Below, piece after piece: positions 1 to 64,000 of a stretch of 64,000 bases of DNA. A program made the position numbers and the translations under genes. The DNA is taken from positions 62,001 through 126,000 of the forward strand of contig NZ_LMFZ01000006.1 in NCBI RefSeq assembly GCF_001427305.1. Reading direction: 5' to 3'. Numbering within the stretch: the stretch's first letter is position 1; each line of letters opens with the position of its first letter. Source of the DNA: Duganella sp. Root1480D1 (GTDB lineage Bacteria > Pseudomonadota > Gammaproteobacteria > Burkholderiales > Burkholderiaceae_D). The notes beneath the pieces are model-generated. The model was given only the letters and a program-made list of their open reading frames with translations. It did not search any database and was not told the origin of the DNA.

Positions 1-4
1 CAGA

Positions 5-616
5 ATGAACCGAATTCTCTCCCCCCTGCACCTGGCGCTGGGCGCCATTGTCATTCTTGCACTTGCCTGGTCCGGCATCGCTCCCTACGACCGCACCACG
101 TGGTGGATGGAGGTGGCGCCCGCGCTGATTGCCCTGCCGCTGATGGCCGCGACCTACCGCAGTTACCGCCTGACCGACCTGCTTTACGTGCTGATCGCCG
201 TGCATTGCATAATCCTGATGGTGGGCGGCGCCTATACCTATGCGCGGGTGCCGCTCGGCTTCGAGCTGCAGCACTGGTTCGGCCTGGCGCGCAATCCCTA
301 CGACAAGATCGGGCATTTCGCGCAAGGCTTCGTGCCGGTGATGGTGGCGCGGGAAATCCTGCTGCGCGGCCGCTATCTCCCGGCCGGCAAGATGCTGGCC
401 TTCATCGTGCTTTCGATCGTGCTGGCAATCAGCGCGGCCTATGAACTGATCGAATGGGGTGCAGCCCTGGCCCTGGGCCAGGGCGCCGACGAATTCCTCG
501 GCACCCAGGGCGACCCGTGGGATACCCAGTCCGATATGTTCATGGCCCTGATCGGCGGCATCGCAGCGCTCTTGACGCTGACCCGCCTGCATGACCGCCA
601 GCTGGCCAAACGCTAA
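5..616 (+). CDS. YjdF-like (DUF2238) inner-membrane protein
   Basis: The 203-residue product is an integral membrane protein resembling the YjdF/DUF2238 family, whose biochemical role is unknown. It shows about five hydrophobic segments, a central polar stretch NPYDKIGHFAQG (near residues 97-108) and a late acidic stretch DEFLGTQGDPWDTQSDM (near 161-177), both typical of the family. The ATG sits four bases from the window edge, so its ribosome binding site cannot be judged. It ends one base before the next gene, which suggests one transcript with the AEC transporter. Family assignment is by remembered motif pattern. Confidence 0.8.
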   Translation: MNRILSPLHLALGAIVILALAWSGIAPYDRTTWWMEVAPALIALPLMAATYRSYRLTDLLYVLIAVHCIILMVGGAYTYARVPLGFELQHWFGLARNPYDKIGHFAQGFVPVMVAREILLRGRYLPAGKMLAFIVLSIVLAISAAYELIEWGAALALGQGADEFLGTQGDPWDTQSDMFMALIGGIAALLTLTRLHDRQLAKR

Positions 617-617
617 G

Positions 618-1520
618 ATGCTGGCCTCGATCGTTCCAGTCTTCCTGCTCATCATGCTGGGCGTGGCGATCCGCCAGTCGCGCTGGATGCCGGACGACTT
701 CTTCCCTTCGGTTGAGAAGTTCTCCTACTTCATCGCCTTTCCCGCCCTGCTGTTCACCGGTACTTCGCGGCTCGACTTCCATGGCCGCCTGGTGGGCGAA
801 CTGGCGCTGGCGACCTTGCTGCCAACGCTGGTGGTGGCGGGAATTGCCCTGCTCTTGCTGCTGCCCTGGCGCGCGCTGCCCGCCGCCAGCCGCTCGTCCG
901 TGGTGCAAGGCGCGATCCGCCCCAACAGCTACTTCGGGATTGCCGTTTCCGCCCTATTTTTCCCGCCGCAGACGGCGGCGCTGGTGATGCTGGCGCTGGC
1001 CTTGTGCCTGCCGGCGGTGAACCTGCTCTCGATCCTGGCCTTGTCCTGGTGGAGCGGCAGCCAGGCACACCTGGGCAAGGTGGCAAGGACGCTGGCGACC
1101 AATCCCATCATCCTGTCCACGCTGGCGGGAATAGGCGCGAGCCTGGCCGGACTGGCCTTGCCGGCGCCGTTAATGAATACCCTGGACATCCTGGGCAAGT
1201 CGGCGCTGGCGCTTGGCCTGGTTTCCGTCGGCAGCGGCCTGGTGTTTTCGCTGGAAGGCTTGCGCCCTGCGGCATTGGCCCTGACCTCCGCGCTCAAGCT
1301 GCTGCTGTTGCCGCTGGTGGCCTACCAGGTCTGTGCACTATTCGGCCTGCCGGAAGCGGTGGCGCTGGCTGCCGGTTTCTATTGCGCGCTGCCGACTGCA
1401 CCCAACGCCTACATCATGGCACGCCAGTTGGGCGGCGATGCCAGGCTGATGGCGTCGCTGATAACTATGCAAACTTTGCTTGCTGCTATAACGATTCCAG
1501 CGACGGCATGTTTTCGATAA
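618..1520 (+). CDS. AEC-family (auxin efflux carrier-like) transporter
   Basis: A 300-residue polytopic membrane protein with about ten hydrophobic segments, resembling the auxin efflux carrier family, which exports organic acids or similar solutes in bacteria. The early segment FLLIMLGVAIRQSRW and the end FYCALPTAPNAYIMARQLGGD match the repeated half-structures of that family; the Pro/Asn-containing late helix is usual in AEC proteins. The frame is open further upstream, but the ATG at 618 is one base after the previous stop and gives a normal N-terminus. The substrate cannot be told from sequence. Confidence 0.82.
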   Translation: MLASIVPVFLLIMLGVAIRQSRWMPDDFFPSVEKFSYFIAFPALLFTGTSRLDFHGRLVGELALATLLPTLVVAGIALLLLLPWRALPAASRSSVVQGAIRPNSYFGIAVSALFFPPQTAALVMLALALCLPAVNLLSILALSWWSGSQAHLGKVARTLATNPIILSTLAGIGASLAGLALPAPLMNTLDILGKSALALGLVSVGSGLVFSLEGLRPAALALTSALKLLLLPLVAYQVCALFGLPEAVALAAGFYCALPTAPNAYIMARQLGGDARLMASLITMQTLLAAITIPATACFR

Positions 1521-1544
1521 CATGGCCATGCGATAGTAGTGTCC

Positions 1545-2360
1545 ATGGACACTCACTACCGCCTGATCGCCATCGATGAAGGACGCCAGCAGCTCATGCT
1601 GGTGCATACCAACTTGCCGCACCCGGTGTGGGTACTGGACCTGGCAGATTATCCGCTGGCGCGCGATCTGCAGCGCCTGGACGGGCAGCGCGTGCTGGTC
1701 GGCTTCGCACGCGGCTTCTTCGAACTGGATATCGCCAGCGGCCACGTGCTGGCTGCGTGCGACCGCTGGCACAACGTCACCGCCGTCCAGCGCCGTGCCG
1801 ATGGCTGTACCCTGGTCACCGGCATCGACCTTGACGGCAGCGGCGGCGTCAACGTGCTGACGCTGGACCGTGACCTGGCTGTGGTGCACTGCGCCCGCCG
1901 CGACGGCGACTACGTGCGCCTGATGCGCACCACGCCGCAGGACAGCTACCTGCTGTGCACCAACGACCATATTCTCGAAACCACGCCCGACCTGGCAACG
2001 CTGCGCAGCTTTGAAGCGGCAGGATTCGAACATGCGTGGAAGGCGGAGCGCCTGGCAGACGGCGCTACCCTGGTCTCGGCCGGTTATGGCGCCTTCATGG
2101 CGCGCTTCAATGCGGACGGCATTTGCGTCAAGCTGTTCGGCGACGAAGGCACCGTGCCGGCTGAAGTGGCGCCATTCTTTTACGCCAGCTTCGAGCGACT
2201 TGACAATGGCCGCCTGCTGGTCGCCAACTGGCAGGGCCATGGCCCCGATAACGGCCGCAAGGGCCGCCAGCTACTCGAATTCAACGGCGACGGCGGGCTG
2301 CTGCGCAGCTGGAGCTTTGGCGGCCACATCTCTTCCTTGCAGGGCATCCTGCTGGTATAA
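1545..2360 (+). CDS. Hypothetical protein, beta-propeller-like repeats
   Basis: About 271 residues with no signal peptide and no membrane segment. I do not recognise a named family. The sequence is rich in short beta-strand-turn units such as VLVGFARGFFELD, TLVTGIDLDG and RLLVANWQGHG, which recur at 40-50 residue spacing, as in NHL/WD-type propellers of soluble proteins. Two starts are possible: GTG at 1539 and ATG at 1545; neither has a convincing Shine-Dalgarno sequence. It converges on the GH2-GH43 gene across a terminator hairpin. Members of such families are often found beside glycan operons, but a link here is only positional. Confidence 0.6.
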   Translation: MDTHYRLIAIDEGRQQLMLVHTNLPHPVWVLDLADYPLARDLQRLDGQRVLVGFARGFFELDIASGHVLAACDRWHNVTAVQRRADGCTLVTGIDLDGSGGVNVLTLDRDLAVVHCARRDGDYVRLMRTTPQDSYLLCTNDHILETTPDLATLRSFEAAGFEHAWKAERLADGATLVSAGYGAFMARFNADGICVKLFGDEGTVPAEVAPFFYASFERLDNGRLLVANWQGHGPDNGRKGRQLLEFNGDGGLLRSWSFGGHISSLQGILLV

Positions 2361-2367
2361 AAAAATG

Positions 2368-2392
2368 GGCACGGACGGCTGGCGTCCGTGCC
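2368..2392 (-). terminator. Rho-independent terminator of the GH2-GH43 transcript
   Basis: A perfect 9-bp stem, GGCACGGAC (2368-2376) with GTCCGTGCC (2384-2392), around a 7-nt loop. On the minus strand it is followed by a run of T (complement of the A-run at 2359-2365), so it fits the end of the leftward glycan operon. The + side is followed by A, not T, so it is less convincing for the propeller gene. Confidence 0.85.
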
Positions 2393-2429
2393 ACAAAAAA
2401 CTAGCCTGGCGTTGGGAGTGCCTGGCCGG

Positions 2430-7082
<4,653 letters not shown>

Positions 7083-7162
7083 TCAAACCTCTTCTAAAAC
7101 GTGCCGGAGCGCGTCATTGCGACGTCGCCCCGGCACCAAGGTGCGTCATGCACCGGGACACC

Positions 7163-10108
7163 TTACTTGTTGCCGAACGTGTAGTTCAGGCCAAGGCTGT
7201 ACGTGCGGCCGTTGTAGAAGTGCTGGAACTCCATCGCGGTCTGGGTCGGGCCAGGCTCGCCGATACCGCGGTTCGCCGCTTTGTTGAGGATGTTCGCGGC
7301 GTTGAAGCGCAGCGTCAGTTCGTCCGTCAGGCGGTAGCTGAGCGAACCATCGAGCAGGCCGTAGGCTTTGATGTAGCGCGCCCAGATCGGGTATGGATCG
7401 ACGTTAAACAGCACCGATGGCGAGCGCCAGGTATAGACCAGGCGCGCCGACAACCTGCTGTCTTCGTACATGCCGGACAGGCTGAAGTTGTTCTTCGAGA
7501 CGAACGGCTGCATCGTATCGACGATCTTCGGCGCAGCGGCGGTGCCGAAGTTGACCGGGTTGGAAGTCTTGACGTAGCTGTACGAAGCGGACACGCCGAA
7601 GTTGTTCAGCAAGCCGTAGTCGGAGTCGAAGAAATACTGGCCCGCCACTTCGAAGCCGCGCGCATAGCCCTTTTCGGAATTGACCGACTTCACCATCGAA
7701 TACTGGCCATTGCTGCAGCCGTTCTCGAACACGCCGGTGTAGGCCGGCGCGGTCGTGAGCGTTTCGCAGGAAATGATCCCGTTCGGGAAGTCCTTGATCT
7801 TCTTGTCGAACAGGGCCAGCGACGCGTAGTTGGTCTTGTTGAAGTAATGTTCCAGCGAGATGTCGAAGCTGTCCGCCACCAGTGGCCTGAGCTGGGTGTT
7901 GCCGATGCTGCCGGTGCCGTTGGTGGTATTGACGCTGACCACCGGATTGAGCGAGCCAATGCCTGGACGGGTCATGCCGCGGCCATATCCCAGGCGTACC
8001 AGGCTGTCCGGCGCCGCTTCGTAAGTCATATTGAAGGTCGGCAGCACATTGTTGTAGCTGGAGGTCTGCACCACGTCGACGATCTTGCCGGTGGCAACAT
8101 CGGTGGTGCGCGCCGTCGCCTTGGTCTGGGTGCGTACCAGGCGCACGCCGATGTTGCCCCTGATGCGGTCATGCAGCGCGCTGAAGTCGCCCACCATGTA
8201 AGCGGCCGAGTTGTGTTCGCCGAAGATGCTGCGCGCGCCCTGGTTTTCAGGGTAGGAGCCTTGCGCCAGGATGCCGGCATTGGGGAAGGCGTTCTTGACC
8301 TGGTCGCCCAGCAAGGCGTCCGGCGTGTACACCAGGTAGCCCCCGCTGTAACCGGCTTCGCCGCGCATGAAGTTGGTCGGCGCCTGCTCCAGGTTGCCGG
8401 ACAGGGTGGTGGCCGGCAAGGCGTTCGAACGGCTGGCATTGACATCCTTGGCATCGGTGGTCAGCCACTTGCTGAAGCCGTAATTCTGGAACAGGTCGTG
8501 CTGGTAGGCGACCCGGGTGCCAAAGCGCAGCTTGTGGAACCAGCCGTCCATGTCATAAGTACCGGACAGCGCCAGCGCATAGCCGCTGTCGGTATTGTGG
8601 TAATTCTGGCCGTTGTTATAGTCCTTGAACACGAAGTTCTGCGGATCGCCCAGGCTCGGGCCGCTGAAGTTCAGGTAATGCGGCGCGCCATCGGCGACGC
8701 GGCTGGTCGACCACTGCAGGCCGGCTGCCGAATCCATCCGGATCGAGCGGTTGTCGCTCTTCTTGTCGGACTTGATGTAGTTGGCGTCGGCCTTGAGCGA
8801 CAGGCGCGGGGTCGGGCTCCATTCGGCGCCGACCGCGCCGATCATGGTTTCCCACGGCGTGTGCTCGTCGCCGCCAACGGTGGTCACGGTCGAATTGAGG
8901 AAGGTGCCGCTCAGTAGGCGCTTGTTGAGCACCTGGTCGTTGCTGCCGCCGTTGCTGTTGCGGTTAGCCAGTTGTTCATCGTAGTTGAACGGTGTGGTCT
9001 GCAGGTTCTGCACATTGGCGCCATCGTTCGAGTTCAGGCCGCGGTAGTTTTGGTGGTACAGGAACTTGAAGTAGTTCGCTTCGGTGTAGAAGCGCAGGGT
9101 GTTGCTGACGCGGTAGTCGGCCGCCAGGTTCAGCCCCTTGCGTTCGCGCATGATGGTTTCCTGGAACACGTTGCTGTTGACCCAGGAGCCCACCATCACA
9201 TTGCTTTGCTGTTCGGCGCTCAGGCCGGCCATGTTCGGCGTCTGCGCGCCGCTGGTCGGCACGTTGACCAGGGCGCTGATGTCGCTGCGGCCGACATAGG
9301 CCGACATCGGCTGGCTGGTGGCGTTGGCCGTGTTGGCGGCGGCCAGGGTGGCATATTCGGCGCTGTCGGCGCGAATCGCGCGCTTCAGGCTGGGACCGCG
9401 GTTGGCAGGGTTGTTGTCGTTGCGCGTGGTGCTCTTCTGGTAGGTGGCGGCTGCCATCACGCCGATGCGGCTGCCGCCGCCCAGGTCGAAACGGTTGGCG
9501 ATCAGGCCAAACAGTTCCGGATCGGCTTTCCTGGCGAGGTCGTTTTCACGGTAATTCACGCCCAGCGACACCGTCAGGTTCTTGAAATCGCTCGGGTTGC
9601 GCGTGCGCACGTTGACCAGGCCGCCGATGCCGCCTTCGATGTGTTCCGCCGACGGGTTCTTGTAGACGTCGATGCCGGCCACCATGGCGGGAATCGCCGC
9701 CTCGACGTTGAATTCGCGGCCGCCGGCGCTGAAGTAGGAGCGGCCGTTGGTCTGGAAGCCGGTGTAGCCAAGGCCGCGGATGGTCACGCCGGACCCGAAG
9801 CCGCCCCATGGCGCGGAAGCCTCGCCACCGAAACGGTAGGACTGTACGCCGGGAATGCGGGTCAGCGTTTCGCCGACATTGGTATCGGGCAGCTTGCCGA
9901 TGTCGTCGGCGGTGATCGAGTCGACCACTTCCATGGTATCGCGCTTGATGGCGACCGACGAACGTGCGCTGGCACGCATGCCCGTCACGATCACGGTCGA
10001 CGCCGCGTCCGCTTGCTGCTCCTGCGCCATGGCTTGCGGCGCAAAGGCCTGCATCACGGCCAGTGCGACGCCGGACAGTTGCAGGGTCATCCTGTTTTGC
10101 TTGTTCAT
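7163..10108 (-). CDS. TonB-dependent outer-membrane receptor
   Basis: A 981-residue TonB-dependent receptor that would import oligosaccharides across the outer membrane. It has a signal peptide (about 1-28), a TonB-box-like STVIVTGMRAS (about 37-47), a plug with DDIGKLPDTNVGETLTRIPGVQ and a barrel ending in YSLGLNYTFGNK. The plug pattern is that of the long receptors found with glycoside hydrolase clusters in Caulobacter, Xanthomonas and Oxalobacteraceae. A strong GGAGGAGATGGAG precedes the ATG. It lies 44 bp after the GH28-like gene and before GH2-GH43, which indicates the same ligand. The terminal residue is Lys, not the usual aromatic residue. Confidence 0.93.
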   Translation of the reverse strand: MNKQNRMTLQLSGVALAVMQAFAPQAMAQEQQADAASTVIVTGMRASARSSVAIKRDTMEVVDSITADDIGKLPDTNVGETLTRIPGVQSYRFGGEASAPWGGFGSGVTIRGLGYTGFQTNGRSYFSAGGREFNVEAAIPAMVAGIDVYKNPSAEHIEGGIGGLVNVRTRNPSDFKNLTVSLGVNYRENDLARKADPELFGLIANRFDLGGGSRIGVMAAATYQKSTTRNDNNPANRGPSLKRAIRADSAEYATLAAANTANATSQPMSAYVGRSDISALVNVPTSGAQTPNMAGLSAEQQSNVMVGSWVNSNVFQETIMRERKGLNLAADYRVSNTLRFYTEANYFKFLYHQNYRGLNSNDGANVQNLQTTPFNYDEQLANRNSNGGSNDQVLNKRLLSGTFLNSTVTTVGGDEHTPWETMIGAVGAEWSPTPRLSLKADANYIKSDKKSDNRSIRMDSAAGLQWSTSRVADGAPHYLNFSGPSLGDPQNFVFKDYNNGQNYHNTDSGYALALSGTYDMDGWFHKLRFGTRVAYQHDLFQNYGFSKWLTTDAKDVNASRSNALPATTLSGNLEQAPTNFMRGEAGYSGGYLVYTPDALLGDQVKNAFPNAGILAQGSYPENQGARSIFGEHNSAAYMVGDFSALHDRIRGNIGVRLVRTQTKATARTTDVATGKIVDVVQTSSYNNVLPTFNMTYEAAPDSLVRLGYGRGMTRPGIGSLNPVVSVNTTNGTGSIGNTQLRPLVADSFDISLEHYFNKTNYASLALFDKKIKDFPNGIISCETLTTAPAYTGVFENGCSNGQYSMVKSVNSEKGYARGFEVAGQYFFDSDYGLLNNFGVSASYSYVKTSNPVNFGTAAAPKIVDTMQPFVSKNNFSLSGMYEDSRLSARLVYTWRSPSVLFNVDPYPIWARYIKAYGLLDGSLSYRLTDELTLRFNAANILNKAANRGIGEPGPTQTAMEFQHFYNGRTYSLGLNYTFGNK

Positions 10109-10151
10109 ACTCCATCTCCTCCAGATATTATTTTGAGTACTGCGAAGACTG

Positions 10152-11609
10152 CTAGCGGAAGCTCACCCCGCTGACGTATTGACCGATGTCGAGCAGGTTG
10201 GATGCTGGCCCGGTGAGGCGCTTGCCGGCTACCGTCACGTTGTCGATGACGATGTTGCGTACCTGCCGGCCCGTGTCGTGGCCGTAGATAAGGGACGCGC
10301 TGGGCGAGCCCTTGCCGGTGTAGCTGATATTGCGCAGCGTGACATTTTCAATGCCGCGCCCGGGACTGGTGTTGTACTTCGGGGTATAGGCAATGTGCAG
10401 ATTGAACAGCTTGCCCTCCTCGATGCGGTCGACGCGGATGTCCTCGAACACCACGTCGCGCACCAGGTTGTCGTCGCCGGCCATGATGCCGATGGCGCCT
10501 TCGTACTCGGGTTCATCCTCGTCGTGTTCGAGGATGTCGATATTGCTGAAGCGGATGCGCTCCAGGACTTCCGGCTGCGGATGCTCCGGCGTCGGCGTAT
10601 TGCCGTGGATGCCGATCATCACCGCGTGCGCCACGTCGGCCCACAGGGTGGAATCCCTGACCGTGACGTCGCGCGTATTGCCCCAGATGTCCCAGCGATG
10701 GTTGTACAGCGTGATGCAGTCGTCCGAGGTACGGATAAAGCTGTCGCTGATGCGCACCCGTTCGCAGGCGAAATGGCCGAGGCCATCGGACCACTTGCCG
10801 GCGCCGATACTGCGAATGCTCTTCTCGTCGACGTCCTGCGAACTGATACAGCGCATGGTGCCGTGCGGCTGGTTGATGAAGATGAGCCCGTCGATGCTGA
10901 CGTTCTTCGAATTGCGGATGGCCTGCATCTCGACGCCGTCGAATACGCCGTCGCTGATCACCTTCACGTTTTCCACCCCATCGATGACGAGGGGATTTTT
11001 CAGGAAGGCCGAACCGTCGATATATACCGTGCTGTTGGAGCGCAGGCGGAATTCTCCACTGTGGACGCCGGGACCGAAGTACACCACGGGCTGGGTGAAA
11101 TCGGGCATTTTGCCCTGGCCGATGCCGTAGCTGTCCAGGCCGGCCTGTTGCGCCGGCATGTCCTGGCGGATGGCATGGGTGAAGATGTGCAGGTTATGCA
11201 GCCGGTCGTCGTCGAATTCAACGCTCAGGTTTTCCGGGTGCTGCAGGGTGAAATAGGCGACGCCGTCGCGCACTGCCGGCGTGAGGCCGCGGTTGCCGGG
11301 CCGCACCTGCACCTTGGTGAAGCTGCCGTTGTTCTTCTGCACCGCCACTTCCACCGCGCCGTCGAAATTGAAGTAGACCATCGAGGCATCCTGCTGCGTA
11401 TCCAGGTCCACCTTGGCGCGGTATTCATACAGGTCCTGCCATGCGCCGCCCGGGGTGCGCACCCGCACCGTGAAATCGTCGTTGTGGTGCGAATAGCGCA
11501 CCGTTTGCGGGAAAGGGAACACCTGCAGGCGGTCGGCGGCCAGGGCGGCCGCCGGCATCAGCAGGGCGAGGCAGGCGCACGCCGCGCCCCTCAGCAAATC
11601 GTGGAACAT
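10152..11609 (-). CDS. Exported beta-helix glycoside hydrolase, GH28/GH49-like
   Basis: A 485-residue exported protein (signal 1-24, ending AALAAD). After an N-terminal beta-sandwich-like part (about 28-145) comes a right-handed beta-helix with repeated short strands (VENVKVISDGVFDG, RDVTVRDSTLW). Candidate catalytic residues are Asp275 in WSDGLGHF, Asp296 and Asp297 in TSDDCI, and a following His-containing MIGIHGN, laid out as in the polygalacturonase GH28 triad and clan GH-N generally. It could be a polygalacturonase, a GH49-type enzyme or a new subfamily. It is first in the leftward operon, next to the operator-bearing divergent promoter. Confidence 0.75.
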   Translation of the reverse strand: MFHDLLRGAACACLALLMPAAALAADRLQVFPFPQTVRYSHHNDDFTVRVRTPGGAWQDLYEYRAKVDLDTQQDASMVYFNFDGAVEVAVQKNNGSFTKVQVRPGNRGLTPAVRDGVAYFTLQHPENLSVEFDDDRLHNLHIFTHAIRQDMPAQQAGLDSYGIGQGKMPDFTQPVVYFGPGVHSGEFRLRSNSTVYIDGSAFLKNPLVIDGVENVKVISDGVFDGVEMQAIRNSKNVSIDGLIFINQPHGTMRCISSQDVDEKSIRSIGAGKWSDGLGHFACERVRISDSFIRTSDDCITLYNHRWDIWGNTRDVTVRDSTLWADVAHAVMIGIHGNTPTPEHPQPEVLERIRFSNIDILEHDEDEPEYEGAIGIMAGDDNLVRDVVFEDIRVDRIEEGKLFNLHIAYTPKYNTSPGRGIENVTLRNISYTGKGSPSASLIYGHDTGRQVRNIVIDNVTVAGKRLTGPASNLLDIGQYVSGVSFR

Positions 11610-11640
11610 GTCTCCTCCATTGCTTTTTGTTCTCCGGCCT

Positions 11641-11654
11641 TGTTATCGATAACG
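11641..11654. promoter_or_regulatory. Candidate LacI-type operator, left copy
   Basis: TGTTATCGATAACG, 13 of 14 positions of a perfect palindrome, lies 32 bp upstream of the GH28-like start codon. The symmetrical, central-CG form is typical of LacI/GalR-family operators, and the locus carries its own LacI-type gene at 18982-20031. Assignment of the regulator is inference. Confidence 0.7.
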
Positions 11655-11792
11655 GAAATCGGCGGCCGGATGCTTGTGTTTTTGATGCGTTTTTTTACAT
11701 GCTAGTGACACTTTGCTGGGCAGTGGAATGAAAAAACGGCGCTTATTTATACGAAATTGGCATAGCTTTGCGACGCCATAGGGGAATATACT

Positions 11793-11806
11793 TGTTATCG
11801 ATAACA
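11793..11806. promoter_or_regulatory. Candidate LacI-type operator, right copy
   Basis: TGTTATCGATAACA is a perfect 14-bp palindrome 16 bp upstream of the kduI ATG. Together with the copy at 11641 it brackets the 212-bp divergent promoter region (152 bp start to start), so both arms of the glycan locus could be controlled by the same repressor. Confidence 0.75.
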
Positions 11807-11821
11807 GACTGGAGACGGTAA

Positions 11822-12667
11822 ATGTTCGACAAGCGCTTCCACGCGACACATCCCGCCATGATGGCGGGCGCCAGCAACGACCAGCTGCGTGAACGCTATC
11901 TGCTGGACGGCTTGTTCCAGGCCGGGCGCCTGGTCCTCCACTACAGCCACCACGAGCGCTTCGTGATTGGCGGCGCAGCGCCGCTGCACGCCGCGCTGGA
12001 ACTGCCGCGCCAGGGCGAGCCGGCCGCCGCAGTGGGCCAGCCTTTCCTGGTGCGGCGCGAGCTGGGCATCATCAACGTCGCTGGCGGCGGCCGCGTGACC
12101 GTCGATGGCGCAGTATTTGCGCTGGCGCCGCGCGATTGCTTGTACGTGCCGATGGGGTCGGGCGATGTCAGCTTCGCTTCCGACGATCCGGACAATCCGG
12201 CGCGCTTCTACCTGGTCTCGACGCCGGCCCATGCGCGTTTCGAACTGAAGAAGATCAGCCACGCCGACGCCGTGCCGCTGGAGCGCGGCAGCATGGAAAC
12301 TTCCAACGCGCGCACCATCTACCAGTACGTGGTGCCAGGCGTGTGCCAGTCGGCCCAATTGCTGCTCGGCCTGACCGTGCTGAAGACGGGCAGCGTGTGG
12401 AATACCATGCCGCCCCACCTGCATGAGCGCCGCTCGGAAGTCTATTTCTATTTCAGCCTGCCGGAGAATGAGCGCGTGTTCCATTTCATGGGCCAGCCGG
12501 ACAGTGCGCGCCATATCGTGGTCGCCAACGAAGAAGCGGTGGTATCGCCGCCATGGTCGATCCATATGGGTTCCGGCACCTCCAACTATGCCTTCATCTG
12601 GGCCATGGGCGGCGAGAACCTCGACTACACCGACATGAACGTGCTCGATATCTGCCAGTTGAAATAA
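11822..12667 (+). CDS. kduI: 5-dehydro-4-deoxy-D-glucuronate isomerase
   Basis: A 281-residue cytoplasmic KduI that converts 5-keto-4-deoxyuronate, the sugar freed from unsaturated oligouronides, to 3-deoxy-D-glycero-2,5-hexodiulosonate. The cupin fold shows the zinc-binding cluster [15 protein letters not shown] (about 198-212) and the C-terminal [13 protein letters not shown] typical of KduI; length is as expected for the family. GGAGAC seven bases before the ATG supports the start. It opens the rightward operon, 11 bp before kduD. Confidence 0.95.
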
Positions 12668-12678
12668 GGACGCCGCCA

Positions 12679-13437
12679 ATGCAAGCACTATTCGACCTGT
12701 CCGGCCGTGTGGCGCTGGTGAGCGGCGCCAACACGGGCCTGGGCCAGGCGATTGCCGTGGCACTGGCCCGGGCCGGCGCCGACATCGTGGCCGCCGGCCG
12801 CAGCGCCGCCGACGAAACGGCGGCGCAAGTGGCCGCTGCCGGGCGCGACTTCCTGTTCCTGCAGGCCGACTTCGCCGAGGGCGCGTCCAGCATGCGGCAA
12901 CTGGCCGACGCCGCCCATGCCTGGCGCGGGCGACTCGACATCCTGGTCAACAATGCCGGCACCATCCACCGTGCCGACAGCCTGGCGGTCAGCGAAGACG
13001 ACTGGGACCGCGTGGTCGATACCAACCTCAAGGCGCCGTTCTTCCTGTCGCAGGCCGCAGCCCGCCACATGGCGCGCCAGGGCAGCGGCAAGATCGTCAA
13101 CATCGCTTCCATGCTGTCGTTCCAGGGCGGGCTGCGGGTACCGGCCTATGCCGCAAGCAAGAGCGCCGTCGCAGGCTTGACGCGCGCCCTGGCCAATGAA
13201 TGGGCGCAGGCCGGCATCAACGTCAACGCAATCGCACCGGGCTACTTCGAAACCAATAACACGGCGCCGCTGCGCGACGACCCGCAGCGCGCACCGGCGA
13301 TCCTGGCACGCATTCCGGCGGCACGCTGGGGACAGCCCGGCGACCTGGCCGGCGCCGCGGTATTCCTGGCCAGCCGTGCCAGCGAATATGTGCACGGCAT
13401 CGTGCTGCCGGTCGACGGCGGATGGCTGGCGCGATGA
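12679..13437 (+). CDS. kduD: 2-dehydro-3-deoxy-D-gluconate 5-dehydrogenase
   Basis: A 252-residue short-chain dehydrogenase that reduces the KduI product to 2-keto-3-deoxygluconate. It shows the cofactor motif SGANTGLGQ (near 14-22), the NNAG motif (near 91-94) and the catalytic YAASK with upstream Ser (near 156-160). The ATG at 12679 matches the usual N-terminus MQALFDLSGRVALV; the frame remains open upstream within kduI but that extension is not part of the family. Its stop overlaps the kdgK start as ATGA. Confidence 0.93.
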   Translation: MQALFDLSGRVALVSGANTGLGQAIAVALARAGADIVAAGRSAADETAAQVAAAGRDFLFLQADFAEGASSMRQLADAAHAWRGRLDILVNNAGTIHRADSLAVSEDDWDRVVDTNLKAPFFLSQAAARHMARQGSGKIVNIASMLSFQGGLRVPAYAASKSAVAGLTRALANEWAQAGINVNAIAPGYFETNNTAPLRDDPQRAPAILARIPAARWGQPGDLAGAAVFLASRASEYVHGIVLPVDGGWLAR

Positions 13438-14441
13438 GGGGCCGTATCGTCTGCTTCGGCGAAGTGCTGCTGCGCCTGTCGGCGCCGAGCGGCCAGTTGC
13501 TGCTGCAAACGCCGCGGCTCGACACCTGCATCGGCGGGGCCGAAGCCAATGTGGCGGTATCGCTGGCGCGCTTTGGCCACCAGGCCGCAATGGCCGGCAC
13601 CCTGCCCGAAAATGCGCTGGGCCAGGCGGCCCGCGACGCCTTGCGCATGCATGGCGTCGCCGTGGATGGCTTGCGCTTTGCGCCAGGGCGCATGGGCCTG
13701 TACTTCGTGACGCCGGGCGCCGTACTGCGCCCGTCCGAGATCGTGTACGACCGTGCCGGCTCCGCCTTTGCGCAGGCGGCGGCAGATGCCTACGACTGGC
13801 CTTCCTTGCTGGTGGGTGCCGCCTGGCTGCATGTGTCGGGCGTGTCGCCCGCCGTCGGCGGGCAGGCGGCGCTAGCCGTGCTGGGAGCGATGGAGGCGGC
13901 ACGCGCGCTGGGCGTGCAGGTTTCCTTCGATGGCAATTACCGCGCCTCGCTGTGGGCCGCGCGCGGCTGCGACGGCGCCGAGGTGCTGCACGGCCTGCTG
14001 TCCCATGCCGACCTGGCCTTTGCCGACCAGCGCGATATTGCACTGGCGCTGGGCCAGCCCGGCCTGGCCCAGGCCGGACGCGGCGCTGAAGCGGCGCTGG
14101 CATGCTTTGCCGCCTTCCCCCACCTGCGGCGCCTGGCCGCCACGCAGCGGGTGCAGGACAGCGTCGACCGGCACCAGCTGTCGGCCACGCTGTACACCCG
14201 CGCTGCCCTGCTGCAGGCGGGCAGCTATGCCATGCATGGCATCGTCGAGCGCATCGGCGGCGGCGACGCCTTCGCTGCAGGCCTGCTGCATGGCCTGCAC
14301 AGCGGCCACACCGAGCAGGAGACGCTGGAATTCGCACTGGCCGCCGCCGTGGCCAAGCACAGCATCGCCGGCGATTTCAACCTGGCCAGCGCGGCGCAAG
14401 TGGAAGCCGTGCGCAACGGGAGGCTCGATGTGCGCCGCTGA
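13434..14441 (+). CDS. kdgK: 2-keto-3-deoxygluconate kinase (PfkB family)
   Basis: A 335-residue ribokinase-fold sugar kinase; the predicted reaction is ATP-dependent phosphorylation of KDG to KDPG. It carries GGAEANVAVSLARFG (about 37-51), DGNYR near 170 and the anion-hole/catalytic motif IGGGDAFAAG (about 277-286), the form seen in many KDG kinases. The start at 13434 overlaps the kduD stop (ATGA), which indicates translational coupling. The KDPG aldolase that would finish the pathway is not in the window. Confidence 0.88.
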   Translation: MRGRIVCFGEVLLRLSAPSGQLLLQTPRLDTCIGGAEANVAVSLARFGHQAAMAGTLPENALGQAARDALRMHGVAVDGLRFAPGRMGLYFVTPGAVLRPSEIVYDRAGSAFAQAAADAYDWPSLLVGAAWLHVSGVSPAVGGQAALAVLGAMEAARALGVQVSFDGNYRASLWAARGCDGAEVLHGLLSHADLAFADQRDIALALGQPGLAQAGRGAEAALACFAAFPHLRRLAATQRVQDSVDRHQLSATLYTRAALLQAGSYAMHGIVERIGGGDAFAAGLLHGLHSGHTEQETLEFALAAAVAKHSIAGDFNLASAAQVEAVRNGRLDVRR

Positions 14442-15492
14442 CCGCGCCGCCGAACGCGCCGCGCTCGGGCCATGGCGCCTGTCCTGGGCTCATGGCAGCG
14501 CCGAGGTGCAGGCCATGGGCGGCATGCTCGGCCCCGTGCAATTCCGCCTGGACGACGAGCGCGAGCTGGACGTCATGCACGTGGCGCCCTGGTCCGGCCT
14601 GACCCGCGCCAGTGCCCTGCCTGGCATGCTGCGCCGCCTGCGCGGCGAGTGGCCATGCATTCCTTTCGGCCGCACCGACGCGCCAAGCGCCTTGCCGCCC
14701 GGCTGGCAGTTACGCAGCGCCGGCGACGCCTGGGGCCACGGCTACGCCGCCAACCACCGCTGGCACTGCCTGCATGCCGATGCCGGCCGCGTGCACCTCG
14801 CGCTCGACTACCCCGCCGGTTCGGCGGTGGCGCGCGTCGAACGCACCATTACAGCCGCCCCCCATGCCGCCGCCCTCGATATTTCGCTGACGGTATGGGC
14901 GCGCCGCGCCACGCGCCTGCCGCTCGGCCTGCACCCCACTTTCCGGCTGCCGCCGGCAGCGCGCCGCGTGCGCCTGCTGCTGGGCCGCCACCATGGCATC
15001 CACAGCTACCCGGTGCTGGCAAGCGATTCGGTGACGCGGCTGCAGCCCGACACCTGTTCCGCCGACCTGTCGGCACTGGCCGGCATCGACGGCCCGCTCG
15101 ACCTAAGCCACCTGCCGGCCGACGGCGTGTTCGAAGAACTGCTGCAAGCGCGCGCACTGCAGGCCGCAGCAGGCGCCCCACCGTTCGCCCTGCATTACCT
15201 CGATTACGACGCCTGCGTCGGCCTGTGGTGGGATACGGCGCAGCTGCCCGACCTGCTGCTATGGGTCAGCAACGGCGGGCGCCAGCGCTTCCCTTGGCAG
15301 GGCCGCCACCTGGCCCTTGGCGCGGAGCCGGTCAACAGCTTGTTCGACCTGGGCCGCGTCGCCACGGCGCCGGCCGGCCACGCGCTGGCCGACCGCACCG
15401 GCATTGCACTCGATCCTGCCGCGCCGTGGCACACCACTTACCGCATCGCCGCCTGGCAGGCCGGCCATGGCGCTGCCGGAGGGGCGCCATGA
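14428..15492 (+). CDS. Aldose 1-epimerase-like protein
   Basis: A 354-residue protein with the galactose mutarotase-like beta-sandwich pattern: an early substrate-binding segment, LGLHPTFRLP (His near 170) and a late LALGAEPVNSLFDLG in which Glu is the likely general base. It would interconvert sugar anomers, or act on a sugar freed by GH2/GH43 such as galactose or arabinose. The start at 14428 overlaps the end of kdgK by 14 bp and the stop overlaps the next gene as ATGA, so it lies in a tightly coupled operon. Divergence from standard GalM means substrate specificity is open. Confidence 0.75.
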   Translation: MCAADRAAERAALGPWRLSWAHGSAEVQAMGGMLGPVQFRLDDERELDVMHVAPWSGLTRASALPGMLRRLRGEWPCIPFGRTDAPSALPPGWQLRSAGDAWGHGYAANHRWHCLHADAGRVHLALDYPAGSAVARVERTITAAPHAAALDISLTVWARRATRLPLGLHPTFRLPPAARRVRLLLGRHHGIHSYPVLASDSVTRLQPDTCSADLSALAGIDGPLDLSHLPADGVFEELLQARALQAAAGAPPFALHYLDYDACVGLWWDTAQLPDLLLWVSNGGRQRFPWQGRHLALGAEPVNSLFDLGRVATAPAGHALADRTGIALDPAAPWHTTYRIAAWQAGHGAAGGAP

Positions 15493-16433
15493 ACCGGCTG
15501 CCGCAATTCGTCGCCGCCGGCGAAGCCCTGACCGACTTGCTGCGCAGCGGCCCTGCCGCCTGGAGCAGCCAGGCTGGCGGCTCCGCCTGGAACGTGGCGC
15601 GCGTCGTGGCGAAACTCGGCATCCCGAGCGCCTTTGCCGGCGCCGTCAGCCGCGACGTGTTCGGCGCCGAACTGGCCGCCGCCACCAGCGCTGCCGGCCT
15701 CGACCCGCGCTTCCTGCAGCAGGTCGAGCGTGCGCCGCTGCTGGCCGTGGTGCATGAGCTGGAGCCGCCGCGCTATTTCTTCATCGGCGACGACAGCGCC
15801 GACCTGCATTTCGATGCCGCGCAACTGCCGCGCGGCTGGCAGCGGGCGGCACGCTGGGTCCATTTCGGGGGCATCAGCCTGGCGCGCGAACCGCTGGCCG
15901 GCAAGCTGCTGGCCCTGGCCGCGGAGCTGAAGGCGCAAGGCGCTGCGATCAGCTACGACCCCAATTTTCGCGCCATGATGGATGAACGCTACGACGCCAC
16001 GCTGCAGCGCATGGCAGCCCTGGCCGACGTCATCAAGGTATCGGATGCAGATTTGCGCGGCCTGTTCCGGCTCGCCCCCGATGCCGATGCCCAAGCCTGT
16101 TCCAGCGCGCTGGCCGGGCTGCGCAAGCTCAATCCCGCCGCCACCATCCTGTACACCCTGGGCCAACAGGGCGCGCGCCTGCTGCGCCATGGCCATGCCT
16201 GGCATGCACCAGCGCCGCGGGTGAGCGTGACCGACAGCATCGGCGCCGGCGACGCCAGCATCGGCGCCCTGCTGTTCAGCTTGATGCAGTACCCCATGCG
16301 CGAGGATGGTGCCCACCTGCGCTTTGCCGTGGCCGCCGGCGCTGCCGCGTGCACCGCCGCCGGCGCCAGCCCGCCATCGCTGGCCCAGGTCGAAAGCCTG
16401 CTGGTGGCAGCGCATTTACCGGAGGCAGGTTGA
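15489..16433 (+). CDS. PfkB-family carbohydrate kinase, fructokinase-like
   Basis: A 314-residue second ribokinase-fold kinase of the operon. Motifs are GGSAWNVARVVAKLG (about 31-45), SYDPNFR (about 155-161) and DSIGAGDASIGALL (about 249-262), with the catalytic Asp in GAGD. The GAGD form and overall shape are nearer to fructokinases than to the preceding KDG kinase, so it probably phosphorylates another monosaccharide released from the same glycan. The ATG overlaps the previous stop (ATGA). Substrate is not determinable from sequence. Confidence 0.8.
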   Translation: MNRLPQFVAAGEALTDLLRSGPAAWSSQAGGSAWNVARVVAKLGIPSAFAGAVSRDVFGAELAAATSAAGLDPRFLQQVERAPLLAVVHELEPPRYFFIGDDSADLHFDAAQLPRGWQRAARWVHFGGISLAREPLAGKLLALAAELKAQGAAISYDPNFRAMMDERYDATLQRMAALADVIKVSDADLRGLFRLAPDADAQACSSALAGLRKLNPAATILYTLGQQGARLLRHGHAWHAPAPRVSVTDSIGAGDASIGALLFSLMQYPMREDGAHLRFAVAAGAAACTAAGASPPSLAQVESLLVAAHLPEAG

Positions 16434-16539
16434 CATGCAAAGCACACCGGCACTGCCGGCAGCCTTGGCGCCTGCGATATCGCCGCGCGCCGCAAGCGCA
16501 GACGCACCCCACTAACCAGACAACAGGCAGGACGACACC

Positions 16540-17808
16540 ATGAGCACCCAGCAGTCTCACTTCCGCTTCCTGTGCAGTTTCGTTTTCGTGTTCTTCTTCG
16601 CGCAGGCGATGAGCATTTCGCTGCTGGCCCTGTGGCTGCGCAGCAGCCTGCAATTGAACGGAACGCAAGCCGGCATCGTGTTCTCGGCCAATTTCGTGGC
16701 CGCCATGTGTTCGCAGCCCGTATATGGCTTCATTTCCGACCGCGTCGGCCTGCGCAAGCACGTCCTGTGGTTCGTGGCCGGCCTGGTCACGCTGTGCGGC
16801 CTGTTCTTCACCCTGGCCTATGCGCCGCTGCTGAAGGCGAACATTGTCGCCGGCGCCATCCTGGGCGGCATCTATCTTGGCGTGACCTTCATCGCCGGCA
16901 GCTACGCACTGGAATCCTACGTCGACCGCATCGGCCGCCGCCATGGCTTTGAATACAGCCGCGTCAGGCTGTGGGGCTCGCTCGGCTTTGCCAGCGCCGC
17001 GCTGGTGAGCGGCCGCCTGTTCAACATCGACCCGTCCATCAACTTCTTCTGCGCCTCGGCCGCCGGCCTGGTGCTGCTTGGCATGCTGCTGTTCTGGCGC
17101 ACCGGCGGCAGTGCCGGCGCAGCGCCTGCGCAAGCCGGGCAGGTAGTGCGCCTGGCCGAAGCGCTCGCCTTGCTGCGCAACGGCCAGTTCTGGCGCTTTA
17201 TGGTGTTCATCCTCGGGGTCACCAACCTGTACCTGGTGTTCGACCAGCAGTTCCCCAGCTACTTCACCAGCCTGTTCGCCGACCCGCAAACCGGCGCCGC
17301 CATGTTCGGTTACCTGAATTCCCTGCAGATCTTCATTGAAGCGGGCGGCCTGTTCGTGGCGCCGCTGCTGGTCAAACGCATCGGCGCCAAGCGCGGCCTG
17401 CTGCTGGCGGGCAGCATCATGCTGCTGCGCATCGCCGGTTCCGGCCTGGCGGCCGGCCCGCTCAGCATCTCCGCCATGAAACTGCTGCACTCCGTCGAAC
17501 TGCCGATCCTGGTGGTATCGGTGTTCCGCTACATCGCCTGCCATTTCGATAACCGCCTGGCCTCGACCATCTATATGGTGGGCGTCAGCTTCGGCCATTC
17601 GCTCGGCCTGGCCATCCTGTCGCCGCTGGCCGGCAAGGGCTACGACCTGATCGGCTTCTCCAACAGCTACCTGGCGATGGCCGGCCTGGGACTGGCGTTC
17701 CTGCTGCTGTCGGCATGGCTGCTCTCGCCCACCGCGCCGGAAATCGCGCGCACCGCACAACCCAAGGAGTCACTGCATGTCCCCATCCCTGAACAGCGCA
17801 CGCATTGA
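16540..17808 (+). CDS. MFS oligosaccharide:H+ symporter-like transporter
   Basis: A 422-residue major facilitator protein of 12 hydrophobic segments, closest in pattern to the LacY/RafB/CscB group: an N-terminal FRFLCSFVFVFFFAQAMSIS, GFISDRVGLRKH in the first cytoplasmic loop, and a late SFGHSLGLAILSPLAGKGYDLIG. It would carry the trimmed oligosaccharide into the cytoplasm for GH88. AGGA precedes the ATG. It follows the second kinase after a 106-bp gap in which I see no credible gene, and its last 32 bp overlap the GH88 start. Confidence 0.87.
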   Translation: MSTQQSHFRFLCSFVFVFFFAQAMSISLLALWLRSSLQLNGTQAGIVFSANFVAAMCSQPVYGFISDRVGLRKHVLWFVAGLVTLCGLFFTLAYAPLLKANIVAGAILGGIYLGVTFIAGSYALESYVDRIGRRHGFEYSRVRLWGSLGFASAALVSGRLFNIDPSINFFCASAAGLVLLGMLLFWRTGGSAGAAPAQAGQVVRLAEALALLRNGQFWRFMVFILGVTNLYLVFDQQFPSYFTSLFADPQTGAAMFGYLNSLQIFIEAGGLFVAPLLVKRIGAKRGLLLAGSIMLLRIAGSGLAAGPLSISAMKLLHSVELPILVVSVFRYIACHFDNRLASTIYMVGVSFGHSLGLAILSPLAGKGYDLIGFSNSYLAMAGLGLAFLLLSAWLLSPTAPEIARTAQPKESLHVPIPEQRTH

Positions 17809-18979
17809 AGCGCTGGCCAGCGAACGCCTGCCCCAGCGCTGGAACGGCGCCATCGACCGCGCCCTGCTGGCGCGCGCCACGGCCCAGGTGCTGCTGTCGA
17901 TCGACCGCAACCTGCAGTATTTCGGCGAACGGTTTCCCGCACCGTCGACCAGCGGCCAGGTGTATCCGGCCATCGGCAACGTGGAATGGACCAACGGCTT
18001 CTGGAGCGGCATGCTGTGGCTGGCCTACGAACTGTCCGGCGCCGACCATTACCGCGCCGCGGCGGAGCGCCAGGTGCGCAGCTTCCACGCACGCCAGGCC
18101 AATCGCCAGGAAACCAACCATCACGACCTGGGCTTCCTTTACAGCCTGTCCTGCGTGGCCGCGCACCGGCTGACCGGCGATCCGCTGGCTGCGGAAGCGG
18201 CGATGGGCGCAGCGCGCCTGCTGCTGGAACGCTACCTGCCGAAGGCCGGCATCATCCAGGCCTGGGGCGAGTTGAGCGATCCGGCGCAGCAGGGCCGCAT
18301 GATCATCGACTGCAACCTGAACCTGCCCCTGCTGTACTGGGCCAGCGAACATAGCGGCGACCCGTCCTTCCGCGCGGCGGCCGAGCGCCACATCGAGGCC
18401 GCCGCGCGCCATATCGTGCGGCCGGACGGTTCCACCTTCCACACCTTCTTTTTCGACCCCGCCAGCGGCCGGCCGCTGCAGGGCAAGACGCACCAGGGTT
18501 TTGCCGACGACTCATGCTGGGCGCGCGGCCAGGCCTGGGGCATCGCCGGCTTTCCGCTGGCGTACCGCTATAACAGCGACAGCCGGCTGCTGGACCTGGC
18601 CCAGGTGCTGGCCAACTACTACCTCAATCGCCTGCCGCAGGATGGCATCTGCTACTGGGACCTGATGTTCACTTCCGGCAGCGAAGAACGCGATAGTTCG
18701 GCGGCAGCGATCGCCGCCTGCGGCTTGCTGGAACTGGCGCCCCGCCTGGCGCCCGGCAACCCGCTACGGGACTCGTACCAGGCGGCGGCCGTTGGCATAG
18801 TGCAGGAACTGGCGCAACATTACCTGAACCAGGCAGCCGCGCCGGGCAGCGGCTTGCTGCAGCATGCGGTCTACCATAAGCCGCATGGCGTCGGCGTCGA
18901 CGAATGTTGCATCTGGGGCGATTACTTCTTCCTGGAAGCGCTGGTGCGCCTGCAGCGCGACTGGCAGCCTTACTGGTAA
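17777..18979 (+). CDS. GH88 unsaturated glucuronyl/galacturonyl hydrolase
   Basis: A 400-residue alpha6/alpha6-barrel enzyme without signal peptide. GH88 enzymes hydrate the double bond of a terminal delta-4,5-unsaturated uronate, releasing 5-keto-4-deoxyuronate, the KduI substrate. The catalytic-type Asp residues are visible in NHHDLGF (about 114-120) and MIIDCNLNLPLLYWA (about 175-189); SCWARGQAWGIAGFPLAYRY (about 249-268) is also family-typical. It overlaps the transporter gene by 32 bp. Its presence implies that an upstream lyase, absent from this window, makes unsaturated oligouronides. Confidence 0.93.
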   Translation: MSPSLNSARIEALASERLPQRWNGAIDRALLARATAQVLLSIDRNLQYFGERFPAPSTSGQVYPAIGNVEWTNGFWSGMLWLAYELSGADHYRAAAERQVRSFHARQANRQETNHHDLGFLYSLSCVAAHRLTGDPLAAEAAMGAARLLLERYLPKAGIIQAWGELSDPAQQGRMIIDCNLNLPLLYWASEHSGDPSFRAAAERHIEAAARHIVRPDGSTFHTFFFDPASGRPLQGKTHQGFADDSCWARGQAWGIAGFPLAYRYNSDSRLLDLAQVLANYYLNRLPQDGICYWDLMFTSGSEERDSSAAAIAACGLLELAPRLAPGNPLRDSYQAAAVGIVQELAQHYLNQAAAPGSGLLQHAVYHKPHGVGVDECCIWGDYFFLEALVRLQRDWQPYW

Positions 18980-18981
18980 GC

Positions 18982-20031
18982 TCAGGCGCCGCCGCCCGAC
19001 GACTCGCGCGCGACCAGGGTATAAGGCAGCAGGCGGTGCGCCGCCTGGCGCGGCTCGCCCGCGCGGCGGCAGCGGATCTGGTCGACCAGCAGGTCGACCG
19101 CCACGCGCGCCATGTCGCCGATCGGCTGGTGAATGGTGGTCAATTCCGGCCACACGGTGGTGGCAACAGGCGTGTCGTCGAAGCCGCAGACGGTCAGGTC
19201 TTCCGGCACCTGCAGGTGCATGCCGTGCGCCACCGCGATCACCGCCGCTGCCATATCGTCGTTGCTGGCGAAGATGGCGCTCGGGCGCGGCTCTTGCGCC
19301 AGCAGGTTGCGCGCTGCCGCCAGCCCGGAACGATAGGTGAACAGGCCTTGTGCCACGCGCTGCGGCGGCACGGCCAGCCCGGCCTCTTCCATGGTGGTGA
19401 CGAAAGCCTGGTAGCGCAGTTGCGCCGGGGTGTGCTCGGGATCGCCCTTGATGAAGGCAATGTCCTTGTGCCCGAGCGAAAGCAGGTAGCGCGTCATGGT
19501 GCGCGCACCTTCATAGTCGTCGATGCGCACTGCAGCCACGCTGCTGACCGGGCGCGCGGTGGCCACCGCCACGCAAGGCATGCCGATTTCATCGAGCTGG
19601 CGCAATGCTTCCGGCGCGTCGCACAAGGGCGGCGGCACCAGGATGCCGTCCGCACCTTCAGCAATCAGGCGCTCGATGGCGCGGCGCTGGCTGGACAGCC
19701 CGTCGCAGCGCTCCAGCAGGAGCTGGGCGCCATTCTGGCTGCACTGGTCCATCGCACCCACCAGCAGCGCGCTCAGGAAGGCGGCCGACGGGTTGCTGTA
19801 CAACAGGCCGACGCGCAAGGTACCAATACGCGCCGCGCGCGCCGCCTGGTTGACCTGGTATTTGAGGGTGGAGATGGCGGCCAGCACCTTGTCGCGCGTG
19901 GCCTCGCTGACGTGGACGTTGCCATTGATGACGCGCGACACCGTCATGGCCGAGACCCCGGCCAGGCGCGCCACGTCGTACACGGTGGCGCCGCCGGGGC
20001 CGCGCTCACCCTGTTTGTTTACATCATCCAT
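18982..20031 (-). CDS. LacI-family transcriptional regulator
   Basis: A 349-residue repressor-type protein: N-terminal LacI helix-turn-helix ATVYDVARLAGVSAMTVSRV with the hinge helix LKYQVNQAAR, then a periplasmic-binding-protein-like effector domain (LRVGLLYSNPSAAF to the C-terminus). The ATG at 20031 puts the HTH at the usual distance from the N-terminus; the frame is open ten codons further up. It converges on GH88 with a 2-bp gap, closing the locus. It is the natural candidate to bind the two TGTTATCGATAACA palindromes, with a KDG-pathway intermediate as possible inducer (inference). Confidence 0.92.
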   Translation of the reverse strand: MDDVNKQGERGPGGATVYDVARLAGVSAMTVSRVINGNVHVSEATRDKVLAAISTLKYQVNQAARAARIGTLRVGLLYSNPSAAFLSALLVGAMDQCSQNGAQLLLERCDGLSSQRRAIERLIAEGADGILVPPPLCDAPEALRQLDEIGMPCVAVATARPVSSVAAVRIDDYEGARTMTRYLLSLGHKDIAFIKGDPEHTPAQLRYQAFVTTMEEAGLAVPPQRVAQGLFTYRSGLAAARNLLAQEPRPSAIFASNDDMAAAVIAVAHGMHLQVPEDLTVCGFDDTPVATTVWPELTTIHQPIGDMARVAVDLLVDQIRCRRAGEPRQAAHRLLPYTLVARESSGGGA

Positions 20032-20149
20032 ATTTGAATTAGCCAGCAATGAAGTTCGCAAGGATTATCGCATTATCAAGCCGCATCGGCCAGCTGCGCG
20101 GGTTTCAGGAAATGCCACAATAGCAAGCGGCGGCCGCGCTGACAACGCA

Positions 20150-20740
20150 TCAGAGCAAGCGCTTGGCTTGCAGCAGGGCGTCGACGATGGCCCGGCGGGC
20201 GGCGGCGCGCGCTTCGCTGGAGGGAACGCGCAGGGCATAGGCAGGATGGTAGGTGGCGATGATCCAGCGTCCGCCGCGTTCGACGGGCTGGCCCATATAG
20301 TCTTTCAGTGCCACGCTGCCGCTTTGCAGGATGGACTTCAGGGCCGTCGCGCCGAGGGCGACGATGACGTCCGGTGCCACGCTTTCCAGTTCCGCCTCAA
20401 GCCAGTAGTGGCAGGCCGCGACTTCCTTCTGCGCGGGCGTCTTGTGCATGCGGCGCTTGCCGCGCGGCTCCCACTTAAAGTGCTTGACCGCATTGGTGAT
20501 GTAGACCTGGCGGCGGTCGATGCCGGCTGCCTCCAGTGCGTCGTCGAGCAAGTCGCCGGCGGGACCGACGAAGGGCTTGCCGGCCAGGTCTTCCTGGTCG
20601 CCCGGCTGCTCACCGACCAGCATCAGCTTGGCGCGGCGCGCGCCTTGCCCGCCGACCGGCTGCGTGGCATTGCGCCACAAGTCGCAGCGGCGGCACTCAT
20701 CCAGCGTGGCTGGCTGTTGCGCGTCCGGCTTGGCTTTCAT
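20150..20740 (-). CDS. udgX: UdgX-type uracil-DNA glycosylase
   Basis: A 196-residue uracil-DNA glycosylase superfamily member. The signature GEQPGDQEDLAGKPFVGPAG (near 43-62) and the YITNAVKHFKW stretch followed by KRRMHKTP match UdgX, in which the His of the K-R-R-I-H loop becomes covalently linked to the abasic site after uracil excision. The CRRC pair (near 16-19) and later cysteine fit the iron-sulfur cluster of family 4-like enzymes. A Met replaces Ile in the loop. No LexA box is visible in the short upstream gap, and neighbours are unrelated. Confidence 0.88.
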   Translation of the reverse strand: MKAKPDAQQPATLDECRRCDLWRNATQPVGGQGARRAKLMLVGEQPGDQEDLAGKPFVGPAGDLLDDALEAAGIDRRQVYITNAVKHFKWEPRGKRRMHKTPAQKEVAACHYWLEAELESVAPDVIVALGATALKSILQSGSVALKDYMGQPVERGGRWIIATYHPAYALRVPSSEARAAARRAIVDALLQAKRLL

Positions 20741-20759
20741 CAGCCCATTGTACGAAGCT

Positions 20760-22214
20760 TCAGGCCGAGCGGCGCACGATGTAACTGCCGATATCGAAAC
20801 GCCGCGTGATGTGGCGGTAGTGGAAAGTGAAGCCAGGCCATATCACCAGGTTGCGGCCGCGCGAATCGACGTACCAGCTCTTGCAGCCGGTGTGCCACAC
20901 GGTGCCCTTGAGCCTCTGCTGCAGCTTGCGGTTGTATGCACCCTGTACTTCCGCCTGCACCTCGACCGAGTGCAGGCCGTCGCGCAACAGGCGGCGCACG
21001 CCGTCCACCGCATAGCGCGCGCCGGATTCGATCATGTAGACCATCGAGTTATGGCCCAGCAGGGTATTCGGCCCCGTGATCATGAAAAAGTTGGGGAAGC
21101 CCGTCACGGTGGCGCCTTTGTATGCGCCTGCGCCTTGCTCCAGCGCCTGCGCGAAACTGCAGCCGCCGCGCCCACGCAGCTCGATCGGGCCGTAGGCGTG
21201 TTCGACGTCGAAACCGGTGGCGTAGATGATGACGTCGACCGGGCGTTCTTCGCCGCTGCCGGTGACGATGCTGTGCTCACGCACTTCGCGGATGCCGTCT
21301 TTCAGCACCGCCACATTGGGTCGCGATAGCGCTGGATAGTAGTCATTGGTCAGCAGCACGCGCTTGCAGCCCAGCGTGTAATCAGGCACCAGCTTGGCGC
21401 GCAGTTGCGGATCGGCGACCTGGCGCTTCAGGTGGCGCATGGCCTGCCATTGCATGATCTTTGCCAGCGCCGGCAGGAAAATGAACAGCACTACGCGCGA
21501 TTCGAACTGCACATAGTGTTTGGCCCGGTATAGCAGTTGCAGCGGGCGCACGCGGTCCAGCAGCCATTGCTCGACGCGCGTGATGGCGCGGTCGGGCCGT
21601 GGCAGCACCCAATGTGCGGTGCGCTGGTAGTGGTCAAGCTGTTGCACTTGCGGCTGGATCTCCGGCACGAACTGCACCGCGCTGGCGCCGCTGCCGATCA
21701 CGGCCACGCGCTTGCCGCGCAAGTCGACGCCATGGTCCCACTGCGCCGAATGGAAGCTGAGGCCCTGGAAGCGTTCCATGCCGGGGAATTGCGGCTTGCT
21801 GGGGCGGCCCAGCAGGCCAATGGCGAAGATCACCGCGCGCGCGGTCAGCTCGCCCTTGCTGGTCGCGATGCGCCAACGGCCGGCCGCCTCGTCGAACTGC
21901 GCGGAGTGCAGCGCCGTGCCGAGGCGCAGGTGCCGCTCCAGGTCGTGTTCGCGCACCACGCGCAGGGTGTATTCGAGCAGCTCGTCCTGCCGCGGGAACA
22001 GTCGGCTCCAGTGCGCGTTCTGCGCGAAGGAGAACGAGTAAAGGTGGCTGGGAATATCGCAGGCAGCGCCGGGATAAGTGTTGACGCGCCAGGTGCCGCC
22101 GAATACTTCATCTTTTTCCAGCATGATGAAGTTGTCGATGCCGGCTTCCTTCAGCTTGATTGCGCTGCATATGCCGCCAAAGCCGCTACCCACGATCACT
22201 ACTTCGTAATCCAT
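20760..22214 (-). CDS. FAD-dependent monooxygenase, Baeyer-Villiger-like
   Basis: A 484-residue two-dinucleotide-fold flavoprotein. FAD site GSGFGGICSAIKLKEAG (9-25) is followed by FGGTWRVNTYPGAACDIPSHLYSFSF, the Baeyer-Villiger-type fingerprint FQGLSFHSAQW (near 149-159), the NADPH fold VIGSGASAVQFVPEI and the ATGFD motif (near 330). Such enzymes insert oxygen next to a ketone or hydroxylate at N or S. It is divergent from an alpha/beta hydrolase that could cleave the ester product. Substrate unknown. Confidence 0.88.
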   Translation of the reverse strand: MDYEVVIVGSGFGGICSAIKLKEAGIDNFIMLEKDEVFGGTWRVNTYPGAACDIPSHLYSFSFAQNAHWSRLFPRQDELLEYTLRVVREHDLERHLRLGTALHSAQFDEAAGRWRIATSKGELTARAVIFAIGLLGRPSKPQFPGMERFQGLSFHSAQWDHGVDLRGKRVAVIGSGASAVQFVPEIQPQVQQLDHYQRTAHWVLPRPDRAITRVEQWLLDRVRPLQLLYRAKHYVQFESRVVLFIFLPALAKIMQWQAMRHLKRQVADPQLRAKLVPDYTLGCKRVLLTNDYYPALSRPNVAVLKDGIREVREHSIVTGSGEERPVDVIIYATGFDVEHAYGPIELRGRGGCSFAQALEQGAGAYKGATVTGFPNFFMITGPNTLLGHNSMVYMIESGARYAVDGVRRLLRDGLHSVEVQAEVQGAYNRKLQQRLKGTVWHTGCKSWYVDSRGRNLVIWPGFTFHYRHITRRFDIGSYIVRRSA

Positions 22215-22281
22215 TGCCGCCCCCTGGATGGTTTGGCAGACTATAATTTTGCATTAATAACAAGTCAATACGGAGGTGCGG

Positions 22282-23190
22282 ATGTTCTTCTTGTACGCCT
22301 TAGGCGGCGTGGCGCTGGCGCTCGCAGCGGCGGACCGGTTATTGCCAGCCCCGCTGGCCCGGGCTTCACTTGCGCTGGAGCGCAAGCGTTCCGGACTCAC
22401 ACTGCGGCATGCTTCCCTGCCCTATCTCGACAGCGGCACAGGCAAGGAGGTCCTGCTGCTGGTGCACGGCTTCGCCGGCGACAAGGACAACTTCACCCGC
22501 ATCGCCCGCCTGCTGGCCCCGCACTTCCGCGTCGTCATTCCCGACCTGCCGGGCTTTGGCGATGCACGCCGCGATCCATCCGCGAAGCACGACATGGCGG
22601 CGCAAGTCGAAAACCTGCGAGCCTTCATGGCGGAGCTGGGCGTGCAGCGTTTCCACATGGGTGGCAACTCAATGGGTGGTTTCATCGCCGCCGAATACGC
22701 GGCACGCTACCCGAAGCAGGTGGAGAGCCTGTGGCTGCTGGCTCCCGCCGGTACGGAAGAAACGCTTGAATCCCCGGCCTTCCAGCAATATCTGGCCGGC
22801 GGCGGCATGCCGCTACTGGTGCCAGCGCCAGGCGACTTCGCAACAATGATGGCAAGCTGCATGGCTAGGCCGCCCTTCTTTCCCTATTCGCTGAAGCATG
22901 TGCTCGCGCGACGCGCGGTAGCGGACTACCCGTTGCACTGCGACCTTATGAAGCAGCTGGTGGCTTCCCCGCACCTCCGGGGGCCCATCGAAACGCCGGC
23001 GCTGATCGTGTGGGGCTCCGAAGACCGCATCCTCAGCCCGAAAGGTGGACCTGCCACCATGGCCCTGATGCCGAATGCAAGCCTTGTCGTGATGGACGGC
23101 ATAGGCCACTTGCCAATGCTGGAGGCGACGGGCCGCACAGCGCGCGATTTCCTTGAATTCCGAAGCCGTGCCCCGTCAAACCCTACTTGA
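22282..23190 (+). CDS. Alpha/beta hydrolase, membrane-anchored or exported
   Basis: A 302-residue hydrolase with an N-terminal hydrophobic segment (about 3-20) and the classic fold: HGFAGDKDNF oxyanion region (near 58-67), nucleophile elbow GNSMGG with Ser, acid Asp in WGSEDRILS and His in GIGHLPML. Likely an esterase or lipase of broad type. GGAGG ends five bases before the ATG at 22282, so this start is preferred to the GTG two codons upstream. It is divergent from the flavin monooxygenase; joint action on a ketone-to-ester-to-acid route is plausible but unproven. Confidence 0.87.
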   Translation: MFFLYALGGVALALAAADRLLPAPLARASLALERKRSGLTLRHASLPYLDSGTGKEVLLLVHGFAGDKDNFTRIARLLAPHFRVVIPDLPGFGDARRDPSAKHDMAAQVENLRAFMAELGVQRFHMGGNSMGGFIAAEYAARYPKQVESLWLLAPAGTEETLESPAFQQYLAGGGMPLLVPAPGDFATMMASCMARPPFFPYSLKHVLARRAVADYPLHCDLMKQLVASPHLRGPIETPALIVWGSEDRILSPKGGPATMALMPNASLVVMDGIGHLPMLEATGRTARDFLEFRSRAPSNPT

Positions 23191-23655
23191 CGGCGACCAG
23201 ATGGCGTCCAGCTTACACCTCGTCGCGCCGAAATCACCGCGCGCCCGGCGTTGTTCATGGAAGGCCCACTCAGCACGATTTCTCACGTCGGTCAACGTGA
23301 ATGGCCCTTGCACCTTACGTTCCGCTACGTCGATCCTGTAATACTCGCAGGTGTCGGGGAGGCGGTATTCCCAGCGATTGTTGGCGCTCTCCGCACGCAG
23401 GACAGGGCGCCTGGTGACGAGGATCCCGTCGCCTTGCACAATAAACTCTTCAACCTTCATATGGACGACAAAGCGGGATGCTCCGGCGTGCTCCTCAATG
23501 ATCGAATTCTGGTCGCCACCGGAATGCGTGAAGTAATAGTCTCCTGCAATGTGTACATTCCCGTCCCGCGCTCCCGGCATTCCGAAAAGCGCCGCGATGG
23601 ACACAGCAAGCCCTGGCACTAAACAAAACAGGAGTACTTTGAACGCAACTTTCAT
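23176..23655 (-). CDS. Hypothetical exported protein
   Basis: A 159-residue product with an N-terminal hydrophobic stretch (VAFKVLLFCLVPGLAVSIAA, 3-22) and then a soluble, beta-rich domain: DGNVHIAGDYYFTHSGG, YYRIDVAERKVQGPFTL. I do not recognise the family with certainty. The last 15 bp overlap the end of the convergent hydrolase gene. It ends 22 bp after the neighbouring TPR gene region begins on the same strand, so shared transcription with that gene is possible. Confidence 0.6.
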   Translation of the reverse strand: MKVAFKVLLFCLVPGLAVSIAALFGMPGARDGNVHIAGDYYFTHSGGDQNSIIEEHAGASRFVVHMKVEEFIVQGDGILVTRRPVLRAESANNRWEYRLPDTCEYYRIDVAERKVQGPFTLTDVRNRAEWAFHEQRRARGDFGATRCKLDAIWSPSSRV

Positions 23656-23676
23656 GGCTGGGGCAAGGCAGGGCCG

Positions 23677-24456
23677 CTATGCGGGACGGCCGGTCAGCGC
23701 AAAGGCGCGCGTTCGCTTGAGGAATTCATTGAATTGAGTGGCGTGCTCGGGGAAGCGTTCCTGGCCCTCGATGAAGATGGCCTGCGCTTCGTCGAGGTGA
23801 CCCAGCTTCATCAGGCATTCGCCTTTGGAGAAGAAGGCGGACATGCCTTCCGGATTAAGGTAGAGCGATTCATCGAGGTCGCGCAGTGCCTTTTCATACA
23901 GGCCCAGTTCCATGAAGGCGAAGGCGCGCTTGTCCAGCGCGTCGGTGTAGGCCGGGTACAGTTCGATGGCCTTGCCGTATTCGTTGATGGCTTCGATGCT
24001 GCGGCCCTCAGCGGCATGCATGCCGGCGCGTTCGAAATGTTCGGTGGCGGTGCTCATGATGGCGCCGACATCCTGCCCGGTCAGGTGCACATAGAGTTCG
24101 AAGTCCATGTACTTCAGGCCTTGCAGCTCGCGCGCGGAAGCGGGCTGGTTGCCGGCCAGCTCCCAGCCCTCAGCCAATGATGCGGTGGCACGCGGCGCAT
24201 GCGCCATGCGTACAGCGGCATGCGCCAGCGTATCCAACGTGGGCTTGACGGTCGACGGCTCGTAGGTCATGCAATGGGCAGTCGCGCCTTCGACAGCAAA
24301 CACTTTGAGGGCGGACCAGGACTTGCCGTCCGGTGCCGGCTGGACGAGCACATCCCCAGCCTTCACGACGAGTTGCTGGCTAGGTGCGAAATTCTCCAGT
24401 CCCCTGCGCAGCGGCGTGCCCAGGGCGGCGAGGAAGGTAGCTATCGATTTACGCAT
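23677..24456 (-). CDS. TPR-repeat protein
   Basis: A 259-residue protein. The first 125 residues are a unique region (QQLVVKAGDVLVQPAPDGKSWSALKVFAVEG); the remainder carries about three tetratricopeptide repeats (AGMHAAEGRSIEAINEYGKAIELYP, ALDKRAFAFMELGLYEKALRD and following) that would form a helical protein-binding surface. No signal peptide is clear. Function unknown; no partner gene is evident beside it. Confidence 0.75.
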   Translation of the reverse strand: MRKSIATFLAALGTPLRRGLENFAPSQQLVVKAGDVLVQPAPDGKSWSALKVFAVEGATAHCMTYEPSTVKPTLDTLAHAAVRMAHAPRATASLAEGWELAGNQPASARELQGLKYMDFELYVHLTGQDVGAIMSTATEHFERAGMHAAEGRSIEAINEYGKAIELYPAYTDALDKRAFAFMELGLYEKALRDLDESLYLNPEGMSAFFSKGECLMKLGHLDEAQAIFIEGQERFPEHATQFNEFLKRTRAFALTGRPA

Positions 24457-24666
24457 ATACGCGAGTGTACATGCTTTTCAATCCTCGACAGTAGGCTCGT
24501 AGCTACCGGTTCGATGAATCCAAACCCGCATTCGGCATGCTTGAGCAACGTCCGCTACGCGCAGCGCCGTATGCCGCTTCAATGGTACGCAGTGGTGCGA
24601 TGTCTTCCGCTATGCAAAGGCCGTCGCAATCCTTGCACCAGGCTGGCCGCACGGGAATGGAAAAAA

Positions 24667-24685
24667 GGCCCGCGATTTGCGGGCC
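24667..24685 (-). terminator. Rho-independent terminator after carbonic anhydrase gene
   Basis: GGCCCGC (24667-24673) pairs with GCGGGCC (24679-24685) around a 5-nt loop; on the minus strand it is followed by six T (24661-24666 complement). It lies just after the carbonic anhydrase stop. The rest of the 24457-24691 gap shows nothing else I can name. Confidence 0.88.
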
Positions 24686-24691
24686 TCTGGA

Positions 24692-25345
24692 TCAGGAAGC
24701 GTATTGCGCGAGGCGGGCTTCGAGCGAGGGCTGCAAGTCAGCCTGGGAGCTAACGTTCATGCCCAGGTCGTTCAGCAGGCCGTCCTTCAAGCCGTACACG
24801 AAACCGTGCACGGTCAGTTCCTGGCCGCGGTCCCATGCGTCCTGCACGATGGTGGTGGAGCAGACGTTGGCGACCTGCTCCACCACGTTCAGCTCGCACA
24901 GGCGCTCGCTCTGCTTGCTGACATCGTTCAGCGCGGAGCCGAGGTAGCGCTCGTGCTTTTGCGCGACGTCCTGCACGTGGCGCAGCCAGTTATCGACCAG
25001 GCCCACGCGGCCGCCGGTCAGCGCGGTGTGCACGCCCTTGCAGCCATAGTGGCCCACGATGATCACGTGCTTCACCTTCAGCACGTCGATCGAGAACTGC
25101 AGCACCGACAGCGCATTCAAATCCGAATGCACCACCACGTTGGCGATATTACGGTGCACGAACACTTTGCCTGGCGGCAGGCCAAGCAGTTCGTTTGCCG
25201 GTACGCGCGAATCGGAGCAGCCGATCCACAGATATTCCGGCCCCACCATCGACAGGTCGCGGAAGTAGTCCGGGTCCTTGGCGATTTTCGCCTCGGCCCA
25301 TTTACGGTTGTTTTCCAGCAGGTGCTTCAGTACGTCGTCGCTCAT
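24692..25345 (-). CDS. can: Beta-class carbonic anhydrase
   Basis: A 217-residue beta-carbonic anhydrase that interconverts CO2 and bicarbonate in the cytoplasm. Zinc ligands appear in CSDSRVPANELL (Cys, with the Asp-Arg dyad) and in GHYGCKGV (His and Cys), at the normal spacing. The ATG at 25345 avoids the overlap that the GTG at 25354 would create with dnaJ and gives the usual MSDDVLKHLLENNRKW. It is 5 bp downstream of dnaJ and ends with a clear terminator, so it probably closes the chaperone transcript. Confidence 0.93.
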   Translation of the reverse strand: MSDDVLKHLLENNRKWAEAKIAKDPDYFRDLSMVGPEYLWIGCSDSRVPANELLGLPPGKVFVHRNIANVVVHSDLNALSVLQFSIDVLKVKHVIIVGHYGCKGVHTALTGGRVGLVDNWLRHVQDVAQKHERYLGSALNDVSKQSERLCELNVVEQVANVCSTTIVQDAWDRGQELTVHGFVYGLKDGLLNDLGMNVSSQADLQPSLEARLAQYAS

Positions 25346-25350
25346 GTTTG

Positions 25351-26475
25351 TCACTCGAAGAAGTCTTTGACCTTGTCCATGAAGGACTTGGTCTGTGGGC
25401 TATGCTTCGCACCACCCTCGGTAGTGGAACGCTCGAATTCGCGCAGCAGGTCCTTCTGCTTGTCGGTCAGCTTGACCGGGGTCTCAACGGCGACATGGCA
25501 GAACAGGTCACCCGGATAACCGGAGCGCACGCCCTTGATGCCCTTGCCCTTGAGGCGGAAGGTCTTGCCGGACTGGGTGCCGTCCGGAATGGTGAAGCTC
25601 ACCTTGCCGTCCAGCGTTGGCACTTCGATTTCGCCGCCCAGCGCCGCCTTGGCGAAGCTGATCGGCATTTCGCAGTGCAGGTCGTCGCCTTCGCGCTGGA
25701 ACACCGCGTGCGGCTTGATGTGGATCTCCACATACAGGTCGCCAGGCGGCCCGCCGTTGGTGCCTGGCTCGCCGTTGCCGGTGGAGCGGATGCGCATGCC
25801 GTTGTCGATGCCGACCGGGATCTTCACTTCCAGCGTCTTGTTACGCTTGATGCGGCCAGCGCCGGAGCACGATGGGCATGGCTCTGGAATGATCTTGCCC
25901 GTGCCGTGGCACTTGGGGCAGGTCTGCTGGATGCTGAAGAAGCCCTGCTGCATGCGCACCTGGCCGTGGCCGCCGCAAGTGGAACAGGTGACTGGCTGGG
26001 TGCCCGGCTTGGCGCCGGAACCGTGGCAGGTATCGCACTTGTCCCAGCTCGGCACGCGGATGGTGGTGTCGAAGCCGTGGGCGGCCTGCTCCAGGGTGAT
26101 TTCCAGGTTGTAGCGCAGGTCGGCGCCGCGATAAACCTGCGGGCCGGAAGAACGGCCGCGGCCACCGCCGCCGAAAATGTCGCCGAAGATGTCGCCGAAG
26201 GCGTCGCCAAAGCCGCCGAAGCCGCCACCGCCGCCCGCTCCCATATTCGGATCAACGCCTGCGTGACCGTAACGGTCATACGCTTCGCGCTTCTCCGGGT
26301 TGGTCAGCATCTCGTAGGCCTCTTTGACCTCCTTGAACTTCTCTTCGGCCTCTTTGTTATCCGGATTGCGGTCCGGATGATATTTCATCGCGAGTTTGCG
26401 ATAGGCCTTCTTGATTTCGTCTTCGGACGAGTTCTTAGCGACCCCGAGGATCTCGTAAAAATCACGCTTTGCCAT
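25351..26475 (-). CDS. dnaJ: Chaperone DnaJ (Hsp40)
   Basis: A 374-residue type I DnaJ, co-chaperone that stimulates DnaK ATPase and delivers unfolded proteins. The J domain carries the HPD tripeptide (YHPDRNPDN near 32-40), followed by a Gly/Phe-rich linker, four CxxCxGxG zinc repeats ([32 protein letters not shown]) and the C-terminal substrate domain. Length and order are standard. It follows dnaK after 85 bp containing a hairpin that may reduce its expression relative to dnaK. Confidence 0.98.
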
Positions 26476-26498
26476 GGTGTACCAATTTATGCGAAAAA

Positions 26499-26532
26499 GC
26501 CGAGCGAGCCCCTGATGGATGCTCGGCTCGGC
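26499..26532 (-). terminator. Hairpin between dnaK and dnaJ
   Basis: GCCGAGCGAGC (26499-26509) can pair with the GCTC and GCTCGGC elements at 26521-26532 with one bulged base; on the minus strand GCTTTTTCGC follows. It looks like a partial terminator or processing site between dnaK and dnaJ. Confidence 0.65.
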
Positions 26533-26560
26533 AGGTCATAGAGTTGACCGGATTTGAAGC

Positions 26561-28501
26561 TTACTTGTTGTCTTTGACTTCCTTGAAGTCAGCGTCGACC
26601 ACGTCGTCCTGTGCCGGCTTGGATTCAGCCTGTGCACCGGCACCAGCGCCTTCGGCACCGGCCGCGCCTTGCTGCGCCTGCATGTCAGCGTACATCTTCT
26701 CGCCCAGCTTCTGCGAAGCTTCGGACAGTGCTGCCACTTTGGCGTCGATCGCTGCCTTGTCGCCATCCTTGATGGTGGCTTCCAGGGCGGTGATCGCAGC
26801 TTCGATCTTCTCTTTCTCGCCGGCGTCCAGCTTGTCGCCGTACTCGGTCAGGGACTTTTTGGTCGAGTGCACCAGCGCGTCGGCCTGGTTGCGGGACTCG
26901 GCCAGTTCCTTCAGCTTCTTGTCTTCTTCCGCGTTCAGCTCGGCGTCCTTCACCATCTTCTGGATTTCCTCTTCGGACAGGCCGGAGTTTGCCTTGATGG
27001 TGATCTTGTTTTCCTTGCCGGTGGCCTTGTCTTTCGCGCCCACGTGCAGGATGCCGTTGGCGTCGATGTCGAAGGTCACTTCGATCTGCGGGGTGCCGCG
27101 TGCTGCTGGCGGGATGCCTTCCAGGTTGAATTCGCCCAGGCCTTTGTTGCCGGCAGCGATTTCGCGTTCGCCCTGGTACACCTTGATGGTGACGGCCGGC
27201 TGGTTGTCGTCGGCGGTCGAGAACACTTGCGAGAACTTGGTAGGAATCGTGGTGTTCTTGTGGATCATCTTGGTCATCACACCGCCCAGGGTTTCGATAC
27301 CCAGGGACAGCGGGGTCACGTCCAGCAGCAGCAGGTCTTTGCGGTCGCCCGACAGGACTGCACCCTGGATCGCGGCGCCGACGGCCACTGCTTCATCAGG
27401 GTTCACGTCCTTGCGTGGATCCTTGCCGAAGAACTCTTTCACTTTCTCCTGCACCTTAGGCATACGGGTCATGCCGCCGACCAGGATGATGTCGTCGATG
27501 TCGGACACTTTCACGCCGGCGTCCTTGATCGCAGTGCGGCAAGGCTCGATGGTGGCGGTGATCAGTTCCTCAACCAGGGACTCCAGCTTGGCGCGGGTCA
27601 TCTTCAGGTTCAGGTGGACTGGAGCGCCGTTCGCCATGGCGATGTAAGGCTCGTTGATTTCGGTCTGCTGCGAGGACGACAGTTCGATCTTGGCGCGCTC
27701 GGCCGATGCCTTGATACGCTGCAGGGCGATTGGATCCTTTTTCAGGTCCAGGCCGTTGATCTTCTTGAATTCGTCGATGATGTAGTCGATCACGCGCTGG
27801 TCGAAGTCTTCGCCGCCCAGGAAGGTGTCGCCGTTGGTCGACAGCACTTCGAACTGCTTCTCGCCGTCCACGTCGGCGATTTCGATGATCGACACGTCGA
27901 AAGTACCGCCACCCAGGTCATACACGGCGATCTTGCGGTCGCCCTTGTCGGTCTTGTCCAGGCCGAATGCCAGCGCGGCTGCGGTAGGTTCGTTGATGAT
28001 GCGCTTGACTTCCAGGCCAGCGATACGGCCGGCGTCCTTGGTTGCCTGGCGCTGCGAGTCGTTGAAGTACGCAGGCACGGTGATGACCGCTTCGGTCACT
28101 TCTTCGCCCAGGTAGTCTTCCGCGGTCTTCTTCATCTTACGCAGCACTTCTGCGGAAATTTGAGGAGGAGCCAGTTTTTTGTCGCGCACGCCGATCCAGG
28201 CGTCGCCGTTGTCGGCCTTCATGATTTCGTAAGGCATCAGGGAGATGTCCTTCTGGACTTCCTTCTCCTGGAACTTGCGGCCGATCAGGCGCTTCACCGC
28301 GAACAGGGTGTTCTTTGGGTTGGTGACGGCCTGGCGTTTGGCAGGTGCACCAACCAGGATTTCGCCGTCTTCTTGATAGGCGATGATGGAAGGGGTGGTA
28401 CGCGCGCCTTCCGCATTCTCGATGACCTTCGGCGCGCCATTTTCCATGATGGCGACGCAGGAGTTGGTGGTGCCCAGGTCAATACCGATGATTTTGCCCA
28501 T
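26561..28501 (-). CDS. dnaK: Chaperone DnaK (Hsp70)
   Basis: A 646-residue Hsp70. The N-terminal ATPase domain begins [17 protein letters not shown] and contains [12 protein letters not shown] and the phosphate loop of [13 protein letters not shown]; the linker [16 protein letters not shown] leads to the substrate-binding domain and a C-terminal Gly/Ala-rich tail ending [11 protein letters not shown], the usual C-terminal motif. It works with DnaJ and GrpE. It lies 70 bp after grpE on the same strand under the sigma-32 promoter upstream of grpE. Confidence 0.99.
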
Positions 28502-28571
28502 GATTTGTTCTTCCTTGTGTACTAAGTTTAATTACTTCTTATATGTGGAATTTGTGTTTCTTTTCAAGTGC

Positions 28572-29117
28572 TTACTTTGGCTGGGCAGCCGTCACGATGG
28601 CGGGACGCAGCAGGCGGTCCGCAATCATGTAACCCTTTTGCAGCACGGTGACGACGGTATTCGCTTCCTGCTCGGCCGGCACCATGGCCACGGCCTGGTG
28701 CTTGTTCGGGTCCAGCTTTTCGCCGGCCGCCGGCATCACTTCGATCAGGCGGTTGCGCTCGAAGGCGGAATTGAGCTGTTTCAGGGTCATTTCGACGCCT
28801 TCCTTCAGCGATTCCAGGGTCGGGTTGTCGACTTTGAGCGCCATTTCCAGGCTGTCTTTCACCGGCACCATGGCTTCGGCGAAGCTTTCGACGGCAAATT
28901 TGTGGGCCTTGGCAACGTCTTCCTGGGCGCGGCGGCGAATATTTTCGCCTTCCGCCTTGGCACGCATGAATGCATCGTGCATTTCGGCCAGTTTTGCCTC
29001 GGTTGCCGTGAGCTGCGCTTCCAGGTCGGACATCGCAGGGGCTTCGGCGGGAGTCGTTTGCTCTTCTGCCTGCTCCACTTCCGGGTTCTGGCTTGGCTGG
29101 TTTTCCTGGTCTTGCAT
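28572..29117 (-). CDS. grpE: Nucleotide exchange factor GrpE
   Basis: A 181-residue GrpE, the ADP/ATP exchange factor for DnaK. The N-terminus is acidic and Gln/Glu-rich, then a long coiled coil (about 30-80) and the signature beta-domain [23 protein letters not shown] followed by [17 protein letters not shown]. First gene of the grpE-dnaK-dnaJ-can run. A heat-shock promoter and a CIRCE element lie in its 384-bp upstream region. Confidence 0.98.
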
Positions 29118-29176
29118 CTAAAAGACTCCTACAAAATCGTGTTTATCTGACATCTGTTGCTTCCTGCACGGGCAAG

Positions 29177-29204
29177 AAATGGGGCTTGCCCCTATCTTTT
29201 CAAG
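29177..29204 (-). promoter_or_regulatory. Sigma-32 heat-shock promoter of grpE
   Basis: On the minus strand CTTGAAA (complement of 29198-29204), a 13-nt spacer and CCCCATTT (complement of 29177-29184) match the sigma-32 consensus essentially base for base. The -10 element lies about 60 bp from the grpE start codon. Confidence 0.92.
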
Positions 29205-29252
29205 GGGTATTCTGCCCCTCAGTGCAAAGGCCCGGCGCACGCCGCGGGATTG

Positions 29253-29272
29253 TTGTAACTGAAGAGTTACAA
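29253..29272. repeat. Perfect 8-4-8 inverted repeat
   Basis: TTGTAACT-GAAG-AGTTACAA is perfectly symmetrical. It lies between the grpE heat-shock promoter and a 28-codon + strand frame. It lacks a T-run, so an operator is more likely than a terminator; the TTACA half recurs 9 bp further on. The binding protein is unknown. Confidence 0.55.
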
Positions 29273-29363
29273 ATTTTACAAAGCTCTGAGATACGTAAAC
29301 CGGGGGTTTTGACTAAGATGAATCTATGCGGTGCCTGGACACCGCGTCCCCTCGGAGCGCATC

Positions 29364-29450
29364 ATGAAGTTGCCATTTATTACAGCATCGATCATCGCGT
29401 GGAGCTTCCTTGCTACGGCGGTGATCGTCTTCAGCGAACTCTTCCCCTAA
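29364..29450 (+). CDS. Possible 28-residue single-span membrane protein
   Basis: A 28-codon frame that begins MKLPFITASI and ends VIVFSELFP, almost wholly one hydrophobic helix. GGAG (29354-29357) sits six bases before the ATG, a good ribosome binding site, and the frame ends TAA. It runs antisense to the grpE leader between the sigma-32 promoter and CIRCE. Size, RBS and amphipathic ends resemble known small stress-linked membrane peptides, but with no homology evidence it remains a candidate. Confidence 0.4.
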   Translation: MKLPFITASIIAWSFLATAVIVFSELFP

Positions 29451-29467
29451 CCAGTTATTTTAGCAGG

Positions 29468-29494
29468 TTAGCACTCACCACCCGCAAGTGCTAA
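29468..29494. promoter_or_regulatory. CIRCE element (HrcA operator)
   Basis: TTAGCACTC-N9-AAGTGCTAA matches the CIRCE consensus at 17 of 18 arm positions. It lies 8 bp after hemH. On the minus strand a possible sigma-70 -10, TAAAAT (complement of 29457-29462), follows it, so CIRCE could control a distal second promoter of grpE. No hrcA gene is in the window. Confidence 0.85.
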
Positions 29495-29501
29495 CAACTG
29501 G

Positions 29502-30554
29502 CTACTTGCGCAGCTTGCGCATGGACGACATGGTCGGCCAGCCGATCATGTGTTGCTCGGCAACCTCGGTCAGGGCAGCGATCCAGGCCGGATGGCTGTT
29601 CAGGCAGCGGACATAGTTGAACTCCTTGCCGCCATTGGACAGGAAGTCGTGGCGCACTTCCATTGCAATTTCTTCCAGGGTTTCCAGGCAGTCGCTGGTG
29701 AAACCCGGGCAGATCACATCCAGCTTGCGCACCCCGTCTTTTGCCAATTGCGCCACAGTCGGCGCGGTGTAGGGCTGCAGCCACTCAGCCTTGCCGAATC
29801 GGGACTGGAAGGTGACCAGGTAGTCATTCTCGTTCAGGCGCAGCTTGGCCGCCAGCAGCCGGGCGGTTTCCATGCATTCGCGCTGGTAGGTGTCGCCCAG
29901 GTCGATGGTACGTTTTGGCACCCCGTGGAAGCTCATCACCAGTTTTTGGCCGCGGCCGTTGGATTCCCAATGGGCCAGCACGGTCTTTTTCAGCGCGTCG
30001 ATATATCCGTCGTGGTCGTGGTAATCGCGCACGAAGCGCAGCTCGGGAATATTGCGCACCTTCTTATAGTGGTCGAACACGGCGTCGCTGACCGAGGCGG
30101 TGGTGGTACCAGAATATTGCGGGTAGGCCGGCAGGATCAGGATGCGGTCGTGGCCATCGGCCTTGAGCTTGCCGAGGACTTCGGGCAGGGATGGGGAGCC
30201 GTAACGCATGGCCATGGCTACCGTCACGTCGTTGTGGCCACGCTCACCTAGCAGGCCGCGCAACAGCTTGGCTTGCGCTTGCGTGTGGAACTTCAGCGGC
30301 GAGCCGTCGCTGGTCCAGATCGAAGCGTACTTCTGCGCCGACTGCTTGGAGCGGAATGGCAGGATGATGCCGTTCAGGATGAACCACCAGACCGCCTTCG
30401 GAATTTCGACCACGCGCGGATCGGACAGGAATTCCTTCAGGTAGCGGCGCACGGCGCCCGGCGTCGGTTCGTCAGGCGTGCCGAGATTGACCAATACCAC
30501 GGCGGTTCTGGAAACGGAGCCTGGCTGGAGGGCGGGTTCTTTGGCGAACGGCAT
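29502..30554 (-). CDS. hemH: Ferrochelatase
   Basis: A 350-residue ferrochelatase that inserts Fe2+ into protoporphyrin IX to make heme. Recognised by AVVLVNLGTPDEPTPGAVRRYLKEFLSDPRV at its start, SFHGVPKRTIDLGDTY with the catalytic His and PGFTSDCLETLEEI with the conserved Glu. The frame is open 69 codons upstream of the ATG at 30554, but that extension is not hydrophobic, not family-like and overlaps intergenic sequence, so it is rejected. Close to grpE, as in many betaproteobacteria. Confidence 0.96.
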   Translation of the reverse strand: MPFAKEPALQPGSVSRTAVVLVNLGTPDEPTPGAVRRYLKEFLSDPRVVEIPKAVWWFILNGIILPFRSKQSAQKYASIWTSDGSPLKFHTQAQAKLLRGLLGERGHNDVTVAMAMRYGSPSLPEVLGKLKADGHDRILILPAYPQYSGTTTASVSDAVFDHYKKVRNIPELRFVRDYHDHDGYIDALKKTVLAHWESNGRGQKLVMSFHGVPKRTIDLGDTYQRECMETARLLAAKLRLNENDYLVTFQSRFGKAEWLQPYTAPTVAQLAKDGVRKLDVICPGFTSDCLETLEEIAMEVRHDFLSNGGKEFNYVRCLNSHPAWIAALTEVAEQHMIGWPTMSSMRKLRK

Positions 30555-30672
30555 CTTGGGTACTTTTTTGTTATTCGTGGGCGCGCCATTATAAACCCGG
30601 TACTGCTGGGACTGACGGGCGCCTTCCTCCAGCATATTTGATTGAGACTCTATAGGATCGCGACAGCCTGAT

Positions 30673-31245
30673 TTACCACAGACGCCACCACGGACGCCTC
30701 TTAACTCCGCCATCCACGGTGTCTTCAAGGCTGTGCTCAGAAAAAGCTTTGGCAACCTCATCGGGGTCAGGAGGCTTCGAAACGTTTAGTTGAGCGAGCA
30801 CTCTGTTCACAGCCTCCGGGGTGACTTCGCCAATGATGCGAATTTGCGGCGCGGCCTTGGCTTTACTCGGGTCTTTTCCTGCACGCTCCATTTGCTCGAT
30901 CGCCCCATATTCGGAAGAACTTGCAGCAAGCCGAAGGAAACCATTCGTCCGGTAGTAGTCAGCAACGAGCTTGGTCGCCGCTATGAAGTGCGCTTGAGAC
31001 GAAACCTTCCCACGTGAGAGTATCTCCCCAGACTCGTTCGCAACGATGTATTCGTCCGAGAAGTTCATGCCAATCGGAGCGACCAACGCCCTCGCCCAAG
31101 CTGATTGGGTGAACGAGTAAACATCGCTGGCAACCGAGATGCCAACGCCGGCGCGGATAAGCGCATCCAGAGCCTCTGCTTCCGTAAACTCTGGGTGCTC
31201 GCTCACATACTCGGCAAGAATTCTTACTTCGCTAACTGGATCCAT
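30673..31245 (-). CDS. Hypothetical protein of unknown family
   Basis: A 190-residue soluble protein I cannot place. It begins MDPVSEVRILAEYVSEHPEF with a helical, acidic N-terminal third, then a mixed region with EYIVANESGEILSRG and PQIRIIGEVTPEAVNRVLAQLN, and ends RRPWWRLW, a Trp/Arg-rich tail. No signal, membrane segment or known catalytic motif. Codon usage is less GC-biased than the flanking core genes, in keeping with an acquired segment between hemH and recN. Oriented with hemH, 118 bp before it. Confidence 0.6.
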   Translation of the reverse strand: MDPVSEVRILAEYVSEHPEFTEAEALDALIRAGVGISVASDVYSFTQSAWARALVAPIGMNFSDEYIVANESGEILSRGKVSSQAHFIAATKLVADYYRTNGFLRLAASSSEYGAIEQMERAGKDPSKAKAAPQIRIIGEVTPEAVNRVLAQLNVSKPPDPDEVAKAFSEHSLEDTVDGGVKRRPWWRLW

Positions 31246-31595
31246 CGTCTATTCGCCATTTTATTAATTTGAATCCCAAGTTTCTCGTAGACGCACTCCT
31301 TCAACAATTCGATGAATTGCGTTAGCCCTTTTATCAAGGCGCAGACTTCGATGAAAGAAAGCGGGCAGCGGGTTTGGCACTATATCAGTCCTTTGAGTCG
31401 GTACGCTATTTGCGCGTTGAATGAGCAAGCTGTGCGCTCTGCTGCTCGATCGTGTGCGTCCATTTCCCGCTTCAGCATCAGCGCAAGAGCTCTTCGAAAG
31501 CAATTTCGAATATTCCTCCTCCAGTTGCCGGCCGGCTCCTACTGAAGTGAGGGACGTCCTCCCAACTGCGTATGTCGTTTTCGCTGAAATGAGCC
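31246..31595. other. AT-richer stretch without a supported gene
   Basis: Between the 190-residue gene and the repeat array I see several short frames on both strands, none with a good start, ribosome binding site or protein-like composition. The stretch is visibly poorer in GC than the flanking core genes. It may hold promoters for the flanking divergent genes or the remains of a deleted gene. Confidence 0.5.
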
Positions 31596-31636
31596 GCTGT
31601 TTTCTGCTGTTTTCCGCTGTTTCCCGCTGTTTTTCC
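31596..31636. repeat. Left arm of inverted 10-bp repeat array
   Basis: Four head-to-tail units at exact 10-bp period: GCTGTTTTCT (31596), GCTGTTTTCC (31606), GCTGTTTCCC (31616) and GCTGTTTTTC (31626). They are reverse complements of the units at 31669-31719. One unit per helical turn suggests cooperative protein binding on one face of the DNA. Confidence 0.85.
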
Positions 31637-31668
31637 GGGAACTACCCGTGCGTACAGTGATCAAAGAA

Positions 31669-31719
31669 GAAACAGCGGAAAACAGCGCGTTTCAGCGCAA
31701 AACAGCGGAGGAAAACAGC
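31669..31719. repeat. Right arm of inverted 10-bp repeat array
   Basis: Units ending CAGC at 31676, 31686, 31696 and 31706 (10-bp period), then a fifth, GGAAAACAGC, at 31710-31719 directly before the ATG at 31720. The best copy, GGAAAACAGC (31677-31686), is the exact reverse complement of the left-arm unit at 31606. The last unit includes part of the Shine-Dalgarno GGAGG (31707-31711). Confidence 0.85.
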
Positions 31720-32376
31720 ATGAAAGACATAGCAAGCCTGGCGATACCCGCCACCACTTTGTGCCGCTTACTGCAGTATGCGGATGCACATCAGGCCGAG
31801 CTGAACGCCGGCGAGCTCGCCGCAATGGCGATTGAAGAATGGCTGGCTCGTACCGAGGGCGGCGAAGTACCGGGGATCCGCCTGCGTGGTTACCAATGGA
31901 AAAAGGTATTCCTACCCGAGGGCACCCAGCTGCGCGTCTGGAACCGTTCAGGCTACGCTTATGCCGAAGTCATTGGCGACAACATCGTGCATCTCGGGAA
32001 TGCAGTATCGCCGCACGAATTCATTTGTCGCTGCAAAGGCATTTCCCGAAGTGCGTGGTCGGAAGTAGCGTTGCTGTTCCCAGGCGAAAATCACTGGCGA
32101 GGAGCCGATGCTGTCCGCCGCGAGCTGGCCCGCCCCCGGGAGCCACAAGTCGCCCGAACACCGGCTGCCGCACCATCGCCGCCCGAGCAACCTGGGCCAA
32201 AATTCTCGAGCGTGCTGCCACCGCCCGTTCAGCGCCTTCCCCGAATACCTCCCATCCCAACGCAAGCGCACCTTCAGCCCGACATTCACGCGATAGTGTC
32301 TGCGGAAAACGCGCAGCTAAATTCACCCGATCGCCGTAAAGTCCATCGCCGACAAGAGGATTTGCTGCTTGACTGA
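31720..32376 (+). CDS. Putative RHH-like/RAMA-like DNA-binding protein
   Basis: A 218-residue protein. The first 45 residues (SLAIPATTLCRLLQYADAHQ, then a helix ELAAMAIEEWLART) have the strand-helix-helix look of ribbon-helix-helix regulators. Residues about 55-135 (FLPEGTQLRVWNRSGYAYAEV, then VSPHEFICRCKGISRSAWSEV) resemble RAMA/DUF2924-type domains that accompany DNA-modification and homing proteins. The remaining 80 residues are Pro-rich and disordered. GGAGG lies eight bases before the ATG at 31720; a 24-codon upstream extension would read through the repeat array and is rejected. Both domain calls are by eye and tentative. Confidence 0.55.
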   Translation: MKDIASLAIPATTLCRLLQYADAHQAELNAGELAAMAIEEWLARTEGGEVPGIRLRGYQWKKVFLPEGTQLRVWNRSGYAYAEVIGDNIVHLGNAVSPHEFICRCKGISRSAWSEVALLFPGENHWRGADAVRRELARPREPQVARTPAAAPSPPEQPGPKFSSVLPPPVQRLPRIPPIPTQAHLQPDIHAIVSAENAQLNSPDRRKVHRRQEDLLLD

Positions 32377-32508
32377 AGTGGGCCGGCCAATAGCGCTGGC
32401 TTCCCGGTTTGCCACTTGTTGATCAGCGCCACGGAGTGCCGCAAGTCATCTTCCCCTAGCAGGCGGCAATCCACTGGAATAACACAGATATAAGTAGGCA
32501 TGGCGTAT

Positions 32509-34155
32509 TCAGGAAGCCAGCAGCTCGCGGGCATGCTTGCGGGTGGTGGCAGTGATTTCCAGGCCGCCCAGCATGCGCGCTACTTCTTCGATGCGCGATT
32601 TCTGGTCCAGCACTTCGATGCGCGAGGCGGTGCGGCCGTTATCAGAAGTTCCCTTGACGACCTGGAAATGCTGGTTGCCCTGGCTTGCCACTTGAGGCAG
32701 GTGCGTCACGCATAGCACCTGGCGCTCTTGTCCCAGGCGCTTGAGCAGTCGGCCGACCACTTCCGCCACGCCGCCGCCGATGCCGCTATCGACTTCGTCG
32801 AAGATCAGGGTCGGCACTGTCGTTGCGTGCGAGGTGATTACGGAGATCGCCAGCGAGATGCGCGCCAGTTCGCCGCCCGAAGCCACTTTGGCCAACGGAC
32901 GTGGTGCAACGCCGGCATGGCCTGCTACCAGGAATTCCACCTGCTCCACGCCGTAGGCAGTCGGATCGCACGGACGCAGCGCGATTTCGAAGCGGCCACC
33001 GGACATGCTCAACTCCTGCATGCCTTGCGTGACAGCTGCACCCAGCGCGTGCGCCGCTTTCGCGCGCGTCACCGACAGCTCCGCGGCCAATGCGAGATAA
33101 GAAGCCTTCAGCTTTTCTTCTTGCTTGCGCAAGCCTTCCAGGTCTGCGGCATCGGCCAGCTGCGCCAGCTTTTCCGACAAGCGCTCATGCTCGTCCGGCA
33201 GTTCATCGGCCAGCACGCGGAATTTGCGCGAGGCCGAATGCAGCGCTTCCATGCGCGCATCGACTTGACGCAGGCGTTCAGGATCGAGCTCCACCCGGTC
33301 CATGTAGTTATTCAGCGCATACACCGATTCCTGCAACTGGATGCGAGCCGATTCGAGCAGGTCGACGACTGGCTGCAGCTCGGCGTCCACCGACACCAGT
33401 TTGCCGAGCCGCGACGCGACGGTGGTGACCTGCGAAAGCACTGGATGATCTTCCGCTTCGGATAGCACGCCCAGTGCTTCCTGCGCGCCTTCCAGCAGGC
33501 TGGCCGCATGCGACAGGCGCGAATGTTCATTGCCGATTTCCGTCCACTCGCCTTTTTTCGGCGCCAGCTTGTCCAGTTCCGTTACCTGCCACTCCAGGCG
33601 TTCGCGCTCGAACTGCAGGTTGGCCGCGTTGGCCTCGTATTCTTCCAACTGCTTCGACAAAGCGCGCCAGGCGCGATATGCCGCCGTCACTTCGCGCACA
33701 TTGGCGCCGCTCTGGTTATCCAGAAGTTCGCGCTGCGAATCGGCTTTCAGCAGCGACTGGTGCGCGTGCTGTCCGTGGATGTCCACCAGCATATCGCCCA
33801 GCTCCCGCAATTGCCCCGCCGTCGCAGCCACGCCGTTGATGAAGGCCTTGGAACGGCCAGCGTTGTCGATCACACGCCGCAGCAATGCGCCGCCCTCCTC
33901 CACCGCGAACTCATTCGCCACGAGCCAGTCTTGTGCCTGTTCGGTCAGCGCGAAGTCGGCGGTGATGTCGGCCTTGGCAGCGCCTTCGCGCACCATGCTG
34001 CCATCGCCCCGGCCACCCAGCGCCAGCGTCAGTGCATCAATCAGGATGGATTTACCGGCACCGGTTTCGCCGGTGAAGACTGTGAAGCCAGGGGAAAATT
34101 CAAGCTCAATCGAATCGACAATAACGAAATCGCGGATGGACAGGGTTCGAAGCAT
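32509..34155 (-). CDS. recN: DNA repair protein RecN
   Basis: A 548-residue SMC-like ATPase for double-strand break repair. Walker A GETGAGKS (about 30-37) at the N-terminus, a central coiled coil (about 150-370) and a C-terminal head with VASGGELARISLAI (signature) and LIFDEVDSGIGGGVA (Walker B). The start ATG overlaps the nadK stop by one base (TGATG), so translation is coupled. RecN is a classical SOS gene and a LexA box lies upstream of nadK. Confidence 0.97.
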   Translation of the reverse strand: MLRTLSIRDFVIVDSIELEFSPGFTVFTGETGAGKSILIDALTLALGGRGDGSMVREGAAKADITADFALTEQAQDWLVANEFAVEEGGALLRRVIDNAGRSKAFINGVAATAGQLRELGDMLVDIHGQHAHQSLLKADSQRELLDNQSGANVREVTAAYRAWRALSKQLEEYEANAANLQFERERLEWQVTELDKLAPKKGEWTEIGNEHSRLSHAASLLEGAQEALGVLSEAEDHPVLSQVTTVASRLGKLVSVDAELQPVVDLLESARIQLQESVYALNNYMDRVELDPERLRQVDARMEALHSASRKFRVLADELPDEHERLSEKLAQLADAADLEGLRKQEEKLKASYLALAAELSVTRAKAAHALGAAVTQGMQELSMSGGRFEIALRPCDPTAYGVEQVEFLVAGHAGVAPRPLAKVASGGELARISLAISVITSHATTVPTLIFDEVDSGIGGGVAEVVGRLLKRLGQERQVLCVTHLPQVASQGNQHFQVVKGTSDNGRTASRIEVLDQKSRIEEVARMLGGLEITATTRKHARELLAS

Positions 34156-35054
34156 CAGATTTTGCCGTCAGTAGAAGGGTATTCGTTCCAGTGCAGCTTT
34201 TCGCGCAGGGTGTTGTAGTAGCTCCAGCCCTCCGGATGCAGGAAGGTGATAGTGTGCGGCGACAGGCGGATATGAATCTGGTCGCCATTCGCCAGGCTGG
34301 CGAAAGTCTGCATGTCAAAGTTCACAGTGGTGTCTTTGCCGCGCTTGATCTCGATCACGATTTCGCTGGAATCGGGCAGCACGATCGGGCGGTTGGACAG
34401 CGCGTGCGGTGCAATCGGCACCATGACGATGCCGCCCAGGGTTGGATGCAGCAGCGGGCCGCCGGCCGACAGCGCATAGGCGGTGGAGCCGGTCGGGGTG
34501 GAGATGATCAAGCCGTCTGAACGCTGGTTGTACATGAACTGGTTGTCGACATCGACGCTCAGTTCCACCATGCCGGCGCCGGCGCCGCGCGACACCACGA
34601 CGTCGTTGACGGCAGTGCCGAAGAAGATCGCCTTTCCTTCGCGCATGACGCGGCCTTCCAGCAGTGTGCGGCGTTCAGCCTTGTGCGTGCCGCCGAGGAT
34701 GCGGCCCAGCACGGGCAGCATGTCTTCCTGGCGGATGTCGGTCATGAAGCCGAGGCGGCCCTGGTTGATGCCAATCAGCGGCGTATCGTAGGACGCGAGC
34801 TGGCGCGCGATGCCCAGCATGGTGCCGTCGCCGCCCATCACGACTACAGCGTCGGCGCGCTCGCCAATGCCCTGCACGCTCATCGAGGGGATATCCGAGA
34901 TGGCGAGGTGCTCGGCCGTGTCCGCCTCCAGCACCACGCTGTACCCGCCCTGCTTCAGGAAGTCCAACACATCGCGCACCGGTTCTTCGATGCCGGTGGT
35001 ATTGGGGCGGACAACCAAGGCAATCGTGTTGTACATCGGATGCGTAGCGGACAT
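34155..35054 (-). CDS. nadK: NAD kinase
   Basis: A 299-residue ATP-NAD kinase that makes NADP. It has the GGDGTMLG motif (near 68-75), NDVVVSRG, and the Gly-rich TPTGSTAYALSAGGP. The ATG at 35054 gives a normal N-terminus (MSATHPMYNTIALV); 17 further upstream codons are open but not family-like. Coupled to recN downstream, an order seen in many betaproteobacteria; hrcA, often divergent from nadK there, is missing. Confidence 0.97.
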   Translation of the reverse strand: MSATHPMYNTIALVVRPNTTGIEEPVRDVLDFLKQGGYSVVLEADTAEHLAISDIPSMSVQGIGERADAVVVMGGDGTMLGIARQLASYDTPLIGINQGRLGFMTDIRQEDMLPVLGRILGGTHKAERRTLLEGRVMREGKAIFFGTAVNDVVVSRGAGAGMVELSVDVDNQFMYNQRSDGLIISTPTGSTAYALSAGGPLLHPTLGGIVMVPIAPHALSNRPIVLPDSSEIVIEIKRGKDTTVNFDMQTFASLANGDQIHIRLSPHTITFLHPEGWSYYNTLREKLHWNEYPSTDGKI

Positions 35055-35154
35055 ATAAATCTCGGTCAAAATATGGGGGTGGCAACACGCAGCAGAGTAA
35101 CCCATAATGCTTGCTCATGCCATGCATTGCGACGCTGGCCGATACGCTAATAAA

Positions 35155-35174
35155 TACTGTATGTTTGCACAGTA
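35155..35174. promoter_or_regulatory. LexA box (SOS operator)
   Basis: TACTGTATGTTTGCACAGTA matches the E. coli-type LexA consensus CTGT-N8-ACAG exactly and keeps the outer TA/TA. It lies 101 bp upstream of nadK-recN and 20 bp before the divergent glyoxalase gene, so it could repress either or both; recN makes the SOS link natural. Confidence 0.8.
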
Positions 35175-35193
35175 TATAACAAGGGAGACTGGA

Positions 35194-35571
35194 ATGGCAA
35201 AAGCATTGGGCATTGGCGGGATTTTCTTCAAGTCCAAGGACCCGCAAGCGCTGATGGCCTGGTACCAGGCTTGCCTGGGCTTGCCCGCCGAGGCCAAGGA
35301 ATACGCTTCCTTCGCTCCGGCCACGATGCCGTCGAATGGCGCTACGGTGTTCAGCCCCTTCAAAAGCACGACTTCCTATTTCGCCCCGTCCAAACGCGAG
35401 TTCATGATCAATTTCATTGTGGATGACCTGGACGGCGCGCTGAAACAGGTCGCCGATGGCGGCGGCACTTTGGTGGGCGATGTCCAGTCCTTCGACTACG
35501 GCCGCTTTGGCTGGTTTATCGATCCGGACGGGAATAAGGTCGAACTGTGGCAGCCGACAGCTGCGGAATGA
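35194..35571 (+). CDS. Glyoxalase/bleomycin-resistance family protein
   Basis: A 125-residue vicinal-oxygen-chelate fold protein with two beta-alpha-beta-beta-beta units: GIGGIFFKSKDPQALMAWYQACLGLP at the start and EFMINFIVDDLDGALKQVADGG, then GWFIDPDGNKVELWQP at the end, the usual Glu metal ligand being the E of VELWQ. AGGGAG precedes the ATG at 35194, so the longer upstream frame is not used. Could be a small-molecule lyase or resistance protein; substrate unknown. Shares an intergenic region and a LexA box with nadK-recN. Confidence 0.82.
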   Translation: MAKALGIGGIFFKSKDPQALMAWYQACLGLPAEAKEYASFAPATMPSNGATVFSPFKSTTSYFAPSKREFMINFIVDDLDGALKQVADGGGTLVGDVQSFDYGRFGWFIDPDGNKVELWQPTAAE

Positions 35572-35700
35572 GGAACTGACCGGGCGCGAGGAACGTTTGG
35601 CGTACTGATCCATCTCAAATGCAGGCCATCTGCGGCTTTCCAGGCGGCAAGGTGCGGTAGAATTCAAGCTATCGAGAGATTTGCTCCCCTTTGCCGCGCC

Positions 35701-36144
35701 ATGGATTCCGTATCAGAAGCCCAATTTGAACTTGACCAGATGCGCCTCCAGGCCAAGCGGCAGTTGCTTGGGACGGTGGTCTTGGGTGTCATGGCGGGCC
35801 TGCTGGCGTTTGTCGGCCAGAGTGCGCTGGGCCAGGCGCGGCCCCTGCTGGAAGGTTCTTTCGGGTCTTGGCAATCGTTCTACACTTTCGTGCTGTGGGC
35901 ACTGGCGATCGCGTGGGTGGTGGCGCTGGCCCAGCAAGCCATCCACCTCCAGAACATCAGCGAGCGCTTCGAATCGCAGCGCCGCCTGGACAGCGTCTAC
36001 GCCGAGCGCGCCGCCAAGGCACAAGCTGCCGAAGAAGACCGCCAGCGCCAGCGCGCCGAGACCGAAGCCCGCCAGGCTGCCGAACGCACACGTCGCCAGA
36101 ACAAAAACGCCCGCAGCACCAAATTCGACTTCTGGCAGGAATAG
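35701..36144 (+). CDS. Hypothetical membrane protein with coiled-coil tail
   Basis: 147 residues: two hydrophobic segments (about 21-42 and 62-82) followed by a highly charged helix rich in Arg, Gln, Glu and Ala (RAAKAQAAEEDRQRQRAETE) that is probably a cytoplasmic coiled coil, and a short conserved-looking end STKFDFWQE. No family recognised. It is 6 bp before the next small membrane protein gene, so the two are probably co-transcribed. Confidence 0.7.
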   Translation: MDSVSEAQFELDQMRLQAKRQLLGTVVLGVMAGLLAFVGQSALGQARPLLEGSFGSWQSFYTFVLWALAIAWVVALAQQAIHLQNISERFESQRRLDSVYAERAAKAQAAEEDRQRQRAETEARQAAERTRRQNKNARSTKFDFWQE

Positions 36145-36150
36145 CGAAAC

Positions 36151-36561
36151 GTGGCCGACAACCTGTACGCTCCGCCGCGTTCCGACTTGAGCGCTGGCGA
36201 CCAGCACAAGCGTCCTGTCCCGGTCTACCTGATCGCGGCCTTGTGCACGTTCCAGCTTGGCGCATTGATTTACCTGGTATCCAGCGGCTGGCAACAGCTC
36301 GATTTAGCCATTTCAACCGGTACCCTGTCGCCAGTTGCGTTCCTGGCGGGATTTCTCTTCCCGCTGTTTCATTTCACGTCTGCAATGCTACTCTTCTTCA
36401 TGAGGAAAGCCGGCGCCTATGCGTTCGGAGCTTACCTCGCATGGAGTGTCGTCAGGCTGTTCACCAACAACCACGGACCGACGACGCTGGCCGACTTCGC
36501 GCTGACCGTCGTGATTACTGCTTATAGCGTGTGGCTGTATCGCCGTGGATCACTCAAATAA
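36151..36561 (+). CDS. Hypothetical four-span membrane protein
   Basis: 136 residues with a short polar start (ADNLYAPPRSDLSAG, a pattern common in DUF-type proteins of betaproteobacteria) and about four hydrophobic segments. The first codon is GTG. Ends YRRGSLK with positive charges. Its last 17 bp overlap the following hydrolase gene. Function unknown. Confidence 0.68.
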   Translation: MADNLYAPPRSDLSAGDQHKRPVPVYLIAALCTFQLGALIYLVSSGWQQLDLAISTGTLSPVAFLAGFLFPLFHFTSAMLLFFMRKAGAYAFGAYLAWSVVRLFTNNHGPTTLADFALTVVITAYSVWLYRRGSLK

Positions 36562-37240
36562 AGAGTTAAAGCACACCATCGTCATGTTGCCCGGCATGGA
36601 CGGGACGGGCGAGCTTTTCGCGCCATTCATCGCAGCGCTCGGCGGGGAATTCGATGTGCGCGTGGTGAGGTATCCGGGCGACCATTGCGGCGGGTACGAG
36701 CAGCTGGAGGCGCTTGCCCGGGCGGCGATTCCTTCCGACCGACCTTATGTTCTTCTGGGCGAGTCATTTTCGGGGCCGATTGCAATCTCAATTGCGGCAT
36801 CGGCACCGGGCCGGTTGCAAGGATTGGTGTTGTGCTGCACGTTTGCGCGCAGCCCGAGGCCAGGACTGGCGGTATTGAAGGGGCTATTCGGCTTAATCCC
36901 GCTGAAAGCGCTGCCGGCAAGCTGGCTGGTCGATACCCGGATGCGGGCGCCGTTCAAAGCGGCATTGAGGCTAGTGAGTTCCGCTGCACTGAAGGCGCGC
37001 ATGCGTGCGGTGCTGGCGGTCGATGTCAGCGACCGGCTGGAGAAATGCGCCGTGCCGATTCTTTACTTGCGTGCGACGCGCGACTGGCTGGTGCCGCGTG
37101 CGGCGGCAACGCTGGTAGCGCAGCTCAAACCGGCCACCGCGGTGACCGAATTCGATGCACCGCACTTCCTGCTGCAAACAGTACCGGAGCAGGCCGCGCG
37201 CGAAGTCGCGGCCTTTGTACGGCTTAGTGGGCAGAGATAA
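36545..37240 (+). CDS. Alpha/beta hydrolase
   Basis: A 231-residue small hydrolase starting at GTG 36545. MLPGMDGTGELFAPF gives the oxyanion strand-loop, GESFSGP the nucleophile elbow (Ser near 75), RATRDWLVP the acid region and APHFLLQ the His. No signal peptide. It overlaps the previous gene by 17 bp and converges with the DUF3667 gene by 17 bp, a very tight arrangement. Substrate unknown. Confidence 0.8.
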   Translation: MDHSNKELKHTIVMLPGMDGTGELFAPFIAALGGEFDVRVVRYPGDHCGGYEQLEALARAAIPSDRPYVLLGESFSGPIAISIAASAPGRLQGLVLCCTFARSPRPGLAVLKGLFGLIPLKALPASWLVDTRMRAPFKAALRLVSSAALKARMRAVLAVDVSDRLEKCAVPILYLRATRDWLVPRAAATLVAQLKPATAVTEFDAPHFLLQTVPEQAAREVAAFVRLSGQR

Positions 37241-38081
37241 TCCCCAGCCCCATCACGCCGAGGACGGCGATTGCCAGCGAAACGCCGTGCAGCAGGCCAA
37301 GCAGAACCCAGCGCCAGAAGGTTCCCCACTTGCCTTTCTGGTAGACGCGCTGCATCGCCCACGGCAGGTAGCCCGCCACCCAACAGAGCGCAACAAACTT
37401 CAGGAATCCGTCGGGCAGGAAGATAAATACGCCAAGCATCACGAAGGCGAATGCATTGCTATGCAGCGCAAACAGCATATGCTCGCCGTACTTTTTGCCG
37501 GTGCCGAGGTAGAGCAATTTGAGCCACAATGCAAATACCGGCATCAGCAGGAAGATCGCGTAGGGCGCGTATTTATAGAAGCCTGCCTGCATCACGGCGC
37601 TCTTCTCGTGGTCATTCATCCTGTCGAAGCGCTCGATGGAGTGGGAGATGCCGGGCGTCTCCTTTTGCAGTACCTGCTGCAGCCTTTCGTTGACAATCGC
37701 AGGCTGCTCTTTCGCCGGAGCGACCTGCTGCGTCGCGCCCGGAGGCAGCGGACGGGGATCAACTGTCGCAACGCCGGCATCGCTGAACTTCAGCACGGCG
37801 AAGAAAATGATGCTGAGCGAGAGGTACAGCCGCAACGGTTCAACGTAACGCTTGCGGCGCCCGGCCACGTATTCCGCGGTCAGCAAGCCGGGGCGGAACA
37901 GCAGGCGCGTGATCGTGCCCCACAGGCGCCCCTCCAGCGCAACGTAGTGGCCAATGAACTCGTGCATGAACTCGCTGAAGCTTGGCGCATGCAGGTGGGT
38001 CTCCTGCCCGCACATATGGCAGAAGTTTCCGGAAGTGGTGGCGCCGCAGTTGCGGCAAGTATTGTCGGTGGCGATATCCAT
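37224..38081 (-). CDS. DUF3667-like membrane protein with zinc ribbon
   Basis: 285 residues. The N-terminus has a zinc ribbon, CRNCG-N8-CHMCG (9-26), followed by LLFRPGLLTAEYVAGRRKRYVEPLRLYLSLSIIFF, a characteristic stretch of the DUF3667 family, then a soluble loop and about four C-terminal membrane helices. Function of the family is not established. It is transcribed toward the alpha/beta hydrolase gene. Confidence 0.8.
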   Translation of the reverse strand: MDIATDNTCRNCGATTSGNFCHMCGQETHLHAPSFSEFMHEFIGHYVALEGRLWGTITRLLFRPGLLTAEYVAGRRKRYVEPLRLYLSLSIIFFAVLKFSDAGVATVDPRPLPPGATQQVAPAKEQPAIVNERLQQVLQKETPGISHSIERFDRMNDHEKSAVMQAGFYKYAPYAIFLLMPVFALWLKLLYLGTGKKYGEHMLFALHSNAFAFVMLGVFIFLPDGFLKFVALCWVAGYLPWAMQRVYQKGKWGTFWRWVLLGLLHGVSLAIAVLGVMGLGIISAH

Positions 38082-38170
38082 ATTGCAATGCTACCCGTGG
38101 AATTGCTTCTGTTCAAGCTGGCGACCGCCGCTGCAAGCCTTCGCTACCATGAATTGAGGAGGACGACACC

Positions 38171-38431
38171 ATGGAACCGAACAGCAAGGACCGCAAGGTC
38201 AACACGCAGACGCCCGTGGACCGCAGCGCCGGCAAGCGCCTACCGCACGAGCGCGACGAGTCGCCGCAGGGCGCAACCCAGCAGAAGACGCGCAGCGTGA
38301 TCCGCCAGGCAGCGGAAGATGTCGAGCAGGGCCTGGTCGACACCGATTTGCACGGCAAGCCAGGCCTGCAAAAGCCGCAGGCCGGCAGCGAGTCGAAGGC
38401 GCATCCCCTTCCCGGCACCAAACGCGATTGA
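38171..38431 (+). CDS. Small hydrophilic hypothetical protein
   Basis: 86 residues, highly charged and disordered in look, without Cys, signal or membrane segment ([40 protein letters not shown]). Similar small proteins with this Pro/Gly/Asp-rich pattern occur in Oxalobacteraceae, but no function is known to me. GAGG(A) upstream of the ATG supports translation. Nine bp before the sugar dehydrogenase gene. Confidence 0.65.
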
Positions 38432-38439
38432 GGCCCGCC

Positions 38440-39762
38440 ATGCGAACCGCCACCCTTTCGCTCGCAGCTTGCGCCGCAGCACTGGCCCAATATGCACTGG
38501 CCCAATACGCACTGGCGCAGAGCTACCCGGCAAGCTGGGGCCCCAACCCTAGCCTGCCGGAGCCAAACAAAAAGCTGATCCCGACCGTCAACGTGGCGCC
38601 GGTCGAACGCTGGAAGGGCGACGACAAGCCGCTGCCCGCCTCGGGTTTCAGCGTCAGCGCCTATGCGCGCGACCTCGACCACCCGCGCTGGCTGTACGTG
38701 CTGCCGAATGGCGACGTGCTGGTCGCCGAGACGGCCGCGCCGCCCAAGCCGGAAGATGGCAAAGGCATCAAGGGCGCCATCATGAAGCACGAAATGAAAA
38801 AGGCCGGGTCGGTCACGCCTTCCGCCAACCGCATCACGCTGTTGCGCGATATCGACGAACGCGGCGTGGCAAAAACGCGCGGCACCTTTATCAAGGACCT
38901 CAACTCGCCCTTCGGCATGGTGCTGGTCGACAAGGACCTGTACGTCGCCAATACCGACGCCGTAGTGCGCTTCCCCTACAACGAGGGGGCAACTTCCATC
39001 AGCGCGGCAGGCATCAAGGTGCTGGACCTGCCGGCCGGCCCGATCAACCACCACTGGACCAAGAACATCACGGCCAGCCCGGATGGCCGCTTCCTGTATG
39101 TGACGGTGGGCTCGAACAGCAACGTCGCAGAGAACGGCATGGATAAGGAAGAAGGCCGCGCCGCGATCTGGGAATATGAGCGCGCCACCGGCAAGTCACG
39201 CCTGTTCGCAACAGGCCTGCGCAACGCAAACGGCATGGCGTGGGAGCCGAAAACCAAGGCGCTGTGGACGGTGGTCAACGAGCGCGATGAACTGGGCGAG
39301 GACCTGGTACCGGACTACCTGACCTCCGTGAAGGATGGCGCCTTTTATGGCTGGCCCTACAGCTACTATGGCCAGCGCGTCGACACGCGCGTCAAGTCGC
39401 CGCGCCCGGACCTGGTGGCCAAGGCCGTGATGCCGGATTACGCGCTGGGCGGGCACACCGCCTCCCTCGGCCTCGCTTTCTATGATGCCAAGCTGTTCCC
39501 GGCAAGCTGGCAAGGCGGCGCCTTCATCGGCCAGCACGGCTCATGGAACCGCAAGGAATTCAGCGGCTACAAAGTCGCCTTCGTGCCGTTTGCCGAAGGG
39601 CGTCCATCCGGGCCGCCGGTGGACTTCCTGTCTGGCTTCCTGACGCGCGACGGCAAGGCCAAGGGCCGGCCGGTAGGCGTGGCGGTGGATAAAACGGGGG
39701 CCTTGCTGGTGGCGGACGACGTGGGCAACGTGGTATGGCGCGTGGTGCCGGCGGGTCGCTGA
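38440..39762 (+). CDS. PQQ-type sugar (sorbosone) dehydrogenase
   Basis: A 440-residue exported six-bladed propeller enzyme like L-sorbosone/soluble glucose dehydrogenases, which oxidise aldoses with PQQ in the periplasm. Seen: [63 protein letters not shown] and [21 protein letters not shown], all typical. The signal peptide (about 1-24) has an odd tandem repeat [13 protein letters not shown] 38440 is preferred to the TTG four codons upstream. PQQ synthesis genes are not in the window. Confidence 0.87.
38479..38520 (+). repeat. 15-bp tandem repeat inside a signal peptide
   Basis: GCACTGGCCCAATAT (38479-38493), GCACTGGCCCAATAC (38494-38508) and a partial third copy GCACTGGCGCAG (38509-38520) encode [14 protein letters not shown] at the end of the signal peptide of the sugar dehydrogenase. 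In-frame slippage here would lengthen or shorten the signal by five residues. Confidence 0.9.
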
Positions 39763-39783
39763 GAAAACCAATACAATGTAGCC

Positions 39784-40194
39784 ATGCGAATCCTACACAC
39801 GATGCTGCGGGTTGGTGACCTGCAGCGCTCCATCGACTTCTACACCAAGGTGCTGGGCATGAAACTTCTGCGCACCAGCGACAATCCCGAATACAAGTAC
39901 ACGCTGGCCTTCCTCGGCTACGGGCACAACCCGGAGCATGCGGAACTGGAGCTGACGTATAACTATGGCGTCGAGAAATACGATATGGGCAATGCCTACG
40001 GCCATATCGCCATTTCCGCGACCGACATCGTTTCCGCCTGCGAGGCAGTGCGCGCCAATGGCGGCAATGTCACGCGCGAGCCGGGCCCGGTAAAAGGCGG
40101 CACTACCGTGATTGCGTTTGTGACTGACCCGGACGGGTACAAGATCGAACTGATCGAACGCAGTTTCGACGGCCAGGGAGCCGGATTGCGTTGA
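39784..40194 (+). CDS. gloA: Lactoylglutathione lyase (glyoxalase I)
   Basis: A 136-residue glyoxalase I that converts the methylglyoxal-glutathione hemithioacetal to S-lactoylglutathione. Nickel/zinc ligands are visible: His5 in LHTMLRV, Glu in [10 protein letters not shown], His in YGHIAIS and Glu in YKIELIE. Also typical are [12 protein letters not shown] and [10 protein letters not shown]. Ends before a strong hairpin facing tolC. Confidence 0.96.
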
Positions 40195-40215
40195 GGTGAC
40201 TTCCCGCGGAGACTT

Positions 40216-40243
40216 GCCGCGGCGCCTTGCTTGGCGCCGCGGC
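40216..40243. terminator. Hairpin between convergent gloA and tolC
   Basis: A perfect 11-bp GC stem, GCCGCGGCGCC (40216-40226) with GGCGCCGCGGC (40233-40243), around a 6-nt loop. There is no T-run on either side, so it may act bidirectionally with Rho or as an RNA 3' end stabiliser. Confidence 0.75.
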
Positions 40244-40254
40244 GACATTGATGC

Positions 40255-41562
40255 TTAGTGGTCCAGCAGGGCGTTGATCGGCTCCAGGTCTTCTTCCCTG
40301 AGCGAACCAGCCGCCGACTTCAGGCGCAAGCCATTCATGATGGTGTCGTAACGCGCCTTCGACAGGTCTTTCTGCGTGGTGTACAACTGGCGCTGTGCAT
40401 TCAGCACGTCGATGTTGATACGCACGCCCACCTGGTAACCCAGCTTGTTCGACTCCAGTGCGGACTTGGACGACACTTCCGCCGCTTCCAGTGCCTTGAC
40501 CTGGGCCAGGCCACTGTTCACGCCGAGGAAAGCCTGGCGCGCGGTCTGTGCCGCCTGGCGGCGCGAAGCTTCCAGGTCGTTGCGGGCCTTGTCTTCCAGG
40601 GCGATCGATTCGCGCACCTTGCTGGTCACGGCGAAGCCGTTGAAGATCGGGATGCTCCAGGTCACGCCGATGGCGTTGTTGTTGGCCAGCGAAGCGCCGC
40701 TCACCGAATTGCGGGTCTTCTGCGCCACCAGGTCCAGCGTCGGCATGTGGCCTGCACGCTGCTTGCTGATTTCACGCTTGGCGATTTCCACATTCAGCTT
40801 GGCGCCGGTCACGCCGTAGTTCTGTTCTTCTGCCGCCGACACCCACGGCTCCAGCGTTGCCGGCTGCGGGCTGGCGACAGTCACGCCGGTGCGCAGCGGT
40901 GCCAGTGCACCAGGCGCCTGGCCGATGATCTGCTGCAGTGCGGTACGCTTCACTTCCAGATCGTTCTGGGCCGCGAATTCCTGCGCCACCACCAGGTCGT
41001 ATGCTGCTTGCGCTTCGTGCGTGTCGGTGATGGTCTGGGTGCCCACTTCGAAATTGCGCTTGGCAGATGCCAGCTGCTCGGTGGTGGCCGCCTTCTGCGC
41101 CTGGGTCGCGGTCAGGTTGTCCTGTGCGGTCAGCACGTCGAAGTAGGCCTGCGACACGCGCAGGATCACGTCTTGCTGCGCTTGCGCAAACACGGCTTCC
41201 GCTGCGGCGGTGGACAGCTTGCCCTGCTGGTAGTTTTCCCAGTTGGCCCAGCGGAACAGGGGCTGGGTCAATTGCAGCTGCATCGTGTGGCTGTAGTTAT
41301 CCGTGTCGCCAGAGAGGCCTTTGATGCGGTCAGTCTGGTCGCCGCTGTTTTTCAAGGCAGTGCCACTGAGGCCGACAGTTGGAAGCAATTGCGAACGTCC
41401 CTGCGCCGTGCGTTCCTGGCCAGCTGCCAGCGCGGCACGGGCGCTGGCGTAAGTGGCGTCGTTGGCGAGCGCCTGTTTGTACACCTGGACCAGGTCGGCC
41501 GCCTGTGCATTCAGCGAGAACAGGGCGCTGGATACCAGCACGGCGAGGAGGGGTTTCTGCAT
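40255..41562 (-). CDS. tolC: TolC-family outer-membrane channel protein
   Basis: A 435-residue outer-membrane efflux protein with signal peptide (MQKPLLAVLVSSALFSLNAQA) and two homologous halves of long alpha-helices and short barrel strands, the TolC pattern (DLVQVYKQALANDATYASARAALAAGQ, YRVGTQTITDTHEAQ-like turn, LGYQVGVRINIDVLNAQRQLYTTQKDLSKARYD). It is the exit duct for type I secretion and RND/MFS pumps. GGAG lies six bases before the ATG at 41562; upstream in-frame ATGs would overlap that site. Follows rhodanese and pcm genes, the usual order in this group. Confidence 0.94.
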   Translation of the reverse strand: MQKPLLAVLVSSALFSLNAQAADLVQVYKQALANDATYASARAALAAGQERTAQGRSQLLPTVGLSGTALKNSGDQTDRIKGLSGDTDNYSHTMQLQLTQPLFRWANWENYQQGKLSTAAAEAVFAQAQQDVILRVSQAYFDVLTAQDNLTATQAQKAATTEQLASAKRNFEVGTQTITDTHEAQAAYDLVVAQEFAAQNDLEVKRTALQQIIGQAPGALAPLRTGVTVASPQPATLEPWVSAAEEQNYGVTGAKLNVEIAKREISKQRAGHMPTLDLVAQKTRNSVSGASLANNNAIGVTWSIPIFNGFAVTSKVRESIALEDKARNDLEASRRQAAQTARQAFLGVNSGLAQVKALEAAEVSSKSALESNKLGYQVGVRINIDVLNAQRQLYTTQKDLSKARYDTIMNGLRLKSAAGSLREEDLEPINALLDH

Positions 41563-41605
41563 TTGCATCTCCGTTGGAGTCGTCAAAAAGGATTAGTTTT
41601 CGTGC

Positions 41606-41929
41606 CTAATACTGCGGCATTGAGCTGTCTACCTGCACAGCCCAGGCGTGAATCCCGCCTGTCAGATTGCTTACCTTGCTGAAACCATGATGCTCGAGGA
41701 ATGCTGCCACGTTGAGGCTGCGCGCCCCGTGGTGGCAGATGCAGACGATTTCTGCATCCTCGTCGAGATCGTCGATGCGGGCCGGGATGGTCTGCATCGG
41801 CATCAGGGTCGAGCCTGCGATATGGCAGGTCTCGAATTCCCAGTTCTCGCGCACGTCCAGCAGGAAAGGCTTGCTGCGGCTTTCATCATTCAGCCAGCCA
41901 GCCAGTTCCGGTGCGGTTAAGTGCTGCAT
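41606..41929 (-). CDS. Rhodanese-like sulfurtransferase
   Basis: A 107-residue single-domain rhodanese. The catalytic loop CHHGARS (with Cys as the sulfur carrier), the N-terminal LLDVRENWEFETCHIAGSTLMPM and the C-terminal LTGGIHAWAVQVD are typical. Role could be persulfide transfer or redox sensing. Lies 9 bp after the pcm-like gene and 43 bp before tolC, likely one transcript. Confidence 0.9.
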   Translation of the reverse strand: MQHLTAPELAGWLNDESRSKPFLLDVRENWEFETCHIAGSTLMPMQTIPARIDDLDEDAEIVCICHHGARSLNVAAFLEHHGFSKVSNLTGGIHAWAVQVDSSMPQY

Positions 41930-41938
41930 TGGCGTTCC

Positions 41939-42592
41939 TTAGAAAGTGAACGCCGAAGGTTTCACCGCCAGGTCGAGCGGCTTGACATCGGTCTCAAACA
42001 GTTTGACGGTGTCGTAGCCGTGGTCGCCGGTGCGGGTAATGCGGTGCGCGGACATCACAGGCGAATCGCCGATGATGGCCACGATGCGGCCGCCTACCTT
42101 CACTTGCTGCAGCACTGCTTCCGGCAGTACCGGCAGCGAGCCGGAGAACACGATCACGTCGAACGGCGCGCCGTTGGACCAGCCCTGGGCGCCATTGCCC
42201 AGTTCCACGGTCACATTGGAAATGCCGTTCGCCGCCAGGTTCTTTTCCGCCAGCGCCTTCAGTTCAGGCGCGATTTCGACGGCGGTAACGTGGCGTGCAC
42301 GGTGGGCCAGCAGCGCGGCCAGGTAGCCGGTGCCCGCGCCAACCAGCAGCACGTTTTCATGTTTCTTGATTTGCGCATCTTGTGCCATGCGCGCTTCCAG
42401 CTTCGGGGTCAGCATTTGCTCGCCACCCGCCAGCGGAATGAAAGTGTCGACAAAAGCCAGGTTCTTGTAGGCTTCTGGCACGAAATTCTCGCGTTTTACG
42501 ACCAGCAAGAGATCGAGGATGTCCGTATCCAGCACATCCCAAGGGCGGATTTGCTGTTCGATCATATTGAAACGGGCTTGTTCGATATTCAT
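41939..42592 (-). CDS. pcm: Protein-L-isoaspartate O-methyltransferase family
   Basis: A 217-residue class I SAM methyltransferase of the PIMT family: MIEQQIRPWDVLD N-terminus, ENFVPEAYKNLAFVDTFIPLAGGEQMLTPKLEARM substrate region, SAM loop VLLVGAGTGYLAALLA and VTAVEIAPELKALAEKNL. The family repairs isoaspartyl residues, though this clade upstream of tolC is divergent and may methylate another target. ATG 42592 is preferred; twelve extra upstream codons are open. Confidence 0.88.
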   Translation of the reverse strand: MNIEQARFNMIEQQIRPWDVLDTDILDLLLVVKRENFVPEAYKNLAFVDTFIPLAGGEQMLTPKLEARMAQDAQIKKHENVLLVGAGTGYLAALLAHRARHVTAVEIAPELKALAEKNLAANGISNVTVELGNGAQGWSNGAPFDVIVFSGSLPVLPEAVLQQVKVGGRIVAIIGDSPVMSAHRITRTGDHGYDTVKLFETDVKPLDLAVKPSAFTF

Positions 42593-42735
42593 CTTTGTTG
42601 ACTCGGTGAGGGATAAATAATCCGTCATTTTATCGTTTGTCTGGTCAGGTGGGCATATTAACGATTAAGACAACGGATCGCGGGAAATTGCGACAGTCTG
42701 CAGTTTTGGGGGGGTGAACGACCAAAATCGGCAAT

Positions 42736-43386
42736 TTAAGCTGGTTTTTTCGGGGCCAGCCCCTGCTGCACCAGGCCAAGGAAGGTGTCCATGAAAGCGT
42801 CGGCGTCGACGCCCTCGTGAGTCTCGCAGGGGAAGAAGCTGTGCTTCCACATCATCAGGGTCAGCACCGGGGCGATCAGGACGTTGGTCATCATCACCGG
42901 GTCGAGCGGGCGGAATTCGCCGCGCTCCACGCCACGCTCCAGGATGCGGGTCAGCAAGGCGCTGCCGCGCTCGATGACTTCTTCATTATAGAACTGGGCA
43001 AGTTCGGGGAAATTGCCGGATTCGGCCATCATCAGCTTGGTCAGGCCGGCGGCCTTGGTGGCGCCGACCTTGGTCCACCAGGTGCGCAGCATCTGGCGCA
43101 GCAGCTCGTCGCTGGGCATGCCCTGGGCGGCGGCGGCATCGCTTTCGGCCTGGCCGATGGTCTGCACAATGGTCTCGCGCACTACGGCCTTGAACAGTTC
43201 CTGCTTGTTTTCGAAATACAGGTAGAGCGTGCCCTTGGAGACGCCGGCGGCGCGCGCCACGTCTTCCAGGCGGGTGGCGGCAAATCCACGATCGACGAAC
43301 AGTTCCAGCGCAGCCGCCAGCAATTCCTGCGGACGCGCGTCCTTGCGTCGCTCCCAGCGGGGCTTGGTATCAGTCGGGGCTTGCAT
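42736..43386 (-). CDS. TetR-family transcriptional regulator
   Basis: A 216-residue TetR repressor: HTH in ELLAAALELFVDRGFAATRLEDVARAAGVSKGTLYLYFENKQELFKAVV, then a helical ligand domain with Met-rich pocket (MMTNVLIAPVLTLMMWKHSFF). Efflux-linked TetR proteins of this look often sit near tolC and pump genes, but the pump is not adjacent. A pseudo-palindrome in its own promoter (43408-43425) suggests autoregulation. Confidence 0.92.
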   Translation of the reverse strand: MQAPTDTKPRWERRKDARPQELLAAALELFVDRGFAATRLEDVARAAGVSKGTLYLYFENKQELFKAVVRETIVQTIGQAESDAAAAQGMPSDELLRQMLRTWWTKVGATKAAGLTKLMMAESGNFPELAQFYNEEVIERGSALLTRILERGVERGEFRPLDPVMMTNVLIAPVLTLMMWKHSFFPCETHEGVDADAFMDTFLGLVQQGLAPKKPA

Positions 43387-43407
43387 ACTTAAAGTTGATT
43401 CCGGGTA

Positions 43408-43425
43408 ACTTACTTATGAGTCAGT
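43408..43425. promoter_or_regulatory. Candidate TetR autoregulatory operator
   Basis: ACTTACTTATGAGTCAGT is symmetrical at 14 of 18 positions with the ACTnACT...AGTnAGT layout of many TetR-family operators. It lies 22 bp upstream of the tetR start codon. Confidence 0.55.
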
Positions 43426-43451
43426 TATATTAGTTCCCCGTCCTCTGGACG

Positions 43452-44444
43452 TCAAGTTCCAGGCCTTTTGGCCACCGCGTAGACCGCCTGCACCACCATC
43501 GCCATCCGCTGGTAATCGATCTTTTCGAACGTATCGCCGGCCCGGTGATAGTTCGGATTGCGCATGAATGCCGTGTCGGTCACCATCAGCGCCGGATAAC
43601 CCTGCGCCCAATAACTGCGGTGATCGGAAAAATCGACGCCTTGCACAAAGCTGGGCGCGTTGAGCGAGTAGACCGGCAACTGCGACGCGCCCGACATAAC
43701 GCCCTTCACTGAACGGCTAAGGCCAAAGTCGCCGAACTGCCCCACCAGTGCGATGAAATTGCCGCGATCAGGATAAGCAAGTTTCATCGCAGCCAGCGGG
43801 TAGGCCTGGCTGCCAGGACGATCGGTAAAGTAGCCGATCATCTCCAGTGACAGCATCATCTCCACGTCACGTCCCGCCGCTTTCAGTGCGCTCGCATGCC
43901 ATACGCTGCCCATGTGAGGGGAGCGAAAGTGCGGAGGCTCTTCCAGGGTATATGCCACCAGTTCAACCGGGCGCGTTGGTCCGGCCCGTCCCAGCAGATG
44001 CGCCAATTCCAGCAAGCCCGCAATGCCGCTGGCATTGTCGTCGGCTCCGCGTGTTGCACCGTGGCTGTCGTAATGGGCGCCAATCACGAGCAGGCGCCCG
44101 CTCTCGGGGCCGAAGCGCGCGACGACATTCTTGTAGTGCTCAGCTTCGACCACCACATCCTGCATCGATACCTGCGCACCAGCTTCCTTGAATTGCTCTG
44201 CGATGTACGCCGCCGTGCGTTCCAGTTTTGGGCGCTGCTCGAATGAGCGCGGATAAAAATCGATGGACAGCTTTTTCACGTGCGCTTCGAGCCTGGCGGG
44301 ATCGACCGCTGGCGGCGTCGATGGCACTGCCGTCACCAAAGGCTGGCAGACCAACGCAGCCAACGCGAGCATCCCCGCACCGATAACAAGCAAAGCAGCA
44401 AGCAAGCGGCGATGCTTGCGCGTAGCAGACTGCGAAAAATCCAT
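43452..44444 (-). CDS. M28-family zinc aminopeptidase, membrane-anchored
   Basis: A 330-residue M28 peptidase with an N-terminal membrane anchor (LLAALLVIGAGMLALAALVC). The binuclear zinc site is visible: GAHYDSHG (His, Asp), ADDNASG (bridging Asp), TLEEPP (catalytic Glu) and SDHRSYW...NPNYHRAGDT (final His). Predicted to trim peptides in the periplasm. The ATG at 44444 has AGGA eight bases upstream; ATG at 44450 and earlier starts are possible. Confidence 0.85.
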   Translation of the reverse strand: MDFSQSATRKHRRLLAALLVIGAGMLALAALVCQPLVTAVPSTPPAVDPARLEAHVKKLSIDFYPRSFEQRPKLERTAAYIAEQFKEAGAQVSMQDVVVEAEHYKNVVARFGPESGRLLVIGAHYDSHGATRGADDNASGIAGLLELAHLLGRAGPTRPVELVAYTLEEPPHFRSPHMGSVWHASALKAAGRDVEMMLSLEMIGYFTDRPGSQAYPLAAMKLAYPDRGNFIALVGQFGDFGLSRSVKGVMSGASQLPVYSLNAPSFVQGVDFSDHRSYWAQGYPALMVTDTAFMRNPNYHRAGDTFEKIDYQRMAMVVQAVYAVAKRPGT

Positions 44445-44567
44445 TCCCATATTCCTGTCATCAAATTTCATAAGAGGATTCTGAACGCAATAGGAGAATT
44501 CGCACAACCTTTTCGCTTGCAACCATTCCACGTACAAGTACTAGCCCGGGTGGGCTATGGTGGTTGC

Positions 44568-44653
44568 GATCCTGTTTTGTCACCATACCCTCGAATTCAA
44601 AAAAACGATGTCGCGACCAGTTCGCGGCCGGTGACTACAAACCAAACAGGATC
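44568..44653 (+). promoter_or_regulatory. Leader hairpin that can mask the Shine-Dalgarno
   Basis: GATCCTGTTTTGTCACC (44568-44584) is complementary to GGTGAC (44630-44635) and to AAACAGGATC (44644-44653), with an 8-nt bulge. The right arm contains AGGA (44648-44651), the ribosome binding site of the gene at 44659. An upstream TAGCCC-GGGT-GGGCTA inverted repeat (44542-44557) precedes it. A regulated leader is inferred; the transcript start is unknown. Confidence 0.5.
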
Positions 44654-44658
44654 AACAC

Positions 44659-45525
44659 ATGAAACTCCAACATACCGCCATCGCACTCGCCTTGCTCGCA
44701 GCATCCCTGCAGGTACATGCACATGAAGACGACGAAGCTCCAGTCAAATACAAGCCAGGCATGCGCTACGGCGACAGCGCTTCGATGGGCAACGGCCGCT
44801 TCACTGCCTACACCAAGATCAGCCCTAAAGGTAAGCCGGAAGCAATCGGCGTCGAATTCCACGAATCGACCCTGCAGAACCTGCCGCACCATCCGCTCAA
44901 CGACGGCAAGACCTGCCTGGACCTGAACAACGACGACAAGATCGACGACCATGACGAATGCGTGGGCGGCCACTCGCGCACCCTGTACTTCGACCCGAAT
45001 CCAAGCCAGCTCAAAAGCATTACCATCAACTGGGAAGCACACGGCCACGTGCCGGACCAGGTGTATGACCGTCCGCACTTCGACTTCCACTTCTACACCA
45101 TCGCCGACACCGAACGCCTGGCCATCATCACCGGCACCTGCCCTGGCCTGGTCAACTGCGCCATCGCGGACAAGGCCAAGGTTCCGGTAGCAGCGCAGTA
45201 CGTGCATCCGGACATGTTCAACACCAACCTGGTGTACGCGCACATGGGCAACCACTACGCCGATGCCACCGCACCTGAATTCAACGGCGGCACGTTCACC
45301 AACACCTTCATCCTCGGCACCTTCGACGGCCGCATCACGTTCTACGAGCCGATGATGAGCAAGGACTACCTCGACTCCAAGCCAAACGATTGCGAACCGG
45401 TCAAGCAGCCGGCCGCCGTGCAAACCGATGGCTGGTATCCGACCCAGTATTGCACCCGCTACAACGAGAACAACAAGACCTACCGCGTCTCGTTCGAAGC
45501 ATTCACTTACCGCAAAGCCAGCTGA
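44659..45525 (+). CDS. Exported protein, possibly DUF5602/TTHB210-like
   Basis: A 288-residue secreted protein with signal peptide MKLQHTAIALALLAASLQVHA. Notable are an EF-hand-like loop DLNNDDKIDDHDE (about 92-104), a His-rich core HFDFHFYTIAD (about 140-150) that could bind metal, and paired Cys residues in GTCPGLVNCA. The HxDxHFY pattern recalls the DUF5602/TTHB210-like group; I am not certain. It opens the five-gene operon and its Shine-Dalgarno lies in a leader hairpin. Role in the pathway is unknown; a periplasmic binding or modifying protein is possible. Confidence 0.7.
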   Translation: MKLQHTAIALALLAASLQVHAHEDDEAPVKYKPGMRYGDSASMGNGRFTAYTKISPKGKPEAIGVEFHESTLQNLPHHPLNDGKTCLDLNNDDKIDDHDECVGGHSRTLYFDPNPSQLKSITINWEAHGHVPDQVYDRPHFDFHFYTIADTERLAIITGTCPGLVNCAIADKAKVPVAAQYVHPDMFNTNLVYAHMGNHYADATAPEFNGGTFTNTFILGTFDGRITFYEPMMSKDYLDSKPNDCEPVKQPAAVQTDGWYPTQYCTRYNENNKTYRVSFEAFTYRKAS

Positions 45526-45561
45526 ATCATGCTCGCTATTTTCACTTATTGAGGAATCACC

Positions 45562-46875
45562 ATGGAACAGTTTGACGTCATCGTCGTGGGCGGCAGCGTG
45601 TCCGGCGCGCCCACCGCCACCTGGCTGGCACGCAAGGGCCATAAAGTACTGATGGTCGAGCGCGACACCTTCCCGCGCGACACCAACTCCACCCACTTCA
45701 TCTGGCCGCGCGGCATGTCCTACCTGAACCGCCTGGGCGTGGCCGGCAAGGTGCTGGAGCAGACTCCAAGCTTCAAGCAACTGGAAGTCTCCATCGAAGG
45801 CATCAGCCTGCACGGTGGCGTACCGGTGCAGGCGGTCAAGGACCGTTTCATCAAGCTGCATGGCGACGATCACGGCGTGGTCGACTACTACTCCGGCCCG
45901 CGCCGCTTCTACCTGGACAAGGTGCTGATGGATGAAGCGCGTGCTTCCGGCGTCGACGTGCGCGAAGCCACCACCGTGCAATCGCTGATCATCGAAGAAG
46001 GCCGGGTGGTCGGTGTGCGCGGCAGCGGCCCGGATGGCGTGCTGCTGGCGGCACGTGCCCGCGTGGTGGTCGGCGCCGATGGCCGCATGTCGCAATTCGC
46101 CGGCATGGTCGGCGCCGAGAAAACCGTGGTGCGCGAGAAGTCGACCTTCGCCTACTACGGCTACTTCAGCGGCATCGACAAGCCGGAACTGTGCATCCAC
46201 AAGCGCGGCCGCTTCGGCACCGCCATCTTCCCGACCATGGAAGACCGCCACCTGGTGCTGGTGTACGGTCCGACCGCCTGGTGGAGCGACTTCAGCAAGG
46301 ATCCGGAAGCGAACTTCCATAAGACCTATGGCTACGTGGCGCCGGAAGTGGCCGCCATCGTCGCCAAAGGCAAGCGCGTGGAAGAATTCAAGGCCATGGG
46401 CCGCATGGTGGCCTATCACCGCCAGACCTACGGCAACGGCTGGGTGCTGGTGGGCGACGCCTGCAGCTTCAAGGACCAGTGGACCGCGATGGGCATCACC
46501 CACTCGCTGCGCGACGCCGAGCTGGTATCGGGTTTCCTGGACCGCGTGCTGAAGAACGAAGCTTCGTTCGAACAGGCGATGGCCGAATACCACGAAATGC
46601 GCCTGGCCGACTACGAAGACTACTGGAGCTTCGTGTGCGACGGCGCCGAGTGCAACCCGTACACCCGCGAGCACCTGGAATTCTTCCATGCGATCCAGGG
46701 CGACCAGTCCAAGGTCGACCACTTCATGGGCCAGGTCGGCGACACCATCCCGTTCTCGACTGCGATCGCGCTCGATGGCGAAGCCCGCCCGGTTCCGGAC
46801 TACATCAAGAACTACGACCCTGAGGCGCTGAACTATTTCGCCAACCTCTACGAAGAAGTGAAAGCCGCAGCCTGA
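45562..46875 (+). CDS. FAD-dependent oxidoreductase/monooxygenase
   Basis: A 437-residue flavoprotein of the aromatic-hydroxylase/geranylgeranyl reductase superfamily. FAD motif VVGGSVSGAPTATWLARKGH (9-28), a substrate loop NSTHFIWPRGMSYLNRLGV, VVVGADGRMSQFAG (DG motif) and GWVLVGDACSFKDQWTAMGI (GD motif, about 290-309). The last motif fits the branch whose members hydroxylate or epoxidise small molecules. AGGAATC precedes the ATG. Second gene of the operon, 36 bp after the secreted protein gene. Substrate unknown. Confidence 0.85.
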   Translation: MEQFDVIVVGGSVSGAPTATWLARKGHKVLMVERDTFPRDTNSTHFIWPRGMSYLNRLGVAGKVLEQTPSFKQLEVSIEGISLHGGVPVQAVKDRFIKLHGDDHGVVDYYSGPRRFYLDKVLMDEARASGVDVREATTVQSLIIEEGRVVGVRGSGPDGVLLAARARVVVGADGRMSQFAGMVGAEKTVVREKSTFAYYGYFSGIDKPELCIHKRGRFGTAIFPTMEDRHLVLVYGPTAWWSDFSKDPEANFHKTYGYVAPEVAAIVAKGKRVEEFKAMGRMVAYHRQTYGNGWVLVGDACSFKDQWTAMGITHSLRDAELVSGFLDRVLKNEASFEQAMAEYHEMRLADYEDYWSFVCDGAECNPYTREHLEFFHAIQGDQSKVDHFMGQVGDTIPFSTAIALDGEARPVPDYIKNYDPEALNYFANLYEEVKAAA

Positions 46876-46895
46876 GTCGTTAATTCCCTCCTGTC

Positions 46896-46916
46896 GCGCC
46901 GGCCCCGCGCCGGCGC
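46896..46916 (+). terminator. Hairpin between FAD oxidoreductase and kinase genes
   Basis: GCGCCGG (46896-46902) pairs with CCGGCGC (46910-46916) around a 7-nt loop in the 73-bp gap. No T-run follows, so it is more likely an attenuator or mRNA-processing/stabilising element than a full terminator. Confidence 0.5.
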
Positions 46917-46948
46917 ACATCTGTTGTTCCCACCCAAAGGAAACCATC

Positions 46949-47851
46949 ATGCAAGCGACATCCATTGGCGTTGACGCAGCATCCGCATTGCGTCTCAAAG
47001 CGCCCGGCACCTGCGGTGAATTGATGCAAGGCGCCATCGACGAACAGGACTTCCTGGTCAACTGCCCGGTCAACCTGTTCTCCTATGCCACCGTCGAAGA
47101 ACACGACGACGGCCTGCACCTGTCGGACCTGAACCGCTTCACCAAGATCCGCGACACCATTTCGCTGGCCGCGCACGAATACGCTTTCCGCCTTGGCCAC
47201 AAGATCGCCATCTACAGCGACATCCCGCGCGGCAAAGGCATGGCGTCCAGTTCGGCCGACATCACGGCCGCGCTGGAAGCGGTGTTCCGCAGCGCCGAAG
47301 TACGCCTGGACGCGCAACTGTTCGCGCGCCTGGTGACCGAAATCGAACCGTCCGACTGCGTGCACTTCCCCGGCATCGCGGAAGTCAACCACCTGACCGG
47401 CCGCCTGATCGACTCGATGCCGGCGCCAGCCGACCTCAATGTGCTGGTCGTGGACTGCGGCGGCGAGATCGACACCATCGGCTTCGACCGCAAGAAGGCG
47501 CGCGCCATCTACCGCCAGAACCAGCCTTACCTGAAAGACGCGCTGGCCAAGCTGAAACGCGGCCTGCGCCATGCCGATCCGCTGGCCGTGGCGGAAGCGG
47601 CAACTGCCAGCGCGACGCTGAGCCAGCAAATCCACCTCAAGCCACAGTTCGACGAAATGCTGGCCACCAGCCGCGAGCTGGGTGCGCTGGGCGTCAACTG
47701 CGCCCACAGCGGCACCGTGCTGGGCGTGATGTACCGCGCCAGCGATCGCCTGGGCGACACCCTCAAACAAGACATCGTGCGTCGTTTCGGCAAGAGCGTC
47801 GAAATCGTCGGCGACTTCAAGATTATCAGCGGAGGATGCTATGACTGCTAA
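46949..47851 (+). CDS. GHMP-family kinase, PduX (L-threonine kinase)-like
   Basis: A 300-residue GHMP kinase. The start APGTCGELMQGAIDEQDFLVNCPV is close to the PduX N-terminus; the ATP loop is PRGKGMASSSADI (about 91-103) and NCAHSGTVLGVM (about 250-261) is the third GHMP motif. PduX phosphorylates L-threonine to O-phosphothreonine for the aminopropanol linker of cobalamin. Here no cobalamin synthesis gene is adjacent, so another hydroxy-amino acid or use is possible. AGG in AAAGGAAACC precedes the ATG; it overlaps the next gene by 11 bp. Confidence 0.82.
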   Translation: MQATSIGVDAASALRLKAPGTCGELMQGAIDEQDFLVNCPVNLFSYATVEEHDDGLHLSDLNRFTKIRDTISLAAHEYAFRLGHKIAIYSDIPRGKGMASSSADITAALEAVFRSAEVRLDAQLFARLVTEIEPSDCVHFPGIAEVNHLTGRLIDSMPAPADLNVLVVDCGGEIDTIGFDRKKARAIYRQNQPYLKDALAKLKRGLRHADPLAVAEAATASATLSQQIHLKPQFDEMLATSRELGALGVNCAHSGTVLGVMYRASDRLGDTLKQDIVRRFGKSVEIVGDFKIISGGCYDC

Positions 47852-48959
47852 CAACCTGGATATTTTCCAGACCCGTTTCCACAACCCGTCCATTTTCGCG
47901 ATCCGTTCGCGCACCAAGTACCAGGGCAAGCTGACCGACTTCTGCGTGCCGGCCAATTCGTATTTCCCGCCACCGCAGATGCTGGACCTGATCGCGCAGA
48001 ACATGGGCGATATCCTCAAGTACTACCCGGACTATTCGCCGGTGTACCAGGAAGCGATTGCCGGCCTGGTCGGCACCCCGGCCGAGAACATCGTGGTGGC
48101 AAACGGCATCACGGAAATCATCACGATCCTGTGTCGCGACAGCGGCGGTCCGATCCTGACCTCGGTGCCTACCTTTGGCCGCTGGACCGACTTGCCGCCT
48201 GAATTCAACATCCCGGTCCACTTCGTGCACCGCGACCGCGCCCGCGACTTCGTGATCGGCGCCGACGACGTGATCGCCCGCGCGCGCGAAACCGGCGCCA
48301 AGACTGTCGTCATCTGCAATCCGAACAACCCGACCGGCGCATGGTTCAGCAGCGACGATATCCGCAAGATGGCATGCGAGCTGTCCGACATCGACGCCCT
48401 GATCATCGACGAATCGTTCATCGAATTCTCCGGCCTGGAAAGCGCGGAAGCGCTGGCGATGGAGTCGCCCAACGTGATCGTGGTGAAGAGCATGGGCAAG
48501 TCGCTCGGCTGGCACGGCATTCGCCTGGGCTACGCGGTGGCCAATACGCGCGCTGCCGCCGCCCTGCGCGCCAAAGTCCCGTACTGGAACGTGAACGGCC
48601 TGGCCGGCTTCGTGCTGAAGAACATCGGCCAGTTCAAGGACATCTATGCGCAGAGCTTCGTCAAGGTCGCCGAAGACCGTGAATACATGTACCGCCAATT
48701 GCAAACGGTGCCGGGCCTGAAGACTTATCCATCCAAGGGCAACTTCCTGTTCAGCGAACTGCCGGAAGGCGTGTCGGGCAAGCAGGTGCGCGATATCCTG
48801 CTCGATCAGTATGGCCTGGTGATCCGCGAATGCAGCAACAAGGCCGGATCGACCGAGCAATACCTGCGCAGCGTGGTGCGCGTGCGGGCAGACGCCGACA
48901 AGCTGGTGGCCGCGCTGACCGAAGTGCTGGCGGCCTACGCGCCGGCCGAGGCGGCGTGA
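47841..48959 (+). CDS. PLP-dependent aminotransferase/decarboxylase, CobD/HisC-like
   Basis: A 372-residue fold-type I PLP enzyme. VANGITEIITIL (phosphate loop), CNPNNPTGAWFS (about 159-170), IIDESFIEF (Asp to pyridine N) and the Schiff-base Lys220 in KSMGKSLGWHGIRLGY are clear, and the whole resembles CobD threonine-phosphate decarboxylase and its relative HisC. With the preceding kinase it could turn O-phosphothreonine into 1-amino-2-propanol phosphate, or transaminate another phosphorylated substrate. GGAGG inside the kinase gene gives its ribosome site; its stop overlaps the next start (TGATG). Confidence 0.83.
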   Translation: MTANNLDIFQTRFHNPSIFAIRSRTKYQGKLTDFCVPANSYFPPPQMLDLIAQNMGDILKYYPDYSPVYQEAIAGLVGTPAENIVVANGITEIITILCRDSGGPILTSVPTFGRWTDLPPEFNIPVHFVHRDRARDFVIGADDVIARARETGAKTVVICNPNNPTGAWFSSDDIRKMACELSDIDALIIDESFIEFSGLESAEALAMESPNVIVVKSMGKSLGWHGIRLGYAVANTRAAAALRAKVPYWNVNGLAGFVLKNIGQFKDIYAQSFVKVAEDREYMYRQLQTVPGLKTYPSKGNFLFSELPEGVSGKQVRDILLDQYGLVIRECSNKAGSTEQYLRSVVRVRADADKLVAALTEVLAAYAPAEAA

Positions 48960-49933
48960 TGGAAGCGGCTCCGATGGCGCCGCAGCTGCTGGTCAGGGTA
49001 GCGCAGCGGCGCGAAGAAGCGCTTGGCATCGCCAGCTTCGAGCTGCGCGCGCTGGACGGCGGCGAGCTGCCGCCCTTCACCGCCGGTGCCCACATCGACG
49101 TGCAGGCGCCGAATGGCATCGTGCGCCAATACTCGATCTGCAGTTCGCCGCTGGAACGCGGGCGCTACCTGCTCGGCATCCTGGACGATCCCGCGTCGCG
49201 CGGCGGTTCCCGTGCCATGCATGAGGAAATCGTCACGGACGACGTGCTGTGCATCAGCGCCCCGCGCAACCATTTCGCCCTGGTCCCCGCCCGGCGCACC
49301 TTGCTGCTGGGCGGCGGCATCGGCATCACGCCGATGCTGGCGATGGCGGCGGAACTGGCGGCGCAAGGCCGTGACTTCGAACTGCACTACTGCGCCCGCT
49401 CGCGCGAGCGGGCCGCCTTCCTTGATCTGATCGCGCAGTCGCCGTGGGCCGGTCGCGCCATGCTGCACCTCGACGATGAGGGACCATACCAGCTGTTCAA
49501 CGCCGATGCGCTGCTGGCGGTGCCGGACACTGGTACCCATGTCTACGTCTGCGGCCCGGCAGGCTTCATCGCCCACGTGCGCGAGCGCGCGGCGGCGCAC
49601 GGCTGGCCGGCGGCACAGGTTCACGTCGAACACTTCGCCGCGCCGGTGCAAGAGCTGCCCGAACCGGGCGCTTTCGACGTGCGCATCGCCAGTACCGGCA
49701 AGGTAATCCGGGTCGGCGCCAACAAGACGGTGGCCGGCGTGTTGAGCGAACATGGCATCGCCATTCCGCTGTCCTGCAACGAGGGCCTGTGCGGCACCTG
49801 CATTACGGGCGTGCTGGCCGGTACGCCCGAACATCGCGACTGTTACTTCACCGAAGAAGAAAAGGCGCGCAATAACCAGTTCATGCCTTGCTGCTCACGT
49901 TCACTGGATCACACCCTGGTTCTCGACCTGTAA
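48959..49933 (+). CDS. Flavin reductase with C-terminal [2Fe-2S] domain
   Basis: A 324-residue oxidoreductase of the phthalate dioxygenase reductase/VanB type: flavin domain with RQYSICSSP (near 60-68), NAD domain LLLGGGIGITPMLAMA and YVCGPAGFI, and a plant-type ferredoxin domain with CNEGLCGTC and a distal Cys near the C-terminus (MPCCSRS). It passes electrons from NAD(P)H to an oxygenase. No Rieske oxygenase is present; the only oxygenase candidate nearby is the FAD protein four genes upstream. The ATG at 48959 overlaps the previous stop by one base. Confidence 0.9.
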   Translation: MEAAPMAPQLLVRVAQRREEALGIASFELRALDGGELPPFTAGAHIDVQAPNGIVRQYSICSSPLERGRYLLGILDDPASRGGSRAMHEEIVTDDVLCISAPRNHFALVPARRTLLLGGGIGITPMLAMAAELAAQGRDFELHYCARSRERAAFLDLIAQSPWAGRAMLHLDDEGPYQLFNADALLAVPDTGTHVYVCGPAGFIAHVRERAAAHGWPAAQVHVEHFAAPVQELPEPGAFDVRIASTGKVIRVGANKTVAGVLSEHGIAIPLSCNEGLCGTCITGVLAGTPEHRDCYFTEEEKARNNQFMPCCSRSLDHTLVLDL

Positions 49934-49938
49934 AAAAA

Positions 49939-49954
49939 GGCGCCCGCGGGCGCC
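49939..49954. terminator. Palindromic hairpin with A-run, after SDR and reductase
   Basis: GGCGCCCGCGGGCGCC is a perfect 16-bp palindrome preceded by seven A (49932-49938). It gives a stem followed by T on the minus strand, fitting the end of the SDR transcript; it lies 6 bp after the reductase stop. Confidence 0.7.
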
Positions 49955-49991
49955 TAAGTACTGGGAGACCTTTCCCCGGTAATGACATCGA

Positions 49992-50013
49992 AAGGCCCGC
50001 GCGAGCGGGCCTT
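49992..50013. terminator. Second hairpin between convergent reductase and SDR genes
   Basis: AAGGCCCGC (49992-50000) pairs perfectly with GCGGGCCTT (50005-50013) around a GCGA tetraloop. It lies 7 bp after the SDR stop and probably acts with the palindrome at 49939 as a bidirectional terminator pair. Confidence 0.75.
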
Positions 50014-50019
50014 GATGCA

Positions 50020-50769
50020 TTACAGGGTCGCCATGCCGCCGTCGAACAGGATGTTCTCGCCGATCATGTAGGACGAATCGTCGCTTGCCAGGAACAGCAC
50101 GGCTTTTGCGACTTCGTCAGGCTGCCCGAAGCGCGAGGCAGGCACTTTGGCCATCAGCTGGCCGGCCCACTCCTGCACGGCTTCCGGCGGCAGGCCCAGC
50201 TTGCTGTAGATCGGGGTCTCGATCAGGCCCGGGCTGATGACGTTGACACGCACGCCGCGTGGGGTCAGCTCGGTCGACAGGGTACGCGCCAGCGAACGCA
50301 CTGCAGCCTTGGTGGCCGAGTACACCGCCAGGCCGGCCACGCCCTGTTCAACCAGGGTGGTGCCGGTCAGCACCACGCTCGATGGGTTGTTCAGCATCGA
50401 CAGCACGCTTTGCACGGTGTAGATCACGCCCTTGAAGTTGACGTCCACCTGGTTGTCGATGTGTTTGGCGTCCACGTCCGAGAACGGCATCGGCTGGGCG
50501 ATGCCGGCATTGGCGAACACCACGTCCAGGCTGCCAAAAACCGACTTCAGCTTGGCCGCAACGCCGGCCATGTCCGACGCCGAGGATACGTCGGCGCGCA
50601 GCGCCAGGACGCCTTCGCCGAGTTCCTTGCCGGCCGCTTCGACGCGCTGTGCGTCCTGGCCAATGATCGCAACGCGTGCGCCCTCTTTCAGGAACAGCTT
50701 GGCCGTCGCCAGGCCGATGCCAGTGGTGCCGCCGGTGATCAGAGCGGTTTTGCCAGTCAGTCTACCCAT
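50020..50769 (-). CDS. Short-chain dehydrogenase/reductase (SDR)
   Basis: A 249-residue classical SDR: cofactor motif ITGGTTGIGLATAKLF (about 9-24), NAGIAQ (about 85-90), catalytic Ser and YSATKAAVRSLART (about 146-159) and the usual C-terminal ending. It would oxidise or reduce a carbonyl or alcohol. AGGAG is placed seven bases before ATG 50769; ATG 50772 is equally possible. It converges on the reductase gene and is divergent from tetR, with three TACCG-type operator sites between. Confidence 0.9.
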   Translation of the reverse strand: MGRLTGKTALITGGTTGIGLATAKLFLKEGARVAIIGQDAQRVEAAGKELGEGVLALRADVSSASDMAGVAAKLKSVFGSLDVVFANAGIAQPMPFSDVDAKHIDNQVDVNFKGVIYTVQSVLSMLNNPSSVVLTGTTLVEQGVAGLAVYSATKAAVRSLARTLSTELTPRGVRVNVISPGLIETPIYSKLGLPPEAVQEWAGQLMAKVPASRFGQPDEVAKAVLFLASDDSSYMIGENILFDGGMATL

Positions 50770-50821
50770 CATCTTCTCCTTGAAAGGCCGCCCTGCAGAG
50801 GGCGGCAAAAAAATTGAAAAA

Positions 50822-50874
50822 TACCGGTCCGTCTTTATTTATGTACCGATAGGTATTTAATATACCGGTTAGTA
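50822..50874. promoter_or_regulatory. Operator cluster between SDR and tetR genes
   Basis: Three related sites, TACCGGTCCGTC (50822), TACCGATAGGTA (50844) and TACCGGTTAGTA (50863), lie in the divergent promoter. The middle one, TACC-GATA-GGTA, has perfect 4-bp arms; its 19-bp surroundings (50843-50861) recur upstream of the LuxR gene. The adjacent TetR protein is the likely binder (inference). Confidence 0.75.
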
Positions 50875-50911
50875 TAATATTCGTCAACCAAACGATTTAA
50901 TGGAGATCACC

Positions 50912-51553
50912 ATGACGCGCGAACGCGGCCGCCCACGCACTTTCGATATCGACCACGCCCTGGACCGGGCGGTGGAAGTGTTCTGGAAGCATGGCTATCA
51001 GGACGCTTCCCTCCACGAGCTGACCGATGCGATGGGGCTGTCGAAACCGAGCCTGTACGCGGCCTTCGGCGACAAGGAAGCCCTGTACCTGAAAGGCTTG
51101 CAGCGCTACCTGTCGTTGCTGATCGCGCGCCATGCGGCCAAGCTCAATGACGAGCCAGACGGCCGCACCGCCCTGCAAGGTTTCCTGCGCTCGCTGGCCG
51201 AGATGCTGGCCGATCCCGAACTGCCGGGCGGCTGCTTCATCATCAACGGCACCGCCGATTGCGGCGGCTCGAGCATTCCCGCCTCGGTGGAGATGGCATT
51301 GCGCTCGGCCCTGCAGGGCACGGAAACGATGGTTCTGCAGCGCCTGGGGCGGGCGGAGGAAGATGGCCAGTTGCCGCCCGGGATGACGCCGCAGGCGATG
51401 GCCGCGCTGTTCAGTTCATTGATTGCGGGCCTGGCCGTGATGGCCAAGAGCGGCGCAGGCCAGGAAAAGCTGATGACGGTGATTGATACCGCGATGGCCG
51501 TGTGGCCCAAGACACCGGCGCCGACCCGCAAGCGGCACCTGAAGGCGGCTTAA
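50912..51553 (+). CDS. TetR-family transcriptional regulator
   Basis: A 213-residue TetR protein: HTH TFDIDHALDRAVEVFWKHGYQDASLHELTDAMGLSKPSLYAAFGDKEALY, then a helical ligand domain with GCFIINGTADCGG. GGAG (50902-50905) lies six bases before the ATG at 50912, preferred to the ATG at 50900. Divergent from the SDR gene; TetR/SDR pairs of this kind usually repress the dehydrogenase until its substrate appears. Its last 4 bp overlap the convergent LuxR gene. Confidence 0.92.
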   Translation: MTRERGRPRTFDIDHALDRAVEVFWKHGYQDASLHELTDAMGLSKPSLYAAFGDKEALYLKGLQRYLSLLIARHAAKLNDEPDGRTALQGFLRSLAEMLADPELPGGCFIINGTADCGGSSIPASVEMALRSALQGTETMVLQRLGRAEEDGQLPPGMTPQAMAALFSSLIAGLAVMAKSGAGQEKLMTVIDTAMAVWPKTPAPTRKRHLKAA

Positions 51554-52281
51554 ACTTCGATCAGGCCGGAGGAGATGGCCTTGGCCACGGCATGCCCGCG
51601 GGTGGAGGCATTCAGCTTGGCCAGCAGGTTGCTGACGTGGATCTTGACCGTCCACGAGCTGATGCCGAGGATAGAGGCCATTTCCGAATTCGACTTGCCG
51701 CCGCAGATCCACTTCAGCACTTCCTGTTCGCGCTCGGTGAGGATTTTCTTGGGGCGCTTGTTGCCGAATTCCTCGACATGGGTGAGCGCGTAATGCAGGT
51801 GCGGCGCCAGCAGTTGCAGCAGGAAAGCCGTCTCGCGGTTCCACTGGTCGAGGTTCCCGAACGAGAAGTAGCAGGCGTGCTCCTGGCTCAGGCTCATCAC
51901 CCCATGGATAGCGACATTGCGGATGCCATGCCGCTCGGCGTTGGCCAGCCATGCGCGGTCGCCCGGCAAGAGCAACGATGAATCCGGGTCGACGAATACC
52001 GGGCTGCGCGTCTCAACCCAGCGGCGCAGCGCAGGGCACGGGCAGTGGTTATCCTCGACCACAAAGCCGTTCATGAAAGCTGCAGGGAAACTGAGGTTAA
52101 CCGCTTCCACGATGCGCCGGTCCGCCATGCGCATGCAACCGCATGCGAACATCGCGTGGGGCAGCACGTCGCGCAGGCGAGGGCCTACAACGGTGCGGAA
52201 ATCCTGCAGCGTCGATACGCTGTGGCAGGCCTGGATGAAGGCGGCAACGGCGGCGGTCTGCTCTTTACTGAGGCTGTTCAT
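51550..52281 (-). CDS. LuxR-family regulator, EpsA-like
   Basis: A 243-residue regulator. The C-terminal LuxR HTH is ILTEREQEVLKWICGGKSNSEMASILGISSWTVKIHVSNLLAKL. The N-terminal 170 residues (ACGCMRMADRRIVEAVNLSFP) resemble the EpsA-type, autoinducer-like domain of betaproteobacteria. The frame is open to 52533, but the start ATG at 52281 is chosen because the shared TACCGATAGGTA operator (52342-52360) and an AT-rich promoter stretch lie inside the longer version. No luxI partner is nearby, so it is an orphan (solo). Confidence 0.85.
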   Translation of the reverse strand: MNSLSKEQTAAVAAFIQACHSVSTLQDFRTVVGPRLRDVLPHAMFACGCMRMADRRIVEAVNLSFPAAFMNGFVVEDNHCPCPALRRWVETRSPVFVDPDSSLLLPGDRAWLANAERHGIRNVAIHGVMSLSQEHACYFSFGNLDQWNRETAFLLQLLAPHLHYALTHVEEFGNKRPKKILTEREQEVLKWICGGKSNSEMASILGISSWTVKIHVSNLLAKLNASTRGHAVAKAISSGLIEV

Positions 52282-52609
52282 GGCGTCTGTCAACTCTGAA
52301 GGTGCGTACAACCAATGTCGAGATCCTGGTCGGCGAATTTCGTACCGATAGGTACTTAATGTAGCGAAGTATATAAAATTTGTCAACATTTCGATCTGGT
52401 CGAAAGAGGTATGGGCCGCTTGCTTCCTGGCCGCATAATAATCCATCTGTTGTTTTTTATACAATTTTTGCCGAATGGCGGTGATGCCTCCGTTGCCCGC
52501 AGCATATGCATGCCGGGGCGGCGGAGTGGTCATAGTGGACCAGGGGACAGGATGCGGGAATCAGTACTGCCACCTAATTTCGATGGCAGCAAGTACCTAA
52601 TTTAGGCGC
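52282..52609. other. Intergenic region upstream of the LuxR gene
   Basis: The gap between the LuxR start and the end of the DUF2149-like gene. It holds the operator at 52342-52360, AT-rich promoter-like sequence (about 52361-52390) and no credible gene; the only long frame is the upstream extension of the LuxR gene. Confidence 0.6.
52342..52360. promoter_or_regulatory. Second copy of the TACCG operator, before luxR
   Basis: GTACCGATAGGTACTTAAT matches 50843-50861 at 18 of 19 positions and lies 61 bp upstream of the LuxR start codon. A weaker TAGCGAAGTA follows 19 bp later, the same spacing as between the second and third SDR/tetR sites. Confidence 0.75.
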
Positions 52610-52969
52610 TTACTTGGGGCGCGTTGCTGCGTTTTTCGGCGGCTCGATCAACACCAGCTGGCCAGTCTTGGGGTCGCGGAACACTTCGCCGACCCGGTCG
52701 TAGCCGCTGCCGGCTTGCGTGACGCCAGTGGCCGGGCGCTCGATCTGGCGCCCCTTCTCAACCGGCTTGTGCTGGAGCGCGCCCTGGCTGCCGGCGATGG
52801 CGGCGATCAGGCCGCAGGCGAACACCAGCATCACGTCGACCAGGTTGACCAGGCTGGCGCGCGGGTCTTCGTCGCTGTCGTCGAAGCGGTTATCGAGGTG
52901 GCGATAGAGGCGCAAGCGCTTGCGGGCCGGAACGGCGGTGTTGCCGGGGGCTTGGGCCTGGTCCCTCAT
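52610..52969 (-). CDS. DUF2149/ExbD-like membrane protein
   Basis: A 119-residue protein: basic N-terminus, one membrane helix LVNLVDVMLVFACGLIAAIA (40-59) and a short soluble tail. The helix carries Asp45 in VDVML, the same context as the proton-conducting Asp of ExbD/TolR. DUF2149 proteins occur beside ExbB-like and CobN-like genes. Its ATG overlaps the ExbB-like stop (ATGA). It is last of the riboswitch-controlled operon. Confidence 0.82.
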   Translation of the reverse strand: MRDQAQAPGNTAVPARKRLRLYRHLDNRFDDSDEDPRASLVNLVDVMLVFACGLIAAIAGSQGALQHKPVEKGRQIERPATGVTQAGSGYDRVGEVFRDPKTGQLVLIEPPKNAATRPK

Positions 52970-53409
52970 GCTGCATGCTCCATTGCATCCAACGTTTCTT
53001 CGTACCAGCGGCGGCGCAATTTGCCGATCACCAGGCCGGCGATGCCGGCGACCAGGCCCAGCACGGTGGCATCGAAAGCGACTGTCACGGCGCTGGCCAG
53101 TTGGGCGGGGTTGCCTTGGCCGAGCGCGGCCAGCCCGGGGCCGAGGGGGATGATAGTGGCCATCAGGCCGAGCATCGGCGGGATGCGGGCCAGCAGGTCG
53201 GCGCGTTCCAGGCGGTGGCGCGCCAGGGCCTGGACGTGGGCGGCGTTGCCGGCGGCGCGCAGCTTTTTCAGGCCGCTGAAACGTTCGCCGGCAGCGATCC
53301 CGGCTTCCACCGCCGCCACCGCGCAGGCGGCCAGGAGGGCCAGCAGGGCTGGGGCGAGGAGGAAGCTGACGCCGTCGTGCAGCCAGGCGTAGGTTTGGTT
53401 GTCGATCAT
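52966..53409 (-). CDS. MotA/TolQ/ExbB-like proton channel protein
   Basis: A 147-residue protein with three hydrophobic segments (about 15-38, 79-98, 103-126). The pair ARIPPMLGLMATIIPLGPGLAALGQGN and TVAFDATVLGLVAGIAGLVIG is the hallmark of ExbB/TolQ channels. It is short because it lacks the large cytoplasmic loop of classical ExbB. Start overlaps the CobN-like stop (ATGA). Likely couples proton flow to the CobN-like protein or to an outer-membrane step, with the ExbD-like protein. Confidence 0.88.
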   Translation of the reverse strand: MIDNQTYAWLHDGVSFLLAPALLALLAACAVAAVEAGIAAGERFSGLKKLRAAGNAAHVQALARHRLERADLLARIPPMLGLMATIIPLGPGLAALGQGNPAQLASAVTVAFDATVLGLVAGIAGLVIGKLRRRWYEETLDAMEHAA

Positions 53410-56400
53410 TGGTGTGCTCCTTTGTGGATTGGTGTTTGGGTGCCGCGCAGGACGCCGAGTGCAAACAGTGCGATGCCGGCTGCCGCCGCGGACAGCAGGG
53501 CTAGCAGCGTCATGGCGCGTTCGGCGGCGGATTGCGCTGGGTCGGCAAGGTCGCGCAGCTCGTAGGCGCGGGCCGGGGTGGCATTGCCGCCCGCCGCCGC
53601 GACGGCGGCGCCAGCCGTGCTGGCAGCAGAAGGCGTGGCCGCAGCGGGGCTGGCATGCGCCGCAGCGCCGCGCATGGCTGCGTTGCCGGCCGGGGTGGGA
53701 GCAGCATCGGCATCGGTCGCCAACGCATCGCCACGGGCTTTGGCGAGGGTGGCGGCAAGGGCCTGGGCGTCAGCGGGATCGAGCTGGGGTGAGAGCCATT
53801 GCCACATCGGGTGATCGGGCGCTGTGTGGCCGCTGCCCGGCAAGCCATTGCTGGCAACGAGGCGCGCCAGTTCGCCGCCCATTTTCCTGATGGTGGCATC
53901 GTCGGTCTTCCAGTAGCCCTTTTCGGCCGCCACCATGAAGATCGCCAGCATGTGCGCCTTGGCGTGCGCGTTGTGGCTTTGTCCAAGGAACTGCGGCAGG
54001 CCGAGTTTATGCGCGTCATCGAAGTAGACCGACTTCACCTCGTCCCAGGCCCAGTTCTTCACCAGGTCCGGCCGTGTGACCTGCCAACCCCACAGGTTCT
54101 CCAGGAACTCCTGCCCCATGGTGCGGGCACCGGCGTAACCATGCCCCATCAACGGTTTGATCCAGGCCGGATTGAGGAAGCGGCCTCGCAGCTCGCCCAG
54201 CATGGCGGAGGCAAGCGGCTCAACGTCGGCACGCCCCGGCTGCGCGTGCTGCAGGATCAGCGCTTCCGGCACGCGGCCGGTGCGGCTTTCCACCGCCAGC
54301 GACAGGCCGCCAAGGTAATCGAAAGCGTCATTGTTATCGAGCAGGCCGTAAAGGTTGCTGGCGCGGCCATGGTAGGTGCGGGTGATGCCGTCCAGCGCGG
54401 CGTCGAAGGCCGCGTGGCTCGATTCGCCACTGGCATCGAGGCCGTAAGCGTGCCCCATGCGGTTGCGGTAAGCCTTGCCGATCTCGTCGCGTTCACGCCA
54501 GGCGCCGGAGCGCTCGGTCAGGCGGTTGACGCCGGCCCCATAGGCGCCAGGTGCATCGCCGAAAATGCGCTGCGCGGCCGCACGGCCGGCTTCTGCCAGC
54601 GGCATGCCGCTGGCCTGCAGTGCACGCACGCGCACCAGCCATTCGCGCGCCACACGGTTGCCCGATGCCGACTCGCGGCCCCAGGCGGCGCTGGCACCCG
54701 TGCTGCCGCCCAGCGGCGCCAGCGCGGTCTCCAAGGCCTCGCGCAAGCCCGGCTCCTGTTCGGCAATACCCGCTGCGGAAGCAGCCAGCGACAGGCGCCC
54801 TGCACGGTCGATCAGGCGAATCAGGTTCGGATACAGGTCGCGAAACAGGCCGGAAGTGGTGACCAGTGCGTCGCGCCGCACCGCCCCCGGCACAAGCCGC
54901 ACATCATTGACGATGCCGCGCGCGTTCCACACCGGCTCGGCGCCCATCATGGCCAGCGCGAACGCCACCATCACGCCTTCATCGCGCACCGCGTCCGAGG
55001 CCCACAGCAGGATGCCTTCGCTGCCGGCATCGGAGCGCTCGCGTGCCGCAGCCTTGGCGGCCAGGCTGGAGCCCATCTGGTAGCCGATCCTGGTCGGCAG
55101 GATGTCGCCGTCGACGGCGTGGAAGTTGCGGCCGGTCGGCAAAGCTTCCGGCGAACGAAGCGGGTCGTTGCCCTTGCCCGGTTCGATGAAGCGGCCATCC
55201 AGGCCAGCCAGCAATGCGCGCATTTCGTTCAGCGGCGACGCGGCCAGTTTGCGCGCCACTTCCGGGTCATCGATGCCGCCTTTCTTCATCGACTCCAGCA
55301 TCAGGTCGATGGATTCCTGCTTCCACGGGCGGCCGAAGATGTGCAGGCCATGCGGCATGAATTTTTCCTGCAGCTTGGTCAGGTAGTGGCCGACTTCGTG
55401 CGCCAGCAAATCATCGTCGGCAGCGTCGAAGCCGATGCCCCGGACGGCCAGCACGTCGGCCATCGATGCTTCCAGTTCCGCCTTCAGGTTCAACGCCACC
55501 ACACGTTCGCGTATCAGCTGTGCAGCCTTTGCTTTCAAAGTTTCCGAGCTGGCGGCCTCGTAGCTCTCGACCACCTGGCGCAGGGACAGCAATTCGTCAT
55601 ACAGCGGCGTCGAGGCCAGGGGCGGCGTCAGGTGATCGACCATCACCGCCAGCCCGCGCCGCTTGGCTTGCGTGCCTTCACCGACACCATCCACGATGTA
55701 GGGATAGATGCCGGGCAGATCGCCCGCAATCAGGCTGGGAAAGTCATCCGCCGACAGGCCGACCGCCTTCCCCGGCAAGAATTCGTAAGTCGAATGGCGG
55801 CCGATATGCACCAGCGCATCGGCCTTGAAACGGTCGCGCAGCCAGTGGTAAAACGCCAGGTACTGGTGCGGCGGCGGCACGCTGGTATTCGCGTGCAGCA
55901 GCTCCTCGTCGACCTCCCAGCCGCGCGGCGGCTGCGGTCCGATGAACACGTTGCCGAACACCAGGCCAGGCACCAGCAGCTTGCCGCCTTCGACCATGAT
56001 CTTGCCGGGCGCAGGCCCCCATCCCTTCAAGCCCTCAATCCCATATGACGACACGCGGCGGCGCAGCGGCTCCAGCGCGGAACAGCGGCGCGGCGCTTTC
56101 GCCTGCAGGCACTGGGCGTAGCCATCGGCCAGCGCAGCCAGGTCGCGGATCGCCGCCTGGCGCTGCGGATGATCGGCCCCTTCCACCAGGTGCTGCAATT
56201 CCTTGATCACGACGTCCGCCTGCTTGCGGCCCAGCGCCCATTCGCCGGCGGCTTCCGCTTCCAGCACGTCGGCGTGCAGCCGGCCCAGCAAGCCGCTGGT
56301 CATTTCGCCTTGCACCCGCGGCGACAAGGAAGCGAACCACTTGGCGTAATCGGCGGCGCTGACGCTGTTCACCGCGCCGGCCAGCTCGCGCAAGGCGCCG

Positions 56401-57809
56401 CGGTCTTCCGGCAAGTTGACGCCGTGCGCCATGATGCGGTCCAGCAGCGCTTCCGGCGTGGCGGGCAATTCGCCAACGTTGTAGCCGGCGTCTTTCAAGG
56501 CATGCAGCATGTCGAACAGCGAAGCCGGCACGTCGAGGTTATCGGCGCCGATGTTCTGCCGGCCCGGTGGGTGGTTGTAATAGACCAGGGCCACGCGCTT
56601 GTCGCGGTTGGACTTGGCGCGCAGCGCCAGCCAGCGCTCGATACGCGCCGCCAGGCGTTCCGCTTCCGCCGCCACCACGACCGGCGGGCGGTTCTCGATG
56701 CCGGTCAGCTTGTCGCGCTGCGGCTCGCCCAGTGCAGCCACCACGACAGGCTGGCCGATGCCCTGCAACTCCGGCAGCGCGACCCGGTACTGCACCGAGT
56801 CCGGCGGCAAGCCGTCCGGCGACAGGCGCCACTGCATCGCCGTGCGGTCGGACAGGCGGATCGCCTTGAACAGCGGGATGTCGAGCTTCTTGAACGCATC
56901 GCTGACGGCCTCGCGCCCTTCGGCTGCGCCGACAACGAAATCCTGCAACACCACCATGGCGGCCGGCACAGCCGGCGCAATCAGTTCCGGCAAGCGCTCC
57001 AGTGCTTCGCGCGAAGCGCCACCCCAGCGCGGCAGCACCTGCACGCATTGCTGGCCATTGTGCTCGACCTGCCGGCATACCGCATCGGGCACCGTGCCAT
57101 CCATATTCGACAGGTCCAGCACCACCACTGCCGGACGCGCCTGCACGCCAAGCTGCGCCGCCCTGCCCCACGCCGCCGCATCATGCAGCTCGCGCTGGCC
57201 GACGCGAAGGCGCAGGGTCGGCTCCGGCTGTGGTTCCGCCAGGGCGTGCGATGGATCGAGCAGGTGCGCGAACAGGGCCGCCGTGTTGTCGCGGCCACCG
57301 GCCTGCCACACCTGGCGCGCCGCCAGCCACTGGGCCGCTGCCGGGCGCGCCTTGGCTGCCTGTAGCGCTGATTCCGACGGCTGCTCGGTCGAGAGCTGGC
57401 GCAGCGTTTCCGGCGAAAAGCCCTGCAGGCTGCCTTGCCGTCCGCGCGACAGCAGGCTAAGCGTGGCGTCGCCGTTCATGGCCAGCACCGTCGCCTGCGG
57501 ACGGGCATGGCGCGGCAAGGCTTCCTTCAGCCGGCGCGCCGGATCGCCGAACAGCGATACCGCCAGGATGCTGTCGGCCTGGGCCAGCCACTGGGCGGCT
57601 TGCCTGTCGTCGGCCGCCATCCACTGCGCCGGCGTGCGCAGCACGATGCTGTCCTGAGGGTGGCTGGCCAGGTGGCGATGGGCGGCCTCGATGGCGACGG
57701 GTGCGGCGCGTTCGGTGACGATGGCAAACAGCACGGCGGCATTGGCACGCGCGCAAGCAAACGCACATAGCAGGACCGCAATGGTCCGGGCAAAGGTAGT
57801 GGTAGGCAC
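53406..57809 (-). CDS. cobN: Exported membrane-anchored CobN-like chelatase
   Basis: A 1467-residue CobN/magnesium-chelatase H-like protein. The best start is GTG at 57809, giving signal peptide TTTFARTIAVLLCAFACARANA; the open frame continues to a TTG at 57854, inside the riboswitch. The CobN core is evident: YYNHPPGRQNIGADNLDVP, HANTSVPPPHQYLAFYHW, HIGRHSTYEFLPGKAVGLS, HIFGRPWKQESIDLMLESM. The end is an Ala/Pro-rich linker followed by a membrane helix (LLALLSAAAAGIALFALGVL). Signal plus anchor put it in the periplasm, unlike cytoplasmic CobN, so it may remove or insert metal (cobalt, or as in HmuS iron) rather than build hydrogenobyrinate. CobS/CobT are absent. Confidence 0.88.
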   Translation of the reverse strand: MPTTTFARTIAVLLCAFACARANAAVLFAIVTERAAPVAIEAAHRHLASHPQDSIVLRTPAQWMAADDRQAAQWLAQADSILAVSLFGDPARRLKEALPRHARPQATVLAMNGDATLSLLSRGRQGSLQGFSPETLRQLSTEQPSESALQAAKARPAAAQWLAARQVWQAGGRDNTAALFAHLLDPSHALAEPQPEPTLRLRVGQRELHDAAAWGRAAQLGVQARPAVVVLDLSNMDGTVPDAVCRQVEHNGQQCVQVLPRWGGASREALERLPELIAPAVPAAMVVLQDFVVGAAEGREAVSDAFKKLDIPLFKAIRLSDRTAMQWRLSPDGLPPDSVQYRVALPELQGIGQPVVVAALGEPQRDKLTGIENRPPVVVAAEAERLAARIERWLALRAKSNRDKRVALVYYNHPPGRQNIGADNLDVPASLFDMLHALKDAGYNVGELPATPEALLDRIMAHGVNLPEDRGALRELAGAVNSVSAADYAKWFASLSPRVQGEMTSGLLGRLHADVLEAEAAGEWALGRKQADVVIKELQHLVEGADHPQRQAAIRDLAALADGYAQCLQAKAPRRCSALEPLRRRVSSYGIEGLKGWGPAPGKIMVEGGKLLVPGLVFGNVFIGPQPPRGWEVDEELLHANTSVPPPHQYLAFYHWLRDRFKADALVHIGRHSTYEFLPGKAVGLSADDFPSLIAGDLPGIYPYIVDGVGEGTQAKRRGLAVMVDHLTPPLASTPLYDELLSLRQVVESYEAASSETLKAKAAQLIRERVVALNLKAELEASMADVLAVRGIGFDAADDDLLAHEVGHYLTKLQEKFMPHGLHIFGRPWKQESIDLMLESMKKGGIDDPEVARKLAASPLNEMRALLAGLDGRFIEPGKGNDPLRSPEALPTGRNFHAVDGDILPTRIGYQMGSSLAAKAAARERSDAGSEGILLWASDAVRDEGVMVAFALAMMGAEPVWNARGIVNDVRLVPGAVRRDALVTTSGLFRDLYPNLIRLIDRAGRLSLAASAAGIAEQEPGLREALETALAPLGGSTGASAAWGRESASGNRVAREWLVRVRALQASGMPLAEAGRAAAQRIFGDAPGAYGAGVNRLTERSGAWRERDEIGKAYRNRMGHAYGLDASGESSHAAFDAALDGITRTYHGRASNLYGLLDNNDAFDYLGGLSLAVESRTGRVPEALILQHAQPGRADVEPLASAMLGELRGRFLNPAWIKPLMGHGYAGARTMGQEFLENLWGWQVTRPDLVKNWAWDEVKSVYFDDAHKLGLPQFLGQSHNAHAKAHMLAIFMVAAEKGYWKTDDATIRKMGGELARLVASNGLPGSGHTAPDHPMWQWLSPQLDPADAQALAATLAKARGDALATDADAAPTPAGNAAMRGAAAHASPAAATPSAASTAGAAVAAAGGNATPARAYELRDLADPAQSAAERAMTLLALLSAAAAGIALFALGVLRGTQTPIHKGAHQ

Positions 57810-57860
57810 AGCAGGATTCCGAGCACGCGAAACCACACCCCGGGCTTCGCACAATCAAGG

Positions 57861-58048
57861 TGACTGGCCGGTCTTCTGGCTCGCCTTCATCCTCCGCTGG
57901 CCTGGCCTTCCCGTGCGGTGCACAGTGGCGTTGGTCCAGCTTCGTCCGGCATACAGCAGCGGGGGCTGCGCCGGACTGGCGCAAGATGGCTATCTCGCGC
58001 GGCACCGGCTTCCCGTTTCACCTCCCTGCAGGCTTGCAGGAAGGCACC
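57861..58048 (-). ncRNA. Cobalamin riboswitch
   Basis: On the minus strand the conserved elements appear in order: GGTGCC (complement of 58043-58048), GGGAAGCCGGTG, CCCCCGCTGCTGT (57953-57966 region), and the B12 box GCCACTG (complement of 57923-57929), with the terminal GACCGGCC near 57865. It lies directly upstream of the CobN-like gene and should repress it when cobalamin is bound. Confidence 0.93.
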
Positions 58049-58216
58049 AATCACATAACGTGCGCCATTCTAGCAGACTCAATTCCGGCAACAATCTAGC
58101 CAGAAAAATAACGACTGTTGTTATAAGGATCCACTTCTTCAAAATGATTGGTAATTCGAGAGAATTAGGTATTTACTGCTAAGTACGCGTCAAAGAACGT
58201 GTCTGGGAGAGTAAAA

Positions 58217-58522
58217 ATGCATAACAAGACAACTTTACAAGTCCTGGCAGCCGCCTCCGGACTTGGGGACGAGCGCATCCAGGAACTTTGGGAAGGGGCG
58301 GATATGTATGCCCGTGCCCAGGCTGGGAACCCGGATTCGCCGCGCTACCAGCAAGTGCTGCATGAGCGCATGGCGGCAATGGTCGAACGCGAAGTGGCCA
58401 AACGCCATTCCGCGGAAGGCGAACCCTGGGTGCTGGCTGACGCCCACCTGGGCCAGATTGAAGTGTCGCTGTCCGACGCCCTCAAAGCCTTCGGCGGCCG
58501 CACGCACCACGTAATCCATTAG
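58217..58522 (+). CDS. Small hypothetical protein
   Basis: A 101-residue soluble protein, rich in Ala and Arg and helical in look ([35 protein letters not shown]). GGGAGA six bases upstream supports the ATG at 58217; the frame extends six codons further. No family recognised. The C-terminus ends GGRTHHVIH with three His. Confidence 0.6.
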
Positions 58523-58545
58523 CAAGGCAAGCCGCCAACACGGCT

Positions 58546-58803
58546 GTGAACCGCACCCCGATCCCGTGCCGTCCACAATGCGGTGCCTGTTGTACGGCGC
58601 CCGCAATCTCCAGCCCTATTCCCGGAATGCCTGAAGGCAAACCAGCGGGCATGCCTTGTATCCAGCTCGATGCACAACGGCGCTGCAAGCTTTACGGCTT
58701 GCCCGAACGGCCCCTCGTGTGCGTCCAGTTCAGCGCCGACGAAGCGGTGTGCGGGGAGTCGCGCGAGCAGGCCATGCGCTGGCTGGGGTGGCCGAAGCGG
58801 TAA
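58546..58803 (+). CDS. YkgJ-like cysteine cluster protein, first copy
   Basis: An 85-residue protein of the zinc/iron-chelating YkgJ family. Cys positions: CRPQCGACC at the start, [10 protein letters not shown] in the middle and two more in the second half ([12 protein letters not shown]). The first codon is GTG. The family role is not settled; metal chelation or iron-sulfur handling has been suggested. It is 14 bp before a second, similar gene. Confidence 0.8.
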
Positions 58804-58817
58804 AATACTGCCCCATC

Positions 58818-59078
58818 ATGAGTTTCCAATGTCGCCCAGCCTGCGGCGCCTGCTGCACGGCGCCCTCGATTACGTCTCCGATACCCGGTATGCCGAACGG
58901 CAAGCCGGCCGGCGTGCGCTGCGTCCAGCTTGGCGACGATAAGCTGTGCAAGATCTTTGGCCAGCCCGAGCGCCCGGCGTTCTGCGGCGGCCTGCAGCCC
59001 TCGGCCGAAATGTGCGGCGAAACGCGCGAGCAGGCGATGCACTGGCTCACTACGCTGGAACTGGCCACCGCGCCCTGA
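58818..59078 (+). CDS. YkgJ-like cysteine cluster protein, second copy
   Basis: An 86-residue paralogue of the preceding gene; they share [12 protein letters not shown], [31 protein letters not shown] and REQAM(R/H)WL at the same positions, with Cys spacing conserved. Evident tandem duplication. Start ATG at 58818. Confidence 0.82.
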
Positions 59079-59128
59079 ACATGCCCGACGCGGGCATTGG
59101 AAACGATTCCCGGCTAGAATGTTCAGCT

Positions 59129-60271
59129 ATGAATCAAGCCATCGACCATCGCCACCGCCTTTCCACCCGCCTTGCTTTCCTGACCGCGGGCCTTGCCATG
59201 TCTGCCTGGGCGCCGCTGGTGCCTTATGCGAAGGAGCGCCTGCAGCTGGCCGAAGGACCGCTTGGCCTGCTGCTGCTGTGCCTCGGCCTCGGCTCGCTGC
59301 TGGCGATGCCGCTGACCGGCGCACTGGCGGCGCGCTTTGGATGCCGCAAGGTGGTGCTGTGGTCGGCGCTGGTGGTCTGCCTGGCCCTGCCCGGCCTGGC
59401 ACTGGCGCCGACCCCGATCCTGCTTGGCCTGGTGCTGTTCGTGTTTGGCGCTTCGCTCGGCACCATGGACGTGGCCATGAACGTGCAGGCCGTGATTGTG
59501 GAAAAGACCAGCGGCGGCGCGCTGATGTCCGGCTTCCACGGTATGTTCAGCCTGGGCGGCTTTGCCGGCGCCGGCAGCATGGCACTGTTGTTGTGGCTTG
59601 GCAGCGGGCCGCTGGGCGCCTGCGTGGCCATCGTGGCGCTGATCGTGCTGCTCCTGTGGCGCGCCAGCCCTGACCTGCTGCACGAGCCGGAAGCGCGCGA
59701 TGGCGACACCCCGGCCTTCGTCATGCCGCACGGCGCCGTGATCTTTATTGGCGCCCTGTGCTTCATCGTTTTCCTGGCCGAAGGCGCCATGCTGGACTGG
59801 AGCGCCGTGTTCCTGACCGCCGAACGCGGACTGGAAGAAGGCCGCGCCGGCCTTGGCTACGCCGCCTTCGCCGTCGCCATGACAGTCGGCCGCCTGACCG
59901 GCGACCGCGTGGTGGGCCGTTTCGGCGGGCGCCGCGTGCTGCTGGCGGGCGGGCTGTGCGCGGCTGCCGGCTTCTTCACGGCAGTCGCCTCGCCCACACC
60001 GGCCGTGGCGCTGGCCGGTTTCGTGCTGGTCGGCCTGGGCGCCTCCAATATCGTACCGATCCTGTTCACGGCCGCCGGCAACCAGCGCGCCATGCCGGCC
60101 AGCCTGGCGATTGCCGCCATCACCACCATCGGCTACGCCGGCATCCTGGCCGGGCCGGCCATGATCGGCTTCGTGGCTCACCTGTCCAGCCTGGACCTGG
60201 CTTTTGCCGTCCTCGGCGGGGCGCTGTTGCTGGTGGCCGCCAACAGCCGCCTGGTGCGCGTCCACTCCTGA
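59129..60271 (+). CDS. MFS transporter, YbjJ-like
   Basis: A 380-residue 12-span major facilitator protein. LSTRLAFLTAGLAMSAWAPLVPY, GALAARFGCRKV (loop 2-3 motif), and a duplicated RLTGDRVVGRFGGRRV in the second half. Resembles the YbjJ-type transporters of unknown substrate. The ATG at 59129 fits; the frame is open 61 codons upstream over the end of the YkgJ gene. The + frame upstream and the minus shadow are not used. Confidence 0.85.
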   Translation: MNQAIDHRHRLSTRLAFLTAGLAMSAWAPLVPYAKERLQLAEGPLGLLLLCLGLGSLLAMPLTGALAARFGCRKVVLWSALVVCLALPGLALAPTPILLGLVLFVFGASLGTMDVAMNVQAVIVEKTSGGALMSGFHGMFSLGGFAGAGSMALLLWLGSGPLGACVAIVALIVLLLWRASPDLLHEPEARDGDTPAFVMPHGAVIFIGALCFIVFLAEGAMLDWSAVFLTAERGLEEGRAGLGYAAFAVAMTVGRLTGDRVVGRFGGRRVLLAGGLCAAAGFFTAVASPTPAVALAGFVLVGLGASNIVPILFTAAGNQRAMPASLAIAAITTIGYAGILAGPAMIGFVAHLSSLDLAFAVLGGALLLVAANSRLVRVHS

Positions 60272-60406
60272 CGCAGCGCAAACCGGCGCCCCGGCAACGG
60301 GGCTACGCTTGACCCAAGTGCATCGGAGGGCCGCGCTCATGGTAAGCTTCGTGCCCGCGCAGCATCCCGCCCGCGTTCTCCCACCGATACACTTAACAAA
60401 ATCACA

Positions 60407-61240
60407 ATGGATATCATTCTCGCGCTGAAGGCTCTGATCATGGGTCTGGTCGAAGGTTTTACTGAATTCCTGCCGATTTCTTCCACCGGCCACCTGGTGC
60501 TGGCGGGCAGCTTGTTGAATTTCACCGGCGAGAAAGCCAAAGTGTTCGAGATCGCCATCCAGGGCGGCGCCATGATTGCCGTGATCTGGGAATACCATAA
60601 GAAGATCTGCGACGTCCTGTTCGGCATGTTCCGCGACGAGCGGGCGCGCCGCTTCGCAATCAATGTGGTGGTGGCCTTCATCCCGGCTGCCGCGCTGGGC
60701 TTCCTGTTCAGCAAAAAGATCAAGGCCGTGCTGTTCGCGCCGGTGCCGGTGGCGCTGGCCTTCATCATCGGCGGCCTGATCATCCTGTGGGTCGAGCGCC
60801 GCGCCAGGAATAATCCGGTCGCCGTGCGCGTGCAGTCGGTGGACGACATGACCACCATGGATGCGCTGAAAGTCGGCATTGCCCAGGTGTTCGCCCTGAT
60901 CCCTGGCACCAGCCGTTCCGGCGCCACCATTATTGGCGGCATGATGTTCGGCCTGTCGCGCAAAGTGGCGACCGAGTTCTCCTTCTTCCTCGCCATCCCG
61001 ACCCTGCTGGCTGCCACGTTCTACTCGCTGTGGAAAGAGCGCGCGCTGTTGTCGGCTGCCGACCTGCCGCTGTTCAGCATTGGCGCCGTGGTGGCCTTCG
61101 TGTCTGCCTTCGCCTGCATCCGCTGGCTGCTGCGCTATATCAGCACCCACACCTTCACCGTCTTCGCCTGGTACCGCATCGCGTTCGGCATCGTGGTGAT
61201 TGCCTCCGCCTACTCCGGCATGATCGTCTGGGCCGAATAA
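60407..61240 (+). CDS. uppP: Undecaprenyl-diphosphatase (BacA type)
   Basis: A 277-residue membrane enzyme that recycles the lipid carrier undecaprenyl diphosphate. The two signature regions are [15 protein letters not shown] (about 17-31, catalytic Glu) and [14 protein letters not shown] (about 162-175). About eight membrane helices. Standard length. Followed 4 bp later by recQ. Confidence 0.97.
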
Positions 61241-61244
61241 GAGA

Positions 61245-63065
61245 ATGACCGGCCAGGACACCAGCCAACGCGCCCTGCACCTGCTCCAGACCGTATTCGG
61301 CTACCCAGCCTTCCGCGGCCAGCAGGGGCAGATTGTCGACCACGTCGGCAATGGCGGCGATGCACTGGTGCTGATGCCGACCGGCGGCGGCAAGTCGCTG
61401 TGCTACCAGATCCCGGCCATGCTGCGCGACGGCGTGGGTGTGGTGGTGTCGCCGCTGATCGCGCTGATGCAGGACCAGGTCGACGCGCTGGCCGAAGTCG
61501 GCGTGCGCGCGGCCTTCCTGAATTCCACCCAGACTTATGAAGAAGCGGCGCGCATCGAACGCCTGGTGCGCACCAACCAGATCGACCTGCTGTACGTGGC
61601 GCCGGAGCGCCTGCTGACGCAGCGCTGCTTCGACCTGCTGCAGGATTCGCAGATCGCGCTGTTCGCCATCGACGAGGCGCACTGCGTATCGCAATGGGGC
61701 CACGACTTCCGCCCTGAGTACATCAAGCTGTCGGTGCTGCACGAGCAGTTCCCGAATGTGCCGCGCATTGCGCTGACCGCCACCGCCGATCAGCAGACGC
61801 GCGCCGAGATCATCCATCGCCTGGCGCTGAACGATGCCGCGCAGTTTGTCTCTTCGTTCGACCGCCCGAACATCCGCTACCAGATCGTTGAGAAAACCAA
61901 CGGCCGCAAGCAGCTGCTGGACTTCATCACCGCCGAACACGCGGGCGACTGCGGCATCGTGTACTGCCTGTCACGCAAGAAGGTGGAAGAGACGGCGGAA
62001 TTCCTGAACGAGCATGGCGTGCGCGCCATGGCCTACCACGCCGGCATGGAGCATGCGAAGCGCGCCGACAACCAGGCGCGCTTCCTGCGCGAAGAGAATG
62101 TCGTGATGGTGGCGACCATCGCCTTCGGCATGGGCATTGACAAGCCGGACGTGCGTTTCGTCTGCCACCTCGACTTGCCGAAATCGATCGAAGGCTACTA
62201 CCAGGAGACCGGCCGGGCCGGCCGCGACGGCATGCCCGCCAGCGCCTGGATGTCCTACGGCCTGCAGGACGTGGTGCTGCAGCGGCGCATGATCGACGAA
62301 TCGGAAGCCGACGAGACCTTCAAGCGCGTGCTGTCGACCAAGCTCGATTCCATGCTGGGGCTGTGCGAGACCCTGAGCTGCCGCCGCGTGCGGCTGCTGG
62401 AGTACTTCGGCGAGCCGGCCACGCCTTGCGGCAATTGCGATACCTGCCTCATCCCGCCAGTCTCTTTCGACGGTACGGTGCCGGTGCAGAAACTGCTGTC
62501 TGCGATCTATCGCTGCGACCAGCGCTTTGCCGCCGGCCACGTGATCGACGTGCTGCGCGGCGCAGAGTCCGAGCGCATCCAGACCTGGCACCACGACAAG
62601 CTGTCCGTGTTCGGCATCGGCGCCGACCGCAGCGAACAGGAATGGCGCGCCATCCTTCGCCAAGTCATCGCACTTGGCCTGGTGACCGTCGACCACGAAC
62701 AATTCAGCTCGCTCAAGCTGACCGACGCTGCGCGCCCGGTGCTGAAAGGCGGCCAGAAAGTGCAACTGCGCCAGTACCAGAAACCGGTCAAGCAAAAGCG
62801 CAGCTCGGCGCCGAAGGGCTACGAGGAAACCAGCCTCGATGGCGACGAGCAGCGCCTCTTCGACCGCCTGCGTTCCTGGCGCATGGGCGCGGCGCGCGAA
62901 CACGGCGTGCCGGCCTACGTGATCTTCAACGACGCCACCCTGCGTGAAATCGCCAAGGTGCGGCCAGGCACACTGGATGAGATGCGCGGCATCTCCGGTG
63001 TAGGCGAGAAGAAGCTGGTCTCCTATGGCGACGAAATCGTCAGGCTGATCGGCGACCTGGCCTGA
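61245..63065 (+). CDS. recQ: ATP-dependent DNA helicase RecQ
   Basis: A 606-residue RecQ helicase. Motif I TGGGKSLCYQIP (about 46-57), motif II DEAHCVSQWGHDFRP, motif VI QETGRAGRDG, a zinc-binding module with CGNCDTC, a winged helix and a C-terminal HRDC domain (LFDRLRSWRMGAAREHGVPAYVIF). Full length. The last 26 bp overlap the end of the convergent PEP-CTERM gene. Confidence 0.97.
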   Translation: MTGQDTSQRALHLLQTVFGYPAFRGQQGQIVDHVGNGGDALVLMPTGGGKSLCYQIPAMLRDGVGVVVSPLIALMQDQVDALAEVGVRAAFLNSTQTYEEAARIERLVRTNQIDLLYVAPERLLTQRCFDLLQDSQIALFAIDEAHCVSQWGHDFRPEYIKLSVLHEQFPNVPRIALTATADQQTRAEIIHRLALNDAAQFVSSFDRPNIRYQIVEKTNGRKQLLDFITAEHAGDCGIVYCLSRKKVEETAEFLNEHGVRAMAYHAGMEHAKRADNQARFLREENVVMVATIAFGMGIDKPDVRFVCHLDLPKSIEGYYQETGRAGRDGMPASAWMSYGLQDVVLQRRMIDESEADETFKRVLSTKLDSMLGLCETLSCRRVRLLEYFGEPATPCGNCDTCLIPPVSFDGTVPVQKLLSAIYRCDQRFAAGHVIDVLRGAESERIQTWHHDKLSVFGIGADRSEQEWRAILRQVIALGLVTVDHEQFSSLKLTDAARPVLKGGQKVQLRQYQKPVKQKRSSAPKGYEETSLDGDEQRLFDRLRSWRMGAAREHGVPAYVIFNDATLREIAKVRPGTLDEMRGISGVGEKKLVSYGDEIVRLIGDLA

Positions 63066-64000
63066 AGCGCAAGCCGCCAAGCAGCAGCAGGCCGGCCAGC
63101 AACAGTGTCACGCGCGCCGGCTCGGGCACTGGCGACAACAGCATCATCACGAATTCCCCACTGACGATGTTTTTCGCCTGGGCGGCAATTTCGCCGTTCT
63201 CGTTGATGGCCAAGGCAGACGTCAGCATCCAGTCATGCCACTGCGGCTCGCGCCACCGGTGGTCGAGCACATAGGCTTCGCCTTCGTACCACAGCACCGA
63301 GCTCGCATAGCTGGAGCTTCCGACGATCATGCCGGCATCATTGATGTCCGTGGAATAACCCTCCCAGGCCAGTTCGAAGCGCCCATCGCGCCACACGCCG
63401 GTATGGAAGTTGTCGTAAGTTCCGATGACCCAGTCGTGGTTATTGATGTGGCCGGGGTAGCCGCAACACTCGTCCCCGACCTGCGAATATTCCCCGTCGT
63501 GCCAGATCTGGATGCCGTTGTCCCGGCTTCCGACAACATGCCCCGCATCATTGATGCCGGTCGGGTGAAAGTTCTCGAAATAGACGGTGCCGCTATCGCG
63601 CATCACGAAACCGCTGGTGGTGTCCGGCCACCGTTCCGGCGCAGCAATGGAGCCGATGATGTCGCCACGCTGGTTGATGCCATACGTCACGCCGCCCTGT
63701 CCCGGCAGATCAATGCGCTCCATGCTGGCGCCCGCGCGCCATATCAGTGGCTGGTAGTAGCCGCCGTTGTCCGGATCATTCAGCAAGCCGAAGCCGACCA
63801 CCGTGCCGTCATCGTTGATGCCGGAAATATAGGGTTGGTATACCTGCCCCGCCAGCACGGTCGCAGCACCTGTGCGGCTCCACACCGTGGGGCGGTTGTA
63901 CTCATCGAGCCCCGCGACCTGGCCCTTGTTGTTCAACGCCATTGGCGTGCCAGTACCCAGCACTGTTGCATGGTAGGCCGCCGGCACCTGCGCATCAGCA
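63040..64000 (-). CDS. PEP-CTERM protein with HAF-like repeats (5' end cut)
   Basis: At least 320 residues; the frame runs off the window end, where the last residues read DAQVPAAYHATVLG, so the missing part should be a signal peptide. The body contains repeated units such as GINDDGTVVGF, INQRGDIIGS, INDAGHVVGS, INNHDWVIGT and INDAGMIVGS, the HAF repeat pattern. The C-terminus is PVPEPARVTLLLAGLLLLGGLRFRP, the PEP-CTERM exosortase sorting signal (motif, helix, Arg cluster). Function unknown. Confidence 0.85.
   Translation of the reverse strand, partial: ADAQVPAAYHATVLGTGTPMALNNKGQVAGLDEYNRPTVWSRTGAATVLAGQVYQPYISGINDDGTVVGFGLLNDPDNGGYYQPLIWRAGASMERIDLPGQGGVTYGINQRGDIIGSIAAPERWPDTTSGFVMRDSGTVYFENFHPTGINDAGHVVGSRDNGIQIWHDGEYSQVGDECCGYPGHINNHDWVIGTYDNFHTGVWRDGRFELAWEGYSTDINDAGMIVGSSSYASSVLWYEGEAYVLDHRWREPQWHDWMLTSALAINENGEIAAQAKNIVSGEFVMMLLSPVPEPARVTLLLAGLLLLGGLRFRPGRRSA

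What the first reader, a model, noticed from the sequence alone, without database searches (positions are those of the whole stretch)
44659..49933. Uncharacterised operon joining a PduX-like kinase and CobD-like PLP enzyme to redox genes
Seen: five + strand genes with overlaps or short gaps: secreted protein, FAD oxidoreductase, GHMP kinase, PLP enzyme, [2Fe-2S] flavin reductase. Known: PduX makes O-phosphothreonine and CobD decarboxylates it to aminopropanol phosphate for cobalamin. Inference: no cobalamin synthesis genes are adjacent, so the same chemistry may feed a different small molecule, then oxidised by the FAD enzyme with electrons from the reductase. The EpsA-like LuxR and TetR regulators next door fit a regulated or signal-linked product. 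Alternative: a dispersed cobamide-linker salvage pathway. I know of no described pathway with this gene set.
Basis: partly seen in the sequence, partly recalled or inferred. Interest (0 to 1): 0.78.

Follow-up and report, generated by a model that had tools for sequence, protein, structure and literature searches.

The report
Mobile operon reusing vitamin-B12 linker chemistry
A rare, transferable gene cluster pairs an amino-acid kinase and a decarboxylase, related to those that make the vitamin B12 linker, with redox enzymes, apparently to make some other, still unknown small molecule.

Summary
The five genes are real and correctly placed. The operon is an accessory unit, not part of cobalamin synthesis. 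Of 40 genomes of the genus, 40 have cbiB but 2 the operon kinase. All four carriers found keep a separate CobD-type hit beside a cbiB hit elsewhere. The window PLP enzyme fails the CobD model (178.6 against 290.55 bits; the genome's own CobD scores 347.7). In trees it leaves CobD and HisC-like rows and joins the 6oux (SMUL_1544-type) decarboxylase (100/99; p-AU 1e-11 against CobD). The kinase is its own lineage on the PduX/cobalamin-kinase side; all nine kinases on the other side have a cysteine-synthase-like neighbour. A six-gene unit (secreted protein, FAD enzyme, kinase, PLP enzyme, SDR, TetR) recurs in Azohydromonas lata and Massilia with different flanks; in Azohydromonas the [2Fe-2S] reductase is missing. 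Most likely it makes an amino-alcohol phosphate from threonine (or serine) and oxidises a derivative; substrate, product and oxidation step are inferred.

The parts
44659..45525 (+). SEC: secreted DUF5602/TTHB210-type protein, 288 aa, first gene of the unit; invariant His/Asp/Glu suggest a metal site
   Evidence: eight sequences aligned, the window's included; H130, H140, D142, H144, H199, D202, E230 invariant; no hit of its own in Pfam or NCBIfam
45562..46875 (+). FAD-dependent oxidoreductase of the FAD_binding_3 / GG-reductase / halogenase-like superfamily, 437 aa
   Evidence: 66% identical in Azohydromonas; lacks the D-P stretch seen in the four halogenase alignments shown
46949..47851 (+). 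GHMP kinase, own lineage on the PduX/cobalamin-kinase side; likely amino-acid O-kinase
47841..48959 (+). PLP enzyme, likely phospho-amino-acid decarboxylase of the 6oux (SMUL_1544)-type clade, not CobD and not HisC
48959..49933 (+). phthalate-dioxygenase-reductase-type NAD(P)H reductase with plant-type [2Fe-2S] domain; not conserved in the whole unit
   Evidence: 2pia, 215 bits; absent at the Azohydromonas locus
50020..50808 (-). SDR oxidoreductase, part of the conserved unit
   Evidence: at E<=1e-70 only in the 2 of 40 genus genomes that carry the operon; 62% identical next to the Azohydromonas core
50900..51553 (+). TetR regulator divergent from the SDR, part of the conserved unit
   Evidence: 55% identical next to the Azohydromonas core; TetR_N
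51550..52458 (-). EpsA-like LuxR regulator; in the Duganella and Massilia H-1 loci, absent at the Azohydromonas locus
   Evidence: (122 bits against cut-off 170)
43428..52630 (.). accessory island in a variable site; two related genomes hold about 8.5 kb and 6.4 kb of other DNA here

Best explanation
This is a horizontally moved, TetR-linked biosynthetic unit of six conserved genes. The GHMP kinase phosphorylates the hydroxyl of an amino acid, most likely L-threonine. The PLP enzyme decarboxylates the phospho-amino acid to an amino-alcohol phosphate (aminopropanol phosphate, or ethanolamine phosphate if the substrate is serine). The amino-alcohol phosphate, or its dephosphorylated form, does not go to cobalamin: it is the core of another small molecule that the FAD monooxygenase-like enzyme and/or the SDR oxidise or reduce. 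The secreted DUF5602-type protein acts outside the cytoplasm on the product or binds a metal for it. The reductase is an optional add-on in the Duganella/Massilia version. Shown: gene content, the conserved unit, independence from the genome's cobalamin genes, phylogenetic placement. Inferred: transfer, substrates, reaction order, product, the oxidation step, regulation by TetR and the role of the secreted protein.
For: Own genome: canonical CobD (347.7 bits, cut-off 290.55) beside CbiB, with CobQ, CobB and CobO on another contig. CbiB in 40 of 40 genus genomes, 33 over cut-off, but the operon kinase in 2 of the same 40 (a third has a 33% relative) and its SDR in the same 2. Same-genus genome G040 has CobD and CbiB but no kinase match at 1e-10. 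All four carriers have a CobD-type hit directly beside a CbiB hit elsewhere. PLP enzyme: 100/99 clade with 6oux, Nonomuraea, Spirosoma and four enzymes near cytidylyltransferase and/or CDP-alcohol phosphatidyltransferase genes. Kinase: 96/95 on one side with four reference kinases, all in cob or pdu loci; the 9 kinases on the other side all have a cysteine-synthase-like neighbour, 3 by annotation and 6 by tblastn, one of these in part only. Unit recurs in Azohydromonas and Massilia H-1 with SDR and TetR but other flanks.
Against: No substrate or product is known. The kinase's nearest lineages are cobalamin kinases, and no other kinase of this family was found in the own genome, so it could also feed CobD there. 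The closest solved PLP relative works, as recalled, in norcobamide synthesis. Both structure predictions failed (pLDDT 47.8 and 37.7), so nothing is known of the FAD active site beyond sequence. The unit was found in only four genomes, one with broken frames.
Confidence: 0.55

Rival explanations
1. A second cobamide-linker supply: the pair makes aminopropanol phosphate or ethanolamine phosphate for a modified cobamide (norcobamide type) and the redox genes are unrelated passengers.
For: Nearest solved PLP relative is 6oux, the SMUL_1544-type enzyme, whose gene lies between cbiB and cobU; kinase branches beside cob-cluster kinases; carriers have cobalamin genes.
Against: No cob gene within the unit; own CobD and CbiB elsewhere; unit kept with FAD enzyme, SDR, TetR and secreted protein amid other flanks in another family; 38 of 40 genus genomes have cbiB without the operon kinase.
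Confidence: 0.12
2. Hydroxylate-phosphorylate-decarboxylate logic: the FAD enzyme first hydroxylates an amino acid, the kinase phosphorylates the new hydroxyl and the PLP enzyme decarboxylates it to a phosphorylated amine, in the manner (recalled) of psilocybin synthesis.
For: Gene order FAD enzyme, kinase, PLP enzyme in the window, CF458 and Azohydromonas; FAD enzyme relatives have NRPS or PKS genes within two genes in 3 of 7 loci inspected (against 30, 46, 72 and a second locus of 84).
Against: Kinase and PLP enzyme both group with enzymes thought to act on small phospho-amino acids, which need no prior hydroxylation; no direct evidence for the FAD enzyme's substrate.
Confidence: 0.1
3. The PLP enzyme is an aminotransferase (HisC-like) or does elimination or replacement on the phospho-amino acid, so the product is a keto or unsaturated compound.
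For: HisC model also hits (161 bits, below its cut-off of 276.55); several relatives in plasmid records are annotated histidinol-phosphate transaminase.
Against: Tree separates it from the HisC-like rows; the kinase is not on the cysteine-synthase side; it reads WNVN where 6oux has WNIN and two CobD rows WS(V/I)N, while the HisC-like rows have F or Y first.
Confidence: 0.13

Closest known systems
PduX / cobalamin-cluster L-threonine kinases with CobD
   Same: GHMP kinase paired with a PLP enzyme of the CobD/HisC superfamily; kinase falls on the same side of the tree
   Different: PLP enzyme outside CobD; no cob or pdu genes in the unit; strict PduX clade rejected (p 0.0008)
SMUL_1544-type phospho-amino-acid decarboxylase (PDB 6oux; that the two are one protein is recalled)
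   Same: PLP enzyme in one 100/99 clade with it
   Different: SMUL_1544 lies between cbiB and cobU in a cobamide cluster (passages of PMC7755780); the window enzyme has a kinase and a different gene set, and a clade with 6oux alone is rejected (p 0.0125)
PLP genes near cytidylyltransferase and/or CDP-alcohol phosphatidyltransferase genes in Mesorhizobium, Bradyrhizobium, Erwinia and Agrobacterium plasmids
   Same: same PLP clade; no cobalamin gene in the stretches read
   Different: no GHMP kinase relative in the stretches; head-group type partners; two of the four near a phosphoenolpyruvate mutase gene
Vibrio europaeus plasmid cluster with GHMP kinase, CobD-like PLP enzyme, ATP-grasp and glutamate-cysteine ligase genes
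   Same: kinase plus CobD-like pair with no cobalamin gene in the stretch read and no cbiB on the plasmid
   Different: PLP enzyme only 24% identical and on a long branch; different partners
Kinase plus cysteine-synthase-like clusters, several with a lyase gene (Streptomyces, Kitasatospora, Sinorhizobium, Azospirillum, Paracoccus and genomes of the window's family; diaminobutyrate type, recalled)
   Same: same kinase family used outside cobalamin
   Different: other side of the kinase tree; cysteine-synthase-like PLP partner instead of a CobD-like one

Membership tests
CobD (TIGR01140) | score over the curated cut-off | tested here: not met
   178.6 against 290.55 bits; the genome's other copy scores 347.7
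CobD (TIGR01140) | falls in the CobD clade | tested here: not met
   grouping with Klebsiella and Manganitrophus CobD rejected, p-AU 1.1e-11; the three CobD rows of the window's own family stand apart
CobD (TIGR01140) | linked to cbiB or other cobinamide genes | tested here: not met
   none in the unit; cbiB and CobD together on another contig
CobD (TIGR01140) | O-phosphothreonine decarboxylase activity | not testable with these tools
   needs enzyme assay
6oux (SMUL_1544)-type decarboxylases | shares a supported clade with the solved enzyme | tested here: met
   100/99 in three trees; the 6oux row is partial (residues 67-389) and on a long branch
HisC (TIGR01141) | score over the curated cut-off | tested here: not met
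   161.2 against 276.55 bits
PduX threonine kinase | GHMP kinase N-terminal domain | tested here: met
   PF00288 40.3 bits
PduX threonine kinase | falls in the PduX clade | tested here: not met
   held together with the two PduX rows alone: p-AU 0.0008; wider PduX/cobalamin-kinase side 96/95
PduX threonine kinase | curated family model | tested here: inconclusive
   the two PduX rows also hit only generic GHMP models in NCBIfam, none over its cut-off, so no model separates them
PduX threonine kinase | phosphorylates L-threonine | not testable with these tools
   needs enzyme assay
FAD-dependent halogenase | D-P-x-x-S stretch near the flavin (motif recalled) | tested here: not met
   window reads FKDQWTAMG where CndH, 8zop, CmlS and ChlB4 read F-x-D-P
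Phthalate dioxygenase reductase type | flavin, NAD and C-terminal plant-type [2Fe-2S] domains | tested here: met
   2pia 215 bits over 10-324; NAD_binding_1 and Fer2 at 243-314
EpsA (TIGR03020) | score over the curated cut-off | tested here: not met
   122.1 against 170 bits
DUF5602 / TTHB210-like secreted proteins | Pfam TTHB210-like match | tested here: inconclusive
   SEC itself has none; two of the three relatives scanned match PF18197

The most novel reading that the evidence does not exclude
A dedicated, self-contained pathway without NRPS or PKS genes builds a new oxidised aminopropanol (or ethanolamine) phosphate metabolite, perhaps a signal or antimetabolite, from threonine, showing that the cobalamin-linker chemistry has been split off as a transferable module that moves between unrelated chromosomal sites.
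Probability: 0.35. Interest if true: 0.72.

Novelty: new variant of a known kind. Interest (0 to 1): 0.52.

Why it matters
Kinase plus CobD chemistry is known from cobamides. A mobile unit that uses it elsewhere would give a marker for unknown small molecules and would warn against annotating such kinase/PLP pairs as cobalamin genes. It also gives a compact, testable system: six genes, with the genome's own CobD as internal control.

Tried and rejected
Cobamide salvage was tested by counting cbiB, CobD and the kinase in carriers and in the genus and is disfavoured. A general link between DUF5602 proteins and flavin enzymes looked strong at first: a flavin oxygenase within two genes in the window/Azohydromonas, Streptomyces, Azoarcus, Rhodococcus and Haladaptatus loci. 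It did not hold in a wider check: none in Chroococcidiopsis (flavodoxin and glutathione reductase genes only), Halorussus or three more proteobacterial genomes, the last three judged by eye. So 5 of 10 lineages inspected, and the first ones were seen before the idea was formed; I do not use it as evidence. Halogenase as the FAD enzyme's function: disfavoured on the missing stretch. Insertion ends: no tRNA between 40000 and 56000 and no exact shared repeat of 12 nt or more between 43301-43600 and 52401-52800, so the transfer mechanism is unknown. GC of the island (61.8%) does not stand out from the window (63.4%). The promoter scan found nothing on the + strand. AlphaFold models of the secreted protein and the FAD enzyme were too poor to use, so no fold search was run. 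Literature: searches listed no paper on this gene set; I saw listings and passages of two papers only, and this library lacks most subscription papers. The first PLP tree contained a long-branch Vibrio row and one duplicate row; both were left out and the tree rebuilt; the Vibrio kinase was likewise left out of the final kinase tree. Three carriers (window, CF458, Azohydromonas) are in the trees; Massilia H-1 was left out because its frames are broken. Four of the seven weak kinase relatives (G138, G148, G159, G181) and the weak one (G1066) were not looked at further.
Full report
Observation. The five + strand genes are present at the stated coordinates, with spacings of +36, +73, -11 and -1 nt. 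They encode a secreted 288-aa protein without Pfam or NCBIfam match, an FAD_binding_3 oxidoreductase, a GHMP kinase, a class I/II aminotransferase-fold PLP enzyme, and a reductase of the phthalate dioxygenase reductase type (2pia, 215 bits). Orthologues in the same order occur in Duganella sp. CF458 (L002; 88-96% identical) and, for the first four, in Azohydromonas lata (L003; 50-66%).

The real unit. In Azohydromonas the core SEC, FAD enzyme, kinase, PLP enzyme is followed by a TetR gene and an SDR gene that match window genes 50900-51553 (55%) and 50020-50808 (62%) as the same divergent pair, turned round; the reductase and the LuxR gene are not there. Of nine flanking or edge genes of the Duganella locus none is found in the 18.9-kb Azohydromonas locus and only the LuxR gene in the Massilia one. 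Of the 18 genes called in the Azohydromonas locus, only the six unit genes match the Massilia locus. So three carriers have three different sets of flanks. A DNA search of 41000-56000 against 40 genomes of the genus found the left flank in all 40 and the right flank in 9, but the operon region only in the window genome and G219 (it scored 7 candidates a genome). A kinase search over the same 40, with every candidate scored, agrees: 2 of 40, plus one 33% relative in G1066 that was not followed. G219 is taken to be Duganella CF458 because its contig has the same length. In two related genomes the same two flanks enclose about 8.5 and 6.4 kb of other DNA: the operon lies in a variable site, about 43428-52630. 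The SDR at E<=1e-70 is likewise in 2 of the 40 genomes, the same two.

How rare it is. Samples, not whole groups, were searched, and some searches scored only a few candidates a genome. Kinase relatives at high identity: 3 of 294 genomes of the family; 7 further weak ones at 28-31%, of which L061 and L062 were read and look siderophore-like by eye. FAD enzyme: 2 of 399 genomes of the order at E<=1e-30, the second a 38% relative with no other unit gene in the 18 kb read. FAD enzyme of Azohydromonas in its own family: 1 of 200, itself. Kinase in the phylum at E<=1e-22: 5 of 398; the other four, all from one family (f58), are 30-35% identical and were not read.

Cobalamin. The window genome has, on contig C21, a CobD of 347.7 bits (cut-off 290.55) beside CbiB (169.8, cut-off 165.9), with CobQ (669), CobB (429) and CobO-type (280) models over their cut-offs in the same stretch. 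All four carriers have a TIGR01140 hit next to a CbiB hit away from the operon; below cut-off are the TIGR01140 hits of Azohydromonas (133.9) and Massilia H-1 (157.1, with a stop) and the CbiB hits of G219 (165.6) and Massilia H-1 (118). CbiB is found in 40 of 40 genus genomes, 33 over cut-off. G040, same genus, has CobD and CbiB but no kinase match at 1e-10. A survey of cobamide genomics notes that pduX is absent from most verified producers (passage of PMC6461909). So cobalamin synthesis does not generally need this operon. Against this: no other kinase of this family was found in the own genome, so double use there is not excluded. A CobN/Mg-chelatase family gene lies 3.5 kb downstream; seven genomes without the operon share that flank, two of them at the same site.

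PLP enzyme. It scores 178.6 for CobD and 161.2 for HisC, below both cut-offs. Its best solved relative is 6oux, 'threonine phosphate decarboxylase-like enzyme' (130 bits against 89 for 1lc5, CobD). That 6oux is SMUL_1544 is recalled; the same name is used for SMUL_1544, between cbiB and cobU, in PMC7755780 (passages). That SMUL_1544 acts on O-phosphoserine in norcobamide synthesis is recalled; only the title of that paper was seen, in a reference list. In the final tree of 22 rows the window clade joins 6oux, Nonomuraea, Spirosoma and four rhizobial/Erwinia/Agrobacterium enzymes at 100/99; grouping it with two CobD rows is rejected (p-AU 1.1e-11). A clade of the core with 6oux alone is also rejected (p 0.0125), so 6oux is a neighbour, not a sister. 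The four relatives lie near cytidylyltransferase and/or CDP-alcohol phosphatidyltransferase-type genes, three of them directly beside the latter, two also near phosphoenolpyruvate mutase, and the Erwinia one is fused to a nucleotidyltransferase domain. I read this lineage as phospho- or phosphono-amino-acid decarboxylases (inference). Its six members from plasmid records have no relative of the window kinase in the stretches read; O-phosphoserine is a normal metabolite, so a dedicated kinase here points rather to O-phosphothreonine or another hydroxy-amino acid (inference).

Kinase. In the tree of 16 rows the window clade (99/99) sits with the cob-cluster kinases of Manganitrophus and Peptoclostridium and with PduX (96/95), apart from nine other kinases. 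All nine have a cysteine-synthase-like gene beside them: three by annotation, six by tblastn, the Paracoccus one in part only. On the window's side CobD genes lie directly beside the Manganitrophus and Klebsiella kinases and 3.4 kb from the Peptoclostridium one; the Salmonella stretch read shows pdu genes only. Grouping with PduX alone (p 0.0008) or with the three lyase-linked rows (p 0.005) is rejected. So the kinase is on the side whose partners are decarboxylases, but is its own lineage. NCBIfam has no model that tells PduX apart.

Redox genes and secreted protein. The FAD enzyme's best solved hits are halogenases (79 bits at most), but the stretch that reads F-x-D-P in the four alignments shown reads FKDQWTAMG here. 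Its relatives at 30-36% have NRPS or PKS genes within two genes in 3 of 7 loci inspected (NRPS by annotation, PKS by eye). The reductase has 65-72%-identical DNA relatives at other places in at least 19 of the 40 genus genomes and is missing at the Azohydromonas locus, so I treat it as optional. The secreted protein keeps four His, two Asp and one Glu invariant over eight sequences from bacteria and an archaeon, which suggests a metal site.

Mechanism. Most likely: amino acid, kinase, phospho-amino acid, PLP decarboxylase, amino-alcohol phosphate, then oxidation by FAD enzyme and/or SDR, with TetR as regulator. The first two steps rest on phylogeny and gene pairing; the rest on co-conservation only. 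Alternatives are a modified cobamide linker, hydroxylation before phosphorylation, or other PLP chemistry. Novelty: known enzyme families in a gene set for which my paper searches listed no description; the library is incomplete.

Noticed in passing
window 52613-57854 (-): CobN/Mg-chelatase family gene with MotA/ExbB and DUF2149 genes; in two related genomes (L096, L097) a TonB-dependent-receptor-type gene lies beside them, which is missing here where the island sits.
   Followed up: partly
L018 4406-12461 (Vibrio europaeus plasmid): A further GHMP kinase plus CobD-like PLP pair with no cobalamin gene in the stretch read, with ATP-grasp, glutamate-cysteine ligase, SHMT and transporter genes: probably an unstudied biosynthetic cluster.
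   Followed up: partly
L061, L062 and L063 (G111, G001, G192): PduX-family kinase directly followed by a cysteine-synthase-like gene; in L061 and L062 an ATP-grasp-like gene and nearby ABC and TonB-receptor-like genes by eye: looks like a siderophore or metallophore locus.
   Followed up: partly
L101 6194-8056 (Erwinia rhapontici plasmid); L029, L100, L102: Relatives of the window PLP enzyme near CDP-alcohol phosphatidyltransferase-type genes, in Erwinia fused to a nucleotidyltransferase domain: possible unusual phospholipid head-group pathways.
   Followed up: partly
L020, L076, L081, L083: DUF5602-type genes near flavin oxygenases (QhpG-type in Azoarcus, BagK/FevA1-like in Rhodococcus and Haladaptatus, 4-hydroxyphenylacetate hydroxylase type in Streptomyces); not seen in five other lineages.
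   Followed up: yes
L004 (Massilia sp. H-1): The operon is present but most genes are broken into pieces in different frames; the genome scores 48% complete, so probably sequencing error.
   Followed up: partly
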